Positions 1-64,000 of a stretch of DNA of 64,000 nucleotides are shown here, piece by piece (position 1 is the first letter of the stretch; the number at the start of each line of letters is the position of its first letter). The translations under genes and the position numbers were made by a program. The notes below the pieces were generated by a model. That model saw nothing but the letters and a program-made list of their open reading frames with translations, ran no database searches and was not told the DNA's origin. The stretch lies in assembly GCF_025699485.1 (NCBI RefSeq), contig NZ_JANUXN010000007.1, forward strand, positions 1-64,000, read 5' to 3'. This stretch comes from Thauera carbonicopians. GTDB lineage: Bacteria; Pseudomonadota; Gammaproteobacteria; Burkholderiales; Rhodocyclaceae.

Positions 1-77
1 GGGCTGCGCTTGAGTTTGTACAGCAGATCGGTGCCGATGTTGCCCGGGCCGATCAGCGCGCATTTGATCTTGTTCAT
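1..77 (-). CDS. mhpF: Acetaldehyde dehydrogenase (acylating), 5' fragment cut by window edge
   Basis: Only the first 25 codons are inside the window. The start reads [19 protein letters not shown], the N-terminal Rossmann motif (GPGNIGTD) of the acylating acetaldehyde dehydrogenases MhpF/DmpF/BphJ. These convert acetaldehyde from the pathway aldolase to acetyl-CoA with NAD and CoA. A good ribosome site (AAGGAG) lies about 7 bases before the ATG. It follows the hydratase gene by some 30 bases on the same strand, which is the usual lower meta-cleavage order; the aldolase MhpE would be expected beyond the edge. Confidence 0.9.
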
Positions 78-108
78 TCGTTCACTCCTTGGGGAATCTC
101 GTTCCGTT

Positions 109-903
109 TCAGGCGAAGCTCGCCTCGACGTGGCCGAGACCTTCGATATCGACAGCAAAGGTCTGGGGGCGCAGCGGATCGACCGCGACCATGGGCCCGA
201 GCGCGCCGGTCAGCACGATGTCGCCGGCCTGCAGCGGGCGGCCGACGCGGACGAGCATGTCTGCCAGCCAGATCGCTGCATTGAGCGGATTGCCCAAGCA
301 GGAGCGGGCGTTGCCTTCGGATACCACGCGTTCTCCTTCCAGCATCCGTATGCCGCAGCGACCCAGGTCGAAGGAGCCGGGCTTGACTGGATTGCCGCCC
401 AGCACGAAGAGGCCTGAGGACGCGTTGTCGGCGATGGTGTCGAAGAGTCCGATGCGCCAATCGGCGATGCGGCTGTCCACGATCTCCACTGCCGGCAGGA
501 AGTAGGCGACGGCATTCAGAACGTCTGCATAGGTGTGGCGCTCGAACTCGAGGGGTCGATCGAGCACGAAGGCGATTTCCGCCTCCACCTTGGGCTGGAT
601 CAGGCGGCCGCGGGCGACCGGTTCGGCGTCGCCCACTGCCATGTCGGCGAACAGCATGCCGAAATCGGGCTGGTCCACGCCGAGTTGGCGCTGCACCGCT
701 GGCGAAGTGAGGCCGATCTTTCGCCCCACCAGTCGGCGTCCGGCCGTCAGCGCGCGCTGGGTGTTGTGCGCCTGGATGGCGTAGGCGTGTTCAATCGAGG
801 GGTCGGCGAAGCTTTCGCGCAGCGGTGCGATGGGTCGGCCTTGGGTGATCGCTGCGTGCAGGCGGTCGGCCGCCGCGACGATGTCGGTGGATATGTCGCT
901 CAT
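109..903 (-). CDS. mhpD: 2-keto-4-pentenoate hydratase
   Basis: 264 residues, the normal length for the MhpD/DmpE/BphH hydratases, which add water to 2-hydroxypenta-2,4-dienoate to give 4-hydroxy-2-oxovalerate. Family landmarks include [13 protein letters not shown] near residue 60, the metal-site stretch [13 protein letters not shown] near residue 105, and GNPVKPG followed by [11 protein letters not shown] near the C-terminus. It sits between the extradiol dioxygenase and the acylating aldehyde dehydrogenase, so it is the third step of ring-cleavage product processing. The match to the family is strong. The choice between an mhp, xyl or bph lineage rests on the neighbouring MhpB. Confidence 0.92.
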
Positions 904-921
904 TCGGGAATCCTGCGTGAA

Positions 922-1875
922 TCAGTGTTTGCGGCCGTAGCCGGAGATGGCGCCGAAGCCGGCCATCCATTCGGGAATGGCGCGGTAGTAGCGTTCGCTT
1001 GCATCCCATTGGCCGCCGCTTGCCGCGTCCATCGCCGCAGTTGCTGCCACCCAGGTCCTGACTTCATGGGCGGAGGCGCCGGCAGCTTCGGTGACGGCAT
1101 CGTTGCGCCACGCGTCGATCGCGCCCCAGTCGCGGGTACATAGGTCGTGGATCAGGTTGCGATCCCACTCAGGGGCGAGCGGATGCTGCTCGCTTACTCC
1201 GGTGGCGAAGGCACGTGCGGCGGCGACGGTGCGTTTCTGGCGGGCGTCGCGTGCCTCCGGCGTAGGGTTGCGGCCAGCGACGATGCGTTCCACCACTTCC
1301 GGGTCGGTTGCGGTGGCGATGCGGGGAATGGGCGGGTTGTGAGACATGCCGCCCGAGGCGACGAAGAGTGCGCGCTGGCTGCGCCCGCGGGCGAAGTCGC
1401 CGATGGCTGTGCCCAACTGGCGGGCACGGCGGAAACTCGCCAGCGGCGGCGCCACCGCGTTCATCATGATGGGCACGACCGGGTAGCGTGCCAGCCCGCC
1501 CAGTATCTCCTGCAGGGGCTGGGCAAAGCCGTGGTCCACCTGCATGCGGTAGGAAAAGGCGATGTCGATGTCGCGGGCGATCACCGCTTCGGCACAGGCT
1601 TCGGCGATGTCGCGCGGCACCGACAGAGGGCCGGCAGGCGTGGTGTAGTCACCCACCGAGGTGGCGGCCATGCCCACGCAGAACTGAGGCATCAGGTCGA
1701 GGAAGAAACCGTTGTAGTGGTCGGGAGCGAAGAGGTAGATCATTTCCGGATCGAAGTGCGCCACTTCTGCGCTCACCGCTGCGACCAGTGCCGCGACTTC
1801 CGCGACCACCTCATCGGACGGATCGAAGTAACCCTTGAGGGGCGTATGCGACATGCACTGCAGCATCGTGTTCAT
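922..1875 (-). CDS. mhpB: Class III extradiol dioxygenase, MhpB type (2,3-dihydroxyphenylpropionate 1,2-dioxygenase)
   Basis: 317 residues from an ATG with GGAGG nine bases upstream; longer in-frame starts reach into the upstream gene and were discarded. The sequence follows E. coli MhpB closely: [11 protein letters not shown] near residue 50, [11 protein letters not shown] with His115, GGMSHNPP with His179, and IPEWIAGFG-like IPEWMAGFG near the end. His115 and His179 match the catalytic histidines of MhpB in both position and context. The enzyme cleaves a catechol with a 3-carboxyalkyl side chain next to the hydroxyls, using Fe(II). This implies that the pathway passes through 2,3-dihydroxyphenylpropionate or a close analogue rather than catechol itself. 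Confidence 0.93.
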
Positions 1876-1898
1876 CTCATGTTTCCTCCGCGCCGCCC

Positions 1899-2795
1899 TC
1901 AGGAGCCGACGCGCTCTGCCTCGGGGACGTCGCCCCCCAGCAGGAAGGCCAGGTGGATGCGGTTGAACACCTGTGGATCCTCGAATTGGGGCCAGTGGCC
2001 GCAGCCTTCCATCACGGTGAACAAGGCGCCGGGGATCATCGAGGCCATGCGGCGGCCTTCGGCCACGTTGGCAGTGGGGTCGTGGGAGGTCCACAGCACC
2101 AGCGTTGGTGCCTGGATGCGGCCGTAATCCTCGGCGCGCAGGATGTTGCGCAGGCGCACGTCCATTTCCTGCAGGACCATGTTGTGCTTCATCGCCTCGT
2201 TCATGCCGGGGCGCGCATAGATGGCCTGGCGGGCGGCGATCAGGTCATCATAGGCCTTGGACTTGTCGGCCATCAGCCATTCGACGCGGGCCTTGATGAA
2301 GGCCCAGCTTGGGTCGCTCGCCGCCTGCAGTGACAGCGTTTTGAGCCGCGCCATGACCGCCGGGTCGGCCTGTGAACCGCCGGCAGTGTTGAGCACCAGG
2401 CGTTCGACCCGGTCGGGGTGGTCGATGGCCATGCGTGCCGCGACCCAGCCGCCCAGGGATTCTCCGGAGAAACTGGCGCGCTCGATCTTCTGCGCATCCA
2501 TGAAGCGCAGGATGTGATCGATGTAGGCCGGGATCTCCAGGTCACGGCTTGCCAGGTCGGACCAGCCGTGGCCGATCATGTCGATGGCCCAGGTGGAGAA
2601 ATGGTGGCCGTGGGCCTTGAGGTTGCGCACGTAGGCTTCGGCGTGGCCACCGACACCGTGCAGCAGGAACAACGCTGGCTGTGAAGTCTGGCCGCTGTGC
2701 AGATAGCGGGTGGCGATACCGCCCGCGTCCACCCAGCCCTGGCTGAAGCTGGTCTCTCTGAACTCGGCCCAGATGCTTTGATGGGTGCTTTCCAA
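1899..2795 (-). CDS. mhpC: Meta-cleavage product hydrolase, MhpC-like alpha/beta hydrolase
   Basis: 298 residues if started at the TTG preceded by GGAG eight bases upstream. A GTG 147 bases further up would add a non-conserved, low-complexity tail with no ribosome site. The catalytic triad is visible: nucleophile Ser113 in SGESLGG, Asp239 in WTSHDP and His267 in GCGHWPQ, each within four residues of E. coli MhpC Ser110/Asp235/His263. The oxyanion-hole motif is LLHGVGG. The enzyme hydrolyses the C-C bond of the ring-fission product to release hydroxypentadienoate and an acid. The nucleophile elbow GESLGG differs slightly from the common GNSMGG. Confidence 0.9.
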
Positions 2796-2970
2796 AATTC
2801 GGACTCCGTGGGGATTGGGGGCGGAGCAGGGGGGCGTCGCGCAATGTTGTGCCTCGCGAGTCCCATCCCCACTCCAGCCTGGAAGCCTCCGCTCCGCGAT
2901 GTCGTTCAGCAGGTGGCACTCATGCCGGAACCCCTGTTTCACGCCCTGAAGGGGAGGGAGCGAATCCAGG

Positions 2971-4311
2971 TCAGTCTTCGATTTGATCGACGAAATAACG
3001 CGGCGGCTTGCCTTCGGCGGTGTCCTTGAAGCGGATCGAATGGGTCTTGATCGAACCGGCTACGCCTTTGCCAGGCTTGGCAATGCCGCGGTTCCAGCGC
3101 GAAGCCATCTTGCGCCAGGTGATGGGCGAGATGTCCGTGGCGACGAGTTGCTCGTCGTCCCAGCCGGTGCCGTCGGCATAGAAATTCTGCATTGCCTCGC
3201 GTGCGTACAGATCGCAATCGTTGAATCCGTGCAGGCATAAGGGCTTGTACACCCGATCGAATTTGTACTGGAAATCGTCGCGTTCCTTCTGCGTGGGGCA
3301 GACCCTGACCAGGACTTCCCAGTATTCGTGGGTGTCGTCGGTGATGGGCACGTACCATTCGTATTGCGCCACGTGCTCGGTTGGCCAGTTTTCCACCAGC
3401 AGCACGCCGGGCAGCACGACCGAGGTGCGATAGAAGCGACCCTTGATGCCTTCCACTTTCAGGCCCAGTTCCTCGTTTTCCAATACCGGTACCCACTTGT
3501 CGGTGAAGAGCCACTGCATCAGGCCCTTGGGGCCGTTCTCGTCCTCGACCACAGCGATGCAGTCGTCGGACGTGGGCAGGATGCCTAGCGGCAGCACCCA
3601 GTCCATAGCGTGGACGATGGTGTTGTCCTTGTGCACCAGGATGTGGGCGTTGTCGAAACCGTTCTCGCAGGCAATGCGCCAGTTGCCGAAACCGGTGCGG
3701 TGCATGCCGTGGGCCACGGCGTTGTCGTCGAGTACGCTGGGGGCAGACGGCCACAGCGGGTGGGGGAAGCGTTCGCTGTTCTCGGGGAAGCGGAAGGGCA
3801 GATCGTGGGCGAGCGGCGGCACGTCCTCGTCGGGGAAGTCATCCTCGCGCACGAAGACGAACACCATGCCGGCGACTTCCTCGGTCGGATAGCTGGTAAT
3901 GCCGGTGGTGCCAACCAGTTTGTCGTCGGGGTTGGCGACGATGGTGGAGAGCTTGCCGTCCTTCAGATCGAAGGTGAAGCCGTGGTACCAGCAGGTGATG
4001 GTCTTCTTGTTGAAGCACATGGGCTTCTCGGACAGGCGAACGCCGCGGTGAAGGCATTGATCCTTCAGCGCAAACACCTTGCCGTTCACGCGGCGCAGCA
4101 CGATGGGGATGCCACAGATCTGGATGCCCTTGACTTCGTCCTCGGCTAGTTCCTTGGTGAACACGGCCGGGTACCAGTGGTTGATGAAGCCCCAGGCTGC
4201 ATCCTTGTAGGGCTGGTACTGGCTCTGGGTCTTGGCGTTGTTGGTGCGTGCGTCGCTGATGCCGTGGCCCTTGGCAACGGTGCGCCGGCGTACGATCGGT
4301 TCGTCTGCCAT
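2971..4311 (-). CDS. Rieske non-heme iron oxygenase, large subunit (CarAa/OxoO-type)
   Basis: 446 residues. The Rieske cluster ligands are Cys86/His88 (CLHRG) and Cys107/His110 (CWYHG). The mononuclear iron ligands are His223 and His227 in FDNAHILVHKD, with the distal Asp in FNDCDLYAREAM. This pattern and the NHWYP start match the homotrimeric group that holds carbazole 1,9a-dioxygenase CarAa and 2-oxoquinoline 8-monooxygenase OxoO; from memory OxoO is also 446 residues. No small subunit, ferredoxin or dedicated reductase gene is nearby, so electrons must come from elsewhere. It lies between the flavin reductase and the MhpC-like hydrolase, so it probably makes the dihydroxylated ring that MhpB cleaves. 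The substrate is inferred, not shown. Confidence 0.88.
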   Translation of the reverse strand: MADEPIVRRRTVAKGHGISDARTNNAKTQSQYQPYKDAAWGFINHWYPAVFTKELAEDEVKGIQICGIPIVLRRVNGKVFALKDQCLHRGVRLSEKPMCFNKKTITCWYHGFTFDLKDGKLSTIVANPDDKLVGTTGITSYPTEEVAGMVFVFVREDDFPDEDVPPLAHDLPFRFPENSERFPHPLWPSAPSVLDDNAVAHGMHRTGFGNWRIACENGFDNAHILVHKDNTIVHAMDWVLPLGILPTSDDCIAVVEDENGPKGLMQWLFTDKWVPVLENEELGLKVEGIKGRFYRTSVVLPGVLLVENWPTEHVAQYEWYVPITDDTHEYWEVLVRVCPTQKERDDFQYKFDRVYKPLCLHGFNDCDLYAREAMQNFYADGTGWDDEQLVATDISPITWRKMASRWNRGIAKPGKGVAGSIKTHSIRFKDTAEGKPPRYFVDQIED

Positions 4312-4491
4312 TTGTTTCTCCTTCGTGTGTCAGGGGTTTGCTTGGGATTTCCGGTTCAGGCGCACCCGCGTGCGGGATGCATCGCGCACCGTTCGAGATC
4401 AATGCTAGGGATTGCCGGCATCCGGGGCGCTCCCGTGCCTACCGGCTTTATCCCGTCAGTGCACAATTCGGGAATGGTCTGCCAGGCACGC

Positions 4492-4986
4492 TCAGGCGGC
4501 GCCAGGTTCCGCCGCGATCGAGGCGTAGCGGCCACGGCAGAAGAGAAGCGGCGCGGGCGATGCCGCCGGCAGCGACAGGCGCAGCACCTGGCCTACGAGG
4601 ATCAGATGATCGCCCCCGTCGTAGAGGTGCTTGGTCTGGCACTCGAATATCGTTTCCACCCCGGCGATCACGGGTACGCCACCGAAGCCTTCTTCCAGCG
4701 TGAGGGAGGCGAACTTGTCGGTAGACGCTTGCGCGAAGCGATCCGACAGTGAACGCTGATGCGCAGCCAGCACGTGTACGGCAAAGTGCCGTGCCTTGGC
4801 GAAGGACTCGAAACTCAGGGCCCGGCGGTCCAGACTCCACAGCACCAGCGGTGGCGACAGCGAGACGGTGTTGAAGCTGCTGGCGGTCACTCCCACCGGC
4901 CGGCCTTCTCCGTCGCGCGTGGTGATGATGGTGACGCCGGTGGCGAACTGGCCAAAGGCCTGGCGCAGCAGGCGGGTATCGATCAT
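4492..4986 (-). CDS. NAD(P)H:flavin reductase, StyB/HpaC-like
   Basis: 164 residues from an ATG with a GGAGA ribosome site, the usual size of the short-chain flavin reductases (StyB, HpaC, DszD). The family motifs GVTIITTRDGEGRPVGVTASSF near the N-terminus and SLSPPLVLWSLD are present. It should reduce free FAD or FMN with NAD(P)H and pass it to a two-component monooxygenase; the obvious partner is the StyA-like protein two genes upstream. It could also feed electrons to something else, since the Rieske oxygenase has no reductase beside it, though that enzyme class does not normally accept electrons this way. Confidence 0.88.
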   Translation of the reverse strand: MIDTRLLRQAFGQFATGVTIITTRDGEGRPVGVTASSFNTVSLSPPLVLWSLDRRALSFESFAKARHFAVHVLAAHQRSLSDRFAQASTDKFASLTLEEGFGGVPVIAGVETIFECQTKHLYDGGDHLILVGQVLRLSLPAASPAPLLFCRGRYASIAAEPGAA

Positions 4987-4996
4987 GGCGATCTCC

Positions 4997-6199
4997 TCAG
5001 AAACGCAGGCCATAGGACACCGACAGCCAGTGTTGCCCCATGTAGGGATCGGTCATGCCGTCGGGGCCGTTGCCCGTACCGTGGGTCGTTTCACTGAAGG
5101 AACGGGTGTAGGCCACCGACAGTTCGTCGCCGTTGCCGAGCATGTGGCTTGCCCCCATCGTGAGGTGGCGCCGGTTGGCCGCGGGTGCGAGCGCGCCCAG
5201 GTAGGTGTGGCGGCTGTCCAGCAGACGACTGCCGTGGTTGTAGCCAGCCCGCAGGGTCCATGCCGCATCGAGCGTATAGGCCGCGCCGATACGCCATACG
5301 GTCTGGTTCTTCCAGCCGAAGCCGGGTCCATGATCGCTGCCGGGTGCGCCGGTGCTGCTGCCGACACCGCCGTTGCCGTAGGCGCGCACGTCGCGCCACA
5401 GGATGCGCAGCACGTCCGCACCCAGAGTCAGTGCTCCCTGCGTCCAGGCGAGGCCCAGGCCGTAGTTGGCAGGAATGTCCATGTCGCCCTTCTCGGGCAG
5501 CAGGCCGGCGAATTTGTCCATCCGCCCCATGTTGACCTTGCTGGCGTAGGTGGCGCCCGCGGTCAGGCCTGGTGCCAGCGTACCCTGCCAGCCGACGCGC
5601 AGGCCGGCACCCCAGGACTTGTCGCGTCCTTCCGGCAGGCCGATGCTGGCCGGCCCGTCGATATCGAGATCCTGGCGGGCGACGACCACACCGAACCCGA
5701 GCGCGTGGGCATTGCCGACGCGGCGCGCATAGCTCAGCGTGATCACCATCTGCTGGAGTGCGGAGCGGGGCGATGCCATGCCGCCGACGTTGTCGCTGCT
5801 GCCGTAGTTGGTGCCGACGCCGTTGCCGATCACACTCACGCCTACACTGCTGGCTGAGTCGATCATGTGGTTGTACCCGAACTGGGGTATCACGTAGAGG
5901 GACGTGTCCTTGCTGCCGGAATGGCGGACGCCGGCAAAGCGGACGCCGTTGTCTACCTTCAACAACGCGAGGCCGAGATCAAGGCGGTCACCGACGGCAA
6001 CCATGCCGGCCGGGTTGGTTGCGCCGGCCACGGCATCCTGCGGCAGCGCCACGCCGACGCCGCCCATGCCCTCGGATCTGACGCCGTAGCCGTGGGGGAA
6101 GATGCCCTGGGTTGCTGTCGCGGTGCCGCAGTGCAGAGCGCCGGCGATCAGCAGCGCCAGGCTCGAGGCTTCGATATGCTTCATTGCCGCGGTCCTCAT
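4997..6199 (-). CDS. FadL/OmpP1-family outer membrane transport protein
   Basis: 400 residues with an N-terminal signal peptide ending near GTATA. The mature start, TQGIFPHGYGVRSEGMGGVGVALPQD, resembles the FadL/TodX hatch region, followed by NPAGM and a long run of alternating amphipathic strands ending in the terminal aromatic LSVSYGLRF. Proteins of this family (TodX, XylN, StyE-like) let hydrophobic aromatics through the outer membrane. The start codon overlaps the stop of the monooxygenase gene (ATGA), so the two are translationally coupled. An alternative ATG five codons in would also keep the signal peptide. Its presence argues for a hydrophobic pathway substrate. Confidence 0.88.
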   Translation of the reverse strand: MRTAAMKHIEASSLALLIAGALHCGTATATQGIFPHGYGVRSEGMGGVGVALPQDAVAGATNPAGMVAVGDRLDLGLALLKVDNGVRFAGVRHSGSKDTSLYVIPQFGYNHMIDSASSVGVSVIGNGVGTNYGSSDNVGGMASPRSALQQMVITLSYARRVGNAHALGFGVVVARQDLDIDGPASIGLPEGRDKSWGAGLRVGWQGTLAPGLTAGATYASKVNMGRMDKFAGLLPEKGDMDIPANYGLGLAWTQGALTLGADVLRILWRDVRAYGNGGVGSSTGAPGSDHGPGFGWKNQTVWRIGAAYTLDAAWTLRAGYNHGSRLLDSRHTYLGALAPAANRRHLTMGASHMLGNGDELSVAYTRSFSETTHGTGNGPDGMTDPYMGQHWLSVSYGLRF

Positions 6200-7425
6200 G
6201 CCGTTACTTCGAAGGAGGCGAGGAGGCGGTCGGCTTCGGCGTCATCGTAGTACCACGGGGCCAGACCCTTGGGGTCGTCGAAGGCATTGGCGACGCGGGC
6301 GGCGAGCCTGGGGTTGGAGCCGCAGGCGGCGAAGATCTTGAGCAAGCGGGGTGGCGGAGGGAGGAGGTGGGTGTTGGTGAAGCGTGCCACCCATTGTGCG
6401 TAGTCCCAATAGGTCTCGAAAGTGGCCTTCATCCAGACCTCGTCGAAAGCGGCTGCGCCGTGTGCAGTGATCGCTTCCTGATAGATGGTTGCGCACTTGC
6501 TGGCGTTGTTCGAGCCTTGGCCGGTGATCGGATCGTTGAGTACGAGTACGTCGGCCATGCCCATGACTGCGCGGCCGGACGGCAGGCGCCCCACCACCTT
6601 GCGTACGGTGGGCGTGATGCGGCCGACCAGTGTGCCCAGATCGTCGGTCAGGCGCAGATCGGTACAGCGTTCGGCCTCCCAGGGGAAATACGTGCGGATC
6701 AGCTCGACTGCGAGTACGAGGTGCTCGGCTGGCGTCTTCACCTCGTCCCAGCGGTCCATCGGGCCGCCAGGGATGCACTCCAGATTGATGATGTCGCAGG
6801 GGCCGGTGTGGGTCAGCCCGGGGAAGTTCACGTACTCGCCAATACCTGGATTGATGCTGATGTTGAGCGCCGACCAGTCCGCGCGCGGCTTCATCTCATG
6901 GACATAGGTGAGTGAAATGGTGCGCTGCGGACAGTCGAATACGCTGCGTTCGGCATCGCGCTCGAACAGCTTGCCGATTTCACCTTTTCCGGTGGAGACC
7001 ACTACCAGATCGGCGGCGTCCGCATAGCGCTCCAATGCAGCCAGGTCCGCGTCATCGATCAGCAGCCGGCCTCCGCGGCGTTCGAACTCGCCCATCCACG
7101 CCGGCATCTTGATGCGCTGGTCTACTGACTGACCCGGTGCCGTCATTGGCGAGCGCCAGTCGACCAGCAGCTTGCCGTCGCTGCCGCCTGCACGCATGTG
7201 GACTCCGGTGATGGGTGGGCATTCCTGATCCCAGAAGGCAAGTCCGAGCCCGCGCTCGTATCCGACCGCCATGTCGTACATGGACTGGCTGGACATGACT
7301 CGACCGCGGGCGATTTCGTCGGCGCTGCGATTGGAGACGATGGTGACCTCGTAGCCTCGGGCAAGGAGGCCGATACCCAACTGCAGGCCTGCCTGGCCCG
7401 CACCGATGATGGTGATCTTTCGCAT
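6196..7425 (-). CDS. StyA-like group E flavoprotein monooxygenase
   Basis: 409 residues, the size of styrene monooxygenase StyA (about 415). The N-terminal FAD-binding motif is IIGAGQAGLQLGIGLLARGY. The middle motif VVSTGKGEIGKLFERD corresponds to the StyA stretch VVCTGKYALGKVFE. The later MGMADVLVLNDPITGQGSNNAS matches the StyA region GDIQATVDPVLGQGANMAS. StyA and the indole oxygenases of this group epoxidise a side-chain or ring double bond using reduced FAD from a separate reductase, here probably the gene at 4492. It is the first structural gene of the cluster. Identity with StyA looks moderate, so styrene, indole or another alkenyl/heteroaromatic substrate are all possible. Confidence 0.87.
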   Translation of the reverse strand: MRKITIIGAGQAGLQLGIGLLARGYEVTIVSNRSADEIARGRVMSSQSMYDMAVGYERGLGLAFWDQECPPITGVHMRAGGSDGKLLVDWRSPMTAPGQSVDQRIKMPAWMGEFERRGGRLLIDDADLAALERYADAADLVVVSTGKGEIGKLFERDAERSVFDCPQRTISLTYVHEMKPRADWSALNISINPGIGEYVNFPGLTHTGPCDIINLECIPGGPMDRWDEVKTPAEHLVLAVELIRTYFPWEAERCTDLRLTDDLGTLVGRITPTVRKVVGRLPSGRAVMGMADVLVLNDPITGQGSNNASKCATIYQEAITAHGAAAFDEVWMKATFETYWDYAQWVARFTNTHLLPPPPRLLKIFAACGSNPRLAARVANAFDDPKGLAPWYYDDAEADRLLASFEVTA

Positions 7426-7530
7426 TATTTCTGCTCCGTCGTGAGGGGGCCTTCGTTATTGAAGGCACGGCTAATTTGACGGATGCAGGAGGTGGGAAAT
7501 ATGCGCAGACTGCAATGACTATGCAGGAAT

Positions 7531-7573
7531 TGCAGAAATGTGAAGCAGCGCCGGGGTGATGCAGGGATGTGAA
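7531..7573. promoter_or_regulatory. Tandem 14-bp direct repeat, candidate AraC/XylS-type activator site
   Basis: Two copies of TGCAGrrATGTGAA (AA in the first, GG in the second) lie at 7531-7544 and 7560-7573, 29 bp apart, about 105-150 bp upstream of the StyA-like gene. Read on the minus strand they are TTCACATyyCTGCA. Extra TGCA half-sites lie between them and the start codon. Tandem sites with a TGCA core are typical of XylS-group regulators, and two such regulator genes begin just upstream. Confidence 0.6.
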
Positions 7574-7608
7574 GTGCCGGCTGCCGTGACGGCGTTCAAA
7601 TCACTGAA

Positions 7609-8589
7609 TCAGCGGGACTTTGCCAGGGTCTCGTGAGGCGACTCGCCGTACCGGCGGCGATAGTCGATCGCGAAACGGCCGAGCTGGAAGAAGCCCCACT
7701 GTGTGGCGAGAGCGGTAACGCTGGCCGGCTGCGCTGGATCGAGCAGGTCGGCACGTACCCGCTCCATGCGCAGATCGCGCAGATAGCGCATGGGACTTAT
7801 CCCGAGGAATTTGCGAAAACCGTCGTACAGCGTGCGCCCGCTGACGCCGACATGGTGCGCCAGCATCTCCACGGTGATCGGCTGCTCCGGGTACGTGCGC
7901 AGGTATTCTTCTGCCTGGCGGACGTGGCGAGGCAGCACGGTACGGGTAGAGCAGGCCGTCGCGGCGGCGAAACTGCCCGGCAGCCAGTTCAGCGCGGTGG
8001 TCAACAGCATTTGTTCGATCTGGCTGCTGACCAGTGGTTCGTCGGCCAGTGCGGGGTTGCAGCGCAGTTCGTCGAACATGTGGCGCGCGGTCCTCACCCA
8101 GGTACGGACCGTGGGTGATTCGAGATCGGCAATGGGCAGGAAGGAAAGCTTGCCGGCCGATTCCCGTCCCGCCAGCAGCGAGGCATGCCGTTCGAGCGCT
8201 TCCCGCTCGATGCGCACGACGAACTTGCTGCAATCGGCACTCCAATGCATGTCGAGCTGGCTGTCGGGCGCATGGACGGTGGCGTGGCGGGGGTCGCACA
8301 GCAACTCGGCACCGTCCACTCGCATGCGGTCGTGGCCCGAAGCTGGCACCTGTACCAGGAAGAAGGACTGCAGGCAACCGGGCGCTATGGCGACTTCCGC
8401 GCCATAGCGCATCTCGCTGAAGCTCACCGCGCCCATGCGCTGATGAATGTGCAGGTAATCGAGCCGTTCCCTGCCGCGGGTCTGCGCCAGACGGTGATCA
8501 CAGTAGATGTCGGCCACGATGCGGCGTGTCTCGTCTACATCATGTGAGCGGTAGGTGGCTGGTGGCGGACAGAGCCCGGATTCTTGCAT
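7609..8589 (-). CDS. AraC/XylS-family transcriptional regulator (first of two)
   Basis: About 326 residues from the ATG reading MQESGLCPPPATYRSHD; a longer in-frame start is possible but gives a non-conserved basic leader. The N-terminal half is an AraC-binding-like effector domain (YLHIHQRMGAVSFSEMRYG, then VQVPASGHD). The last ~100 residues hold the double helix-turn-helix: ITVEMLAHHVGVSGRTLYDGF, then ATQWGFFQLGRFAIDYRRRYGESPHETL. The layout resembles aromatic-pathway activators such as XylS, AntR and OxoS. It lies directly upstream of the catabolic operon in the same orientation and is the best candidate to act at the tandem repeat at 7531-7573. Confidence 0.88.
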   Translation of the reverse strand: MQESGLCPPPATYRSHDVDETRRIVADIYCDHRLAQTRGRERLDYLHIHQRMGAVSFSEMRYGAEVAIAPGCLQSFFLVQVPASGHDRMRVDGAELLCDPRHATVHAPDSQLDMHWSADCSKFVVRIEREALERHASLLAGRESAGKLSFLPIADLESPTVRTWVRTARHMFDELRCNPALADEPLVSSQIEQMLLTTALNWLPGSFAAATACSTRTVLPRHVRQAEEYLRTYPEQPITVEMLAHHVGVSGRTLYDGFRKFLGISPMRYLRDLRMERVRADLLDPAQPASVTALATQWGFFQLGRFAIDYRRRYGESPHETLAKSR

Positions 8590-8835
8590 CAAGCCTGCAG
8601 TCCTCGAATAGGTGGTTGCGGATAGCCTTCGCCGGGCCATGCCGCGGACGTGCGGTGCAGCGACAGACCTTGTTCGGACCATGCTGGCTGAGCTTGGTGG
8701 GGTGCGCACTCCGCTGAGCGCCGATCTTATCCTGCCAGTGCAGGATGGCCGCCGTTCCCGTGTGATGAAGGCAGGGCCTGACCCTGGTCCAATGCGGGGA
8801 AGTCCGCGGCGATGCCGCGGAAGATATTGCCGTAC

Positions 8836-9837
8836 CTAGCGCGCCAGGGTTTCGGATGGACTTTCGCCGAAGCGGCGCTTGTAGTCGGTGGTGAAGTGCC
8901 CGAGATGATTGAAGCCCCAGCGAAAGGCGACTGCGGTCACCGTGCTCTCGCCGGGCATGAGGCGCTTGAGCTCTTCGTTGACCCGGCGCATGCGCACCTC
9001 TTTCAGGTAGAGCATGGGCGTAGTGTTGCGGAAGCGGCGGAAGCCCGTGAACATCGAGCGCGTGCTCACGTTTGCGTGCTCGGCCAGATCGAGAATGGTG
9101 ATCGGTTCGTTGGCGTGCTCCTCGATGTAGTGCTCGATGCGCTTGACGAAAGCCGGGGCGATGGAGCGGTCTTCCTGGGTCAGGGCCTCGCTGTAGTTGT
9201 GTGCCTGACAGGTGAGCAGCATGGTGATGACCATCTGCTCGGTCTGAGCCGCGATCAGCGGCGAATGAAGGCCTTCGTCCTCGGTCAGGTTGGTGTGAAG
9301 CCAGGTCATCAGCCGCATCCACCGTTGTCCGGCCGCGGTGTCGAGCGCCATCGTGGGGCGGAAGGTGATGGGCGCGCGCAAGGCCTGACCCAGATGCTGG
9401 ATGCAATAGCGTTCGAGTACGTCCCGGTCGATGCGCACGACCAGCTTCTCGGTGTCGCTTTCGTGGCGGATCTGGACCGGCAGGTGGGCATTGAGCACGG
9501 AAGCCGTGCGCAGCGTCGAACACAGGGTTTCACCGCCGGTCTCGATGATTTCGCGCCCGCGCAGCGGCATCTGCACCAGCACGAAGGAATCCAGGGTGCC
9601 AGGATCGATGGCTACTTCGCCACCGTAGCTCATGCGCCCCACGCCCAGGCCGCGCAGGCGGCGGTAGTACATGCGGGTGTGGATCGGCTTTCGGGTGTCG
9701 AGCCTGCTCAGGCGGTTCTCACAGAACACACGGGCGCCCCACTGGCGTGCTTCTTCGATGTCGCTCGTCTGGAACAGCTCAAAGCCAGGCAGATCGGCGC
9801 CCGCCAAGGGAGGCGAGGCATAGATTGCGCTTTCCAT
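8836..9837 (-). CDS. AraC/XylS-family transcriptional regulator (second of two)
   Basis: 333 residues. It has the same architecture as the neighbouring regulator: an N-terminal effector domain (YYRRLRGLGVGRMSYGGEVAIDPG) and a C-terminal AraC HTH (ITILDLAEHANVSTRSMFTGF, then AFRWGFNHLGHFTTDYKRRFGESPSETL). The two proteins share many landmark blocks (EVAIDPG/EVAIAPG, VRI-R--LERH/Y), so they look like paralogues from a local duplication that have diverged. A pair may mean that two effectors, or an upper and a lower pathway, are sensed separately. The stop falls about 245 bases before the start of the other regulator, so they need not be one transcript. Confidence 0.88.
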   Translation of the reverse strand: MESAIYASPPLAGADLPGFELFQTSDIEEARQWGARVFCENRLSRLDTRKPIHTRMYYRRLRGLGVGRMSYGGEVAIDPGTLDSFVLVQMPLRGREIIETGGETLCSTLRTASVLNAHLPVQIRHESDTEKLVVRIDRDVLERYCIQHLGQALRAPITFRPTMALDTAAGQRWMRLMTWLHTNLTEDEGLHSPLIAAQTEQMVITMLLTCQAHNYSEALTQEDRSIAPAFVKRIEHYIEEHANEPITILDLAEHANVSTRSMFTGFRRFRNTTPMLYLKEVRMRRVNEELKRLMPGESTVTAVAFRWGFNHLGHFTTDYKRRFGESPSETLAR

Positions 9838-10390
9838 TGCGTCGTTTCTCTATTGTCGGGTTCGAATGAACTCATGCCTCTGCTGCTTGGTGCGGGCTGT
9901 GGTCCATGGGCACTATTGCAGTGCATCAACGATCCATCGGAGGGCATCGGCAGAGTGATGCGGTGCCCGGGAACATCGGCAAGTCGCTTTTCCATCAAGG
10001 AAATGGCTTGTTGGGTCGGCGAAGTGATGGCTGCTTGAAGCAAGGCTCGTGCCAAAAAGTATTCATGCAGGCCTTTCCTCCAGGCGGAGTTGCCTGGAGG
10101 ACGTATGGACGTCGTGCGGGAAAGTGGAAAGATTGCTGCGGATGCCGGTTGTGAAGTGCCGGCAGCCTTTCCCGCCCCTTTTCCTGGGCCGGGTCACGCA
10201 GTGTGCAGGAGAGTGTCGTCCGGCTGCTGGCCTGGGAATCCGCCGGATTCAGGCTCAAGCGACTTTTCTGGGGCGGTCCAACGTTTTTGGGAGGACACCA
10301 CCGTGATCCGATGATTGGTGAGCTGCCATGACGGTTCCTTGGACCGCATGAGGGCTCGGTTCTGCCGTGATGGGGAGGCCTGACTGGCTC
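9838..10390. other. Intergenic stretch with one strong inverted repeat
   Basis: No credible gene on either strand; short open frames lack ribosome sites and family motifs. A perfect 9-bp inverted repeat (CCTCCAGGC, 6-base loop, GCCTGGAGG) lies at 10077-10100. It has no T-tract on either side, so it is not an obvious intrinsic terminator. The stretch separates the aromatic cluster regulators from the end of the sulfhydrylase operon. Confidence 0.6.
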
Positions 10391-13991
<3,601 letters not shown>

Positions 13992-13998
13992 GGGGTCT

Positions 13999-14541
13999 TC
14001 AGTGGTGATTGCCGTGATGCGTGTGGGCGGCACCGGCCGGCTGGAAGGGGCGGTTCTCGTATTCCTCGCTGGCGACGAAGTCGCTCAACTGGCGGAAGCC
14101 GTCGGCATCCAGGACGCCGGTGTGGCGGTAGAGAACTTCGCCCTGGCCGTCGAGGAAGACGAAGGACGGTGTGCCCAGCGCGCGCAGGCGGCGGGCCCAC
14201 TGGCCGGGCGTGGTGGTCTCGCCGTCGGGCAGGACCAGGACCGACTCCTGCGCGATGTCCACCCTGACGGTGGCAAAGCGCGTGCCGAAGTCCTTTTCGG
14301 TGGCCGCGTCGTGGAACACGTTGTGCTCCATCTCCCGGCAGCCGGGGCAGCCGGGCATGGTCAGGAACACGGCCAGCTTGCGGCCGGAGTCCGCCGCCGA
14401 GCGGGTCTCGGCCCGCAAGTCGCGGGTTTCGCGTTCGAACAGTACGGCACTGGCCGGGCCGGCGCTTGCAGCCAGCAGCGAGGCCAGCAGCAGCGCGGCG
14501 AGGCGGGGGCGGGCGGGGCGGAAAGAGAGCATGGCGAACAT
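13999..14541 (-). CDS. Periplasmic thioredoxin-fold protein with CPGC motif
   Basis: 180 residues with a clear signal peptide (basic start, then a leucine/alanine-rich core ending at ASA near residue 31). The redox motif is MPGCPGCREME near residue 62, followed by DIAQESVLVLPDGE and the cis-proline segment GTPSFVFLDGQGEVLYRHTG. It resembles SoxW and the thioredoxin-related DUF255-like oxidoreductases, which reduce disulfides or thiol adducts in the periplasm. The C-terminus is histidine-rich (HTHHGNHH), which could bind a metal. It sits between the ABC permease and the CoA-transferase genes, an unusual place for such a protein. Confidence 0.85.
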   Translation of the reverse strand: MFAMLSFRPARPRLAALLLASLLAASAGPASAVLFERETRDLRAETRSAADSGRKLAVFLTMPGCPGCREMEHNVFHDAATEKDFGTRFATVRVDIAQESVLVLPDGETTTPGQWARRLRALGTPSFVFLDGQGEVLYRHTGVLDADGFRQLSDFVASEEYENRPFQPAGAAHTHHGNHH

Positions 14542-14553
14542 CGGTTTTCTCCT

Positions 14554-15393
14554 TCAGCGGTGCCAGAACAGCACGCGGCGCTTGATGGCTTCGAGCAAGC
14601 TCATCGCCAGGAAAGTGACGAGGCCTGTGTACAGGATGCCGGCGACCATCTTCGGGTAGTCGGCGAAGTCCGCGTAGTACTGGACGAAACGGCCCAGGCC
14701 GGCGTTGGCGCCGAACAGCTCGGCCACGGTCAGCAGGATGAAGGAAAAGCCCAGGCCCACGGCGATGCCGGAGAAGATGTGGGGCATCGCCGCCGGCAGC
14801 ACGACCTTCCACAGGAATTCGCGCCGTGTCAGGCCGAGGATCTGAGCGTTGTCGCGGTAGCGGCCTTCCAGTGCGTGGGCACCGGCGGCGGCATTGTGGA
14901 AGATCGGCCAGAAGGCGCCGATGAAGACCACGAAGATCGCCGAGAGCTTGAAAGTCGGCAGGATGGCGATGGCGTAGGGCACGTACACCGTCGGTGGCAC
15001 CGGGGCGGCGACCCGCGCGAAGGGGAAGAAGATCCGCTGCAGGCGTGGCGACGCACCGACCTGGATGCCGGCGGCGACACCCGTCACGATGGCCAGCAAC
15101 AGGCCGGGCACCAGAATGGCGAACGAGGCCAGGGTGCTCTTCCACAGTTCCGGCAGCGATTCCCACAGCGCCAGCGCCGTGACCTGCGGGCTGGGGATCA
15201 GCGGGTTTTCGCCCAGCGGGAACCAGGCCGCGGCGGCGAACCAGGCGCCCAGCAGCACGAGCCAGACGATGGAGCCGTCGAGCAGCGTGCGCAGGGTCGA
15301 TGGCTTGGCGGCGGCATTGCGCACTGCAGCCGGACGCGCAGCGTCGTCGGCAAGCGGCCGTTCCCGCTGCGCGACGGTGAGGGTTTCGGACAT
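14554..15393 (-). CDS. ABC transporter permease, SsuC/TauC/NrtB type
   Basis: 279 residues with about six hydrophobic segments. The binding-protein-dependent transport signature is EGRYRDNAQILGLTRREFLWKVVLPAAMPHIFSG (EAA loop, residues ~175-208, given here by its ends EGRYRDNAQ and LPAAMPHIF). This is the single inner-membrane permease type used by nitrate, sulfonate, taurine and thiamine-precursor importers. The N-terminal ~35 residues form an extra cytoplasmic tail. It follows the ATPase gene by 13 bases. Confidence 0.9.
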   Translation of the reverse strand: MSETLTVAQRERPLADDAARPAAVRNAAAKPSTLRTLLDGSIVWLVLLGAWFAAAAWFPLGENPLIPSPQVTALALWESLPELWKSTLASFAILVPGLLLAIVTGVAAGIQVGASPRLQRIFFPFARVAAPVPPTVYVPYAIAILPTFKLSAIFVVFIGAFWPIFHNAAAGAHALEGRYRDNAQILGLTRREFLWKVVLPAAMPHIFSGIAVGLGFSFILLTVAELFGANAGLGRFVQYYADFADYPKMVAGILYTGLVTFLAMSLLEAIKRRVLFWHR

Positions 15394-15406
15394 GGTGAGG
15401 CTTCCT

Positions 15407-16198
15407 TCAGGCGGAGACGAGTTGACGCAGGGTGTCGGCGGCCAGGGTTTCGGCGATGGATTCGCGCAGGGCGTGGAAGCCGGCGCTGTCGAACAGCGTG
15501 CGGCGGTCGCGGTGGCGGGGAAAGGGGACGGGCAGGTCGGCGATCAGCCGGCCGGGCGTCGAACCGAGCACGACGACGCGATCGCCCAGGTACAGGGCTT
15601 CGTCGATGTCGTGGGTGACGAAGACGATGGTCTTTTTCGTCGTATCGGCTTCCCAGGCTTCGGTCAGCAGATCCTGCAGGCGGGCGCGGTTGGCGGGGTC
15701 GAGCGCGCCGAAGGGTTCGTCCATCAGCAGCACTGGCGAGCGCAGCGCCAGCGCGCGTGCGATGGCGGCGCGCTGGCGCATGCCGCCGGACAGTTCGAAC
15801 GGATACAGGCTGACCGCCGACTCCAGCCCGACCTTGGCCAGGCAGTCCGCCGCCTGGGCGCGGCAATCCGCCTTGCGCAGCTCCGGCTGGGCCTTGCCGA
15901 TGGCAATCGCGATGTTGTCGACCACGCTCATCCACGGGAACAAGGCGTAGTCCTGGAACACCACGCCACGGTCGAAGCCGGGACCGGTGATCGGCCTGCC
16001 CTTGCGCAGCAGCCGTCCCCGGCCGGGAAACTGCAGGCCGGCCAGCAGGCGCAGCAATGTCGATTTGCCCGAGCCGCTGGCCCCCAGCAGGCAAACGAAC
16101 TGCCCGGCCGGGACGTCGAGGTCGATCTTCTCGAGGATCGGCGCCGCGCCTTCCTCGTAGGAAAAGCCGACGCCTTGCAGGCTCAACTCTGCGGTCAT
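15407..16198 (-). CDS. ABC transporter ATP-binding protein, SsuB/TauB/NrtD type
   Basis: 263 residues. It has Walker A LLGASGSGKSTLLRLLAG near residue 40, the Q-loop VVFQDYALFPWMSV near 88, signature LSGGMRQRAAIARAL near 138, Walker B SPVLLMDEPFGALD near 158 and the H-loop VFVTHDIDEA near 196. The PWMSV sequence after the Q-loop is typical of the nitrate/sulfonate/taurine ATPases. The start codon overlaps the stop of the binding-protein gene, so the ATPase is translationally coupled to it. Confidence 0.93.
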   Translation of the reverse strand: MTAELSLQGVGFSYEEGAAPILEKIDLDVPAGQFVCLLGASGSGKSTLLRLLAGLQFPGRGRLLRKGRPITGPGFDRGVVFQDYALFPWMSVVDNIAIAIGKAQPELRKADCRAQAADCLAKVGLESAVSLYPFELSGGMRQRAAIARALALRSPVLLMDEPFGALDPANRARLQDLLTEAWEADTTKKTIVFVTHDIDEALYLGDRVVVLGSTPGRLIADLPVPFPRHRDRRTLFDSAGFHALRESIAETLAADTLRQLVSA

Positions 16199-17220
16199 CA
16201 GCCGTTCTTCCGCTTGAAGTCCTGCTGCAGCTTCTGCCAGTAGGCGTCGGCCGGGTTTTCGGCGGCGAGCTGGTTCAGCACCTTCTCGTAGAACCGGGCA
16301 TCGATCGACGACGACACGTCCGGCGCCTTGGCGATGAATTCGCTGCTGGCCATGACGTCGGCGAAATGCCTGACGCCCTTGGCGTCCGGATCGCTGGACT
16401 GGTCGATGTACTGCGAGTAGTAGCCGCGCTGCAGCAGATCCTTGTCGAGCTTCACGTACTTGGCGATCGCCTCGATGGTGGCTTCCTTGTTCTCCGCGGC
16501 GAAGCGTTCGGCGAGCAGGATCGCGCGCAGGAACTTCTCCCAGGTCTCCGGGCTCTTGCCGTTCGCTTCGGTAATGACGAGGCGGCAGCAAGGGTGGCCC
16601 GGCTGCAGGTCGGTGGAATGGATGACGATCTGCAGCCCTTGTGCTTCGGCGCGCAGGTCATGCGGCCCCCAAACCAGGCCGACGTCCACCTGGCCGGACT
16701 TGACCGCTTCGATGACCGCCGATGGGTTCTTCAGCTCGAAGATTTCCAGGTCGGTCTTCCAGTTCAGGCCCGAATCCTTCAGCGCGCCACGCAACACCGC
16801 ATCGCCCGAAGCCATGCGCACGGTGGCGACTTTCTTGCCCTTGAGGTCGGCGATGTCCTTCACCTTGGCCGCGCCGGCCGGGGTGGTCACCAGTGCGGCG
16901 TCGCCGCCCATGATGCCGCCGATGATCTTCAGCCTGGTGCCCTTGGAGAGATGGGCGATCGGGCCGGTGGTGCCGAAGGCGCCGGTATCGAGCTTGCCGG
17001 CGATGATGGCATTGAGGCCGTCGGCGGAATTGTGGAACTCGACCAGTTCCACGTCCAGCCCTTCCCTGGCGAACAGGCCCTGCTCCTTGGCGACGAAGAA
17101 CTTGGCATGGCCGGTGGCCGGCAGGTAGCCGACCTTGAGCGATTCGGCGGCAGCGCTGCCGATGAGGCCGGCCAGGGCGAGGGCGGCAGCGAAGGACTTG
17201 AGGGCAAAGCGGGATTTCAT
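16198..17220 (-). CDS. ABC transporter substrate-binding protein, NMT1/SsuA-like
   Basis: 340 residues from an ATG with CAGGAG ten bases upstream. A signal peptide ends near SAAA at residue 25, and the mature protein begins ESLKVGYLPATGHAKFFVAKEQG. The NMT1/THI5-like fold is shown by GLNAIIAGKLDTGAFGTTGP and by VGLVWGPHDLRAEAQG. Related proteins bind nitrate, aliphatic sulfonates, taurine or pyrimidine precursors. The cargo cannot be read from the sequence. It is the first gene of the eight-gene run, and the inverted repeat at 17292-17312 lies just upstream of it. Confidence 0.9.
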   Translation of the reverse strand: MKSRFALKSFAAALALAGLIGSAAAESLKVGYLPATGHAKFFVAKEQGLFAREGLDVELVEFHNSADGLNAIIAGKLDTGAFGTTGPIAHLSKGTRLKIIGGIMGGDAALVTTPAGAAKVKDIADLKGKKVATVRMASGDAVLRGALKDSGLNWKTDLEIFELKNPSAVIEAVKSGQVDVGLVWGPHDLRAEAQGLQIVIHSTDLQPGHPCCRLVITEANGKSPETWEKFLRAILLAERFAAENKEATIEAIAKYVKLDKDLLQRGYYSQYIDQSSDPDAKGVRHFADVMASSEFIAKAPDVSSSIDARFYEKVLNQLAAENPADAYWQKLQQDFKRKNG

Positions 17221-17291
17221 GGCAGCTCCTGTGCAAATTCGTAGGCACGGAGTCTGCCAAATGGCCGTGGACGACCAAACCAAGCATTTCT

Positions 17292-17312
17292 GGTTTGCTT
17301 ATTCGGCAAACC
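17292..17312. promoter_or_regulatory. Inverted repeat upstream of the ABC importer operon
   Basis: A perfect 7-bp inverted repeat, GGTTTGC-TTATTCG-GCAAACC, lies about 70 bp before the binding-protein start codon and just after the Sel1-repeat gene. A further AAACCA half-site lies at about 17276-17281. There is no T-tract toward the operon, so an operator is more likely than a terminator. Confidence 0.5.
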
Positions 17313-17325
17313 GCAGATGGCGGGG

Positions 17326-18138
17326 TCAGTCTTCGCTGGCGACCTTGTCGGGCGTCGGATCGACGTGGCCTTCTTCGTCGGCCAGCGACAGCGCCTGGGC
17401 GGCCTTCATCTCGTCCGGGCCGAGTTTCAGTGCGATGTTGTCGCGTTCGTACACGCCGTCCATGTTCATCGCGGCAGCCGCGCGGTTGAACCATACGTAG
17501 GCCTGGACCGGGTTCACAGTGACGCCGAGTCCGCTGCGGTAGAGGCGGCCGAGCTCGACCATGGCATCGCTGTCACCCGCTTCGGCCGCAGTGCGAATCC
17601 ACTTCTCGGCATAGTCGTAGTTCTGCGGCATGCCCACGCCGCTGCGGTAGAGCTTGCCCAGTTGCAGCATGGCGCCGGCGTGGCCGCCGGTGGCTGCCTG
17701 CCGCAGCCAGGTGACCGCTTCGGCAGCGCCTTCCTTGCCGCGCGAAGTATCGAGCAGGGCCGCGCGGCCGAGGCGGAACTGTGCCTCGACGTCGCCGTTG
17801 CGCGCAGCTTCTTCGATCGTGGAGTTGACAGCGATTGCCGCCTGCGGGAAGTTGATCGCGGCTTCATCGTGCTCCGCCGCATCGGGCCACAACAGGACGA
17901 CGCTGCTCACCGCGCCGGCGACGACGGCTGCGGCGCCGATGGTCAGCAAGGAAGATCCGCCCGTCCGGCTTTTTTTCATCGCGGCGTCTGCCGAGGCGAT
18001 GAAGCGGTGCGAGCAGGCTTCGCAGCGATAGGGACGCTTGTCCGGGTTGTCGACTTTTTCCGTATGCGAACGCCAGCGCGACACGCGGCAGCGTGTCGAT
18101 GCACATTTGGGGCAGGAGATGCTGGCGCTTACGTCCAT
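17326..18138 (-). CDS. Zinc-ribbon, single-pass membrane protein with Sel1 repeats
   Basis: 270 residues from the ATG reading MDVSASISCPKCAS. The N-terminal ~50 residues carry two CxxC pairs (CPKC near 9-12, CEAC near 45-48) spaced like a zinc ribbon. Then come one membrane segment (LLTIGAAAVVAGAVSSVVLLW, residues ~65-86) and three or so Sel1-type helical repeats (AQFRLGRAALL, GAMLQLGKLYRSGVG, DAMVELGRLYRSGLG). Sel1 repeats mediate protein contacts, often in envelope or stress signalling. No partner is evident. It is separated from both neighbours and probably has its own promoter. Confidence 0.8.
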   Translation of the reverse strand: MDVSASISCPKCASTRCRVSRWRSHTEKVDNPDKRPYRCEACSHRFIASADAAMKKSRTGGSSLLTIGAAAVVAGAVSSVVLLWPDAAEHDEAAINFPQAAIAVNSTIEEAARNGDVEAQFRLGRAALLDTSRGKEGAAEAVTWLRQAATGGHAGAMLQLGKLYRSGVGMPQNYDYAEKWIRTAAEAGDSDAMVELGRLYRSGLGVTVNPVQAYVWFNRAAAAMNMDGVYERDNIALKLGPDEMKAAQALSLADEEGHVDPTPDKVASED

Positions 18139-18687
18139 GAAGAGGCCTTTCGGGATGACAGGTTGTGCAGTGCGGTCGGACCAGGCGCCCGGACGCAGGA
18201 ACGCAGTACAACATGGGCACACGCACGAACCGGATGCATGAAACGCGAACTGCGGCGGCGATTCTCGGGCAATGGCGGGCAGATTTCAATATCGCCAAAA
18301 CCATGAATGACAACAAGATCACGGGAATACGCTTGCCAGATGCATCGGGTGCAGGCAGAAAGGCCTCGTCGGTCTGCTGCGGCGCGGATGTGCTTTCCTG
18401 CGGAGGCGGAAGGCGGCGCCCAGGCGCTCATGAGCGGCCGAACCGGGGATGCGGCTGCTGGCGGTGGTTCCGCCTTACGGGACCGATGCCGTGCGGGGGG
18501 AAACATTCCCTTGGGCCGGGATCATGCGGCGTGAGCGCCGGCCGGTTCCGGCGCCGATCGATTTCATGCCGGGCATGAGGTCCGCAGGGGACATCATGCC
18601 CGGCTTCCGTTCCACCGCCTCGATCGCGCGGGACGGTGGAAAACCTGCAGCATGCAGCCTGTGTTGCCTACATGCGCAGGGAAGCGA
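18139..18687. other. Intergenic stretch with an 11-bp inverted repeat
   Basis: No convincing gene. A perfect 11-bp inverted repeat (GCCGGGCATGA, 15-base loop, TCATGCCCGGC) lies at 18568-18604, about 85 bases after the glutamate dehydrogenase stop. It may end that transcript or be a protein site; there is no T-tract. The part next to 18138 should contain the promoter for the Sel1-repeat gene. Confidence 0.55.
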
Positions 18688-20028
18688 TCACGGATACAGC
18701 CCGCGCAGTTCGCGCGCTTGCAGGATGCGCGAGCACGCGACGATGAAGGTGGCGGTGCGCAGCGTGACCTTGTGATGCTGGGCCACTTCCCAGACGCCGT
18801 GGAAGGCGTCCTGCATGATCTTGACCAAGCGCTGGTTGATCTCCTCCTCGGTCCAGAAGAAGCTGGAGAAATCCTGCACCCACTCGAAGTAGCTCACCGT
18901 CACGCCGCCGGCGTTGGCGATCACGTCGGGCAGCACCAGCACGCCGCGGTCGCGCAGGATGTCGTCGGCGGTCGGCGTGGTCGGGCCGTTGGCGCCTTCG
19001 ATCACCATGCTGGCGCGGATGCGGGGTGCGGTGTCCTTGTTGATCTGGCCTTCGAGCGCGGCCGGAATGAGGATGTCGCAATCGACCGACCAGAACTCGT
19101 CGTCGCTCATCGCATCGGCCTCGCCGAAGTCCTTCACGCCGCCGGTCTGCTGTACGTGCGCCAGCAGCGCATCCACGTCCAGGCCGGTGTCGCGGCAGAC
19201 CGTGCCGGTGTGATCCTGCACCGCGACGACCTTGGCGCCTGCCTCGGCGAACAGCTTGCCGGCCGTGCCGCCGACGTTGCCGAAGCCCTGCACCGCCACG
19301 CGTGCGCCTTCGATGGCCAGGCCGGTCAGCTTGGCCGCTTCCACGCCCACCGTGAACACGCCGCGCCCGGTTGCCTCGCGCCGGCCCAGCGAGCCGCCCA
19401 GGTCGATCGGTTTGCCGGTGACCACGCCGGTGGCGGTGGCGCCGGTATTCATCGAGTAGGTGTCCATCATCCAGGCCATGACCTTCTCGTTGGTGTTCAC
19501 GTCCGGCGCCGGGATGTCCTTGGTCGGCCCGATGATCAGGCCGATCTCGCTGGTGTAGCGGCGTGCCACCTTTTCCAGCTCGTTCTGCGAGTACTGGCGC
19601 GGGTCGATGCGGATGCCGCCCTTGGCACCGCCGTAGGGGACGTTCACCGCGGCATTCTTGACCGACATCCACGCCGCCAGCGCCATCACTTCGGACAGGG
19701 TCACGTCCTGGTGGAAGCGCACGCCGCCCTTGCCGGGGCCGCGCGAGAGGTTGTGCTGGACGCGGTAGCCTTCGAAGTGGGCGATGGTGCCGTTGTCCAG
19801 TTCGATCGGAACGTCGACGATCAGCGAGCGCTTGGGCCGCTTCAGCGTCTCCACCCACTTGGCCAGATGGCCGAGATAGGGCGTGACGCGATCGACCTGT
19901 TGCAGGTAGATCCCCCATGGGCCGAGATGCTCGGGGTCGAGATACGACGGCAGGGCATGCGTGGCATGTTTCGGCGCGATGCGCTTGCCGGCGTGGGGCG
20001 AATGATCGGGTGTGGCTGACTGAGTCAT
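18688..20028 (-). CDS. gdhA: Glutamate dehydrogenase (Glu/Leu/Phe/Val dehydrogenase family)
   Basis: 446 residues. The glutamate-binding loop [18 protein letters not shown] and the active-site stretch [13 protein letters not shown] lie near residues 95-145, and the Rossmann nucleotide site [21 protein letters not shown] lies near residue 244. The late motif [19 protein letters not shown] is typical of catabolic hexameric enzymes. It oxidises glutamate to 2-oxoglutarate and ammonia. It lies 55 bases after putA on the same strand, so the three genes putP, putA and this one would take proline in and convert it to 2-oxoglutarate. Coenzyme preference was not decided. Confidence 0.93.
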
Positions 20029-20083
20029 GTCTTGATCCTCCTCCTTTGAATGGGAGACCTCGAGCAGGTCGGGCGCAGCAAAA

Positions 20084-23000
20084 TCACTGCATCGTCATCA
20101 ACGATGCGTTACCACCGGCTGCAGCGGTGTTGATGCTGGTCACGCGTTCGATGACCAGCCGCTCCAGCGCTATCGTACTGTCGCCGGGCAGGCAGGTGGT
20201 GACGCCGATGATCTGCCCCGGGCGCACGGCCAGGTCGGCCAGCACACGGCGCAGTTCCGCCTCGCCGCCATGATGCAGCACGGCATCGAACTCGGCCGCG
20301 GCGAACGTAGCCGCCAGCACGACGTGCTGCTGCACGCTGGGCGGCAGGCGGCGATGCAGGGCCGTGGCATTGTCATCGAGCCAGACTGCGCGGCTGCCGA
20401 CAGCCAGCACCGCGGCCAGTTGCGCCAGCAGCCCGGTCTCGTCGCCGGCCAGGCACAGCACGGCCTCGCGCGGCAGCACGCGGTAGACGTTGCGCTCGCC
20501 GGTGGGGCCGGGCAGTTCGTAGTGCGCGCCGCTGAAGAAGGGCATGGGGGCTGCGAAGGGCAGGTTCTGGCTGCGGCACCATGCTGCCAGTTCCTTCAGT
20601 GCCGGCGTGTCCGCGGCGGGCTGGATGGTCGAGACCGTGCCGAAAGGAGCGGCCAGGGCCGAATCGGGCCGCGCCGACAGCAGCCGGTAGAGGTAGAGCG
20701 GGCCGCCCGCCTTGGGGCCGGTGCCCGACAGGCCTTCGCCGCCGAAAGGCTGGACGCCGACCACGGCGCCGACGATGTTGCGATTGACGTAGAGGTTGCC
20801 GACGTGGGCCGTCGCCGTGACCTGGGCGATGGTTTCGTCGATGCGGGTGTGCAGGCCCATGGTCAGGCCGTAGCCCAGGCCGTTGAGCCGGTTCAGCAGC
20901 TTCGGCAGGTCTTCGCGGCGGTAGCGCACCACGTGCAGCACCGGCCCGAACACTTCGCGGGTGAGATCGGCCAGGTCGGGCAGTTCGATCAGGGTCGGCG
21001 GGATGAAGGTGCCTTCGTCGGCGCTGGCATCGCGCTGGCACAGCTGGTGCACTGCACGTCCCTTGGCCCGCAAACCATCGATGTGGCGCTGGATGCCTTG
21101 CTGAGCTTCGGTATCGATGACCGGGCCGATGTCGTTGAACAGTTGTTCGGGGTTGCCCAGGCGCAGTTCGGCCATCGCGCCCTTGAGCATGGTCAGCAGC
21201 CGCTCGGCGGCTTCTTCCTGCACGCACAGCACGCGCAGGGCCGAGCAGCGCTGGCCGGCGCTGTCGAAGGCGGAGGAGAGCACATCGACGACGACCTGCT
21301 CGGTCAGCGCCGAGGAGTCCACGATCATCGCGTTCTGGCCGCCGGTCTCGGCGATCAGCGGAATCGGCTGGCCGCCGGGCGACAGGCGCTGGGACAGCGT
21401 GCGCTGCAGCAGCCGCGCCACTTCGGTCGAGCCGGTGAACATCACGCCCTGCACGCGGGTATCGCCGGTCAGCTGGGCGCCCACTGTCTCGCCGCGGCCG
21501 GGCAGCAATTGCAGCGCGGCGCGCGGAATGCCGGCCTCGTGCAGCAACTGCACCGCACGCGCAGCCACCAGCGGCGTCTGCTCGGCCGGCTTGGCCAGCA
21601 CGGTGTTGCCTGCGGCGAGCGCAGCGGCGACCTGGCCGGTGAAGATCGCCAGCGGGAAGTTCCACGGGCTGATGCACACCACCGGGCCGAGCGGGCGGTG
21701 CGTCGTGTTGTCGAACTGGGCCTGCACCTGGGCCGAATAGTAGCGCAGGAAGTCCACCGCCTCGCGGACTTCGGCAATCGCGTTGGCGTAGGTCTTGCCT
21801 GCTTCGCGCACCAGCACGCCCATCAGCGGCTGCAACTGCGCTTCCATCAGGTCGGCGGCGCGCTGCAGCGCGGCGGCGCGTTCGACTGCGGGCACCTGGG
21901 CCCAGCGCGGCGCTTCTTCGAGTGCGCCCTGCAAGGCGGCTTCGACTTCCGCGGAAGCGGCTTCGCGCACCGTGCCGACCTGGTCGGCATGGCAGGAGGG
22001 GTTGATCACGGGTTCGACCGGAGCGTCCCCGGAGGCGGCTGCGTCGGCTGCAATCAGTGGTTCGGCGCGCAGGCTGCCGGCAGCCGTGGTCTGCAGGGTC
22101 TGGGCCAGTTTCAGCAGCACCTGATCGTTGGCGAGATCCAGGCCGGCGGAGTTGGCACGCGCGGCGCCGTAGAGCTTGCGCGGCGCTGCGATGCCCGGAT
22201 GCGGCAGGCCCGGCGTACCTTCCTGTGTGGCCATCGCCTCGACCTGCTCGATCGGGTTCTTCACCAGGTCTTCCAGCGGGATGCCGTCGTCGGAAATCTG
22301 GTTGACGAAGGAGGTGTTGGCGCCGTTCTCCAGCAGGCGGCGCACCAGGTAGGCCAGCAGCGTTTCGTGCGTGCCGACCGGCGCATAGATGCGGCACGGC
22401 CGGCCGAGCTTGCCTTCGGCTACCGGGCCGACGACCTGCTCGTAAAGGGGTTCGCCCATGCCGTGCAGGCACTGGAATTCGTACTGGCCCGGCAGGTAGG
22501 TGGTCGGTTCGGCCAGTTCATAAACGGCAGCCAGCGTCTGTGCGTTGTGGGTGGCGAACTGGGGATAGATCGCATCGGGCGCAGCCAGCAGCTTGCGCGC
22601 GCAGGCGATGTAGGACACGTCGGTGTAGGGCTTGCGGGTATAGACCGGGTAGTCCTCCATGCCCGCTTCCTGGGCGCGCTTGATCTCGCTGTCCCAGTAG
22701 GCGCCCTTGACCAGGCGGATCATCAGCCGGTGGCCGGTGCGGCGGGCGAGCTCGATCAGCCAGTCGATGACGTAGGGGCAGCGCTTCTGGTAGGCCTGGA
22801 TGACGAAGCCGATGCCTTTCCAGCCTTGCAGGCCGGGTTCGTGGCAGAGCTTTTCGAGCAGGTCGAGCGACAGCTCCAGGCGGTCGGTTTCCTCGGCGTC
22901 GATGTTCAGGCCGATGTCGTACTGCCGCGCCAGCAGCGCCAGCTTCAGCACCACCGGGTACAGCTCGGCCATCACCCGCTCCACCTGCGCGCGGGCGTAG

Positions 23001-23809
23001 CGGGGATGCAGCGCCGACAGCTTGATCGAGATGCCCGGGCCCTCGTAGACGCCGCGGCCGTTCGAGGCCTTGCCGATGGCGTGGATGGCCTGCTCGTAGT
23101 CGTTCAGGTAGCGCTTGGCGTCTTCTGCCGTCAGTGCGGCTTCGCCGAGCATGTCGTAGGAATAGCGGAAGCCCTTGGCTTCGAGTGCCTGGGCATGGGC
23201 CAGCGCTTCGGCCATGGTCTCGCCGGTGACGAACTGCTCGCCCATCATCCGCATCGCCATGTCCACGCCCTTGCGGATCAGCGGCTCGCCGCCACGCGCG
23301 ATCAGCCGGCCGAGCGCGTTGGACATGCCGCTCTCGCTGTGCGTGGCGACCAGCTTGCCGGTCAGCATCAGCCCCCAGGCGGCGGCATTGACGAACATCG
23401 ACGGGCTCTGGCCGACGTGGCCCTTCCAGTTGCCATGGCTGATCTTGTCGCGGATCAGCGCATCGCGGGTGCCGACGTCGGGGATGCGCAGCAGCGCTTC
23501 GGCCAGGCACATCAGCGCGATGCCTTCCTGCGAGGACAGCGAGAATTCCTGCAGCAGCCCCTGCACCAGGCCGGACTTGCCGCCGCTGGCCTTGCGGCTG
23601 CGCAGCGCGCCGGCGATGCGCAGCGCCAGATCGTGGCTGCGCTTGGCCAGTGCCGGCGGCAGGCGGGCCTGCTCCAGCAACCACGGCACCGTGCTCGTCT
23701 CGGGCGTGCGCCAGGCCGCGGTGATGGCGGCACGCAGCGGCGAGGCCTCGGGATGCGGAGTGATGGCGGTAAATGGCGCTGCGCTGGCGGAGGAAGGATT
23801 GGCTTGCAT
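20084..23809 (-). CDS. putA: Bifunctional proline dehydrogenase / L-glutamate-gamma-semialdehyde dehydrogenase
   Basis: 1241 residues. The FAD-dependent proline dehydrogenase barrel covers roughly residues 180-500 ([51 protein letters not shown]). The aldehyde dehydrogenase domain covers roughly 600-1080 ([38 protein letters not shown], catalytic Cys in [12 protein letters not shown]). A C-terminal ALDH-superfamily-like tail follows. E. coli PutA (1320 residues) begins with a ribbon-helix-helix DNA-binding domain. This protein starts with a low-complexity leader and shows no such domain, so it looks like a long PutA without the repressor function. Intermediate P5C is expected to channel between the two sites. 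Confidence 0.96.
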
Positions 23810-23909
23810 GGAAAACCTCGAATCAAGGCGAAGTGATGTTCAATGGACTCAGGCAATCGGCTGGTTCGGGAAGTGTGCTCCGGATGGGCCGCTTCCGTCG
23901 CCGCGATGT

Positions 23910-23935
23910 GGCGCCCTCGGCATGCCGAGGGCGCC
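23910..23935. repeat. Perfect palindrome between putP and putA
   Basis: The 26 bases form a perfect 13-bp inverted repeat that can fold as an 11-bp GC-rich hairpin with a CATG loop. It begins 10 bases after the putP stop codon (minus strand). Without a T-tract it is more likely an mRNA-stabilising or attenuating intercistronic element than a strong terminator. Confidence 0.7.
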
Positions 23936-23944
23936 GGTGTGCTG

Positions 23945-25447
23945 TCAGGCTTGGCTGCAGGCGGGAGCCGCGACCGCCTGGCAGCTTCGGGTGAATTCAC
24001 GCTCGATCTCCTCGTTGCGCTTGTAGGTGGCGAGGCTGACGAGCGCCGTCACCACCATGCTGGTGATGAAGGCCGGCAGTAGTTCGTAGAGGCCGGTGTC
24101 CAGCGATTTCCACACGAACACCATGATCGACCCGGACACCATGCCGGCGATGGCGCCGATGTTGGTGAGCTTGCGCCAGTACAGGCTCAGCAGCACCAGC
24201 GGACCGAAGGCCGCGCCGAAACCGGCCCAGGCGAAGCCCACCAGGCCGAGGATGTTGTCGCTGGGGTTGACCGCCAGCACCGCGGCGATGATCGACACTG
24301 CCAGCACGCCGGCACGGCCGAGCACGATCAGGGTCTGCTGGCTGGGCGCGGGCTTCTTGACGGCGCGGTAGATGTCCTCGACCAGCGCCGACGAGCAGAC
24401 GATGAGCTGGCTCGACAGCGTGCTCATGATCGCCGCCAGCACCGCGGCAAGCACGAAGCCCGCGACCAGCGGATGCAGCAGCACCTGCGACAGCAGCAGC
24501 ACCACGGTTTCGGCATCGGCCGGCGCATTGCCGAACTTGCTGAAGTAGGCGATGCCGATCAGGCCGCTGCAGACCGCGCCGCCGAGCGACAGGAACTGCC
24601 AGCTGGTGCCGATGATTCGCGCGCTGCGGGCTTCCTGCGGCGTGCGCAGCGCCATGAAGCGCACGATGATGTGCGGCTGGCCGAAATAGCCCAGCCCCCA
24701 GGCCAGGCCGGAGATGATGATCAGCGCGGCTGCGCCGGCGGTATGCTGGCCCGCGCCGATCAGCGACAGATTGCCGGCGCCGACGGTCGTCACCAGGTCG
24801 GCGGTTTCGCCCATGCCGCCGACGGCCATGATCGCCACCGCCGGTACCACGATCAGCGCCACCACCATCATCAGGCCCTGCACCACGTCGGTCATCGACG
24901 CACCGAGGAAGCCGCCGAACAGGGTGTAGGTGAGCGTCACTGCCGTCACCAGGATCATGCCGGTCAGGTAGCTGCCGCCAAAGGCGCTCTCGAAGAACTT
25001 GCCGCCGGCGACCATGCCCGACGAGGCATACAGCGTGAAGAACACCAGGATGATGATGCTGGCGATGCTGCGCAGCAGGCGCGAGTTGTCACGCAGGCGG
25101 TTCTCGAAGAAGCTGGGCAGCGTGATCGAGTTCCGCGAGATCTCGGTGTAGGCGCGCAGCCGGGGGGCGACCAGGCGCCAGTTCAGGTAGGCGCCGATGA
25201 ACAGGCCGACTGCGATCCAGCCTTCGATCAGGCCGGTGGTGTAGATCGCGCCGGGCAGACCCATGATGAGCCAGCCCGACATGTCCGAAGCGCCCGCGCT
25301 GAGCGCCGCCACCCAGGGCGGCAGGCCGCGCCCGGCCAGCATGTAGCTCTCGTGATCGCTGGTCTTGAGATAGGCCAGGTAGCCGATCAGCAGCATTGCG
25401 CCGAAGTACACCGCGAGTGCGGTGTATGTGTAGAGATTGCCGGACAT
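23945..25447 (-). CDS. putP: Sodium/proline symporter
   Basis: 500 residues with about 13 membrane segments. The start is placed at the ATG reading MSGNLYTYTA, nine bases after GGAGG; another ATG two codons upstream is too close to that site. SSS-family PutP landmarks are YMLAGRGLPPWVAALSAGASDMSGWLIMG near residues 35-63 (sodium/proline site) and TLFGGFLGASMTDVVQG near residue 190. The last 20 residues are a cytoplasmic tail. It imports proline with sodium and precedes putA, matching the catabolic role of the group. Proline uptake is the best assignment, as the match extends over the full length. Confidence 0.93.
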   Translation of the reverse strand: MSGNLYTYTALAVYFGAMLLIGYLAYLKTSDHESYMLAGRGLPPWVAALSAGASDMSGWLIMGLPGAIYTTGLIEGWIAVGLFIGAYLNWRLVAPRLRAYTEISRNSITLPSFFENRLRDNSRLLRSIASIIILVFFTLYASSGMVAGGKFFESAFGGSYLTGMILVTAVTLTYTLFGGFLGASMTDVVQGLMMVVALIVVPAVAIMAVGGMGETADLVTTVGAGNLSLIGAGQHTAGAAALIIISGLAWGLGYFGQPHIIVRFMALRTPQEARSARIIGTSWQFLSLGGAVCSGLIGIAYFSKFGNAPADAETVVLLLSQVLLHPLVAGFVLAAVLAAIMSTLSSQLIVCSSALVEDIYRAVKKPAPSQQTLIVLGRAGVLAVSIIAAVLAVNPSDNILGLVGFAWAGFGAAFGPLVLLSLYWRKLTNIGAIAGMVSGSIMVFVWKSLDTGLYELLPAFITSMVVTALVSLATYKRNEEIEREFTRSCQAVAAPACSQA

Positions 25448-25748
25448 CGTCATCGTCCTCCTGGAGTGTCGAGGCTGGAGTGGGGGCTTTGGAAGCGCTG
25501 CACGTCGGTCCGTACGAATGTCCGGCCGACGGGGGCCTTGTCTGTCCGAACCGGCTGGAGCGCTTGCGCAGAAAGCGGTGCGGTTCAGACAGAAGGGGTG
25601 TGGAAGCAAGAGTCACGCCATGACGTTTGCGCACTGTGATGCACCATAGATATGGTTTTTGGCCGCATATGCCCCGTCGATCCAAGTCTGCGCCTCCGCG
25701 CGGGGCTCGTAAAGCATTCGGCATGCAAGGGCCTTTGGTACGAGGGAA
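25448..25748. other. Upstream region of putP; no gene
   Basis: About 300 bases without a credible gene. It should hold the promoter of the putP-putA-gdh run and the 3' end signals of the cyclodeaminase-family gene. I saw no clear -35/-10 pair or strong hairpin. GCAC/GTGC half-sites at about 25630-25645 are too irregular to call as an NtrC site. Confidence 0.5.
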
Positions 25749-26702
25749 TCATGCGGACGCCGCAATGCGATGGCTGTCGAAAGCCAGCGAGGCGGCGGCG
25801 ATGTCTTCCAGCGCCGTGCCGACCGCCTTGTAGACCGTGATCTCGGTTGCGCTGGTCCTGCCCGGATGCTGGCCGCGGCACAGGTCCTGAAGGGTGGCGG
25901 CGATGCGGTTGGTGGCGAAGCCGCCTTTCTTGATGGCTTCGAGGATGTCGCCGGACTTCATCGGCGCTTCCTCGGTATCGACGAAGACCGTGCCGATGCG
26001 GAAGCACTCGGCGTCGCTTTCGCGCATGGCCGGCGTGAAGCTGCCGATCAGGTCGAGGTGCGTACCGGGCCGCAGCCATTGGCCCCGGATCAGCGGTTCG
26101 GTGGCCAGCGTCGCGCAACTGATGATGTCGGCCTGGCGCGCGGCCTGTTCCAGATCGTCGGCGCGATGGGCGTCGAAGCCTGCTTCGCGCAGGGACTGCA
26201 CCAGTTTTGTGCTGTTTGCGGGGTGGATGTCCCAGACATGCACCGTCTCGATCGGCCGTACCGCGCGGTAGGCCTGCGCCAGCAGGCTGGCGACGCGGCC
26301 GGCGCCGACGACCAGCAAGCTGCCGGACTCGGGCCGGCTGAGCCAGCGCGCGGCCAGCGCCGATGCCGCGGCGGTGCGGCGTGAGGTGATGACGTCGCCG
26401 TCCAGCAGGGCCAGCGGCTTGCCGGTGGTGGCGTCGTAGAGGATGAAGACCGAATGCAGGCCGGGCAGGCCCAGTTCCTGGTTGCCGGGGAAGATCGACA
26501 CCGTCTTGACGCCCAGCCGTTTGCCGGGCTGCCAGGCAGGCATCAACAGCAGCGTGCCGGCCTGCTCTCCTGCGGTGTTCTCGATCGCGTGGTTGTGACG
26601 CAGCGGAACCCTGCAGCCTTCCACGAACATCTGTTCCAGGGCGGGAATGAGCCGATCGAAAGGAAGGTGCTCATTGGTCTGGGCTTGATTCAGGATATCC
26701 AT
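25749..26702 (-). CDS. Ornithine cyclodeaminase / delta-1-pyrroline-2-carboxylate reductase family protein
   Basis: 317 residues from the ATG preceded by GAAGG; a start nine codons earlier lacks a ribosome site. The mu-crystallin/OCD fold is shown by RVPLRHNHAI near residue 40, GVKTVSIFPGNQELGLPGLHS near 73, DGDVITSRRTAAASALAARWL near 110, the NAD-site LVVGAGRVASLLAQAY near 138 and DLIGSFTPAMRESD near 220. Members either deaminate ornithine to proline or reduce pyrroline-2-carboxylate (D-proline/hydroxyproline routes). The nearby proline catabolic genes fit both. The divergent XRE-cupin regulator is its likely controller. Confidence 0.85.
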   Translation of the reverse strand: MDILNQAQTNEHLPFDRLIPALEQMFVEGCRVPLRHNHAIENTAGEQAGTLLLMPAWQPGKRLGVKTVSIFPGNQELGLPGLHSVFILYDATTGKPLALLDGDVITSRRTAAASALAARWLSRPESGSLLVVGAGRVASLLAQAYRAVRPIETVHVWDIHPANSTKLVQSLREAGFDAHRADDLEQAARQADIISCATLATEPLIRGQWLRPGTHLDLIGSFTPAMRESDAECFRIGTVFVDTEEAPMKSGDILEAIKKGGFATNRIAATLQDLCRGQHPGRTSATEITVYKAVGTALEDIAAASLAFDSHRIAASA

Positions 26703-26846
26703 GTACCCTTCAGGGGCGCTTTGGCGCATCGGTAAAATAATTCGTTTTTTGAAAGAATTTTCTTATACGAGAATTTATTGGTGTTTCTGCGAATCTCACA
26801 TTAGGGATAACCCTAGGTTTCGCCAGAAAACCGTGCAGGCAGATCA
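26703..26846. promoter_or_regulatory. AT-rich divergent promoter region
   Basis: 144 bases separate the cyclodeaminase-family gene (minus) from the XRE-cupin regulator (plus). The centre (about 26735-26780) is strikingly AT-rich for this window and holds TTGAAA followed 17 bases later by AATTTA, a possible plus-strand promoter. ATTCG and CGAGAAT arms flank the same segment and may be an operator. The promoter assignment is tentative. Confidence 0.5.
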
Positions 26847-27446
26847 ATGAACGAGAAGACAAGGGCGATTCCTCCCGCCACCGAAGTCAACGTGTTGGGC
26901 AACAAGCTGCGAGCTCTGCGCAGCACAGCGAGGCTGACGCTGCAGCAGCTCAGCAAGCGCACCGGGATTTCGGTTTCGACCCTGTCGAAGATCGAGAACG
27001 GCCAGTTGTCGCCCACCTACGAGAAGATTGCCGCGCTGGCCTCGGGCCTGGACGTGGAAGTCGGCGAGCTGTTTCGGGGGCCTGAACGGCCGGCGGTGCA
27101 TGCGCGGCGCAGCGTCACCTATCGTGACCAGGGGGTGTTCCACCGAACCCGGCAGTACATTTACGAGGTACTGCACAGCGATCTCGTGGACAAGCGCTTC
27201 ATCCCGCTGGTCACCACCATCAAGGCCCACGAAACCTCCGACTTTTCGGAGCTTCTGCGCCATGACGGCGAGGAGTTCATCTACGTGCTGGGCGGCACGG
27301 TCGTGGTGCATACCGACTGTTATGCGCCGCTGCAGTTGTCGGCAGGCGATTCCTGCTATTTCGACAGCACCATGGGCCATGTCTGCGTGTCCGGCGGCCC
27401 GGACGATGCCAAGGTGTTGTGGGTGTGTTCACATATCGAGCTCTGA
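26847..27446 (+). CDS. XRE-family regulator with C-terminal cupin domain
   Basis: 199 residues. The helix-turn-helix is near residues 16-70 (LGNKLRALRSTARLTLQQLSKRTG, with SVSTLSKIENGQLSPTY as recognition region, described here by its ends). The cupin sensor domain covers about 115-195 (ELLRHDGEEFIYVLGG, then LSAGDSCYFDSTMGHVCVS). Such regulators (PuuR-like) usually repress an adjacent amino acid or polyamine gene until a ligand binds the cupin. It is divergent from the ornithine cyclodeaminase-family gene, which is the likely target, and may also affect its own expression. Confidence 0.9.
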   Translation: MNEKTRAIPPATEVNVLGNKLRALRSTARLTLQQLSKRTGISVSTLSKIENGQLSPTYEKIAALASGLDVEVGELFRGPERPAVHARRSVTYRDQGVFHRTRQYIYEVLHSDLVDKRFIPLVTTIKAHETSDFSELLRHDGEEFIYVLGGTVVVHTDCYAPLQLSAGDSCYFDSTMGHVCVSGGPDDAKVLWVCSHIEL

Positions 27447-27503
27447 TGGACAGGTTCGTGTTCTTGCTGCTCATCCTCGCAGCAATGACTCCATCTCAGT
27501 TTG

Positions 27504-27540
27504 CCAAGGCCGAAGTGACAATGTTGCTTCTTGGCCTTGG
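27504..27540. terminator. Hairpin between convergent genes
   Basis: An inverted repeat CCAAGGCC ... GGCCTTGG, extended by inner GAAG/CTTC pairing, lies between the XRE-cupin regulator (plus) and the SMR exporter (minus), whose 3' ends face each other. It is well placed as a bidirectional terminator, although T-tracts are short. Confidence 0.55.
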
Positions 27541-27541
27541 T

Positions 27542-27856
27542 TCAGGACGATAGCTTCATCAGCACCAAGCCACCGACGATCAATACGGCGGCAAGCAGGC
27601 GCATCGGACTGGCGATCTCGCCCAGGACGAGAATACCGACGGCGAAGGCGCCGACGGCGCCGATTCCTGTCCAGATCGTGTAGGCGGTGCCGAGGGGGAG
27701 GGACTTCATCGAAACCGCCAGCAGGCCGAAGCTTGCAGTCATGGCCACGATGGTGGCGGCGGAATATCCAAGCCGGGTGAAGCCGTCCGACTGCTTCATC
27801 GTGAAAGCCCAGACGATTTCAAGCAGGCCTGCAAAAAACAACGAAATCCAAGCCAT
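27542..27856 (-). CDS. sugE: SMR-family guanidinium exporter (Gdx/SugE)
   Basis: 104 residues with four membrane helices. It reads very like SugE/Gdx: MAWISLFFAGLLEIVWAF with the essential Glu13, then MKSLPLGTAYTIWTGIGAVGAF and GEIASPMRLLAAVLIVGGL. Gdx proteins expel guanidinium ion in exchange for protons. The start is the ATG after AGGGGG; longer frames run into the upstream element. A guanidine-II riboswitch lies 21-69 bases upstream, which strongly supports guanidinium rather than quaternary ammonium drugs as the natural substrate. Confidence 0.93.
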   Translation of the reverse strand: MAWISLFFAGLLEIVWAFTMKQSDGFTRLGYSAATIVAMTASFGLLAVSMKSLPLGTAYTIWTGIGAVGAFAVGILVLGEIASPMRLLAAVLIVGGLVLMKLSS

Positions 27857-27877
27857 ATGGCCCCCTGTGTCGAAGAG

Positions 27878-27925
27878 CCGGGTCGTCCCGGACGATGGAT
27901 TGGCCCGAAGGCTGAGGTCGTCCTC
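27878..27925 (-). promoter_or_regulatory. Guanidine-II riboswitch (mini-ykkC motif)
   Basis: Read on the minus strand, two small hairpins carry identical ACGA loops: GAGG-ACGA-CCTC (27925-27914) and CCGGG-ACGA-CCCGG (27891-27878), joined by a 22-base linker. Tandem hairpins with ACGR loops are the definition of the mini-ykkC/guanidine-II riboswitch, which raises expression of guanidine exporters on binding guanidinium. The second hairpin ends about 21 bases before the sugE start, close to its ribosome site, so control of translation is likely. It begins only 8 bases after the argO stop codon. Confidence 0.9.
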
Positions 27926-27933
27926 GATGAGAT

Positions 27934-28548
27934 TCACTTCACGCCGGACAGCAGCAACACGCACAGCGCCAGCATGACGACGGCAATGCCGCCGTCAAGT
28001 ACGCGCCAGGCCCGGGGATTGCGAAAGACGGGCTGCAGCAGGCGGGCACCGAAACCCAGGGTCGCAAACCATGCCACGCTGGCGGCACAGGCACCCAGGC
28101 CGAAAGCCCACTGCGCAATGCCCGGATAGCCTGTGGATACGCTGCCGACCAGCACCATCGTGTCGAGATACACGTGCGGATTGAGGAAGGTGAACGCCAG
28201 CGCGGCCAGCAAGACACGACGCCTGCTGTTGCCGTCTGCCGGGTCCGGCAAGAGGGAACTGGTGCCGAGCCACGCCCGCCGCGCTGCCATCAGGCCATAC
28301 CAGCCGATGAAGGCCGCGGCAGCGAAGCGCAGCGCCTGCAGGAGTTCCGGCCATGTGTGCACCAGGGCGCCAACGCCGGCGACGCCGCACAGGATCAGGA
28401 CGATGTCGCTGAGCGCGCAGACGGCGACCACCAGGCCAACGTGCCTGCGCTGCAGCCCTTGACGCAGAACGAAGGCGTTCTGTGCGCCGATGACGATCAG
28501 GAGGCCCGCGCCGGTCAGGAATCCGGCAAGGGATGCGGCAAGAAGCAT
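27934..28548 (-). CDS. argO: LysE-family amino acid exporter, ArgO-like
   Basis: 204 residues with about six membrane helices. The N-terminal GLLIVIGAQNAFVLRQGLQRRH is the LysE/ArgO signature, followed by FIGWYGLMAARRAW and AFTFLNPHVYLDTMVLVGS. ArgO exports arginine (and canavanine), relieving excess. It is divergent from an ArgP-type regulator, which is the standard arrangement. The guanidine riboswitch and sugE follow immediately on the same strand, so argO and sugE may share a transcript. That would link arginine surplus and guanidinium, which can arise from arginine derivatives. Confidence 0.9.
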   Translation of the reverse strand: MLLAASLAGFLTGAGLLIVIGAQNAFVLRQGLQRRHVGLVVAVCALSDIVLILCGVAGVGALVHTWPELLQALRFAAAAFIGWYGLMAARRAWLGTSSLLPDPADGNSRRRVLLAALAFTFLNPHVYLDTMVLVGSVSTGYPGIAQWAFGLGACAASVAWFATLGFGARLLQPVFRNPRAWRVLDGGIAVVMLALCVLLLSGVK

Positions 28549-28619
28549 TCGACGATCCAGCGGTGCAGTAGAGGGAGGCGGCCATGTTGCTGCGATCGAT
28601 TGGTTTAGTAAAATGATTT

Positions 28620-28640
28620 ATTCTTCGCAAGATAAAGAAT
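28620..28640. promoter_or_regulatory. Inverted repeat in the argO-argP intergenic region
   Basis: ATTCTT-N9-AAGAAT lies in the 113-base gap between the divergent argO and argP genes, in an AT-rich segment. Its place and LysR-like dyad form suggest an ArgP binding site. The spacing is typical of LysR T-N11-A-like sites but the match is short. Confidence 0.5.
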
Positions 28641-28661
28641 TTCTAATCTCAGAGAGCCTCC

Positions 28662-29585
28662 ATGGATTTGCTCCACCCTCAATTGGCCGCGTTTGCCGCA
28701 GTGCTGGAAGAGGGCAGTTTCGAGGCGGCTGCGCGCCGGCTTTGCGTCACCTCGTCCGCCGTGTCCCAGCGCATCAAGGCGCTGGAAGACAGGCTGGGGC
28801 AGGTGCTGGTCGTGCGCCAGCCGCCGTGCCGGCCGACGCCGGCGGGAGCCTTGCTGCTGCGCCGCGTGCGGCCGATGCAGATGCTGGAAGCGGAGGCCTT
28901 GGCGGACTTTCTGCCGGAAGCAGAGCAGGGCACGGCAGCACGCTCCATCGCCATCGCGGTCAACAGCGACTCGCTCGCGACCTGGTTCCTGGATGCCTTG
29001 TCCTTGCTGAACCGGCAGCATGGTTATCTGTTCGACGTGCGGGTGGATGATCAGGATCACACCCTGAAGCTGTTGCGCGATGGCTCGGTGCTGGGTGCCG
29101 TGACGGGTGAAGCGGCGGCGGTGCAGGGCTGCGAGGTGCTGGCGCTTGGCGCGATGCGCTACCACGCCATCGCAGCGCCGGAGTTCGCGGCACGCCATTT
29201 TCCGGATGGCGTGAATGCCGCGTCACTGGCACAGGCGCCGATGATCGTCTTCGACCGCAAGGACGAACTGCAGTGGCGTTTCGTGCGCCGGATCACCCGC
29301 GCCCGCTTGTCGCCGCCGATACACTACCTGCCGACGCCGACGGGTTTCGTCGATGCCGCTGCGCTCGGCTTGGGATGGTGCCTGGCACCCGAGTCCTTGG
29401 TACGGCCGGCGCTGGAGGAAGGCCGGGTGAGCCTCATCGCCGCAGACCGCTGGCTCGATGTGCATCTGTACTGGCAGCATGCCGCGGTCCGTTCCGACAC
29501 CCTGCAGAACATCGGCACGGTACTGCGCAGGGTCGCAGCGACTGCCCTGCACGGCGCGTCCAGGGGGACGCCCGGTGGACAGTGA
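28662..29585 (+). CDS. argP: LysR-family regulator ArgP (IciA/LysG)
   Basis: 307 residues. The N-terminal winged HTH is LLHPQLAAFAAVLEEGSFEAAA followed by VTSSAVSQRIKALEDRLGQ, which is the ArgP/LysG form in detail. The effector domain includes AIAVNSDSLATWFLDAL near residue 97, also characteristic of ArgP. ArgP activates argO when arginine or canavanine is bound and senses lysine as an antagonist. It is transcribed away from argO with a 113-base shared control region. Confidence 0.92.
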   Translation: MDLLHPQLAAFAAVLEEGSFEAAARRLCVTSSAVSQRIKALEDRLGQVLVVRQPPCRPTPAGALLLRRVRPMQMLEAEALADFLPEAEQGTAARSIAIAVNSDSLATWFLDALSLLNRQHGYLFDVRVDDQDHTLKLLRDGSVLGAVTGEAAAVQGCEVLALGAMRYHAIAAPEFAARHFPDGVNAASLAQAPMIVFDRKDELQWRFVRRITRARLSPPIHYLPTPTGFVDAAALGLGWCLAPESLVRPALEEGRVSLIAADRWLDVHLYWQHAAVRSDTLQNIGTVLRRVAATALHGASRGTPGGQ

Positions 29586-29617
29586 GCACAGGGACCGCGG
29601 ATGGCAAGAGGCGGGCC

Positions 29618-29962
29618 TCAGGGCCGTGATGCCTGGCGAGCGCCGAGCGGGTGCTGGATACCGCCGTCGCCGTAGGTATGCATCACCTGGGCAATGACCA
29701 CCTGATAGCCGTCGAGCCAACGCACCTGCTGCCGTTTCGCTTCCTGATGAACCGGATGGTCGATCAGGGCGCGCAGCGCCTCCATGCTTTCCCAGTAATA
29801 CACATTGGAGATCAGGCCGGTGGCCGGATTCTCCCAGGCTTCCTCGCCGATGTAGCCGGGGATGGACCTGGCGGCCTCGGCGATGGCCTGGTCCAGGGTG
29901 TGGAATTCGTCATCGAATTCGCGCTTGGCGAAGGTGAAGGTCGAACTGTAGAGGGTTTGCAT
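29618..29962 (-). CDS. Antibiotic-biosynthesis-monooxygenase-fold protein (ABM domain)
   Basis: 114 residues. The pattern FTFAKREFDDEFHTLDQAI, then IPGYIGEEAW, and YYWESMEALRALIDHPVHQEAK is the small ferredoxin-like ABM fold, usually a dimer. Members range from quinol monooxygenases to heme-degrading enzymes, but many are uncharacterised. The LDQAIAEAARSIPGYIGEE and WLDGYQVVIAQV parts are common in proteobacterial hypothetical proteins. It follows the broken SnoaL-like gene by 15 bases, and so was probably its partner. Function is not predicted beyond the fold. Confidence 0.8.
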   Translation of the reverse strand: MQTLYSSTFTFAKREFDDEFHTLDQAIAEAARSIPGYIGEEAWENPATGLISNVYYWESMEALRALIDHPVHQEAKRQQVRWLDGYQVVIAQVMHTYGDGGIQHPLGARQASRP

Positions 29963-29977
29963 GAGTTCTGTTTTCGG

Positions 29978-30324
29978 TCAAGAGATATGTGAATAGGCCG
30001 ATTTCCGCGAGCGGCCATAGGCCGCCGTCCAGGCAACGTGCGCAATGCAGTGGTGCGCATCGATGGGGACGGTGCGCACGCCACGCAGGGTTATGTCCTT
30101 CGTACCGATCCGGCGGTAGCGCTCGAAACCCCGACGCATTCCTGCAGTTGCTCGCCGTTCTGGCCGGCGACGACGCCTGCCGGTGAGGCTGCGACGAAGG
30201 CAGCGGCATAGGATGACGCGACTTGTTCCATGTCGGCTTCTCCCTTGAACCCCTGGCGAAAGAAGTGCTGGTAATGCTCGAAGAATTCGTGGATCCGCTT
30301 TTCCATTGCCTGCCCCGTCGTCAT
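29978..30324 (-). pseudogene. Frameshifted, truncated SnoaL/NTF2-like protein gene
   Basis: The first part reads MEKRIHEFFEHYQHFFRQGF and continues to QNGEQLQE. Near 30126-30137 the coding frame shifts, and the next frame continues the same protein: MRRGFERYRRIGTKDITLRG, then HCIAHVAWTAAYGR, ending at a stop at 29978. Together the two halves look like one SnoaL/NTF2-like protein of about 115 residues, short of its last strands. A sequencing error could cause the shift, but the early end after AAYGR also suggests decay. It lies at one edge of the malonate island. Confidence 0.65.
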
Positions 30325-31072
30325 CGTTGCCTGCGCTCGATATGGTAGAGCGTTGTCAGCGTTCCGTGCTGCGTGTGGTCATGACTGGTCTGGAAGGCTG
30401 CCGGCGATTCCAGGATCGAGCTCCTGATCCGACTGCTGGCCAGCATTTTCGGCATCTTGACCAATAGTGGCAACGCTCCTAACAGCCTGTTCATGCTCTT
30501 GCAACTTGCGCTGGCGCTGCTCTCGCCTTGCTTCTGCTGAATGCGGCCTGGATCAGGCCTGCTCAGTAGTGGGCCTGTCAACAGAAAGGCGAGCGGCAAA
30601 ATCATCCGCTTTGACGATAAATTGAAATTCTTGTCAGCCTCTTCGTCGCTAGTGAGAGTGAGGAGGAAATACTGTTGCCCATCTGGTGCATCGTTTCTGA
30701 AGATGTTGATGCTTCGTACCGTTCATGCCATGGACGAAGCTCCATCTTTGCATGGTTTGCATGAATGCACTGCAAAAGTGCAATTTTTCGATCCGGCTCG
30801 TTCGAAAGAATAGAATTGGTGCGTGATGCAGGGTTTTCGTTAATTTGATAATTTTTATATATAAAACATGATCTTATGAGATTGTGTCATGCACTCTCGT
30901 GGTGCTTTGCGATGAGGGTTTGCACCAGGTCGGCGCATCTTTCGGGAATGCTTTTTTGCATATCAAGATTGCCAATTCTTGTCTTCTCGAACATTCCTCA
31001 CATTGTTAGTCTGCGATTGGGAGATCGCTGTTTATACAAAAATTCATTTAATTTATTCTCATGGAGGTTTCC
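30325..31072. other. Long intergenic stretch, AT-rich toward the malonate island
   Basis: About 750 bases without a credible gene. Up to about 30800 base composition is mixed and a few short open frames lack ribosome sites. From about 30800 to 31060 it becomes clearly AT-rich (runs such as TTTTTATATATAAAA near 30850), unlike most of the window. This part probably carries the promoter of the transporter-nitrilase genes and marks one end of a transferred segment. No insertion sequence or att-like direct repeat was found by eye. Confidence 0.55.
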
Positions 31073-31387
31073 ATGGAAGCTAAGGCCGGATCTTTCGATG
31101 AGTTCATGTCGGATCCAAGATTCAGAGCTCTGGTTAGAAAGAAGAGGAGTGTGAGTCTCGTGCTCTTCGGAATATCAATGGTTCTGTTCTTCTCCATTCC
31201 AGTGATATCAAGTTATTTCCCTGATCTCTTCAAGATGCGTGTTTTCGGAGAGGTTAACGCGGGCCTGGCCTACTTAATTTTCCAGTACATCGCGGGCGGG
31301 TTTATAGCCTGGAGGTATGCAGTGATGTTCGGCAAGGTAGATAAGGAAACGGCGGCACTGGTTTCCGAGTTCATTCGCAAGATTTGA
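31073..31387 (+). CDS. DUF485 small membrane protein (partner of acetate-type symporter)
   Basis: 104 residues, with GGAGG five bases before the chosen ATG. DUF485 features are FDEFMSDPRFRALVRKKR at the N-terminus and two membrane helices (VSLVLFGISMVLFFSIPVIS and AYLIFQYIAGGFIAWRYA). Such proteins (YjcH-like) accompany ActP-type acetate symporters, although their exact role is unclear. The stop codon falls 36 bases before the symporter start. Codon use is less GC-biased than in the flanking regions. Confidence 0.88.
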   Translation: MEAKAGSFDEFMSDPRFRALVRKKRSVSLVLFGISMVLFFSIPVISSYFPDLFKMRVFGEVNAGLAYLIFQYIAGGFIAWRYAVMFGKVDKETAALVSEFIRKI

Positions 31388-31422
31388 TATGTCAGCGCAT
31401 TGGCCCGAGTCTGGAGATGGAA

Positions 31423-33321
31423 ATGAAACGAATCATCAGGTGTAAACCAGCGTCCCTCCTGCCGGCGGCACCGGCGCTCTTGCTGTCAAGTGGGAACGCC
31501 CATGCCCAGGCTGCGACGCTGGTGTCGGAGAACAACCAGTTGATGACTGTCGTCGTCTTTCTGGCGCTGTTCGTTCTTACGCTCGTCATCACATTCTTGG
31601 CTGGCCGAAAGAACAAGACGGTTGGTGACTTCTACACGGCAGGTGGAGGGATTTCTCCGCGTACAAATGGGATTGCAATTGCAGGGGACTACCTCTCTGC
31701 GGCTGCCTTCCTGGGGGTTTCCGGCCTGATTGCACTTTATGGGTTGGATGGCATCACGTATGTGGTGGGCTTCTTCGTTTCCTTCATCCCCGTGTTGCTG
31801 TTGGTTGCAGAGCCGTGCAGAAACCTTGGGAGATATACGCTGGGTGACGTACTGGCGTATCGAAACAGCTTCCGTGCGACGAAAACCGTCGTTGCGGCCT
31901 CCAGTATTCTGGTCGCGTTGTTCTACATGGTTCCGCAGATAGTCGGTGGTGCGGTGATCATTCGGGCGTTGGTGGGGATACCGTACGAAATCTCTGTCAT
32001 TGCGGTCGGTAGCTCGATGCTGGTGTATGTGATGTTCGGCGGGATGCGGGCAACAACTGCGGTACAGGTGCTCAAGGCATGTTTGCTGATTTCGTTCTGC
32101 TTCGTGCTGGTAGTGCTTTCCTGGATGCCTTACGGCTTCGATATCGGTGATTTCTTCCGTTCGGTGGTTGGCAACGAGGGGATTCAGACCCACGTTCTGG
32201 CGACCTTGCTGGGTGGGCAATCGTCCATGTCGCTCGCCGAGGCTGGGCAGCGTTTCATGGACCCGGGGCTTTACCTGAAGAACCCTGTGGAACAGGCGTC
32301 GTTGGGACTTGCGCTGGTTCTCGGGACTGCTGCCATGCCCCATATCCTGATGCGATTCTTTACCGTGGCGGATGCTCAGGGAGCGCGTACATCAGCACTC
32401 TACGCAATGGCTGCAATCGGTTTCTGCCACATCCTGATCATCGTGATCGGTTTCTCGGCCGCTCTCAATGTCGGTCCGAAGGAAATCATCGCCATGGACA
32501 AGGGCGGTAATCTCGCCGCGCCAATGCTTGCGCAGTTTCTCGGCGGTGGCCCGGATAGCATGCTTGGCAATTTCATGCTGGCGTTGGTTGCGTCGGTGTC
32601 CTTTGCGACGATCGTGGCTGTCGTTGCCGGGCTGACACTGGCAGCGGCTTCAGCACTGGCGCACGACGTCTATGTGGGTGCGATCAAGAACGGCAAGGCC
32701 ACGGAGCAACAGCAGGCCAAGGCCGCCCGGATCGCAACGATTGCGATGGCGGTGATCTCGATTGGAGCGGGGATTGCGGCAAAGGGCCAGAACGTCGCGC
32801 ACCTCGTCGGGCTGGGTTATGCGGTGGCTGCCTCCGCCAATCTTCCGGCCCTGGTTCTGACTCTGTACTGGAGGCGCTGCAGCACGGCCGGCGTGGTTGC
32901 CGGTGTCGTCGGCGGCACCTTGCTCAGTATCGGGCTCGTGCTGGTATCTCCGAACATGACTTATCCGATGCAGGTCAAGAAGGCTGCGATCGCGGCGGTG
33001 GCGGATATCGAGCCAAGGATCCTGAAGATGGAGCAGGAGAGTCTGGGCGCCGGTGCGCCGCAACTCGGCAAATTGAAGGCCGACCTGGCAGCGGCAAAGG
33101 CCGTCATTTCCTCAGTTCCTGATGGCGCGACCAGCATGGTTGGCCTGAGCGCGCCGCTGATTTCCCTGCGCAACCCCGGCTTGATTTCGATTCCGGTTGG
33201 TTTTGCCCTGGTCATCATCTTCTCTCTGCTGATGCCGAGCACTTATTCATCTTCGCGCTGGGCCGAACTGGCTGTCCGTCGCGAGACAGGGTACGGGGTG
33301 GCGAAAGCTGTCGCCCACTGA
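31423..33321 (+). CDS. SSS-family sodium:solute symporter, ActP/MctC-like
   Basis: 632 residues from the ATG that follows GGAG by six bases. It has about 13-14 membrane segments: VGDFYTAGGGISPRTNGIAI and GDYLSAAAFLGVSGLIALYG near residues 65-110 are typical of acetate/pyruvate permeases. A non-membrane insertion near residues 510-570 (DIEPRILKMEQ to KAVISSVPDG) is a feature of the longer MctC-type proteins. It probably brings in a short-chain carboxylate. Given the downstream genes, malonate or cyanoacetate are the likely cargo. No mdcLM or mdcF malonate transporter is present, so this pair may stand in for it. Confidence 0.88.
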   Translation: MKRIIRCKPASLLPAAPALLLSSGNAHAQAATLVSENNQLMTVVVFLALFVLTLVITFLAGRKNKTVGDFYTAGGGISPRTNGIAIAGDYLSAAAFLGVSGLIALYGLDGITYVVGFFVSFIPVLLLVAEPCRNLGRYTLGDVLAYRNSFRATKTVVAASSILVALFYMVPQIVGGAVIIRALVGIPYEISVIAVGSSMLVYVMFGGMRATTAVQVLKACLLISFCFVLVVLSWMPYGFDIGDFFRSVVGNEGIQTHVLATLLGGQSSMSLAEAGQRFMDPGLYLKNPVEQASLGLALVLGTAAMPHILMRFFTVADAQGARTSALYAMAAIGFCHILIIVIGFSAALNVGPKEIIAMDKGGNLAAPMLAQFLGGGPDSMLGNFMLALVASVSFATIVAVVAGLTLAAASALAHDVYVGAIKNGKATEQQQAKAARIATIAMAVISIGAGIAAKGQNVAHLVGLGYAVAASANLPALVLTLYWRRCSTAGVVAGVVGGTLLSIGLVLVSPNMTYPMQVKKAAIAAVADIEPRILKMEQESLGAGAPQLGKLKADLAAAKAVISSVPDGATSMVGLSAPLISLRNPGLISIPVGFALVIIFSLLMPSTYSSSRWAELAVRRETGYGVAKAVAH

Positions 33322-33353
33322 TGAAGAAACCGAAACTAATAAAGGAGTAACAA

Positions 33354-34400
33354 ATGAATCTGCCTACCGTAAAAGTTGCCGCCGCCCATGTCGCACCGGT
33401 TTATATGGACAAGGCTGCCAGCGTTAAAAAGGCTGTTTCGATCATCGGCGAAGCGGCACGCAATGGCGCGGAGCTGATCGTTTTTCCCGAGTCATTCATT
33501 CCCGGCTTCCCGGTCTGGGCTGCGCTGTGGGCGCCGATCTACAACCATGAGTGGTTCAAGCGAATGACTGCGAACAGCATCCTGGTCGACGGTCCGGAGA
33601 TGGAGGAGATCACCAATGCTGCTCGCCAGCATGGAGTATTCGTTTCGCTCGGGTTCAGCGAATCGACTCGTGTGAGCTTGGGTTGCATATGGAATTCGAA
33701 CGTGCTGATTGGCGATGATGGAGCAATCCTCAATCACCACCGTAAGCTCGTGCCGACTTTCTATGAAAAGATGGTCTGGGCAGCGGGGGACGGCCACGGG
33801 CTGCGTGTTTCTGATACGCGGATCGGCAAGATCGGTGCCCTGATCTGCGGTGAGAACACCAATCCGCTGGCGCGTTATGCGCTGGCGGCCCAAGGGGAGC
33901 AGATCCATATTTCGGCGTGGCCCGCGATCTGGCCGACCCGAAAGCCGGGTAATCAGAACTTCGACAACCTGGCAGCGAACCGTATCCGTGCCGGTGGCGC
34001 GTCGTTCGAAGCAAAGGCATTCGGTGTCCTTAATGCTGGTTTCATGGACGACACAATGCTGAACATGTTGCTTGATGGAGCGGGTAGCGACGCCGCCGAT
34101 GTGCTGCAGAGATCGCCGCGTGCCGCGACACAGTTTCTGGATCCGACGGGGGCGACTATCGGCGATACGTTGCAGAACGAAGAAGGCATCGCCTATGCGA
34201 CTTTCGACCTCAATGCCTGCATCGAGCCGAAGCAGTTCCACGACATCGTCGGCTATTACAACCGCTTCGATGTGTTTGACCTGGAGATTGACCGCCGGCG
34301 GTTGGTGCCGGCGCGCTTCAAGGATGATCGCGATGCAGAGCCGGTTTTGCGCCGGAGCATCCATGGGCAGGAAGAGGGGGATGTCGGCTGCGGACAATAA
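33354..34400 (+). CDS. Nitrilase
   Basis: 348 residues, with an AAAGGAG ribosome site. The catalytic triad is Glu46 (VFPESF), Lys131 (HHRKLVPTFYEK) and Cys165 (ALICGENTN), with the proximal nitrilase signature GFPVW. The length and HRKLVPTFYE motif place it in the true nitrilase branch (nitrile to acid and ammonia), not amidase or NAD synthetase. It lies between a carboxylate symporter and a full malonate decarboxylase operon. A natural reading is that it turns a malonic-type nitrile such as cyanoacetate into malonate; this is inference. The C-terminal tail is variable, as usual. Confidence 0.9.
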   Translation: MNLPTVKVAAAHVAPVYMDKAASVKKAVSIIGEAARNGAELIVFPESFIPGFPVWAALWAPIYNHEWFKRMTANSILVDGPEMEEITNAARQHGVFVSLGFSESTRVSLGCIWNSNVLIGDDGAILNHHRKLVPTFYEKMVWAAGDGHGLRVSDTRIGKIGALICGENTNPLARYALAAQGEQIHISAWPAIWPTRKPGNQNFDNLAANRIRAGGASFEAKAFGVLNAGFMDDTMLNMLLDGAGSDAADVLQRSPRAATQFLDPTGATIGDTLQNEEGIAYATFDLNACIEPKQFHDIVGYYNRFDVFDLEIDRRRLVPARFKDDRDAEPVLRRSIHGQEEGDVGCGQ

Positions 34401-34492
34401 GGCGCAGCGCTGAACACACAGCAGAACTAGTCAGGTTTGCGGCCCCGGAGCGTCGCTGGGTGGACGTTCCCGGCTGGCCGGTACCTGGTGTC

Positions 34493-34513
34493 AGGAGCAA
34501 CTCAGTTGCTCCT
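34493..34513. promoter_or_regulatory. 10-bp palindrome before mdcA
   Basis: AGGAGCAACT-C-AGTTGCTCCT is a perfect inverted repeat ending 29 bases before the mdcA start codon. It could be an operator for the LysR regulator at the far end of the operon, or fold as an 8-bp hairpin that attenuates or ends the nitrilase transcript. There is only a short T/A stretch after it. Confidence 0.55.
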
Positions 34514-34542
34514 TATCCAGATGGGACAATCCCGATAACGCC

Positions 34543-36195
34543 ATGAATTCATCAGAAGCCAGATCGTGGGACAGCCAGCGTGAGAATCGCGCCTGCCGCC
34601 TGGAGCGGGCAGCCAGAGCCGGGTTTGGTAGAGAGGTTCCCGACGATCAGATCATCGAATTGTTCGAAGCGGTGATGCAGCCAGGAGACAGGATATGCAT
34701 CGAGGGCAACAATCAGAAGCAGGCGGATTTCCTTGCCGAATCGCTGGCGGCTTGTGATCCGGCAAAATTATACGATCTCTCCCTGGTCCAGTCCGTTCTT
34801 GCCTTGCCGAGCCATCTGGACCTTTTCGAGCGTGGCTTGGCAAGCCGGCTCGACTTTTCTTTTAGCGGACCGCAGGGTGCTCGGTTGGCGAGGTTGGTAA
34901 ATGAGAAGAGTATCAAGATCGGTGCCATTCATACTTATCTTGAGCTGTATGGACGCTATTTCCTCGATCTGACCCCGAATGTGTCGCTGATTGCGGCACA
35001 GGCGGTAGATGCCCAGGGGAACCTGTATCTCGGGCCGAACGCCGAGGAGACGCCAACCATCGTCGAGGCTACGGCCTTCCGAGGCGGGGTGGTGATTGCT
35101 CAGGTCAATGAGCGCAGGGGGACGATTCCCCGCGTCGATATCCCTGCCGATTGGGTTGACTTCACCGTGCGTGCGCCAAGGCCGAATTTCATCGAGCCGC
35201 TTTTCACTCGAGATCCGGCCCAGATCACCGAAGTACAGGTACTGATGGCGATGATGGCGATCAAGGGGATCTACGCCGAATACGGTGTGACACGCCTGAA
35301 CCACGGCATCGGTTTCGACACTGCGGCAATCGAGCTGTTGTTGCCCACTTATGCGGTCGAACTTGGCCTGAAGGGCAAGATCTGCACGCATTGGGCGCTG
35401 AACCCTCATCCCACGCTGATTCCTGCCATCGAATCGGGTTTCGTCCAGTCTATCCACAGTTTTGGTTCGGAAGTGGGTATGGAAGCTTATGTCGCTGCTC
35501 GCTCCGATGTGTTTTTCACGGGTTCGGACGGCAGCATGCGCTCGAACCGGGCCTTCTGCCAGACGGCGGGCCTGTACGCCTGCGACATGTTCATCGGCTC
35601 GACGCTGCAGATGGATCTCGCTGGCAACAGCTCGACTGCGACCCTGGGGCGCATCACTGGTTTTGGTGGTGCGCCGAACATGGGTTCCGATCCACATGGG
35701 AGGCGTCATGCGAGTCCGGCCTGGCTCAAGGCGGGACGCGAGGCAGGCGGCGCAAATGCAACCAGGGGGCGGAAGCTGGTGGTGCAGACGGTCGAGACTT
35801 TCCGCGAGCACATGGCGCCGGTATTCGTAGAAGAGCTGGATGCCTGGAAACTTCAGCGAGTGATGGGGGCGGAACTGCCGCCGATCATGATCCATGGCGA
35901 TGACGTCAGTCACGTCGTCACCGAAGAGGGCATAGCGAATCTGTTGCTTTGCCGCACGGCGGAAGAGCGTGAACAGGCGATCCGAGGTGTGGCCGGGTTT
36001 ACGCCGGTCGGAATGGCACGAGACAAGGCTGCTGTCGAAAACCTGCGGGACAGGGGGATCATCAGGCGAGCAGAAGATCTCGGCATCGACCCGCGTGATG
36101 CCACGCGTGACCTGCTGGCCGCGAGATCGGTCAAGGATCTGGTCAGGTGGTCCGGTGGGCTTTATTCCCCTCCCTCGCGTTTCAGGAACTGGTGA
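34543..36195 (+). CDS. mdcA: Malonate decarboxylase alpha subunit (acetyl-S-ACP:malonate ACP transferase)
   Basis: 550 residues, the normal MdcA length. Family-specific blocks include DRICIEGNNQKQADFLAESL near residue 50, SIKIGAIHTYLELYGRYF near 125, YLGPNAEETPTIVEATAF near 166, HWALNPHPTLIPAIESGFV near 284 and GRITGFGGAPNMGSDPHGRRH near 368. The subunit exchanges acetyl for malonyl on the carrier protein, the first step of malonate decarboxylation. It heads the mdcACDEGBH set. No strong ribosome site precedes the ATG, so translation may be modest or the start may differ slightly. Confidence 0.95.
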   Translation: MNSSEARSWDSQRENRACRLERAARAGFGREVPDDQIIELFEAVMQPGDRICIEGNNQKQADFLAESLAACDPAKLYDLSLVQSVLALPSHLDLFERGLASRLDFSFSGPQGARLARLVNEKSIKIGAIHTYLELYGRYFLDLTPNVSLIAAQAVDAQGNLYLGPNAEETPTIVEATAFRGGVVIAQVNERRGTIPRVDIPADWVDFTVRAPRPNFIEPLFTRDPAQITEVQVLMAMMAIKGIYAEYGVTRLNHGIGFDTAAIELLLPTYAVELGLKGKICTHWALNPHPTLIPAIESGFVQSIHSFGSEVGMEAYVAARSDVFFTGSDGSMRSNRAFCQTAGLYACDMFIGSTLQMDLAGNSSTATLGRITGFGGAPNMGSDPHGRRHASPAWLKAGREAGGANATRGRKLVVQTVETFREHMAPVFVEELDAWKLQRVMGAELPPIMIHGDDVSHVVTEEGIANLLLCRTAEEREQAIRGVAGFTPVGMARDKAAVENLRDRGIIRRAEDLGIDPRDATRDLLAARSVKDLVRWSGGLYSPPSRFRNW

Positions 36196-36200
36196 TTGCC

Positions 36201-36515
36201 ATGGAAGAGCTTGTCTATCGATTTTCTTCGCAGGCCTCGCCGGCCGAATCAGGCCCGGTGCTGTGTGGCGTGGCTGCGTCCGGCAACCTGGAGGTCCTCG
36301 CCAAGCCTGGCGTGGATCCGGAAGCATGCACGTTCGTCATCAGGACGTCAGCACGCGGTTTTGGCGATACCTGGGCAGCGGTACTCGCCAGCTTCGCTGC
36401 TGCACACACCGCGGGTGGCATCGATTTCGGCATCAACGACATGGGCGCTACGCCAGCCGTGGTTTCGCTGCGGCTGTCGCAGGTGCTTGCTGAATACCAG
36501 GGGGAACAGAAATGA
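36201..36515 (+). CDS. mdcC: Malonate decarboxylase acyl carrier protein (delta subunit)
   Basis: 104 residues from the ATG reading MEELVYRFSSQ, six bases after the mdcA stop. The segment GVAASGNLEVLAKPG matches the MdcC region VVGSGDLEVLLEPG, whose serine carries the 2'-(5''-phosphoribosyl)-3'-dephospho-CoA group; here it is Ser27. Later FGINDMGATPAVVSLRLSQVL is also conserved. It is the swinging arm of the complex. The stop overlaps the start of mdcD by four bases. Confidence 0.93.
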   Translation: MEELVYRFSSQASPAESGPVLCGVAASGNLEVLAKPGVDPEACTFVIRTSARGFGDTWAAVLASFAAAHTAGGIDFGINDMGATPAVVSLRLSQVLAEYQGEQK

Positions 36516-37414
36516 TTTCAATGCCGCTTTCGAGGCGAAGCTGGTTCGAGGCAAGCGCCCGAGCCCGCTTGGGCGGACTGCTCGATGCTGGGAGTTTCAG
36601 GGAGTTCCTGCCGCCGTCGTCGTCGCAGCCGAGCCCTCATCTGGCTCGGCTCGATATTCCTGGCGCTTTCGACGATGGCGTCATCGTCGGAGCGGGGAGC
36701 CTGTCAGGGCAGGAGGTTCTCGTGATTGCCCAGGAGGGGTTGTTCATGGGTGGCGCAGTAGGTGAAATCCATGGCGCCAAGATCGTCGGCCTGTTGCGTC
36801 GAGCATTGCTCGAGGAGCCCAGGGCCGTCCTCTTCCTGATCGACTCGGGTGGCGTGCGCCTGCATGAAGCGAACGCGGGGTTGATCGCCATCTCGGAGAT
36901 CATGCGGGCCGTGCTCGAGGTCCGTGCCGGCGGCATCCCAGTGCTTGCGCTCGTGGGTGGTAGCTGCGGTGCGTTTGGTGGCATGGGCATCGTCGCCAAG
37001 CTCTGCTCCGCAGTCCTGATCTCAGAGGAAGGCAGGCTTGCCCTTTCCGGACCGGAAGTCATTGAAACGGTCGCAGGAGTGGAGGAGTTCGATTCCAAGG
37101 ATCGGGCCCTTGTCTGGCGGGTGACCGGCGGTAAACACCGCTATCTGATGGGGGACTGCGCTGAACTGGTGGAAGACGATGTGGCCTCGTTCAGGGAAGC
37201 TGCAGTCGCTTGCGTCACTGCCGTTACGCACGATGTGTCGACGCTGGAAAGCCTGCAGGCCAGGCAGCACAGGCTGGAACAGCGCATCGAGCGTTTTGCG
37301 GGGTTCAATGATGGCCTGGATGTCTGGCGTAGCTTGGGTATCGAGCAGCCTGAAAGCGTGCCGATGCTCGACCGGGGTGCGACTGTGGCGTTGAAAGGGA
37401 GGATGGAAGCATGA
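36512..37414 (+). CDS. mdcD: Malonate decarboxylase beta subunit
   Basis: 300 residues of the carboxyltransferase (crotonase-like) fold. It shows SFREFLPPSSSQPSPHL near the start, GAVGEIHGAKIVGLLRRAL near residue 80, FLIDSGGVRLHEANAGLIA near 107 and GGSCGAFGGMGIVAKLCSAV near 148. With MdcE it removes CO2 from malonyl-S-ACP to give acetyl-S-ACP. Translationally coupled to mdcC and mdcE through short overlaps. All family blocks are present and the length is normal. Confidence 0.94.
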   Translation: MISMPLSRRSWFEASARARLGGLLDAGSFREFLPPSSSQPSPHLARLDIPGAFDDGVIVGAGSLSGQEVLVIAQEGLFMGGAVGEIHGAKIVGLLRRALLEEPRAVLFLIDSGGVRLHEANAGLIAISEIMRAVLEVRAGGIPVLALVGGSCGAFGGMGIVAKLCSAVLISEEGRLALSGPEVIETVAGVEEFDSKDRALVWRVTGGKHRYLMGDCAELVEDDVASFREAAVACVTAVTHDVSTLESLQARQHRLEQRIERFAGFNDGLDVWRSLGIEQPESVPMLDRGATVALKGRMEA

Positions 37415-38130
37415 TGCTGGAGACGATCCTGGATGAGCTCTTCCCTGACGGGCATAGTGTCAGGCTGGCTGGAAAAACCATCACCGGAGAAGCAGCCACT
37501 CCGCTCGGCACGGTTGCGGTGCTTGGCACCACCGATGCTGCGGCGATGGACCATGTGATTGCGCTGGGTCTCTCCGCCTTCATTCTGGAAACAGTGGCAC
37601 ATCACCCCGAACGGCCTTTCGTGTATCTGGTGGATACCAGCGGGCAGGCGCTGTCTCGTAGTGAGGAGCTGCTCTGTCTGAATGGTTCGCTGGCCCATTT
37701 GGCCGAATGCGTCGATCTGGCGCGTCGTCGCGGCCATCCCTCCCTCAGCCTCGTGACAGCAAACGCGGTGAGTGGCGGCTTCCTGTCCTATGGCCTGATG
37801 GCGGACCGAGTCTTTGCCCTGAACGACACCCAGGTCAGGGTCATGGATCTGCGGGCGATGTCGAGGGTGACCAAGATCGAGCATGAAAGGCTGGTCGAGT
37901 TGGCTGGTCACTCGCCGATCTTTGCACCCGGTGCGGAAAACTACGTGCAAATGGGGGCTGTCGAGGCGGTATTGGGCCTGCCTTCGGCCGACTGGCTGGT
38001 GGGAGCCCTGACGGCTCTCAAACAGGAGGCGGTATTGCGCGATCATCGGATGGAATCGGGCTTTAGCCGGGGTGGGCGCTTGCTGGCAAAACCCATCGCA
38101 CTGTCGATCCAGCCTGCTCCCGGTACATGA
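37411..38130 (+). CDS. mdcE: Malonate decarboxylase gamma subunit
   Basis: 239 residues. MdcE motifs include LDELFPDGHSVRLAGKTI near the start, VYLVDTSGQALSRSEELLCL near residue 70, LVTANAVSGGFLSYGLMADRVFAL near 112 (given by its ends) and SPIFAPGAENYVQMGAVEAV near 170. It forms the codecarboxylase with MdcD. Overlaps mdcD by four bases and mdcG by four bases, so the enzyme genes form one tightly coupled unit. Confidence 0.94.
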   Translation: MMLETILDELFPDGHSVRLAGKTITGEAATPLGTVAVLGTTDAAAMDHVIALGLSAFILETVAHHPERPFVYLVDTSGQALSRSEELLCLNGSLAHLAECVDLARRRGHPSLSLVTANAVSGGFLSYGLMADRVFALNDTQVRVMDLRAMSRVTKIEHERLVELAGHSPIFAPGAENYVQMGAVEAVLGLPSADWLVGALTALKQEAVLRDHRMESGFSRGGRLLAKPIALSIQPAPGT

Positions 38131-38789
38131 TGATGCGCCGGCACGATCGGGTCTGGCTGCATCCTTCGGCGGTCTTCAGCAGCAACTGCATGCCGGTGGA
38201 TGGTTTTCACTGGCAGCAGGTGCAGGACTGGATATGCCGTGGCAGGCCGCTGGTCGTGCCGCGGCAGGCGGCCTCTGCAACGCAGATCGTGCTGGGGTTG
38301 GCATTGCCTGCGCATAGCGATGGGAAGCGGCTGAGCATACAGGTGGAACGCAAGGACATATCGGCGGTTTTCCCGCCGATGCCCTTGGCGAAGTGCCTGC
38401 AGATTCTGTCCGGACGTGATCGGGACTGCCTGGTGTGGCTGGATGCGGCCATGCATGGTGCGGGTGTTCGGATCGGTATTTATGGTTCGATGGCCTGGGA
38501 ACTGGTCAGCGGGGAAACATACCGGAACGAGGCCTCCGATCTCGATGTCGTCTGCGATGTGATCGAGATGAATCAGGTCAACATGCTTCTTGTGGCGCTG
38601 CAGAAGGCGGCGGCAGGACTGTCCTTTCCGCTGGATGGCGAAATCCGTTTCCCGAATGGGCAAGCCGTTGCCTGGCGTGAACTGTTGATCTGCAGGAATA
38701 CACCCGGTGCGAAAGTGCTTGCCAAGGGCGACGAAGAGATCGAATTGGTAGCGATCGAAACCTTGATGGATGGGTTGAGGGAGGGATAG
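38127..38789 (+). CDS. mdcG: Phosphoribosyl-dephospho-CoA transferase
   Basis: 220 residues. The nucleotidyltransferase-type core is visible as IGIYGSMAWELVSGETY followed by SDLDVVCDV (catalytic aspartates) near residues 115-142. The N-terminus RRHDRVWLHPSAVF is the usual MdcG start. It attaches the 2'-(5''-triphosphoribosyl)-3'-dephospho-CoA group made by MdcB to the MdcC serine, producing holo-carrier protein. The gene overlaps the mdcE stop. Confidence 0.93.
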   Translation: MMMRRHDRVWLHPSAVFSSNCMPVDGFHWQQVQDWICRGRPLVVPRQAASATQIVLGLALPAHSDGKRLSIQVERKDISAVFPPMPLAKCLQILSGRDRDCLVWLDAAMHGAGVRIGIYGSMAWELVSGETYRNEASDLDVVCDVIEMNQVNMLLVALQKAAAGLSFPLDGEIRFPNGQAVAWRELLICRNTPGAKVLAKGDEEIELVAIETLMDGLREG

Positions 38790-38790
38790 C

Positions 38791-39681
38791 GTGATCGAAG
38801 CGTCTTTGTCTGCGAATGCCGCTAGCTTGATGTCCGATCGATATGTGCTGCCGGCGCAGCGCATCGGAAGGCTTGCGCTGGCCTGCCTTCATCGCGAGGT
38901 GGCGTTGGAGTACAAGCCGGGTCTGGTGACACCGTGGAGCCAGGGCAGCCATGAGGATATGGATTTTTCCACTTTTCTGCGAAGCCTGCAGTCCCTGCGC
39001 CACTACTTTCCGGAGATTGCCACATGTGGATGCGGTAGACCGGATTTCCGTGAACTGCGATTGCTCGGTATCGAGGCGGAGCGGCAAATGTTGCTGGCTA
39101 CCGGCGGCATCAATACGCATAGAGGCGCCATATTCAACTTGGGCTTGCTGTGTGCGGCGGCAGGCTTGATCACGGCCAAGCAGCAAGGCCTGGAGGCGGC
39201 TTTGGCTTGTGCGGTGGTGCGGGAGTCATGGGGGGTGTCCATCATGGCTTCGCCGACAGATGGGCATGATGAGTATCGTTTCAGTCATGGGCAGAAAGTA
39301 GCCGTACGTTATGGTGTGGGTGGTGCGCGTGCAGAGGCGGCCGCAGGCTTTCCGTCGGTCGTAGCTGTCGGTTTGCCGGTCTATCTATCCGTACTGGAAA
39401 CGACTGGCGATGCCACGTGTGCGGAAACACAGGCGCTTTTTGCGTTGATCGCGTCCTTGGACGATACCAACCTGTTGTGGCGTGGCGGCGCTGCCGGGCT
39501 GGCGCATGCGAAACGCACCGCGGCAGATTTCATCGCGCGTGGCGGTGTACTCGCAAGAGACTGGAGAAGGAGGGTCGATGCTATCGACTCGGATTTCAGA
39601 TCACGCCGTTTGAGCCCCGGTGGAAGTGCTGATCTGCTGGCAGTTACGCTCTTTCTTGCCCGCATCGGGGAGCTTGGCTGA
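38791..39681 (+). CDS. mdcB: Triphosphoribosyl-dephospho-CoA synthase
   Basis: 296 residues from a GTG start two bases after the mdcG stop. CitG/MdcB landmarks are EVALEYKPGLVTPWSQGSHEDMDF near residue 32 (given by its ends), INTHRGAIFNLGLLCAAAG near 110 and DTNLLWRGGAAGLAHAKRTA near 226. It makes the prosthetic-group precursor from dephospho-CoA and ATP. In the family the usual motif begins E-TPKPGLVD; EYKPGLVT here is the same element. Its location inside the operon, after mdcG, is common in betaproteobacteria. Confidence 0.93.
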   Translation: MIEASLSANAASLMSDRYVLPAQRIGRLALACLHREVALEYKPGLVTPWSQGSHEDMDFSTFLRSLQSLRHYFPEIATCGCGRPDFRELRLLGIEAERQMLLATGGINTHRGAIFNLGLLCAAAGLITAKQQGLEAALACAVVRESWGVSIMASPTDGHDEYRFSHGQKVAVRYGVGGARAEAAAGFPSVVAVGLPVYLSVLETTGDATCAETQALFALIASLDDTNLLWRGGAAGLAHAKRTAADFIARGGVLARDWRRRVDAIDSDFRSRRLSPGGSADLLAVTLFLARIGELG

Positions 39682-39682
39682 T

Positions 39683-40579
39683 ATGCGGCTCGCCCTCTTG
39701 TTCAGCGGTCAGGGCGGGCAGCGCGCGGAGCATTGGCGCCAGGCCGAGGCAAGCGCAGCCTGTGGGTTCCCGGCTGTCCTTGCCGAACGGGATCGGGCGG
39801 AAGGATGCGAGGGTGCCATCACCAGGAACAGCGTGGCCCAGCCGATGATCTTCGCGCACCAGATGCTGATCTGGAGGCAACTCAGTGCTGTCCTGCCGCG
39901 TCCGATCTGCGTTGCTGGCTATTCCCTGGGTGAAATGGCTGCATGTTGTGCGGCCGGGGCATTTTCCGGTGACGAGGGTATCCGCTTGTGCATCGAGAGG
40001 GCTCGACTGATGGACGAAGCCGCCCCCTCCGGCAACGGCATGCTGGCAGTGATCGGGCTTAGCCGGGATCTGGTGGAACAGGTGACGGCGGATTTTGGCC
40101 TTGCCATCGCGATCGTCAACGGCGATCGGCATTTCGTGGTGGCGGGGCTCTGCGATGGTCTGGTGCTGGCAGAGGCGCGCTTCCATGATCTGGGCGCTGT
40201 ACGGCTGGCTCGCCTGCCCGTCGAAACGCCGTCGCACACGCCCGTGCTGGCGGCTGCATCCGCAGGCTTCGCAAAGCGTCTGCTTCAGATCCCCGATGGA
40301 AGGTTGCTGTGCCCTGTGCTCAGTGCCATCGATGCCTGCGCAAACCAGAGGGTCAGGCCGGCATTGGATGCACTGGCCCGGCAGATCAGCCAGCCGATGA
40401 ACTGGGCCTTGTGCATGGAAGTGATCCGGGAGCTATGTCCGGACGTCGTCCTGGAAATCGGCCCGGGGAATGCCCTTGCACGATTGTTCGCTGAAATCGC
40501 GCCGCATATTCGAGTGCGCGCCAGCGATGATTTCCGGAGCATCGATGGGCTTCTTGCTTGGATAGGCCGGTTTGGCTGA
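39683..40579 (+). CDS. mdcH: Malonyl-CoA:ACP transacylase of malonate decarboxylase
   Basis: 298 residues from the ATG reading MRLALLFSGQGGQ. The acyltransferase fold shows FSGQGGQRAEHWRQ at the start, the nucleophile Ser in CVAGYSLGEMAACCAAGAFS near residue 77, and VETPSHTPVLAAASAGFA with the catalytic His near residue 183. It charges the carrier protein with malonyl from malonyl-CoA to prime the catalytic cycle. It is the last mdc enzyme gene; a 232-base gap follows before the regulator. Confidence 0.93.
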   Translation: MRLALLFSGQGGQRAEHWRQAEASAACGFPAVLAERDRAEGCEGAITRNSVAQPMIFAHQMLIWRQLSAVLPRPICVAGYSLGEMAACCAAGAFSGDEGIRLCIERARLMDEAAPSGNGMLAVIGLSRDLVEQVTADFGLAIAIVNGDRHFVVAGLCDGLVLAEARFHDLGAVRLARLPVETPSHTPVLAAASAGFAKRLLQIPDGRLLCPVLSAIDACANQRVRPALDALARQISQPMNWALCMEVIRELCPDVVLEIGPGNALARLFAEIAPHIRVRASDDFRSIDGLLAWIGRFG

Positions 40580-40811
40580 CAGTATCCAGGTGACTCATTC
40601 ATGCATGCCGGGTGGCGGAGCGAAGAAGCTCTTCGAATACTCTGGTGCTTGAAACGAGCTGAACATTCCATTTTTGAGGCGTTTCGAGACAAAATCGGAG
40701 CTGTACTGCCTGTAAAAATGGTGATTCGCCAATGACGTTGAACCGTGGTCAGTCGCGACTATCATTGCGCGGCAGAGCTCTCCGAAAGTTCGGATTATTC
40801 GAGGTGCCCCA

Positions 40812-41786
40812 ATGAAGAAAATTCCTCTTTCCAAATTGGATTGGGATGATGTAAAGATATTTTTGAGCATATACCGTGCCGGCAGTCTCCTGAAAGCATC
40901 GCAGCAACTGTCGTTGAACCAATCCACCTTGAGCAGGCGCCTTTCCCAGCTCGAGTTGTGCCTTGGCGGAGCTTTATTCGAAAGGCAGCGCACGGGCCTC
41001 AAGCCGACCGATCTGGCCCATATTCTGGCCGCTCCAGGGAATGAGATGGAACGTGCAATCATTTCCTTTCAGGAGACCTTGGGTAGCGAAGGTCCCGATC
41101 CCACAGGCACGGTGCGGATTGCGATGATGGAAGGCATCGGGACAATGTTCGTCGCCAGACACCTGCAACCGCTGCTCGTCCGCTATCCGGATTTGCACAT
41201 CGAGCTGGTGACATCGTCCTCCTTGGTCAATGTCAGCCGGAGGGAGGCTGACGTATTCGTCAGTTTCTTCAAACCGGATGGCAAGGGCATGGCCAGCCAT
41301 TATATCGGGGATTTTCGGCTTTATTTATACGGATCTATCGAGTATATCGAAAGCGCTGGTATTCCTAATTCCATCGAGGATCTGGAGAACTACAGTTTTG
41401 TCGGCTACATCCAGGATCTCATCAAACTTGATGTCGTACGCTGGCTCGACGAGATCATCGTCCGTCCACGCATGGCGTTTCAGTCCAACAGCATGTTGGC
41501 GCAGATGTCGGCATGCGCATCCGGTCTCGGATTTGCCTTATTGCCTAAATTTTCTGTTATCAACGAAACGAACCTTGTTCCGGTTCTTCCTGATATAGCC
41601 TACGTTAAGCGCGAACTATGGGTCAGCGTCCACCAGGATTTACAGTTTTCAAAGCGTGTCTCACTTGTGCAGAATTTCCTGCGCGCAATGTTCAGTGAGA
41701 ATCTCGACTGGCTCAATGGGCCACCCGATGCTGAACCCCGCGGAAGGAGGTCTTTTGAGCACCTTGAACGGGCTATGTTTTCATAA
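40812..41786 (+). CDS. LysR-family transcriptional regulator, probable MdcR
   Basis: 324 residues. The HTH segment is DWDDVKIFLSIYRAGSLLKA followed by LSLNQSTLSRRLSQLELCLGG. The effector domain includes GTVRIAMMEGIGTMFVARHL near residue 97. In sequence type it is closer to the general LysR group than to the short MdcR set, so MdcR is a guess from position. It could act at the palindrome before mdcA. The last 20 or so residues (after LDWLNGPPDAEP) look atypical, and the stop codon lies at the exact boundary with the broken cation-efflux gene, so the tail may come from junction DNA. Confidence 0.8.
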   Translation: MKKIPLSKLDWDDVKIFLSIYRAGSLLKASQQLSLNQSTLSRRLSQLELCLGGALFERQRTGLKPTDLAHILAAPGNEMERAIISFQETLGSEGPDPTGTVRIAMMEGIGTMFVARHLQPLLVRYPDLHIELVTSSSLVNVSRREADVFVSFFKPDGKGMASHYIGDFRLYLYGSIEYIESAGIPNSIEDLENYSFVGYIQDLIKLDVVRWLDEIIVRPRMAFQSNSMLAQMSACASGLGFALLPKFSVINETNLVPVLPDIAYVKRELWVSVHQDLQFSKRVSLVQNFLRAMFSENLDWLNGPPDAEPRGRRSFEHLERAMFS

Positions 41787-42313
41787 ACCTGGCCTATGCG
41801 GCCTTTCGGCTGGGGCGTCGAGCTGCGGACAGCAAGCGCACCTTCGGCTATCTGCGCTTCGAGGTGATCGCTGGCTTCGTCAATGCGATCATGCTCTTCG
41901 GCATCGTCGCCTGGATCATCCATGAGGCATGGGAACGCTTCTCGGAGCCCCAGCCCATCCTCGCCGGCCCCATGCTGCTGGTCGCCATTGCCGGCTTGCT
42001 GATCAACTGCCTCGTGCTTTGGATCATGACGCGCGGCGAGACCGGTCATGTCAACGTCAAGGGTGCCATCCTCCATGTGATGGGCGACCTGCTGGGCTCG
42101 GTCGGCGCCATCATCGCGGCCGTTGTCGTGTATTACACGGGGTGGACGCCGATCGACCCGATCCTGTCCGTCCTGGTGTCGGCGCTGATCCTGCGCAGCG
42201 CCTGGAAGCTGCTCGCCAAGTCGATGCACATTTTTCTGGAAGGCGCGCCCGACGGCGTGTCGCCGGAGCTGGTTCATCGGCATGGCCAGGCCTACGATGG
42301 ACATGTGCATTGA
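41786..42313 (+). pseudogene. Truncated cation diffusion facilitator (CzcD-like) gene
   Basis: The open frame, without a start codon, reads NLAYAAFRLGRRAADSKRTF, then FGYLRFEVIAGFVNAIMLFG and HVNVKGAILHVMGDLLGSVG, the core of CDF zinc/cobalt efflux proteins. The first membrane helix with its metal-site HxxxD is missing at the left. At the right the protein leaves the family after FLEGAPDGVSPELVHRH and stops, so most of the cytoplasmic domain is absent. About 175 residues remain of the usual ~300. It lies directly against the end of the LysR gene and so marks a rearrangement junction. Confidence 0.8.
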
Positions 42314-42384
42314 GCGCCACAGCGGATCGGCATCGCCGGTTTATCCCCACTCACGCCTGAAATGACGCGGGCGGCAGACGTGGA

Positions 42385-42416
42385 AAGGCCCAACTCCATC
42401 TCTGGCGTTGGGCCTT
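42385..42416 (-). terminator. Hairpin after nrdJ
   Basis: AAGGCCCAAC and GTTGGGCCTT form a perfect 10-bp stem with a 12-base loop, about 70 bases beyond the nrdJ stop. On the minus strand the stem is followed by TCC only after a CCTTT, so the U-tract is poor; still the best terminator candidate between nrdJ and the broken efflux gene. Confidence 0.6.
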
Positions 42417-42487
42417 CGAGTTTCCATCAGCTAGCCGAAGCTCATGCGTGGATCCACACGGCCTGTGCCGGGTGAAGCCACCACACC

Positions 42488-45376
42488 TCAACCGCAGGTG
42501 CCGACTGCGCCGCAGGCCGTGCAGAAATCGCAACCATCCTTGCGGATCACCGTGTGGTTGCCGCACTCGGTGCACAGCGCGCCCTGCATCAGCTTCGGTT
42601 CGCTGTCGTCACGCGGCGACTCGAGGATGCCCATCTCGCGCGTCGGGTAGCCGCGCTCGTCGAGCACGCCGAGCATGGCGTAGCGGTGGATGATGAGCTG
42701 GGCGAGGTAGGCCACCGTGCTGGGGTAGTTGGTCTGGCGCTTGGTGCCGGGGATGAAGGCCATGAAGTCGCCCAGCGGCTCGGGGTAGTCGAGCAGCTTG
42801 CGCAGCTTCATGCCGATCCAGGCCGGGTCCATGACGCGCATGTCGAGCGACAGGATGCGGGTCAGGCCGTCCAGCGCACGCGGGTAGTTGCCCGACAGCC
42901 ACACCGAGTAGGGGCGGGTGACGCCGTCCGGCAGGGTGATTTCCTTCAGGCCGAGCACGAAGTCTTCGCCGGTGGCCGGATTGTAGAGATCCACCGTCCA
43001 CGACAGCGTGCCGTCGGTGCCGGTCTTGGGCTCTTCGAGGCTGAACAGGGTGTCGAGCACCGGGTTGGCTTCGTCTTCCTTGTCGAAGACGTGCAGCGCT
43101 TCGCAGCGGTAGCGCACGACCTGGGCGAAGGCCGACACCGTGCCGGGGAAGAGCTTCTTCTCGCCGTGCGGCGGGAAGGGCATCTCGAAGGATTTTTCGC
43201 CGACGGTGCGGGCCAGGGTTTCGAGCTTGAGCTTGAGCCAGCCGCGGTCGTTGGCGCGCATGTCCATCGACAGGGTCTTGGCCACCGCGCCCAGGCCGCG
43301 CGGCTGGTCGGCGCCGTTGACCCACACTTCGAACGGGAAGCTGCCGCCGTTGTTGCCGACCTGGCCGACGAACAGCGCGAAGTCGCCGGTCGGGGTGTTC
43401 AGCATGTAGGTCCAGGCCATGTTGCCGTCCGGCATGTCGGGGCGGCCGGGCCAGCGCAGGCTGGACAGCACCGGCGCCGGCAGGCTCTTGATCGACAAGC
43501 GGCGGTTGGCGTCGGACAGTTCGACGTCGTGCGGCTGCTTCTGCTCGCTGGTCGGCGTGACCGACAGCACCGAACCCAGCACGCTGTTGGGGCGGTAGGT
43601 GGCGAGCCCCTTCAGGCCGGCTTTCCAGGCGGTGAGGTAGAGGTCCTCGAACTCGGTATAGGGGTAGTCCTCGGGCACGTTCACCGTCTTGGAGATGGAC
43701 GTGTCGATGTAGGGGGCGACCACCGCGACCATGTCCTTGTGCGCCTGCGCGGAGATTTCCAGCGCGGTGACGAAGGACGGCGGCAGGGCCTCGACGTTGC
43801 CGCCGAGGTGGCGGTACAGGCGCCAGGCGTAGTCCTCGACCGCGTACTCCTTGAAGGTGCCGTCGGCCATGCGCTTGCGGCGGGTGTAGGTGTAGGAGAA
43901 GGGCGGTTCGATGCCGTTGGAGGCGTTGTCGGCGAAGGCCAGGCTGATCGTGCCGGTGGGCGCGATCGACAGCAGGTGCGAGTTGCGGATGCCGTGCTTG
44001 CGGATCTTGTCCTTGACCTCGGCCGGCAGGCGCGAGGCGAAGTTGCCGCCCGACAGGTAGAGGTCGGCGTTGAACAGCGGGAAGGCGCCGCGCTCACGGG
44101 CCAGCTCGGCCGAGGCCAAGTAAGCGCGGTTGCGCATGAATTCGGAGATCTTGCGTGCTTCCTCGCGTGCCTCGGGGGTGTCGTAGCGCTTGCCGAGCAT
44201 GATCAGCGCGTCGCCCAGGCCGGTGAAGCCGAGGCCGACGCGGCGCTTGGAAGCGGCTTCGGCGCGCTGCTGCTCGAGCGGCCAGTGGGTGCTGTCGAGC
44301 ACGTTGTCGAGCATGCGGATGGAGACGTCGACCACCTTGCCGAAGCCGGCGTAGTCGAACTCGGCCTTGTCGCTGAACGGGTTCTTGACGAAGGGCGTCA
44401 GGTTGATCGAGCCCAGGCAGCAGCAGCCGTAGGGCGGCAGCGGCTGTTCGGCGCAGGGGTTGGTGGCCTCGATGGTCTCGCAGTAGTACAGGTTGTTGTC
44501 CTGGTTCATGCGATCCAGGAACAGGATGCCCGGCTCGGCGTGGTCGTAGGTGGACCGCATGATCTGGTCCCACAGCGCGCGGGCGCGCACCTTGCGATAG
44601 ACCCACAGGCCGTCGTCGCGCTGGTAGGCGCCGGCTTCCTTGAGCTCGGCGGTGGGTTCGGCCTTGTGCGCCAGTTCGACGTCGCCGTCGGCTTCGACCG
44701 CCTGCATGAAGGGATCGGTGACGCCGACCGAGATGTTGAAGTTGGTGAGGTCGCCGTGGTCCTTGGCGTGGATGAATTCCTCGATGTCCGGATGGTCGCA
44801 GCGCAGCACGCCCATCTGCGCGCCGCGGCGCGCGCCGGCCGATTCGACGGTCTCGCACGAGCGGTCGAACACCCGCATGTAGGACACCGGGCCGGAGGCG
44901 TTGGAGGCCGTGCCCTTGACCAGCGCGCCCTTCGGCCGGATCGACGAGAAGTCGTAGCCGACGCCGCCGCCGCGGCGCATGGTTTCGGCGGCCTGGGCCA
45001 GCGCGGTGTAGATGCCGGGGCGGCCGTCGACCGCTTCGGTGACCGAGTCGCCCACCGGCTGGACGAAGCAGTTGATCAGCGTGGCGGCCAGCGTGGTGCC
45101 GGCGGCGCTGTTGATGCGGCCGGCGGGGACGAAGCCTTTCTCCTGCGCTTCGAGGAACTTGGCTTCCCAATGGGCGCGCTTGTCCTCGGTTTCGACCGCG
45201 GCCAGTGCGCGGGCGACGCGCTGGCGCACTTCGGCGATGGATTGCTCGTCGCCCTTGGCGTATTTCTCGACGAGCACTTCGCCGGAGATTTCCTGCATCG
45301 GCAGGTTGGCGGCACTGGGCTTGGCGGCGCTGTGGATGGCTGCGCTGGTGGTCTCGCTCATGGTGTTTTTCTTCAT
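42488..45376 (-). CDS. nrdJ: Adenosylcobalamin-dependent ribonucleotide reductase (class II)
   Basis: 962 residues from [10 protein letters not shown]; the ATG five codons in is an equal alternative and neither has a strong ribosome site. Reductase landmarks: [13 protein letters not shown] near 80, [13 protein letters not shown] with an active-site Cys, [15 protein letters not shown], the radical-site segment [20 protein letters not shown] near 305, and [15 protein letters not shown] near 385. Two repeated beta-type segments ([18 protein letters not shown] and later [14 protein letters not shown]) precede a C-terminal zinc-binding tail with CTECG and CTACG. It makes deoxyribonucleotides independently of oxygen using vitamin B12. 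A candidate NrdR site lies in its promoter. Confidence 0.95.
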
Positions 45377-45470
45377 CCGTGGGTGGGTCTGACGTGGATC
45401 CGGGTTCGGACTGAAGAATAGCGCGGAAACGGGATAAGATCAAAAAAATATTATTCAATAAAATCAATAA

Positions 45471-45522
45471 ATTATATGTTTTGTTTGTGTTGGATGGAAA
45501 AATGAAACACTACATATAGTAG
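45471..45522 (-). promoter_or_regulatory. nrdJ promoter with NrdR-box-like palindrome
   Basis: On the minus strand TATAAT (45476-45471) is preceded 18 bases upstream by TTTCCA (45500-45495), a usable sigma-70 promoter. Just upstream, ACACTACATATAGTAG (45507-45522, plus-strand reading) matches the NrdR box consensus ACACWATATATWGTGT at 13 of 16 positions and has perfect CACTAC/GTAGTG arms. A weaker second site (12 of 16) lies at 45469-45484, but the 38-bp spacing differs from the usual 31-32. Confidence 0.65.
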
Positions 45523-45657
45523 TGATTTTTGGGCTGGTTTTTGCCCTGAAAGCCGCGAAAACAGTGGGTTTCGGGCGGATCGAGCGGGCATCCGGCGTGT
45601 GATCCGCTGCTGCGCAGATGGTACGTATCGGCTCAACTGCCGAAGCCGGTTTGCTCC

Positions 45658-45756
45658 GAAACGACACAGTCCGTGTGGTCTCCGGCCCTCCGGAATGCCA
45701 GGATTCCTGTAACCATATGTTTTTTCGATTCTTATTTTCTTGGCACGATTTGTGAT
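45658..45756 (+). promoter_or_regulatory. Sigma-54-type promoter and upstream motif, channel gene copy 1
   Basis: TGGCACG at 45741-45747 is a perfect -24 element; the -12 element (GTGAT) is weak because GC is GA. An 18-base motif, GAAACGACACAGTCCGTG, lies 83 bp upstream of the -24 element at 45658. The same motif occurs at the same distance before channel copy 2. It is a likely binding site for the sigma-54 activator encoded at 46825-48783. Confidence 0.6.
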
Positions 45757-45830
45757 GGGGAAGGGGCGGAGGCTGGCTGCCCGGTGCCGGGAAGCGGCCG
45801 CCGAACAATACGACTACCGGAGACAAGGAA

Positions 45831-46742
45831 ATGGAGCAATTCAAGGGAGCGGAGCAGGTGCGTCGCAAGGGCTGGCGTGGTCTTGGCAGTGCGGCGGCGT
45901 TGTGTGCCGTGCTGGCGGCACCGCAGGCACAGGCGGTCGATGTGGATGCGGGCGACTACACGGCGCTGCCGGCCGGCACCAATCTGCTGATGGGGTACTA
46001 CCAGTACGCGACCCGTGATGCGGCCTACGTGCGGGGACACAAGCAGGCCGGTGATCCGCGGCTGGATTCGCACATCGGCATCCTGCGCGGCGTGCATTTC
46101 ACCGAGATCGGCGGTTTCATCGTCGACCCGCAGTTCCTGCTGCCGTTCGGCCAGCTCAAGGGCAAGGACGACCTGTCGGCGGCCGGCAGCGCCAGTGGCG
46201 TCGGCGATCTGATCCTGGCGGCGACGGTGTGGCTGGTGAACCGGCCGGAGACCGGCACCTATTTCGGCATCACGCCCTTCCTGTACGTTCCGACCGGCAA
46301 GTACGACAACGACGATGCGCTGAACATCGGCGAGAACCGGTGGAAGTTCGCGCTGCAGGCCGGCTTCATCACCAAGCTGACCGACAAGGTCACGCTCGAC
46401 CTGGCGGGCGACGTCATGGTGTACGGCAAGAACGACAAGTTCGGCCCGACCCGGGAGACGATGAAGCAGAAGGCGTCGATGCAGTTCCAGGGCTATCTGC
46501 GCTACCACATGTCGGACGCCTGGGACCTGCGCCTGGGCGTGTCGCACACGATCGGCGGCGAGACCGAGGTCGCCGGCGTGGACCAGGGCGATCGCCTGCG
46601 CACGACCAAGGTCAGCGTCGGCACCGGCTGGTTCCTCGCGCCGGACGTGCAACTGCTGGCCAGCTACGGCCGCGACGTGTCGGTGCGCAGCGGCCTGCGC
46701 GAGGACGACCGCCTGAACCTGCGCGTGCTGAAGGTTTTCTGA
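45831..46742 (+). CDS. Outer-membrane channel of the phenol meta-pathway (MetA) family, copy 1
   Basis: 303 residues with a signal peptide ending in APQAQA near residue 35. The body has repeated amphipathic strands (TNLLMGYYQYATRDAAYVRG, GVGDLILAATVWLVNRPETG, FYVPTGKYDNDDALNIGENRW-like FLYVPTGKYDNDDALNIGEN) and ends in LRVLKVF, as expected of a beta-barrel. This is the family annotated as protein of the phenol meta-cleavage pathway (SphA-like), thought to pass small organic compounds. From residue 36 on it differs from copy 2 by a single residue (Gln/Arg in FGQLKG). It has its own sigma-54-type promoter. Confidence 0.85.
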   Translation: MEQFKGAEQVRRKGWRGLGSAAALCAVLAAPQAQAVDVDAGDYTALPAGTNLLMGYYQYATRDAAYVRGHKQAGDPRLDSHIGILRGVHFTEIGGFIVDPQFLLPFGQLKGKDDLSAAGSASGVGDLILAATVWLVNRPETGTYFGITPFLYVPTGKYDNDDALNIGENRWKFALQAGFITKLTDKVTLDLAGDVMVYGKNDKFGPTRETMKQKASMQFQGYLRYHMSDAWDLRLGVSHTIGGETEVAGVDQGDRLRTTKVSVGTGWFLAPDVQLLASYGRDVSVRSGLREDDRLNLRVLKVF

Positions 46743-46754
46743 ACAGGTGATTGA

Positions 46755-46790
46755 CCCTGCCTGCATCGCCGGACCGCGATGCAGGCAGGG
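46755..46790. terminator. Strong hairpin between convergent genes
   Basis: CCCTGCCTGCATCGC and its exact complement form a 15-bp stem with a 6-base loop (CGGACC), between the end of channel copy 1 (plus) and the end of the sigma-54 activator gene (minus). No T-tract on either side. Placed to stop or block transcripts from both directions. Confidence 0.6.
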
Positions 46791-46824
46791 TCCGCCAGGC
46801 GTCTGCGCGGTCCCCTGGGCCTGG

Positions 46825-48783
46825 TCAGCAAGCCTCCTCCGCATCGGAGAGCAGGCCATGACCGCGCAGCTTGCGGTACAGCGTGGCACGCGCGATGCCG
46901 AGGGTCCGCGCGGTGGCCGAGATGTTGCCGTCGTGGCGCAGGAAGGCGGCGCGCACGGCTTCGGCTTCGGTCTGTTGCAATGTTGCCTTGCCGTCGAGGA
47001 GCGGGTCCGGCTCGTGGGCGGGCCGGGGTGTGGCCGGGGTTTCGGTCAGCTCTGCCGGCAGGTGGACGAGGTCGATGCTGCTTTCGGCCAGGGCGGCGCC
47101 CAGGCGTAGCACCTGCTGCAACTCGCGGATGTTGCCCGGCCAGTCGTGGCGGTGCAGGCAGTCGCGTGCGGCGGGGGTCAGCGCCAGTGTCGCGGGTGTG
47201 GCTTCGCGTGCCAGGAAGTGGTCGATGAGTGCGTCCAGGTCGCTGCGCTCCCGCAGTGCGGGCAGGGTGATGCGCAGGCCGTTGATGCGGTAATACAGGT
47301 CTTCGCGGAACTCGCCGCTGGCGACGCGTTGGGCAAGGTCGCGGTGGGTGGCGCAGATCACCGAACAGTCCAGCGCGATGCTGCGGGGGCTGCCCAGCCG
47401 CGTCAGCGTGCGCTCCTGCAGCACGCGCAGCAGGCGGGCCTGAAGTTCGAGCGGCATGTCGCCGATTTCGTCGAGGAACAGGGTGCCGCCATTGGCTTGC
47501 TCGAAGCGTCCGGCCATGCCGCCGCGCCGTGCGCCGGTGAAGGCGCCGTCGTCGTAGCCGAAGAGTTCGGACTCGATCAGGCCGGATGGGATCGCCGAGC
47601 AGTTGATGGCGACGAAGGGACCTGAGGCACGCGGACCGCCGTCGTGCAGGTGGCGCGCCAGGACTTCCTTGCCGGTACCGGTTTCACCGTTGATCAGCAC
47701 CGGAATGCCGCGGGCGAAGGCGCGTTCGGCCTGGTGGATGCGCAGGCTCAGTTTCGGGTCGGCCAGCATCGATGGCATGGAGGCGCGGGCCGTATGCGGC
47801 GCGCTGGCCACCCTGCCTGCCGTGGCCGGCCGTGGCGATGGCACGGCGATGGTGCGTGGGCGGGGGGCCTCGGCCAGGCTCACGTGGAGCAGCACTCCGT
47901 TATGGCAGTGCAGCGGGGCCGGCGTACGGCCATGCTTGCGCAGCATGTCGAGCAGCGGGCCCAGGCCGCACTGGAACACCGTTTGTGCGCATTGCTCGGC
48001 TCCCGGCAGCATGTCCAGCTCCAGCAACTGGCGCGCCAGTGGGTTGGCGCCGAGCAGGCGGCCGTCATGGGAGAGAGCGAGCAGGCCGCACATCGGTGTG
48101 TCGACGAGTTCCGCGCTGTAGTGGAGGCGCAGGCGAAGCGCACCCGGCAAGGCATTGACCATGCGGTTCTCGATCGCGCGCGCGGTGAGGGCGAGCGGTT
48201 CGAGAATGCCGATGGAAGGGGCGTGATGGTGGCGTGAGGCGTTCAGTACGCCGGCCACATCGCCGGAGGGGTCGAAGATCGGCACCGCGACGCAGGCGCA
48301 CATGTGTACTTCTTCGAGAAAGTGTTCTCCGCCGCGCACGATCACGGACCGCCGCTCTTCGAGCGCGCAGCCGGGGGCATTGGTGCCGATCAGGTTTTCA
48401 CTGAGGTTGAGCCCGGGGCGCAGCACGTTGGCGATGTCGCGCAGCGCCGGATGCTGTCCGCCCAGGGTCTTGACGATGGTGCCGCGGGCCTCCAGGCAGG
48501 CGATGACCCAATGGGCGTCGTCCAGCGCGGCGAACAGGCGCTGCAATTCGGGGGTGGCATGGTCGAGCAGCACGCGATGAGCGTCGTCCAGGCGGCGCTG
48601 CTGCGCCGCCGAAACCGGGTCGAACAGTATCCGGTCGTGCTCCCTGAGGCCGTACTCGAGCGAGCGTGACCAGGAGCGCTGCACCTCGTCCGCGACCAGA
48701 CCGGTGGGAATATCGCGACCTTCGCGCAGCAACCGGCGTGCATGCAGCACCTTGCTGTCGAAGTCCGTACGGACAAGCTCCAT
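46825..48783 (-). CDS. Sigma-54-dependent transcriptional activator, AcoR-like
   Basis: 652 residues from the ATG after GGAGGAG. A GAF-type sensor region spans about residues 60-210 (IACLEARGTIVKTLGGQHPA, ENLIGTNAPGCALEERRSV). The AAA+ domain has Walker A NGETGTGKEV (366-373) and the sigma-54 contact loop GAFTGA (413-418), with Walker B GGTLFLDEIGDMP. A Fis-type HTH ends the protein (AFLRHDGNISATARTLGIARATLY, given by its ends). The same layout is found in AcoR and in activators of alcohol oxidation genes. It lies between two channel genes with sigma-54-type promoters, which are its probable targets along with the alcohol dehydrogenase. Confidence 0.93.
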   Translation of the reverse strand: MELVRTDFDSKVLHARRLLREGRDIPTGLVADEVQRSWSRSLEYGLREHDRILFDPVSAAQQRRLDDAHRVLLDHATPELQRLFAALDDAHWVIACLEARGTIVKTLGGQHPALRDIANVLRPGLNLSENLIGTNAPGCALEERRSVIVRGGEHFLEEVHMCACVAVPIFDPSGDVAGVLNASRHHHAPSIGILEPLALTARAIENRMVNALPGALRLRLHYSAELVDTPMCGLLALSHDGRLLGANPLARQLLELDMLPGAEQCAQTVFQCGLGPLLDMLRKHGRTPAPLHCHNGVLLHVSLAEAPRPRTIAVPSPRPATAGRVASAPHTARASMPSMLADPKLSLRIHQAERAFARGIPVLINGETGTGKEVLARHLHDGGPRASGPFVAINCSAIPSGLIESELFGYDDGAFTGARRGGMAGRFEQANGGTLFLDEIGDMPLELQARLLRVLQERTLTRLGSPRSIALDCSVICATHRDLAQRVASGEFREDLYYRINGLRITLPALRERSDLDALIDHFLAREATPATLALTPAARDCLHRHDWPGNIRELQQVLRLGAALAESSIDLVHLPAELTETPATPRPAHEPDPLLDGKATLQQTEAEAVRAAFLRHDGNISATARTLGIARATLYRKLRGHGLLSDAEEAC

Positions 48784-48843
48784 GTCTCCTCCTGTGCCGG
48801 GGCTGCTGCGTTTCGATCCAGTGGCCGGAAGCAAGCTGGATTG

Positions 48844-48943
48844 AAACGATACAGTGCGTGCGCTCCATTGTTGTCCAGGTTGGCGGAAGTTGATTCAACC
48901 TATTGTTCTTGTTGGTTTTTATTTTCTTGGCACGGCTTCTGCA
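48844..48943 (+). promoter_or_regulatory. Sigma-54 promoter and upstream motif, channel copy 2 / alcohol dehydrogenase operon
   Basis: TGGCACG-GCTT-CTGCA (48928-48943) has GG and GC separated by exactly 10 bases and matches the sigma-54 consensus well. The motif GAAACGATACAGTGCGTG lies at 48844-48861, 84 bp upstream of the -24 element. It differs from the copy 1 motif at two positions. The activator gene starts 60 bases away in the other direction. Confidence 0.8.
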
Positions 48944-49035
48944 TCATTCGGTCCGTCTGCCCGGAGCGGTGGGTAGGCTGGCTCCGCGATGCTGGAAGGC
49001 GGCCGCCGAATATTACTACTATCGGAGACAAGAGT

Positions 49036-49947
49036 ATGAAGCCACTCGAGGGGGCGGCGCAGATGCGCCGAAACGGCTGGTGTGGGCTTGGCAGTGCGGT
49101 GGCGTTGTGTGCCGTGCTGGCAGCGCCGCAGGCACATGCGGTCGATGTGGATGCGGGCGACTACACAGCGCTGCCGGCCGGCACCAACCTGCTGATGGGG
49201 TACTACCAGTACGCGACCCGTGATGCGGCCTACGTGCGGGGACACAAGCAGGCCGGTGATCCGCGGCTGGATTCACACATCGGCATCCTGCGCGGCGTGC
49301 ATTTCACCGAGATCGGCGGCTTCATCGTCGATCCGCAGTTCCTGCTGCCGTTCGGCCGGCTCAAGGGCAAGGACGACCTGTCGGCGGCCGGCAGCGCCAG
49401 CGGCGTCGGTGACCTGATCCTGGCGGCGACGGTGTGGCTGGTGAACCGGCCGGAGACCGGCACCTATTTCGGCATCACGCCCTTCCTGTACGTTCCGACC
49501 GGCAAGTACGACAACGACGATGCGCTGAACATCGGCGAGAACCGGTGGAAGTTCGCGCTGCAGGCCGGCTTCATCACCAAGCTGACCGACAAGGTGACGC
49601 TCGACCTGGCGGGCGACGTCATGGTGTACGGCAAGAACGACAAGTTCGGCCCGACCCGGGAGACGATGAAGCAGAAGGCGTCGATGCAGTTCCAGGGCTA
49701 TCTGCGCTACCACATGTCGGACGCCTGGGACCTGCGCCTCGGCGTGTCGCACACGATCGGCGGCGAGACCGAGGTCGCCGGCGTGGACCAGGGCGATCGC
49801 CTGCGCACGACCAAGGTCAGCGTCGGCACCGGCTGGTTCCTCGCGCCGGACGTGCAACTGCTGGCCAGCTACGGCCGCGACGTGTCGGTGCGCAGCGGCC
49901 TGCGCGAGGACGACCGCCTGAACCTGCGTGTGCTGAAGGTTTTCTGA
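49036..49947 (+). CDS. Outer-membrane channel of the phenol meta-pathway (MetA) family, copy 2
   Basis: 303 residues, the same length as copy 1, with a signal peptide ending APQAHA. The first 34 residues differ from copy 1 at ten positions; the remainder is identical except Arg for Gln in FGRLKG. Nucleotide identity is also very high in the body but lower in the leader, and ends at the stop codon. This pattern suggests gene conversion after an older duplication. It stands first in a transcript with the quinohemoprotein alcohol dehydrogenase and aldehyde dehydrogenase, so the channel probably admits the alcohol substrate. Confidence 0.85.
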   Translation: MKPLEGAAQMRRNGWCGLGSAVALCAVLAAPQAHAVDVDAGDYTALPAGTNLLMGYYQYATRDAAYVRGHKQAGDPRLDSHIGILRGVHFTEIGGFIVDPQFLLPFGRLKGKDDLSAAGSASGVGDLILAATVWLVNRPETGTYFGITPFLYVPTGKYDNDDALNIGENRWKFALQAGFITKLTDKVTLDLAGDVMVYGKNDKFGPTRETMKQKASMQFQGYLRYHMSDAWDLRLGVSHTIGGETEVAGVDQGDRLRTTKVSVGTGWFLAPDVQLLASYGRDVSVRSGLREDDRLNLRVLKVF

Positions 49948-50035
49948 GCCATTACGAGCAGACAAGGGCGGTGCTCGTCCAAGGCGCTGCTGCAAAGTGC
50001 TGCACCAGGGAAATAAAAAAGGAAGGAGAGACAAC

Positions 50036-52111
50036 ATGTTGACGACGACATTTGCGCGCCAACGGGAGGACAGCGTCCCGCTGCGCAAGGGCATTCAAGG
50101 GGCGCTGCTCGGCCTGAGCTGCCTGGTTCTGAGTACCACGTCCTTCGCTGCCGGCGGCGAATGGCGCACGCATGGTTATGACGATGCCGGCACGCGCTTC
50201 AGCCCCCTGACCCAGATCACCCCGGACAATGCCAAGGAACTCGGCCTGGTCTGGTCCTACGACCTGAAGTCGTCGCGCGGCGTCGAAGCCACGCCGATCG
50301 TGGTCGATGGCGTGATGTACGTGACGGCGCCGTGGAGCGTCGTGCATGCGGTGGACGTGCGCAGCGGCGAGCGGCTGTGGACCTACGACCCCGAAGTACC
50401 GCGCGCGAAGGGCAAGGACGCATGTTGCGACGTGGTGAACCGCGGCGTGGCGGTGCATGAGGGCAAGGTCTTCGTCGGTTCGCTCGACGGCCGGCTGATC
50501 GCCCTCTATGCCAAGACCGGCAAGAAGCTGTGGGAGAGGAACACCCTGATCGACGACAGCAAGCCCTACACCATCACCGGGGCGCCGCGCGTCATCAAGG
50601 GCAAGGTCATCATTGGCAACGGCGGCGCGGAGCTTGGCGTGCGCGGCTACATCACCGCCTACGACGTCAACACCGGCGAGCAGGCCTGGCGCTGGTTCGC
50701 GGTGCCGGGCGATCCGGCGCTGCCGTTCGAGGATGCCTCGATGGAGGCGGCGGCCAAGACCTGGGATCCGGCCGGCAAGTACTGGGAAGCGGGCGGCGGC
50801 GGCACGGTGTGGAACTCGATGGTGTACGACGCCGAGCTGGACCTGATGTACATCGGTACCGGCAACCCCTCGCCGTGGTCGCACCGCAAGCGCAGCCCGG
50901 CCGGCGGTGACAACCTCTACACCGCTTCCATCGTCGCGCTGCGCCCGGACACCGGCGAGTACGTCTGGCACTACCAGCAGACGCCGGGGGACAACTGGGA
51001 TTACACCTCGACGCAGGATCTGATCCTGGCCGACATCGAGCTGGAGGGCAAGCCGCGCAAGGTCATCCTGCATGCGCCCAAGAACGGCTTCTTCTTCGTC
51101 GTCGACCGTACCGACGGCAAGTTCATCTCGGCGCAGAACTTCGTGCCGGTGAACTGGGCGACAGGCTACGATGAGAACGGCCGCCCGATCGAGAATCCGG
51201 CGGCGCGTGATCCGGACAAGCCCTTCGATACGGTTCCGGGCCCCTTCGGTGCGCACAACTGGCATTCGATGTCCTACAGCCCGCAGACGGGGCTGGCCTA
51301 CTTCCCGGCGCAGAACATCCCGCTGGTGCTGCAGGAGGACAAGAACTGGTCCTACAACCAGGCCCAGCCCGGCCAGGCGATGGCCGGCATCGGCTGGAAC
51401 CTGGGCTTGCTGGTCAATACCCGGCCGCCCACCAGCGAGCCTTTCGGCCGCCTGATCGCATGGGACCCGGTGCAGCAGAAGGAGGTATGGCGCAAGGAGC
51501 ACGTGTCGCCGTGGAACGGCGGCACCCTGGTGACGGCCGGCAACGTGGTGTTCCAGGGCACGGCGGACGCGCGCCTGCTGGCCTACGATGCGCGTGACGG
51601 CAAGGAGCTGTGGTCGGCGCCGATGGGCACCGGGGTGATCGCCGCGCCGGTGACCTACGAGGTGGATGGCAAGCAGTACGTGTCCATCGCGGTCGGCTGG
51701 GGCGGGGTGTATGGCAACTTCGCGCGGGCTTCGGAGCGGCGCACGCCGGGCACGGTGTACACCTTCGCCTTGGGCGGCAAGGCGGAGATGCCGCCCTTCG
51801 TCGAGTATCAGCTCAACAATCTGGTGTCGGGCGTCAAATACAACCCCGACGACGTTGCCGAAGGTACCGGGCTGTACGTGACGAACTGCGTCTTCTGCCA
51901 CGGCGTGCCGGGAGTGGACAAGGGCGGCGGCATTCCCAACCTCGGCTACTCGACCGCGGAAACCATCTCCCATCTCGATCAGTTCGTGTTCAAGGGACCG
52001 TTCATGCCGCGCGGCATGCCGGACTTCACCGGCAAGCTGACGCCCGAGCAGGTGGAGAAGATCAAGGCCTTCATCCTCGGCACCGCCGACGCGGTCCGGC
52101 CGAAGAACTGA
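50036..52111 (+). CDS. PQQ-dependent quinohemoprotein alcohol dehydrogenase (type II)
   Basis: 691 residues from an ATG after GGAAGGAG. A signal peptide ends near TSFAAG at residue 40. The PQQ propeller shows WRTHGYDDAGTRFSPL, the adjacent-cysteine disulfide Cys130-Cys131 (DACCDVV) and repeated W-motifs such as GKKLWERNTL and TGEYVWHYQQTPGDNWD. A C-terminal cytochrome c domain carries CVFCH (618-622) with a likely methionine ligand in MPRGMPDF. It oxidises primary alcohols in the periplasm, passing electrons to cytochrome or azurin. The family includes ethanol, butanol and tetrahydrofurfuryl alcohol dehydrogenases; which alcohol is used here is unknown. No pqq synthesis genes lie in the window. 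Confidence 0.94.
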   Translation: MLTTTFARQREDSVPLRKGIQGALLGLSCLVLSTTSFAAGGEWRTHGYDDAGTRFSPLTQITPDNAKELGLVWSYDLKSSRGVEATPIVVDGVMYVTAPWSVVHAVDVRSGERLWTYDPEVPRAKGKDACCDVVNRGVAVHEGKVFVGSLDGRLIALYAKTGKKLWERNTLIDDSKPYTITGAPRVIKGKVIIGNGGAELGVRGYITAYDVNTGEQAWRWFAVPGDPALPFEDASMEAAAKTWDPAGKYWEAGGGGTVWNSMVYDAELDLMYIGTGNPSPWSHRKRSPAGGDNLYTASIVALRPDTGEYVWHYQQTPGDNWDYTSTQDLILADIELEGKPRKVILHAPKNGFFFVVDRTDGKFISAQNFVPVNWATGYDENGRPIENPAARDPDKPFDTVPGPFGAHNWHSMSYSPQTGLAYFPAQNIPLVLQEDKNWSYNQAQPGQAMAGIGWNLGLLVNTRPPTSEPFGRLIAWDPVQQKEVWRKEHVSPWNGGTLVTAGNVVFQGTADARLLAYDARDGKELWSAPMGTGVIAAPVTYEVDGKQYVSIAVGWGGVYGNFARASERRTPGTVYTFALGGKAEMPPFVEYQLNNLVSGVKYNPDDVAEGTGLYVTNCVFCHGVPGVDKGGGIPNLGYSTAETISHLDQFVFKGPFMPRGMPDFTGKLTPEQVEKIKAFILGTADAVRPKN

Positions 52112-52144
52112 GCAGCAACGAGTCTGCTGGACAGGAGAGCAAAG

Positions 52145-53656
52145 ATGCAGGATTACGTAAATACGATGAAAACGCCGGTCACCGACGCCACCCGCTGCTT
52201 CGTGACCAAGCCGCAACGGATGCTGATCGGCGGCGCTTGGGTGGAGGCGAGCGACGGCGGCACGCTGGACGTGTTCGACCCGGCCACGGGCCAGGCCTTC
52301 GCCAAGGTGCCGGCCGGCGGCAAGGCCGACATCGACCGCGCCGTGGCCGCCGCGCGCCAGGCCTTCGACGGCGGCGACTGGGCGGTCATGCGCCCGGTCG
52401 ACCGCGAGCGCCTGCTGATGAAGCTGGCCGACCTGGTCGAAGCCAACGCCCAGGAACTGGCCGAGCTCGAAGCGCTGGACAACGGCAAGCCGGTGACGGT
52501 GGCGCGCTTCGCCGACGTCGCGCTGGTGGTCGATTCGCTGCGCTACATGGCCGGCTGGGCGACCAAGATCGGCGGCGAGACCATGCAGCCCTCGGTGCCG
52601 ATCATCCGCGAGCGCGAGTTCTGGGGCTTCACCCGGCGCGAACCGGTCGGCGTGGTCGGCGCCATCATCCCGTGGAACTTCCCGCTGCTGATGGCGGCGT
52701 GGAAGATGGGCCCGGCACTGGCCAGCGGCTGCACGATGGTGCTGAAGCCGGCCGAGGAGACGCCGCTGAGCGCGCTGCGCCTGGCCGAGCTGGTGCAGGA
52801 AGCGGGCTATCCGGCCGGCGTGTTCAACGTCGTCACCGGCCTGGGCCACACCGCCGGCGCGGCGCTGTCCTCGCACCCGCACATCGACAAGCTCGCCTTC
52901 ACCGGCTCGACCGAGATCGGCAAGCTGGTGGGCAAGGCCGCGCTCGACAACATGACGCGCATCTCGCTCGAGCTGGGCGGCAAGAGCCCGATGATCGTGC
53001 TCGACGACGCCGACGTCGACGCGGTGGCGGCCGGCGCGGCGCACGGCATCTTCTTCAACTCCGGCCAGGTGTGCACCGCCGGCTCGCGCCTGTTCGTGCA
53101 CAAGAAGAAGTTCGACCAGGTGGTCGAAGGGCTGTCGAACATCGCCGCCGGCATGAAGGTCGGCGCCGGGCTCGAGCCCGACACCCAGCTCGGCCCGCTG
53201 GTCTCGGCGGTGCAGCAGGAACGGGTGATGGGCTACATCCGCAGCGGCTTCGAAGAAGGGGCGCGTGCCGCGGTCGGCGGTGAAGCGGGTGCGGGCGGCG
53301 GCTACTTCGTCAAGCCGACGGTGCTGGTCGATGCGCGCGACGACATGCGGGTGGTGCGCGAGGAGATCTTCGGCCCGGTGGTGGTGGCGATGCCGTACGA
53401 CGACCTGGACGAAGTCGCCCGCCGCGCCAACGACACGCCCTACGGGCTGGCGGCGAGCATCTGGTCGAACGACCTGAGCCGGGTGCACCGGCTGATTCCG
53501 CGGATCAAGGCCGGCACGGTGTGGGTGAACTGCCATACGGTGCTGGACAACTCGATGCCGTTCGGCGGCTTCAAGCAGTCGGGCATCGGCCGCGAGATGG
53601 GACGCGCGGTGTTCGACCAATACACCGAACTCAAGTCGGTGCTGATGGCCTTGTGA
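52145..53656 (+). CDS. NAD-dependent aldehyde dehydrogenase
   Basis: 503 residues. Motifs: AIIPWNFPLLMAAWKMGPAL near residue 175, the coenzyme-site FTGSTEIGKLVGKAA near 252, glutamate motif SLELGGKSPMIV near 276, and nucleophile Cys in FNSGQVCTAGSRLFV near 310. It resembles phenylacetaldehyde dehydrogenases (FeaB/StyD) more than acetaldehyde ones, but assignment by eye is not firm. It follows the alcohol dehydrogenase by 33 bases and would complete alcohol to acid oxidation in the cytoplasm. A strong terminator follows. Confidence 0.92.
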   Translation: MQDYVNTMKTPVTDATRCFVTKPQRMLIGGAWVEASDGGTLDVFDPATGQAFAKVPAGGKADIDRAVAAARQAFDGGDWAVMRPVDRERLLMKLADLVEANAQELAELEALDNGKPVTVARFADVALVVDSLRYMAGWATKIGGETMQPSVPIIREREFWGFTRREPVGVVGAIIPWNFPLLMAAWKMGPALASGCTMVLKPAEETPLSALRLAELVQEAGYPAGVFNVVTGLGHTAGAALSSHPHIDKLAFTGSTEIGKLVGKAALDNMTRISLELGGKSPMIVLDDADVDAVAAGAAHGIFFNSGQVCTAGSRLFVHKKKFDQVVEGLSNIAAGMKVGAGLEPDTQLGPLVSAVQQERVMGYIRSGFEEGARAAVGGEAGAGGGYFVKPTVLVDARDDMRVVREEIFGPVVVAMPYDDLDEVARRANDTPYGLAASIWSNDLSRVHRLIPRIKAGTVWVNCHTVLDNSMPFGGFKQSGIGREMGRAVFDQYTELKSVLMAL

Positions 53657-53668
53657 TGCTGGCGGGGT

Positions 53669-53709
53669 CTGCCCGCGCCGCCTGGCCGGGGCGCGGGCAG
53701 GGTGTTTTC
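53669..53709 (+). terminator. Rho-independent terminator of the alcohol oxidation operon
   Basis: CTGCCCGCGCC and GGCGCGGGCAG form an 11-bp GC stem with a 10-base loop, then GGTGTTTTC. It begins 12 bases after the aldehyde dehydrogenase stop. Confidence 0.8.
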
Positions 53710-54562
53710 AGTATGGCCGGGGTGGGAAGAACAGCGCCAGCCAGGCGGCGAGGTTGAGTTCGGCTTCCTCGCGGATCGGGGCGATCACGCCCGCTTCGAT
53801 GTCGAGCAGTTTCCAGACCGCAGGATCGACGCGCTTCGCGGTCTGCTCGCTCGATTCGTCCAGCGTGTCGGCTTCGACGATGGCGCGCGCCAGGTTGAGC
53901 GTGGCTGCGTCGCCGGCGTGTTCGCCGCCCAGCTTCGGCAGGGTCTGGGTGCCGATGGCGCCGGCGAAGGCGCCCGGAACCCGCCATTGGTCCATCAGTG
54001 CCGCGCCCACTTCGGCGAAGTCACAGCCGACGATGCGGCGCTCCGCCAGGTGCAGCGCCTCGCCCGTCTGCACTGCGCTTTGCCGGGCGGCGTCGGCGAG
54101 CAGCGGGGCGGTCTGGAACATCACCAGATGGCCGATGTCGGCCAGCAGGCCGGTGACGAACATCCTCTCCAGGCCGGGGCGCCCGGTGTGCTGCGTGATC
54201 GTGCGCGAGGCCAGTGCGCACAGCACGCTGTCGCGCCAGAAACGCTTCATGTCCAGCCGGGCCGGGCGGATGCCGGCGAAGACCGCATGCATCGACATCG
54301 CCAGCACCAGGTCGTGCACCTGTTGCAGGCCGAGGGTCTGCACGGCATGCGTGACGCTGTCGATCTCGCCGCGACAGCCGTACATCGCGCTGTTGACCAG
54401 CCGCAGCAGGCGCGCGGTGAGTGCCGGGTCGGCCGACACCAGGCGCGAGACTTCGAATACCGACCCGGTGGGCGATTCCAGTTGCTCGCGGACACGCTCG
54501 TAGACGGTCGGCAGCGAGGTGAGTGCTTCGATCTGGCTGGCCAGTTCCTGGGCTGAATGCAT
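53708..54562 (-). CDS. HDOD-domain signalling protein
   Basis: 284 residues from the ATG after GGAGC. HDOD features are LTSLPTVYERVREQLESPTG near residue 15, VSADPALTARLLRLVNSAMYG near 42 and TGLLADIGHLVMFQTAPLL near 136. Unlike true HD phosphohydrolases the metal-binding HD pair is not evident. HDOD proteins take part in regulation and stress or motility signalling without a fixed activity. It is convergent with the aldehyde dehydrogenase gene and divergent from the next gene. No specific partner is apparent. Confidence 0.88.
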   Translation of the reverse strand: MHSAQELASQIEALTSLPTVYERVREQLESPTGSVFEVSRLVSADPALTARLLRLVNSAMYGCRGEIDSVTHAVQTLGLQQVHDLVLAMSMHAVFAGIRPARLDMKRFWRDSVLCALASRTITQHTGRPGLERMFVTGLLADIGHLVMFQTAPLLADAARQSAVQTGEALHLAERRIVGCDFAEVGAALMDQWRVPGAFAGAIGTQTLPKLGGEHAGDAATLNLARAIVEADTLDESSEQTAKRVDPAVWKLLDIEAGVIAPIREEAELNLAAWLALFFPPRPY

Positions 54563-54703
54563 GGGGTGCTCCGTGATGCGAGCGGCCATTATCCGCGATT
54601 GCCGGCAGATGAGGCGCCAAAGAACGGCTTGCGCGAGGGAAGTGTGCGGGCAGAATCACCCTGTGCCTCCCGGAAGCGTGGGCGATGTTGATAAGCTAGC
54701 GAG

Positions 54704-55558
54704 ATGAGAGCATTGAGCTGGAACATACAGTGGGGCCGCGGCGCCGATGGCGTGGTCGATCTCGAGCGGACCGCGGCGGCGATCCGTGACGCAGGCCCTC
54801 TCGACGTGATCTGCCTGCAGGAGGTCGCGTGCAATTTCGATGGCCTGCCGGGCGGCGCGGGGGAGGACGAAGTGGCGTTCTTCGCCGCTGCGTTCGAGGG
54901 CTACACGCCGGTGTTCGGCGCGGCGCTGGACGTGCCCGGCGCGAGAGGCGGGCGGGCGCTGTTCGGCAATCTGCTGCTGTCGCGGCTGCCGGTGGGGCAG
55001 GTGTTCCGCCACATGCTGCCGGCGCCGGCGGATGACAGCGTACCGTCGATGCAGCGGGCCTGCGTGGAAGCAGTGGTGGGTACCGCACGCGGACCGCTGC
55101 GCGTCATGACGACGCATCTGGAGTACTACTCGCAGCGGCAGCGCTGGGCACAGGTCGCCGCGTTGCGTGCGCTGCAGGCCGAGGCTGCCGGGCATGCGGC
55201 CGCACCGGCGCCGGCCAAGAATGGCGGCAGCGCCTGCTTTGCCGCCTGGCCGCGCCCGGCCTCGGCGATCCTGTGCGGTGACTTCAACTGCGAGCCGGGC
55301 TCGGACGAGCATGCCTCGATGCAGGCGGCGATCGCCGCGGGCGTGCCCGCATGGCGCGACGCCTGGCCGGTCTGCCGGCCTGGGCTGCCGCACCCGCCGA
55401 GCGTGGGCTTGCACGGCGCGGACTGGCCCGATCACGCCTTCTGCTGCGACTTCTTCTTCGTCAGCGCCGATCTGGCGCCGCGTGTGCGCGCGGTCGAGGT
55501 GCTGGCGGGAACCGCGGCCTCGGACCACCAGCCGGTGGTGCTGGAGCTGGCGGACTGA
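54704..55558 (+). CDS. Endonuclease/exonuclease/phosphatase (EEP) family protein
   Basis: 284 residues. The DNase I-like fold shows ALSWNIQWGRGADG at the start, VICLQEVACNF near residue 34, VMTTHLEYYSQRQRWAQ near 130, ILCGDFNCEPGSDE near 189 and the final SDHQPVVLEL. All the usual catalytic residues (Asn, Glu, His, Asp-Asn, Asp-His) are present. Substrates in this superfamily range from DNA to phospholipids and small phosphates; none can be chosen here. There is no signal peptide. It is alone between divergent and convergent neighbours. Confidence 0.88.
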   Translation: MRALSWNIQWGRGADGVVDLERTAAAIRDAGPLDVICLQEVACNFDGLPGGAGEDEVAFFAAAFEGYTPVFGAALDVPGARGGRALFGNLLLSRLPVGQVFRHMLPAPADDSVPSMQRACVEAVVGTARGPLRVMTTHLEYYSQRQRWAQVAALRALQAEAAGHAAAPAPAKNGGSACFAAWPRPASAILCGDFNCEPGSDEHASMQAAIAAGVPAWRDAWPVCRPGLPHPPSVGLHGADWPDHAFCCDFFFVSADLAPRVRAVEVLAGTAASDHQPVVLELAD

Positions 55559-55590
55559 GTTCCGGGCGGCGGTGCCGGCTGGGCGAAGGT

Positions 55591-56397
55591 TCAGCCGGAT
55601 GTCTGCTGGGGCTCGATCAGGTCGCGGTAGGCATGCCAGGTGGCATGGCCGACGATCGGCATCATGACGATCAGGCCGACGTGGAAGATCAGGAAACCGA
55701 ACAGCGTCAGCAGCACGATCAGGAAGGCCCATACCAGCATCGTGCCGGGATTGCGCAGCAGCGCCGAGAAACTGGCCAGCATCGAACTGATGGCGTCCTG
55801 GTTGCGGTCCAGCATCAACGGGACGGCGACGACGCTGGCGGCAAAGGAAAGGAAGGCGAAGAGCAGGCCGACACCGAAGTACGCGGCAAGGAATTCCAGG
55901 TTCTCCAGGCGGAGTAGCTGGGTGACGAAGCTCGACAGGTCGGGCATTTCGTTGGTGTAGAACAGCGCGAACACCACCATCGAGGCCCGTGCCCAGAGCA
56001 GGAAGAGGACGCCCAGCACCACTGCGAACAAGCCGATGTTGCCGGCGTTTCGCCGCCAGACGGTGAGCGTCGGCAGCAGTCTGCAGGCTTCGCCGCGTTC
56101 CCGGCGGCGGCTGATCTCGTACAGGCCCATGGCGAGGAAGGGGCCGAGGATCAGGAAGCCCGAAGTCAGCGCCGCGACGTACTCGTAGGCATGGCGAAGG
56201 GTGATGGTGAGCAGCAGCCCCATGGCGGCGAAGCAGAAGCCGTAGAACAGGCTCGGAATCGCGCATGCCTTCAGGTCGTCGATGCCCCGGGCGATCCAGC
56301 GCAGCGGTGCGCCGAGCGAAACCTCGCGTATGGTCGGGAAGGGAAGGGCGGGGTTGTCCTGCGTACCTGCGGGCAGGGGGTCGTTCTGTCGTGCCAT
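55591..56397 (-). CDS. DUF2189 integral membrane protein
   Basis: 268 residues from the ATG six bases after GGAG. It has about six membrane segments arranged in pairs (SLFYGFCFAAMGLLLTITL, AALTSGFLILGPFLAMGLYE, IGLFAVVLGVLFLLWA, LAAYFGVGLLFAFLSFAASV, MLVWAFLIVLLTLFGFLIF). The motifs RWIARGIDDLKACAIPSLFYG and VGHATWHAYRDLIE at the end are typical of DUF2189, often found near cytochrome oxidase or in alphaproteobacteria and betaproteobacteria as a hypothetical protein. Function unknown. Confidence 0.87.
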   Translation of the reverse strand: MARQNDPLPAGTQDNPALPFPTIREVSLGAPLRWIARGIDDLKACAIPSLFYGFCFAAMGLLLTITLRHAYEYVAALTSGFLILGPFLAMGLYEISRRRERGEACRLLPTLTVWRRNAGNIGLFAVVLGVLFLLWARASMVVFALFYTNEMPDLSSFVTQLLRLENLEFLAAYFGVGLLFAFLSFAASVVAVPLMLDRNQDAISSMLASFSALLRNPGTMLVWAFLIVLLTLFGFLIFHVGLIVMMPIVGHATWHAYRDLIEPQQTSG

Positions 56398-56462
56398 GTC
56401 TCTCTCCTGTCGGGGCATCAGCGATGAGACGGGGGCGCGATATATTCTTGTCGTGTCGTGGG

Positions 56463-57257
56463 CTACGACCCCCGTAAAGCATCGACCAGGCCGCCGGGTG
56501 CTTCGTTCATCATGGAATGGCCGGCACCGGCAAGCACAATCATACGCGTGCTGCAGCCCGTCTTTTCAAGCGAATCGAATAAGGGTTTTACCGAATCGGC
56601 GGGCGTCATGCGGTCGAGTTCGCCGCTGACCAGCAAAGTGGGGCAGCTCACCCGGGCGGCGGCGGCCAGCCCGTCCTGCCAGGTGTTGCAGGCGTTCAGG
56701 TCGCTGGCGAGCACGCGTGCGCCTTGCTGGTGCATGCGCTGCAGGTTGGCCGCTTCGAGTTCGGCACGGCGGCTTTCGCCGAGGACTTCGGCCGGTGCGA
56801 AGGAGAACTTGTTGATCAGCGCGAAGGCGTTCTCGGGCTCGTTTTGCGCGGCGTCGAGCAGGAAGGGGGAAACCGGCATCGGCACGCTGCAGCCGACCAG
56901 CGCGAGCCGGTCGATGCGTGCCGGAGCCTCGCCGGCGGCGGCGAGCGCGACCAGCGAACCCATGCTGTGGCCGCACAACCGGATGCGCTCGTGCCCGAGC
57001 GCAGCGGCGAGGGCGAGCACCCAGCGGGCCAGGGCGTCGATGTCGGGCAGCGGGCTGCCGCCGGAGCCGCCGTGGCCGGGCAGATCGGGGATGAGCGCGC
57101 GCTCGCCGTGTGCGGCGAGCCCGGCGGCGACCTCGTTCCATACGGTGTGGTCGTGGCCTGCGCCATGGACGAGCAACCAGGGCGGTGCGCCCGAATCTCC
57201 GGCGGGCATGTTTTCGTGGAGCGCGACGGGCTGGCCCTGGAGTTCGAGTTCTTTCAT
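56463..57257 (-). CDS. Alpha/beta hydrolase
   Basis: 264 residues with a complete triad: oxyanion motif LVHGAGHDHTVW near residue 29, nucleophile Ser in LCGHSMGSLVALA near 97, acid Asp in VSGELDRMTPAD near 213 and His in GAGHSMMNEAPGG near 246. This is a general carboxylesterase/epoxide-hydrolase-type fold; the substrate cannot be told. It precedes a small YdcH-like gene on the same strand, with a gap of 45 bases between them (YdcH lies upstream). Confidence 0.87.
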   Translation of the reverse strand: MKELELQGQPVALHENMPAGDSGAPPWLLVHGAGHDHTVWNEVAAGLAAHGERALIPDLPGHGGSGGSPLPDIDALARWVLALAAALGHERIRLCGHSMGSLVALAAAGEAPARIDRLALVGCSVPMPVSPFLLDAAQNEPENAFALINKFSFAPAEVLGESRRAELEAANLQRMHQQGARVLASDLNACNTWQDGLAAAARVSCPTLLVSGELDRMTPADSVKPLFDSLEKTGCSTRMIVLAGAGHSMMNEAPGGLVDALRGS

Positions 57258-57302
57258 TGGTGATCCGTGTGGCAGGAGGGGGAGTCGGGGCGTGGCGGCG
57301 GT

Positions 57303-57518
57303 TCAGGCGCGCTCGTCCGGTTCCAGCAGGCGTTCGATGGCGCTCATGCGATCCTTGAGGATCAGCTTGCGCTTCTTCAGCCGGCGCAGCATCAGTTCGT
57401 CGCCCAGCGGCAGTTGCGCCAGGCGGGTGATCGCATCGTCCAGGTCCTGGTGCTCGATGCGCAGCTCGTCGAGCCGGCGGTGCAGGCTGGTGGCATCTTC
57501 GAAGGTTTCGTCGCTCAT
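57303..57518 (-). CDS. YdcH-family (DUF465) small coiled-coil protein
   Basis: 71 residues. The pattern LHRRLDELRIEHQDLDDAITRLA followed by LMLRRLKKRKLILKDRMSAI (each given in part) is the YdcH/DUF465 helical hairpin, rich in heptads. Small proteins of this family are widespread in proteobacteria and have no established role. The start is the ATG beginning MSDETFEDA; the ribosome site is weak. It diverges from greB. Confidence 0.85.
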   Translation of the reverse strand: MSDETFEDATSLHRRLDELRIEHQDLDDAITRLAQLPLGDELMLRRLKKRKLILKDRMSAIERLLEPDERA

Positions 57519-57679
57519 GATCGATCCGCGGACTGGTGGAGGATGGAAAGGCCGGGCAGAGGCTGTGCCGATGGTATGCGCAGGGCTGTGTGCTGACAAC
57601 CATGCGGCCGCCCGGACTGCCGTTGCCGGCACAATTCTTTATCATTCCCCGCTTGCCGGCTTCATGGGAGAAGGACGAG

Positions 57680-58237
57680 GTGAACAAGGCGTTCGTGAAG
57701 GAAAACGACGGCGGCGACGATGACGAGGACCAGCTCGCGCCCGCGCTGCGCCTGCCGGCGGGCAGCAAGAACTACATGACGCGGCGCGGCTACGACGCGC
57801 TGCGTGCCGAACTCGACCTGCTCGTGCGCGTCGAGCGGCCCAAGCTGGTCGAAACCGTGGCCTGGGCCGCGGGCAATGGCGACCGCTCGGAGAACGGCGA
57901 CTACATCTACGGCAAGAAGCGGCTGCGCGAGATCGATCGCCGCATCCGCTTCCTGATCAAGCGCATCGAGAACGCCGAGGTGGTCGATCCGGAGCGGCAG
58001 CAGGACCTGGAGCAGGTGTTCTTCGGTGCGACGGTGACCTTCTGCGATCTCGATACCGACGAGGAACAGACCTGGCAGATCGTCGGCGTGGATGAGGCGG
58101 ATGCCGCCCAGGGCCGCATCAGCTGGATCGCGCCGCTGGCGCGCGCGGTGCTGAAGGCCCGCGTGGGAGACGTGGTGCGTTTCCAGAGCCCGGCCGGCAT
58201 GCGCGAGATCGAAGTGGTGGAGATTCGCTATGTCTGA
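57680..58237 (+). CDS. greB: Transcription elongation factor GreB
   Basis: 185 residues from a GTG start with GGGAGAAGG upstream; the longer upstream frame has no homology. The N-terminal coiled coil reads MTRRGYDALRAELDLLVRVE near residue 33, with the basic-acid segment GDRSENGDYIYGKKRLREIDRRI near 72 (given by its ends). The C-terminal FKBP-like domain includes WIAPLARAVLKARVGDVVRF. YIYGKKRLREIDRR is a GreB-specific form. It restarts backtracked RNA polymerase by stimulating transcript cleavage. Confidence 0.93.
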   Translation: MNKAFVKENDGGDDDEDQLAPALRLPAGSKNYMTRRGYDALRAELDLLVRVERPKLVETVAWAAGNGDRSENGDYIYGKKRLREIDRRIRFLIKRIENAEVVDPERQQDLEQVFFGATVTFCDLDTDEEQTWQIVGVDEADAAQGRISWIAPLARAVLKARVGDVVRFQSPAGMREIEVVEIRYV

Positions 58238-58516
58238 ATGAGCGTTCACCGCGTCGATGCGGCTTTTTTCTCGAATCCGGCTCAAGGATTCGCAGCGCAG
58301 TGCCGAAAATGCTGTCGTTGGCCTGCTGCGTTGCGTTCGGCTTCCGTGCCCGATGCGTACCGTGCAGCCGGTCACGGATACCTCGCCTCGATGATGCATT
58401 TTCAGTGGAAGTTTGATTTTTCCGCTTACGGAGGCGGACGAAAGCCCGCAATCTGATCGAGGTCATGGTGGTACCGCGGTGTACCGTCGGTGCCGGATAT
58501 TCAGGGGGAAAGGAAG

Positions 58517-60148
58517 ATGTCGCTGAAATCGATACCGGTTGCACGCCGGCTGATACTGGTGCTGGCGATTGCGCTCACGGGTCTGGTCGTGTTGGTGCTG
58601 GATGCCTTGTACGAGGAGCGCGCCGCAGTGGAGGCGGGCTACCAGCGCTCGGTCAAGGGAGCAGTCGAGCTGGCGCATGGCATCGTGGCCCACTTCCATG
58701 GGCTGGAGCAGTCGCAGGCCATGAGCCGCGAGCAGGCGCAGAGTGCGGCGAAAGCGGTGCTCAAGGAACTGCGCTACGAGGGCAACGAGTATTTCTGGGT
58801 CAACGACAGCGCGACCGTGGTCGTCATGCACCCGATTCGTCCCGAGCTGGAAGGGAAGAGCATGAGCGAGCAGCGCGATGCCGCCGGCAAGTACATGTTC
58901 CGCGAGTTCGCGCGCGTGGCGACCGAGTCCGGCGAAGGCGCCGTCGACTATCTATGGCCGCGCCCGGGTTCGGATGCGCCCCAGCCCAAGACCTCCTACG
59001 TGAAGATGTTCAAACCCTGGGACTGGATCGTGGGGACGGGCGTCTACGTCGATGACATCGAGCATGAGTTCAATGCCGCGATGCTGCGCTTCGGCAGCAT
59101 CGCGGCGGCCGTGCTGGCGCTGCTGATCGTCGTCTCGTGGCGCGTCGTCCGCAGCGTGACGGGCCAGCTCGGCGGCGAGCCGGCGTACGCGAACGAGATC
59201 ATGCACAAGGCCTCCGGCGGCGACCTGCGCATGGATGTCGCGGTGAAGGGCGGGGCCGACAGCCTGCTCGGCTCGCTGTCCTCGATGCTGGACAGGCTGC
59301 GCCGCATGATGGGCGAGATCACCCAGAGCGCGCGGCAGGTGGCAGACCGCTCGCACGAGATTTCGGAGGTGTCGCGCGCGGTGTCGAAAGCGTCCGAAAG
59401 CCAGACCGATGCGACCGCGTCGATTGCCGCGGCGATCGAGGAGATGACCGTCAGCATCGGCCAGATCACCGAGAACGCAATGGGCGCCGAGCGCAATTCG
59501 GCCCATTCAGCCGAACTGGCGAACCAGGGGGCGACGAAGGCGGAGCGTGCCGCAGGCGAGATGGAGGTGATTGCCGGCACCGTGGAGGAAGCCACGGGAA
59601 GAATCGAGCAGTTGGTCAAGCGCGCCGACGAAGTGGGGGCCATCGCCGGCGTGATCAAGGAGATTGCGGCGCAGACCAACCTGCTGGCACTGAACGCGGC
59701 GATCGAGGCCGCGCGTGCCGGCGAGCAGGGCCGCGGCTTTGCCGTGGTGGCCGACGAGGTGCGCAAGCTGGCCGAGCGCACCAGCACCGCGACGGTCCAG
59801 ATCGAGCAGGACATCGCCGGCATCCAGACCGAGACGCACGGCACGGTGGACGCGATGTCGCGCGTCTCGGCGCAGGTGGGAAGCGGCAGGGCGCTGGTAC
59901 TCGATGTGACGGGCTCCTTGCGCGAGATCGCCGCTGGGGCGGTCGAAGCCCTGGGCCAGATCCGCAGCGTGGCCGGGGCCACGGCCGAGCAGCGTGCGGC
60001 GGCGACGGCGATCGCGCAGGAGGTCGAACAGATCGCACAGATGGTCGAGGGTACCAACGTGTCGATGCGTTCGGCGGTGACGGCCGTCGAGCAACTGGAG
60101 CAACTGTCCGCTCGCCTGAGCGAACTGGTGGAGCGATTCAAGGTGTGA
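58517..60148 (+). CDS. Methyl-accepting chemotaxis protein with periplasmic single-Cache domain
   Basis: 543 residues from the ATG after AAAGGAAG. The first membrane helix is near residues 12-32, a periplasmic sCache_2 domain runs to about 185 ([50 protein letters not shown]), and the second helix is near 195-215. A HAMP-like linker precedes the signalling hairpin, whose tip is [36 protein letters not shown] (near residues 380-415, given here by its ends IKEIAAQ and VVADEV). It should report a small ligand, often a carboxylate for sCache_2 receptors, to CheA. No che genes are nearby. Confidence 0.93.
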
Positions 60149-60200
60149 TTCGCCGCGCGAATCCCGGGCAGGCTTGAAATCCGGTCTGCCCATCCCCATC

Positions 60201-60235
60201 TGAGGCTCCGTTCGAATAACCCAGACGGAGCCTCA
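60201..60235 (+). promoter_or_regulatory. Hairpin covering the htpG ribosome-binding site
   Basis: TGAGGCTCCGT and ACGGAGCCTCA form a perfect 11-bp stem with a 13-base loop. The 3' arm contains GGAG (60227-60230), the only ribosome site for htpG, ten bases before its ATG. It is not followed by a T-tract, so it is unlikely to be a plain terminator. It may be a translational control element. Confidence 0.6.
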
Positions 60236-60240
60236 GCAAG

Positions 60241-62175
60241 ATGTCCGAAGCGCAAACCGCCACCTCCCAGACCCTCAACTTCCAGGCCGAGGTGAAGCAA
60301 CTGCTTCACCTGATGATCCATTCGCTGTATTCCAACCGCGAGATCTTCCTGCGCGAACTGGTCTCGAACGCGTCGGACGCCTGCGACAAGCTGCGCTTCG
60401 AGGCGCTCGACAACGGCGCGCTGTACGAGGACGACGCCGAACTGAAGATCCGCATCGGCTTCGACGCCGAGGCCAAGACCATCACCATCGCCGACAACGG
60501 CATCGGCATGAGCCGCGACGAAGCCATCGCCCACCTCGGCACCATCGCCAAGTCGGGCACGCGCGAATTCTTCGGCAAGCTCACCGGTGACCAGCAGAAA
60601 GATGCCAACCTGATCGGCCAGTTCGGTGTCGGCTTCTACTCCGCCTTCCTCGTCGCCGACCGCGTTACCGTGCTGACCCGCCGCGCCGGCCTGCCGACCA
60701 GTGAAGGCGTCAAGTGGGAATGCTCGATGGCCGGCGACGAGGCCGGCGCCTACGCCGTCGAGCAGATCGACAAGCTCGGCCGCGGCACCGAGATCACCCT
60801 GCACCTGCGCGAAGGCCAGGACGACCTGCTGTCCTCGTGGAAGCTGAAGAGCCTGATCCGCAAGTACTCCGATCACATCGTCCAGCCGATCGTGATGAAG
60901 AAGGAAGAATGGAACGAAGAGCAGGGCAAGCAGGTGCTGACCGACGAGGACGAGACGGTCAACCAGGCCAGTGCGCTGTGGAGCCGCTCGAAGAACGACA
61001 TCAGCGACGACGAGTACAAGGCCTTCTACAAGCACGTCGCGCACGATTTCGACGAGCCGCTGGCGTGGACCCACTCTCGTGTCGAAGGCCGCCACGAGTA
61101 CACCAACCTGCTGTACGTGCCGAAGAACGCCCCCTTCGACCTGTGGGACCGCAACGCCCGCCACGGCATCAAGCTGTACGTGAAGCGCGTCTTCATCATG
61201 GACGACGCCGAGAAGCTGATGCCGACCTACCTGCGCTTCATCCGCGGTGTGGTCGATTCGGCCGACCTGCCGCTCAACGTGTCGCGCGAGATCCTGCAGG
61301 AATCCAAGGACATCGACACCATCCGCGCCGGCTGCACCAAGAAGGTGCTGAGCATGCTCGAAAGCCTCGCCAACGGCGAGGACGAGGCGGACAAGGAGAA
61401 GTACGCCAGCTTCTGGAAAGCCTTCGGCAAGGTGCTGAAGGAAGGCGTGGGCGAGGACTTCGCCAACAAGGAAAAGGTCGCCGGCCTGCTGCGCTTCGCC
61501 TCGACCCAGCTCGATACCGCCGACGAGGTGGTGTCGCTCGCCGACTACATCGGCCGCATGAAGGAAGGCCAGGACAAGGTCTACTACGTCACCGCCGAAA
61601 CCTTCAACGCCGCCAGGAACAGCCCGCACCTGGAAGTCTTCCGCAAGAAGGGCATCGAAGTGCTGCTGCTGTCCGACCGCGTCGATGAATGGGTGACCGG
61701 CAACCTCAGCGAGTTCGACGGCAAGCCGCTGGTGTCGGTGGCCAAGGGCGGCCTGGACCTGGGCGCGCTGGAAGACGAGGCCGAGAAGAAGGAAGCCGAG
61801 AAGGCCGCCGACGAGTACAAGGAACTGCTCGACAAGATGAAGGCCAGCCTGGGCGAGCGCGTCAAGGACGTCAAGGTCACGCTGCGCCTGACCGACTCGC
61901 CCGCCTGCCTGGTGGCCGACGAGCACGACCTGGGCATGAACCTGGCCCGCATCCTGAAGGCGGCCGGCCAGGACGCACCGGTGTCGAAGCCGATCCTCGA
62001 GATCAACCCCAGCCACCCGGCGGTGCTGCGCCTGAAGTACGAAGACAAGAACTTCGACGACTGGGCCGCGGTGCTGTTCGACCAGGCGCTGCTGGCCGAA
62101 GGCGGCACGCTCGACGACCCGGCGACCTTCGTCAAGCGCATCAACCAGTTGATGATGGCGATGAGCGGGAACTGA
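60241..62175 (+). CDS. htpG: Chaperone HtpG (Hsp90)
   Basis: 644 residues, normal for bacterial Hsp90. GHKL ATPase motifs: [20 protein letters not shown] near residue 38, [22 protein letters not shown] near 82 and [20 protein letters not shown] near 125 (each in part). The middle domain includes [22 protein letters not shown] and [17 protein letters not shown]. It folds client proteins with ATP and is heat-inducible in many bacteria. It has its own terminator after the stop, so it is probably monocistronic. Confidence 0.97.
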
Positions 62176-62210
62176 TCGGGCCACAGGCCACAGCGGCCAG
62201 GCAGATGCAG

Positions 62211-62243
62211 AAGCGGCGGGGTTTGGGCCCTGCCGCTTTTTTT
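62211..62243 (+). terminator. Rho-independent terminator of htpG
   Basis: AAGCGGCGGGG and CCCTGCCGCTT pair over 11 positions (one G-T) around a 6-base loop, followed by seven T residues. It starts 36 bases after the htpG stop. Confidence 0.92.
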
Positions 62244-62292
62244 GCGCCCAGCATTGGCGCACTCCTGGCCGGCTCTGTCGCCGAGTCGGGCT

Positions 62293-63432
62293 TCAGCCGG
62301 TGGATTGCAGGGCCTTGCTGACCAGGGCGAGTAATTCACCGGGGCCGACTGCTTCGCCGAAGGCGCCCGCTTGCAGCAGCATCTCGCGCCGCGCGGCGCG
62401 TTGTGTTTCGTGGAACTCGCCGTGGTAGAAGATCACTGGCAGCCGGCGCTTACGCAAGGCCGGCGCCCGAAGCAGCTTCAAGCCCGCGCTTGGTATGCCG
62501 TCCAGCTCTTCAGGGCGGTCCCAGTCCGACAGCACCAGGTCGAAGCCTTCTGCGTCGCTATCCAGGCGTGCGAGTGCCTCTTCCGTATTGCGTGTGGTGA
62601 CGACTTCGATCTGCAGTTTCGCCAGAGCGGCGATTTCGTGGCGATTGCCTTCGGGCCTGTCGTCCACCCACAGCACCCGTTTCTGCTCGGGCATGTCGAT
62701 CAGCGCCTGGGCTGTGTCCTCGGCTTTGGCACTGCCGACGTCGCCGATGCCGCGCATGCGCGCTGCCACCGACAGCTCGTTGGCGAAGCCGCTGATCATG
62801 CGCTGGACGAGGGTCTCGGTGTGCGCGTCGAGCTTGGCGTCGGTCTGCCTGCGGACGGGCTCATAGGGTTCGAAGCCCGACTCGACGGCGAACCCTACGG
62901 ATTCGTCGGATGCCGTGCTCGTCCAGGAACTGCCCGAAGGCGGCGGCGGGGGAGCAGGCACGTGGGACGACGTGCTGGCCCAGCGCTGCCGGATGGAATC
63001 CACCGTGCGCCTGATGCCCTTGGCCACGTCGGTCCACGCCTCGTCACGGTTGGGCCAGGACGTGACCGGGCGCAGGTCGGTGGGCAGGCCCTGCAAGTGT
63101 GCAAAGGGTGCGTCTTCGATGTCCACCGCACGCAACAAGACCGGTACCACGCTGGCGTCACCGCGTTCGGCACGCTCTATCGCGGCGGCAAGCTCCTTGC
63201 CCCAGATGTAATCGGAGTTGAGGAAGTCCATGCTCACCAGCAGCAGGATCAGGTCAGCAGTGGCGAGCTGGCTGTCGATTGCCTGGTCCCACTTCTGTCC
63301 CGGGACGATGCCGCGATCATGCCATGGACGGATTACGCCTCTGCGTCGCAACAATGCCAGATGACCGTCCAGCTCGTTGCGCAGCTTCTCATCCTCGTGC
63401 GCGTAGCTGTAGAACAGATCCACCGGTTCCAT
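62293..63432 (-). CDS. TIR-domain protein fused to a receiver-like domain
   Basis: 379 residues. Residues 1-120 form a bacterial TIR domain: MEPVDLFYSYAHEDEKLRNE, PWHDRGIVPGQKWDQAI and LLVSMDFLNSDYIWGKEL, with Glu80 in the place of the catalytic glutamate of NAD-cleaving TIR domains. A proline-rich linker follows (PAPPPPPSGSS near 160). Residues ~252-379 resemble a response-regulator receiver: acidic pair Asp257-Asp258 in VLWVDDRP and phospho-acceptor Asp303 in LVLSDWD. However, the conserved lysine before the last strand is not visible (FGEAVGPGEL), so the receiver may be degenerate. No neighbouring phage-defence gene is present. Function is unknown. Confidence 0.85.
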   Translation of the reverse strand: MEPVDLFYSYAHEDEKLRNELDGHLALLRRRGVIRPWHDRGIVPGQKWDQAIDSQLATADLILLLVSMDFLNSDYIWGKELAAAIERAERGDASVVPVLLRAVDIEDAPFAHLQGLPTDLRPVTSWPNRDEAWTDVAKGIRRTVDSIRQRWASTSSHVPAPPPPPSGSSWTSTASDESVGFAVESGFEPYEPVRRQTDAKLDAHTETLVQRMISGFANELSVAARMRGIGDVGSAKAEDTAQALIDMPEQKRVLWVDDRPEGNRHEIAALAKLQIEVVTTRNTEEALARLDSDAEGFDLVLSDWDRPEELDGIPSAGLKLLRAPALRKRRLPVIFYHGEFHETQRAARREMLLQAGAFGEAVGPGELLALVSKALQSTG

Positions 63433-63613
63433 GGCAGTGCTCCTTCAACACGCGATCCGATTTTCAGCTTAGATCAGATTTATGGCTTCGCGAGCGTCGA
63501 TGCCCTTGGCGCTCGATGCCAAGGCAGGTATCGACGGATCGGGCGGGCGTAACGCAACCGACACAATCGCCTTGTAGCCTGCTGTCTTCCTGCAAACGGA
63601 CACTTAGCCAACC

Positions 63614-64000
63614 ATGGAAGACCGCGCCGATTTCAACCGCAACGAACAAGTCCTGCGCAGCATCGGGCTCGACGTCATCGACAGCTACGACGAGGAACTC
63701 GAACAGGAAATCGACGACATGCGCCTGGGCGATGCCAGCGTGCTCGAAGCCCTGGGCATCGACGACGATGCGCCCGCGGGCGAGTTGGGCCGGCGGACCT
63801 ATTTCCGTGAACTGCTGCGGCTGCAGGGCGAACTGGTCAAGCTGCAGGACTGGGTGCAGCGCAGCGGGGAAAAGGTGGTCGTGATCTTCGAAGGCCGCGA
63901 TTCGGCGGGCAAGGGCGGTGTCATCAAGCGCATCACCCAGCGCCTGAACCCGCGCGTGTGCCGGGTTGCGGCGCTGCCCGCGCCCAACGACCGCGAATGC
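63614..64000 (+). CDS. ppk2: Polyphosphate kinase 2 family protein, 5' part cut by window edge
   Basis: The first 129 codons are in the window. An acidic N-terminal extension (SYDEELEQEIDDMRLGDAS) precedes the PPK2 core: YFRELLRLQGELVKLQDWVQ near residue 60 and Walker A VVIFEGRDSAGKGGVIKRI near 92, followed by RVAALPAPNDRE. PPK2 enzymes phosphorylate nucleoside mono- or diphosphates with polyphosphate; the subclass cannot be assigned from this part. It diverges from the TIR-receiver gene with a 180-base gap that contains a bulged inverted repeat at 63501-63526. Confidence 0.92.
   Translation, partial: MEDRADFNRNEQVLRSIGLDVIDSYDEELEQEIDDMRLGDASVLEALGIDDDAPAGELGRRTYFRELLRLQGELVKLQDWVQRSGEKVVVIFEGRDSAGKGGVIKRITQRLNPRVCRVAALPAPNDREC

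What the first reader, a model, noticed from the sequence alone, without database searches (positions are those of the whole stretch)
1..9837. Hybrid catabolic cluster joining a StyA-type epoxidase, a CarAa/OxoO-type Rieske oxygenase and an mhp lower pathway
The sequence shows a complete run: two AraC regulators, StyA-like monooxygenase, FadL porin, flavin reductase, Rieske oxygenase, MhpC, MhpB, MhpD and MhpF. StyA, CarAa and Mhp enzymes are normally parts of different pathways. The Rieske group includes 2-oxoquinoline 8-monooxygenase, and quinoline breakdown by the coumarin route ends in 2,3-dihydroxyphenylpropionate, the MhpB substrate. I infer a pathway for a bicyclic N- or O-heteroaromatic (quinolone, indole or coumarin type) or an alkenylbenzene that meets the Mhp route. 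The exact substrate is unknown and the pathway may be undescribed.
Basis: partly seen in the sequence, partly recalled or inferred. Interest (0 to 1): 0.8.

Follow-up and report, generated by a model that had tools for sequence, protein, structure and literature searches.

The report
Split N-heterocycle degradation gene cluster
This is the left half of a roughly 26-kilobase set of genes with which a bacterium probably breaks down a two-ring nitrogen compound; it points to candidate enzymes for oxidising the starting compound and for removing its nitrogen, none of them yet tested at the bench.

Summary
The ten genes are real and in the stated order, all on the minus strand; mhpF is cut by the contig end after 77 bases. 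The Rieske enzyme is OxoO: 84% identical to 2-oxo-1,2-dihydroquinoline 8-monooxygenase of Pseudomonas putida 86. The StyA-like protein is not StyA. It belongs to a clade beside indole monooxygenases, all of whose 16 rows come from OxoO-bearing genomes (14 were chosen for OxoO), with two pocket phenylalanines replaced by Ile and Val. The cluster is half of a larger one: an OxoR-type reductase, a 5-nitroanthranilate-aminohydrolase-like protein (c2), two amidases and a second meta-cleavage set lie on another contig, and one relative shows both halves joined. In 399 genomes of the order, OxoO, this StyA type and c2 occur in the same two (one is the window's own). No quinoline 2-oxidoreductase was found in this genome or that relative. 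Best reading: StyA-like/flavin reductase make a bicyclic lactam, OxoO hydroxylates next to N, c2 plus amidase remove N, MhpB-F finish. The substrate (3-substituted indole or quinoline type) is not settled. Nothing here is experimental.

The parts
8836..9837 (-). AraC/XylS-type regulator 1
   Evidence: PF14525 + PF12833; 93% identical in P. rhizosphaerae; AndR cut-off not met (182 of 350 bits)
7609..8709 (-). AraC/XylS-type regulator 2, travels with the StyA-like gene (start uncertain, 8709 or 8589)
   Evidence: Pfam; start candidates; homologue upstream of StyA on the same strand in L011, L030, L035, L039, L040
6196..7425 (-). StyA-like two-component flavin monooxygenase of an OxoO-associated clade
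   Evidence: PF17885; 7ZCA 4e-148 against StyA 3IHM 3e-39; tree; fingerprint and pocket residues
4997..6199 (-). FadL/TodX-type outer-membrane porin
   Evidence: PF03349 3e-15
4492..4986 (-). flavin reductase, presumed FADH2 supplier of the StyA-like enzyme
   Evidence: PF01613; HpaC-, HsaB- and StyB-type models hit below cut-off; 65% homologue between StyA and OxoO in G454
2971..4311 (-). OxoO: 2-oxo-1,2-dihydroquinoline 8-monooxygenase, oxygenase component
   Evidence: 1Z01 E 4.9e-278; 83.8% identity over 445 aa; tree
1899..2795 (-). MhpC-like meta-cleavage-product hydrolase
   Evidence: Abhydrolase; HsaD model 122 of 400 bits
922..1875 (-). MhpB: 3-carboxyethylcatechol 2,3-dioxygenase
   Evidence: NF009908 512 bits over cut-off 467
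109..903 (-). MhpD-like 2-hydroxypentadienoate hydratase
   Evidence: NF008461 322 bits, cut-off 350
1..77 (-). 5' end of mhpF (acetaldehyde dehydrogenase), cut by contig end
   Evidence: Sequence; same 77 bases end contig C2, length 128609; intact mhpF, and mhpE by eye, follow in P. rhizosphaerae

Best explanation
It is the upper half of a catabolic cluster for a bicyclic N-heteroaromatic. The StyA-like oxygenase with its flavin reductase oxidises the N-ring to a lactam; I favour 2,3-epoxidation of a 3-substituted indole that rearranges to an oxindole, with quinoline to 2-oxoquinoline as the second candidate. OxoO with the OxoR-type reductase from the other contig hydroxylates the benzene ring next to N. 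The nitroanthranilate-aminohydrolase-like c2 hydrolyses the aryl C-N bond and leaves a primary amide; an amidase then releases ammonia, giving a catechol with an acid side chain. MhpB or the second extradiol enzyme opens the ring, MhpC-like hydrolases cut the product, and MhpD, E and F yield pyruvate and acetyl-CoA. Shown by sequence: gene content, the joined order in one relative, co-occurrence, OxoO identity, no recognised quinoline 2-oxidoreductase here or in that relative. Inferred: every reaction except the type of the OxoO and MhpB steps, the substrate, and the order of c2 and amidase.
Against: No experiment. OxoO's known substrate is 2-oxoquinoline, not an oxindole, and MhpB's known substrates (recalled) carry a straight three-carbon acid, which fits quinoline better than indole. 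21 of 38 OxoO genomes examined have no StyA relative at E 1e-40 and 3 have only the distant type, so StyA is optional. In c2 the His of the HxD metal motif and the residue mutated in 5K8P (R289, placed by my own counting) are not conserved at the aligned positions, so its chemistry is uncertain. PMC11945285 (passage) assigns the nitrogen-releasing step of quinoline in P. stutzeri H3 to a dioxygenase gene 'hdo'; I saw no evidence for that assignment in the passages, but it competes with c2. c8 lacks both cysteines of the hydantoin racemases at the aligned columns and I cannot place it. Joining of contigs C46 and C14 is inferred from synteny.
Confidence: 0.52

Rival explanations
1. Classical quinoline / 2-quinolone degradation by the 8-hydroxycoumarin route: OxoO gives 8-hydroxy-2-oxoquinoline, nitrogen is lost, MhpB cleaves 2,3-dihydroxyphenylpropionate or 2,3-dihydroxycinnamate. 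The substrate enters as the quinolone, and the StyA-like pair does a side or later step.
For: OxoO identity; MhpB over its cut-off and near OxoO in 11 of 78 loci; the route 2,8-dihydroxyquinoline to 8-hydroxycoumarin plus ammonium to 2,3-dihydroxyphenylpropionate is proposed from metabolites in a Rhodococcus (PMC9029321, passages).
Against: No quinoline 2-oxidoreductase in P. rhizosphaerae (0 MoCoBD_1 matches at E 1e-20) or recognised in the window genome; does not explain the recurrent StyA-OxoO linkage.
Confidence: 0.27
2. The StyA-like module is a separate indole detoxification or indigo-forming unit that happens to lie beside the OxoO genes.
For: Indole-monooxygenase fingerprint 5 of 6; relatives at 48-56% occur without OxoO (6 of 399 genomes).
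Against: Its clade is distinct and was found only with OxoO, though most rows were sampled from OxoO genomes; G030, G048, G051 and G454 hold both this type and an ordinary relative; gene order places it among OxoO, OxoR and c2.
Confidence: 0.12
3. Alkenylbenzene, cinnamate or coumarin catabolism with a StyA-type epoxidase.
For: StyA superfamily membership and an Mhp lower route.
Against: StyA model cut-off not met; 0 of 6 styrene fingerprint residues; OxoO, c2 and amidases have no evident role with an N-free substrate.
Confidence: 0.03

Closest known systems
Quinoline degradation genes of Pseudomonas putida 86 (OxoO/OxoR, PDB 1Z01)
   Same: OxoO 84% identical and in one family tree; an OxoR-type reductase is present on contig C14
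   Different: No quinoline 2-oxidoreductase recognised; a StyA-like module and an mhp set adjoin OxoO; the full P. putida 86 cluster was not available to me
Indole monooxygenases (7ZCA, VpIndA1 by recall; Iif systems)
   Same: Fold family, about 54% identity by eye, 5 of 6 fingerprint residues, flavin reductase partner
   Different: Separate clade; F191 and F201 changed to I and V, W352 to F (7ZCA numbering without tag)
ska skatole cluster of Rhodococcus (PMC13101512: sections 9, 11, 12 and passages read)
   Same: Group E epoxidase with reductase plus a ring-hydroxylating oxygenase in one cluster
   Different: SkaA is reported to lack the indole and styrene fingerprints; its ring oxygenase is three-component; LuxR-type regulator
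Skatole genes of Acinetobacter piscicola p38 (PMC11434297, passages)
   Same: StyA-type gene1687 with flavin reductase gene1688; a ring-hydroxylating oxygenase alpha subunit (gene1684) and an hcaC-type ferredoxin (gene1690) nearby are listed as upregulated
   Different: That ring oxygenase was not compared with OxoO here; no c2 or amidase seen in the passages
5-nitroanthranilate aminohydrolase (5K8M-5K8P), relative of c2
   Same: Closest solved fold and sequence profile
   Different: 22-23% identity; some catalytic residues not conserved at aligned columns; lies next to OxoR
mhp pathway (E. coli type)
   Same: MhpB, MhpD, MhpF (and MhpE, by eye, in P. rhizosphaerae)
   Different: No MhpA among the ten genes; the hydrolase is only MhpC-like

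Membership tests
OxoO (2-oxo-1,2-dihydroquinoline 8-monooxygenase) | Sequence placed within OxoO and away from CarAa | tested here: met
   83.8% identity; E 4.9e-278 against 2.5e-88 for CarAa; tree of OxoO rows
OxoO (2-oxo-1,2-dihydroquinoline 8-monooxygenase) | Rieske CxH/CxxH motif and 2-His-1-Asp iron site | tested here: met
   Residues align with 1Z01 without change; motif knowledge recalled
OxoO (2-oxo-1,2-dihydroquinoline 8-monooxygenase) | 8-hydroxylation of 2-oxoquinoline | not testable with these tools
   needs enzyme assay
Styrene monooxygenase StyA | NCBIfam StyA cut-off and N46-V48-H50-Y73-H76-S96 fingerprint | tested here: not met
   207 of 550 bits; 0 of 6 residues (fingerprint, alignment)
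Indole monooxygenase | S46-Q48-M50-V/I73-I76-A96 fingerprint | tested here: inconclusive
   5 of 6 by my alignment, V instead of I76; the last column is poorly kept among the 18 indole-type rows too
Indole monooxygenase | falls inside the clades with 7ZCA and 9LRQ | tested here: not met
   separate clade 98/98, joined with four sphingomonad rows at 97/85
MhpB 3-carboxyethylcatechol 2,3-dioxygenase | NCBIfam equivalog cut-off | tested here: met
   512 over 467 bits
Quinoline degradation via Qor | QorL-type molybdenum large subunit in the genome | tested here: not met
   P. rhizosphaerae 0 matches at E 1e-20; window genome (48 contigs) 2 matches, neither Qor-like: purine genes by eye around one, QorL only E 1.7e-7 for the other
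5-nitroanthranilate aminohydrolase (for c2, contig C14) | fold | tested here: met
5-nitroanthranilate aminohydrolase (for c2, contig C14) | HxD metal motif and R289 conserved | tested here: not met
   His aligned with Pro; position 289 aligned with Ala (my counting)

The most novel reading that the evidence does not exclude
A molybdenum-free entry into the OxoO pathway: an indole-monooxygenase-derived flavoenzyme with an enlarged pocket makes the bicyclic lactam (from skatole-like indoles or even quinoline), and c2 is a new aryl-amide C-N hydrolase that takes nitrogen out of 8-hydroxy-2-oxoquinoline-type lactams, followed by an indoleacetamide-hydrolase-like amidase.
Probability: 0.28. Interest if true: 0.75.

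Novelty: new variant of a known kind. Interest (0 to 1): 0.55.

Why it matters
From recall, the enzyme that replaces N by O in the 8-hydroxycoumarin route of quinoline has no settled identity; one paper names a dioxygenase gene 'hdo' for that step (PMC11945285, passage). The steps after the first oxidation of skatole are described as open in PMC13101512 (passages). A set conserved around OxoO (c2 in 62 and an amidase in 61 of 78 fetched loci) names specific candidates, and the StyA-like clade gives a marker for a pathway variant without the molybdenum enzyme. These can be tested with a handful of cloned genes and bear on the breakdown of N-heterocycles from coking waste, manure and plants.

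Tried and rejected
Qor-first quinoline route in this genome: looked for MoCoBD_1 proteins in the own genome (2 found, neither Qor-like) and in 31 of the OxoO genomes (28 of 31 have one or more at E 1e-20, 3 of 31 none). The matches in the 28 were not classified, so Qor in some of those genomes is not excluded.

c8 (Asp/Glu racemase family) as a maleate isomerase that would fit release of maleate: dropped, because both cysteines seen in the hydantoin racemase alignment are Thr and Ser in it (the Ser and its surroundings are conserved in 30 rows).

StyA as the step that removes N from 8-hydroxyquinolone by ipso-hydroxylation: my first idea (note); set aside once c2 was found in 62 of 78 loci against StyA in 9 of 78.

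Literature: in the listings and passages of searches I saw no paper that joins an OxoO with a StyA-type enzyme or with a nitroanthranilate-aminohydrolase relative. Listings of 35 (20 of 23), (20 of 83; 40 of 87) were capped. One search failed on syntax. I read passages of PMC8280871, PMC11434297, PMC6221969, PMC4675989, PMC9029321 and PMC11945285, and passages plus sections 9, 11 and 12 of PMC13101512. The library lacks most subscription journals, so this is weak evidence of novelty. After checking, the 'hdo' passage led me to lower the odds of the novel case from 0.30 to 0.28.

Promoter scan: no sigma-70-like site in 1-10500 (1.6 expected), 3 terminator-like sites (6.3 expected); not informative.

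Sampling limits: loci reach 10 kb either side or the contig end, so absences near OxoO are lower bounds. Of the 16 rows of the wider StyA clade, 14 come from genomes chosen for OxoO and one is the window; the order sample adds one independent genome (G454). The 12-row group was labelled by identity (59% or more) before its support was read. Gene calls in the loci were made by a simple script, so presence counts can miss genes.
Full report
What is there. On the minus strand of 1-9837 lie two AraC-type regulators, a StyA-like oxygenase, a FadL-type porin, a flavin reductase, a Rieske oxygenase, an MhpC-like hydrolase, MhpB, an MhpD-like hydratase and the first 77 bases of mhpF. Curated models qualify the names: MhpB passes its cut-off, while the StyA-like protein, the flavin reductase (StyB and others), the MhpD-like protein and the hydrolase do not pass those they hit.

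The Rieske enzyme is OxoO. Its best solved relative is 2-oxo-1,2-dihydroquinoline 8-monooxygenase of P. putida 86 (E 4.9e-278, against 2.5e-88 for CarAa), 83.8% identical over 445 residues. One scan of bacterial genomes gave 78 distinct loci with relatives of 71% identity or more (106 stretches were confirmed and the best 80 kept). In their tree the P. putida 86 enzyme sits among Pseudomonas loci and the window's beside Pseudothauera rhizosphaerae and Azoarcus sp. L1K30. In the window's own genus 5 of 29 genomes, the window's included, carry it at E 1e-100.

The window holds only part of the cluster. OxoO loci share neighbours that the window lacks: an OxoR-like Fer2/FAD/NAD reductase in 64 of 79 rows (78 loci plus the window) and a protein of about 440 residues, c2, in 62 of 79. 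Of the 62 loci with c2, 54 also have an amidase; 57 have both c2 and OxoR, and in 44 of these the two lie within 1.5 kb on one strand. In the window's genome the best reductase match (66% identity) and c2 (80%) sit together on contig C14, with a racemase-family protein, hydrolases, two amidases, an SDR, a BphC-like extradiol dioxygenase and an AraC regulator. The P. rhizosphaerae contig shows both halves joined in the order AraC, AraC, StyA, FadL, FlvR, OxoO, MhpC, MhpB, MhpD, MhpF, MhpE (by eye), ADH, a GntR-like gene (by eye), hydrolase, lipocalin, extradiol, AraC, OxoR, c2, racemase, hydrolase, amidase, amidase, SDR. Window bases align with its positions 4252-14166 and C14 with 15812-34549, leaving a gap where the rest of mhpF and mhpE lie. 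Contig C2 ends in the same 77 bases as the window's start, as expected for a collapsed repeat.

A complete genome, G454, repeats the design with two OxoO copies 97.5% alike in DNA: one heads MhpC-B-D-F, the other follows AraC, AraC, StyA, flavin reductase and precedes OxoR, c2 and the amidases; no FadL gene was seen there.

The StyA-like enzyme belongs to the OxoO system. Within 10 kb it accompanies OxoO in 9 of 78 loci, which needs 6 changes on the OxoO tree. In 38 OxoO genomes searched whole, 17 have a StyA relative at E 1e-40; 14 of these have one that falls in the window's clade or with its sphingomonad sisters (three Novosphingobium, one Sphingobium), and 3 have only more distant ones; 21 have none. 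In 399 genomes of the order, drawn by the tool, OxoO is in 2, StyA at 80% or more in the same 2, c2 at 84% or more in the same 2; six others have 48-56% StyA relatives without OxoO, and two others 27-28% c2 relatives. The two include the window's own genome, so only one is independent. Among 72,556 plasmid records a single one has OxoO over 60% and the same one c2 over 60%; no plasmid record has a StyA relative over 60%.

Its likely chemistry. By my alignment it has 5 of 6 residues of the indole-monooxygenase fingerprint and none of the styrene one (fingerprints from PMC13101512 section 11; alignment); the last of the six columns is poorly kept among the 18 indole-type rows as well. Twelve positions separate the 12-row clade from those 18 rows under the thresholds. 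Two of them, 191 and 201 in 7ZCA numbering without tag, are Phe in 17 of 18 (the exception is 7ZCA itself) and Ile and Val here. As far as printed, these are also the positions at which the three deposited 7Z-series sequences differ, so its crystallographers seem to have varied them; that the protein is VpIndA1 is recalled. I infer a wider pocket. G030, G048, G051 and G454 carry both types, so the two probably differ in role.

No quinoline 2-oxidoreductase recognised. P. rhizosphaerae has no MoCoBD_1 protein at E 1e-20. The window genome has two: one among what look by eye like guanine deaminase, XdhC and purine permease genes, the other nearest to an aldehyde dehydrogenase (E 3e-74) with QorL at 1.7e-7. 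So the lactam that OxoO needs must be taken up or made by another enzyme, and the StyA-like pair is the obvious candidate. Of the other OxoO genomes, 30 were searched and 28 have such proteins, which I did not classify.

Substrate. MhpB and OxoO speak for quinoline-type substrates, the StyA family for indole-type ones. Skatole fits both in part: SkaA turns it into 3-methyloxindole (PMC13101512, passages), and a StyA-type gene near an upregulated ring-hydroxylating oxygenase is listed for skatole in Acinetobacter piscicola p38 (PMC11434297, passages). I do not claim a substrate.

Verdict. A new variant of known N-heterocycle catabolism, split by an assembly gap, with two OxoO-associated enzymes of untested function. 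Moderately surprising, and directly testable.

Noticed in passing
window 27878-27929, minus strand: Guanidine-II riboswitch (Rfam 34.5 bits, gathering 32) just upstream of a small multidrug-resistance (SugE/Gdx-like) frame ending at 27542; the gene name is by eye.
   Followed up: partly
G454:C1 about 2256251 and 2271964 (L175-L177): Two OxoO copies 97.5% identical in DNA inside one cluster, a recent duplication or conversion.
   Followed up: partly
window 1-77 and C2 128533-128609 (L100): Two contigs end in the same 77 bases of mhpF, so a second near-identical mhpF probably follows another meta-cleavage gene set.
   Followed up: partly
L098:8406-9143: Asp/Glu-racemase family protein, with relatives in 30 of 79 OxoO rows, in which both cysteines of the hydantoin racemases are replaced; function open.
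   Followed up: partly
window 12169-14033: Two adjacent frames that look by eye like a CoA-transferase pair but gave no Pfam match at 1e-10.
   Followed up: no
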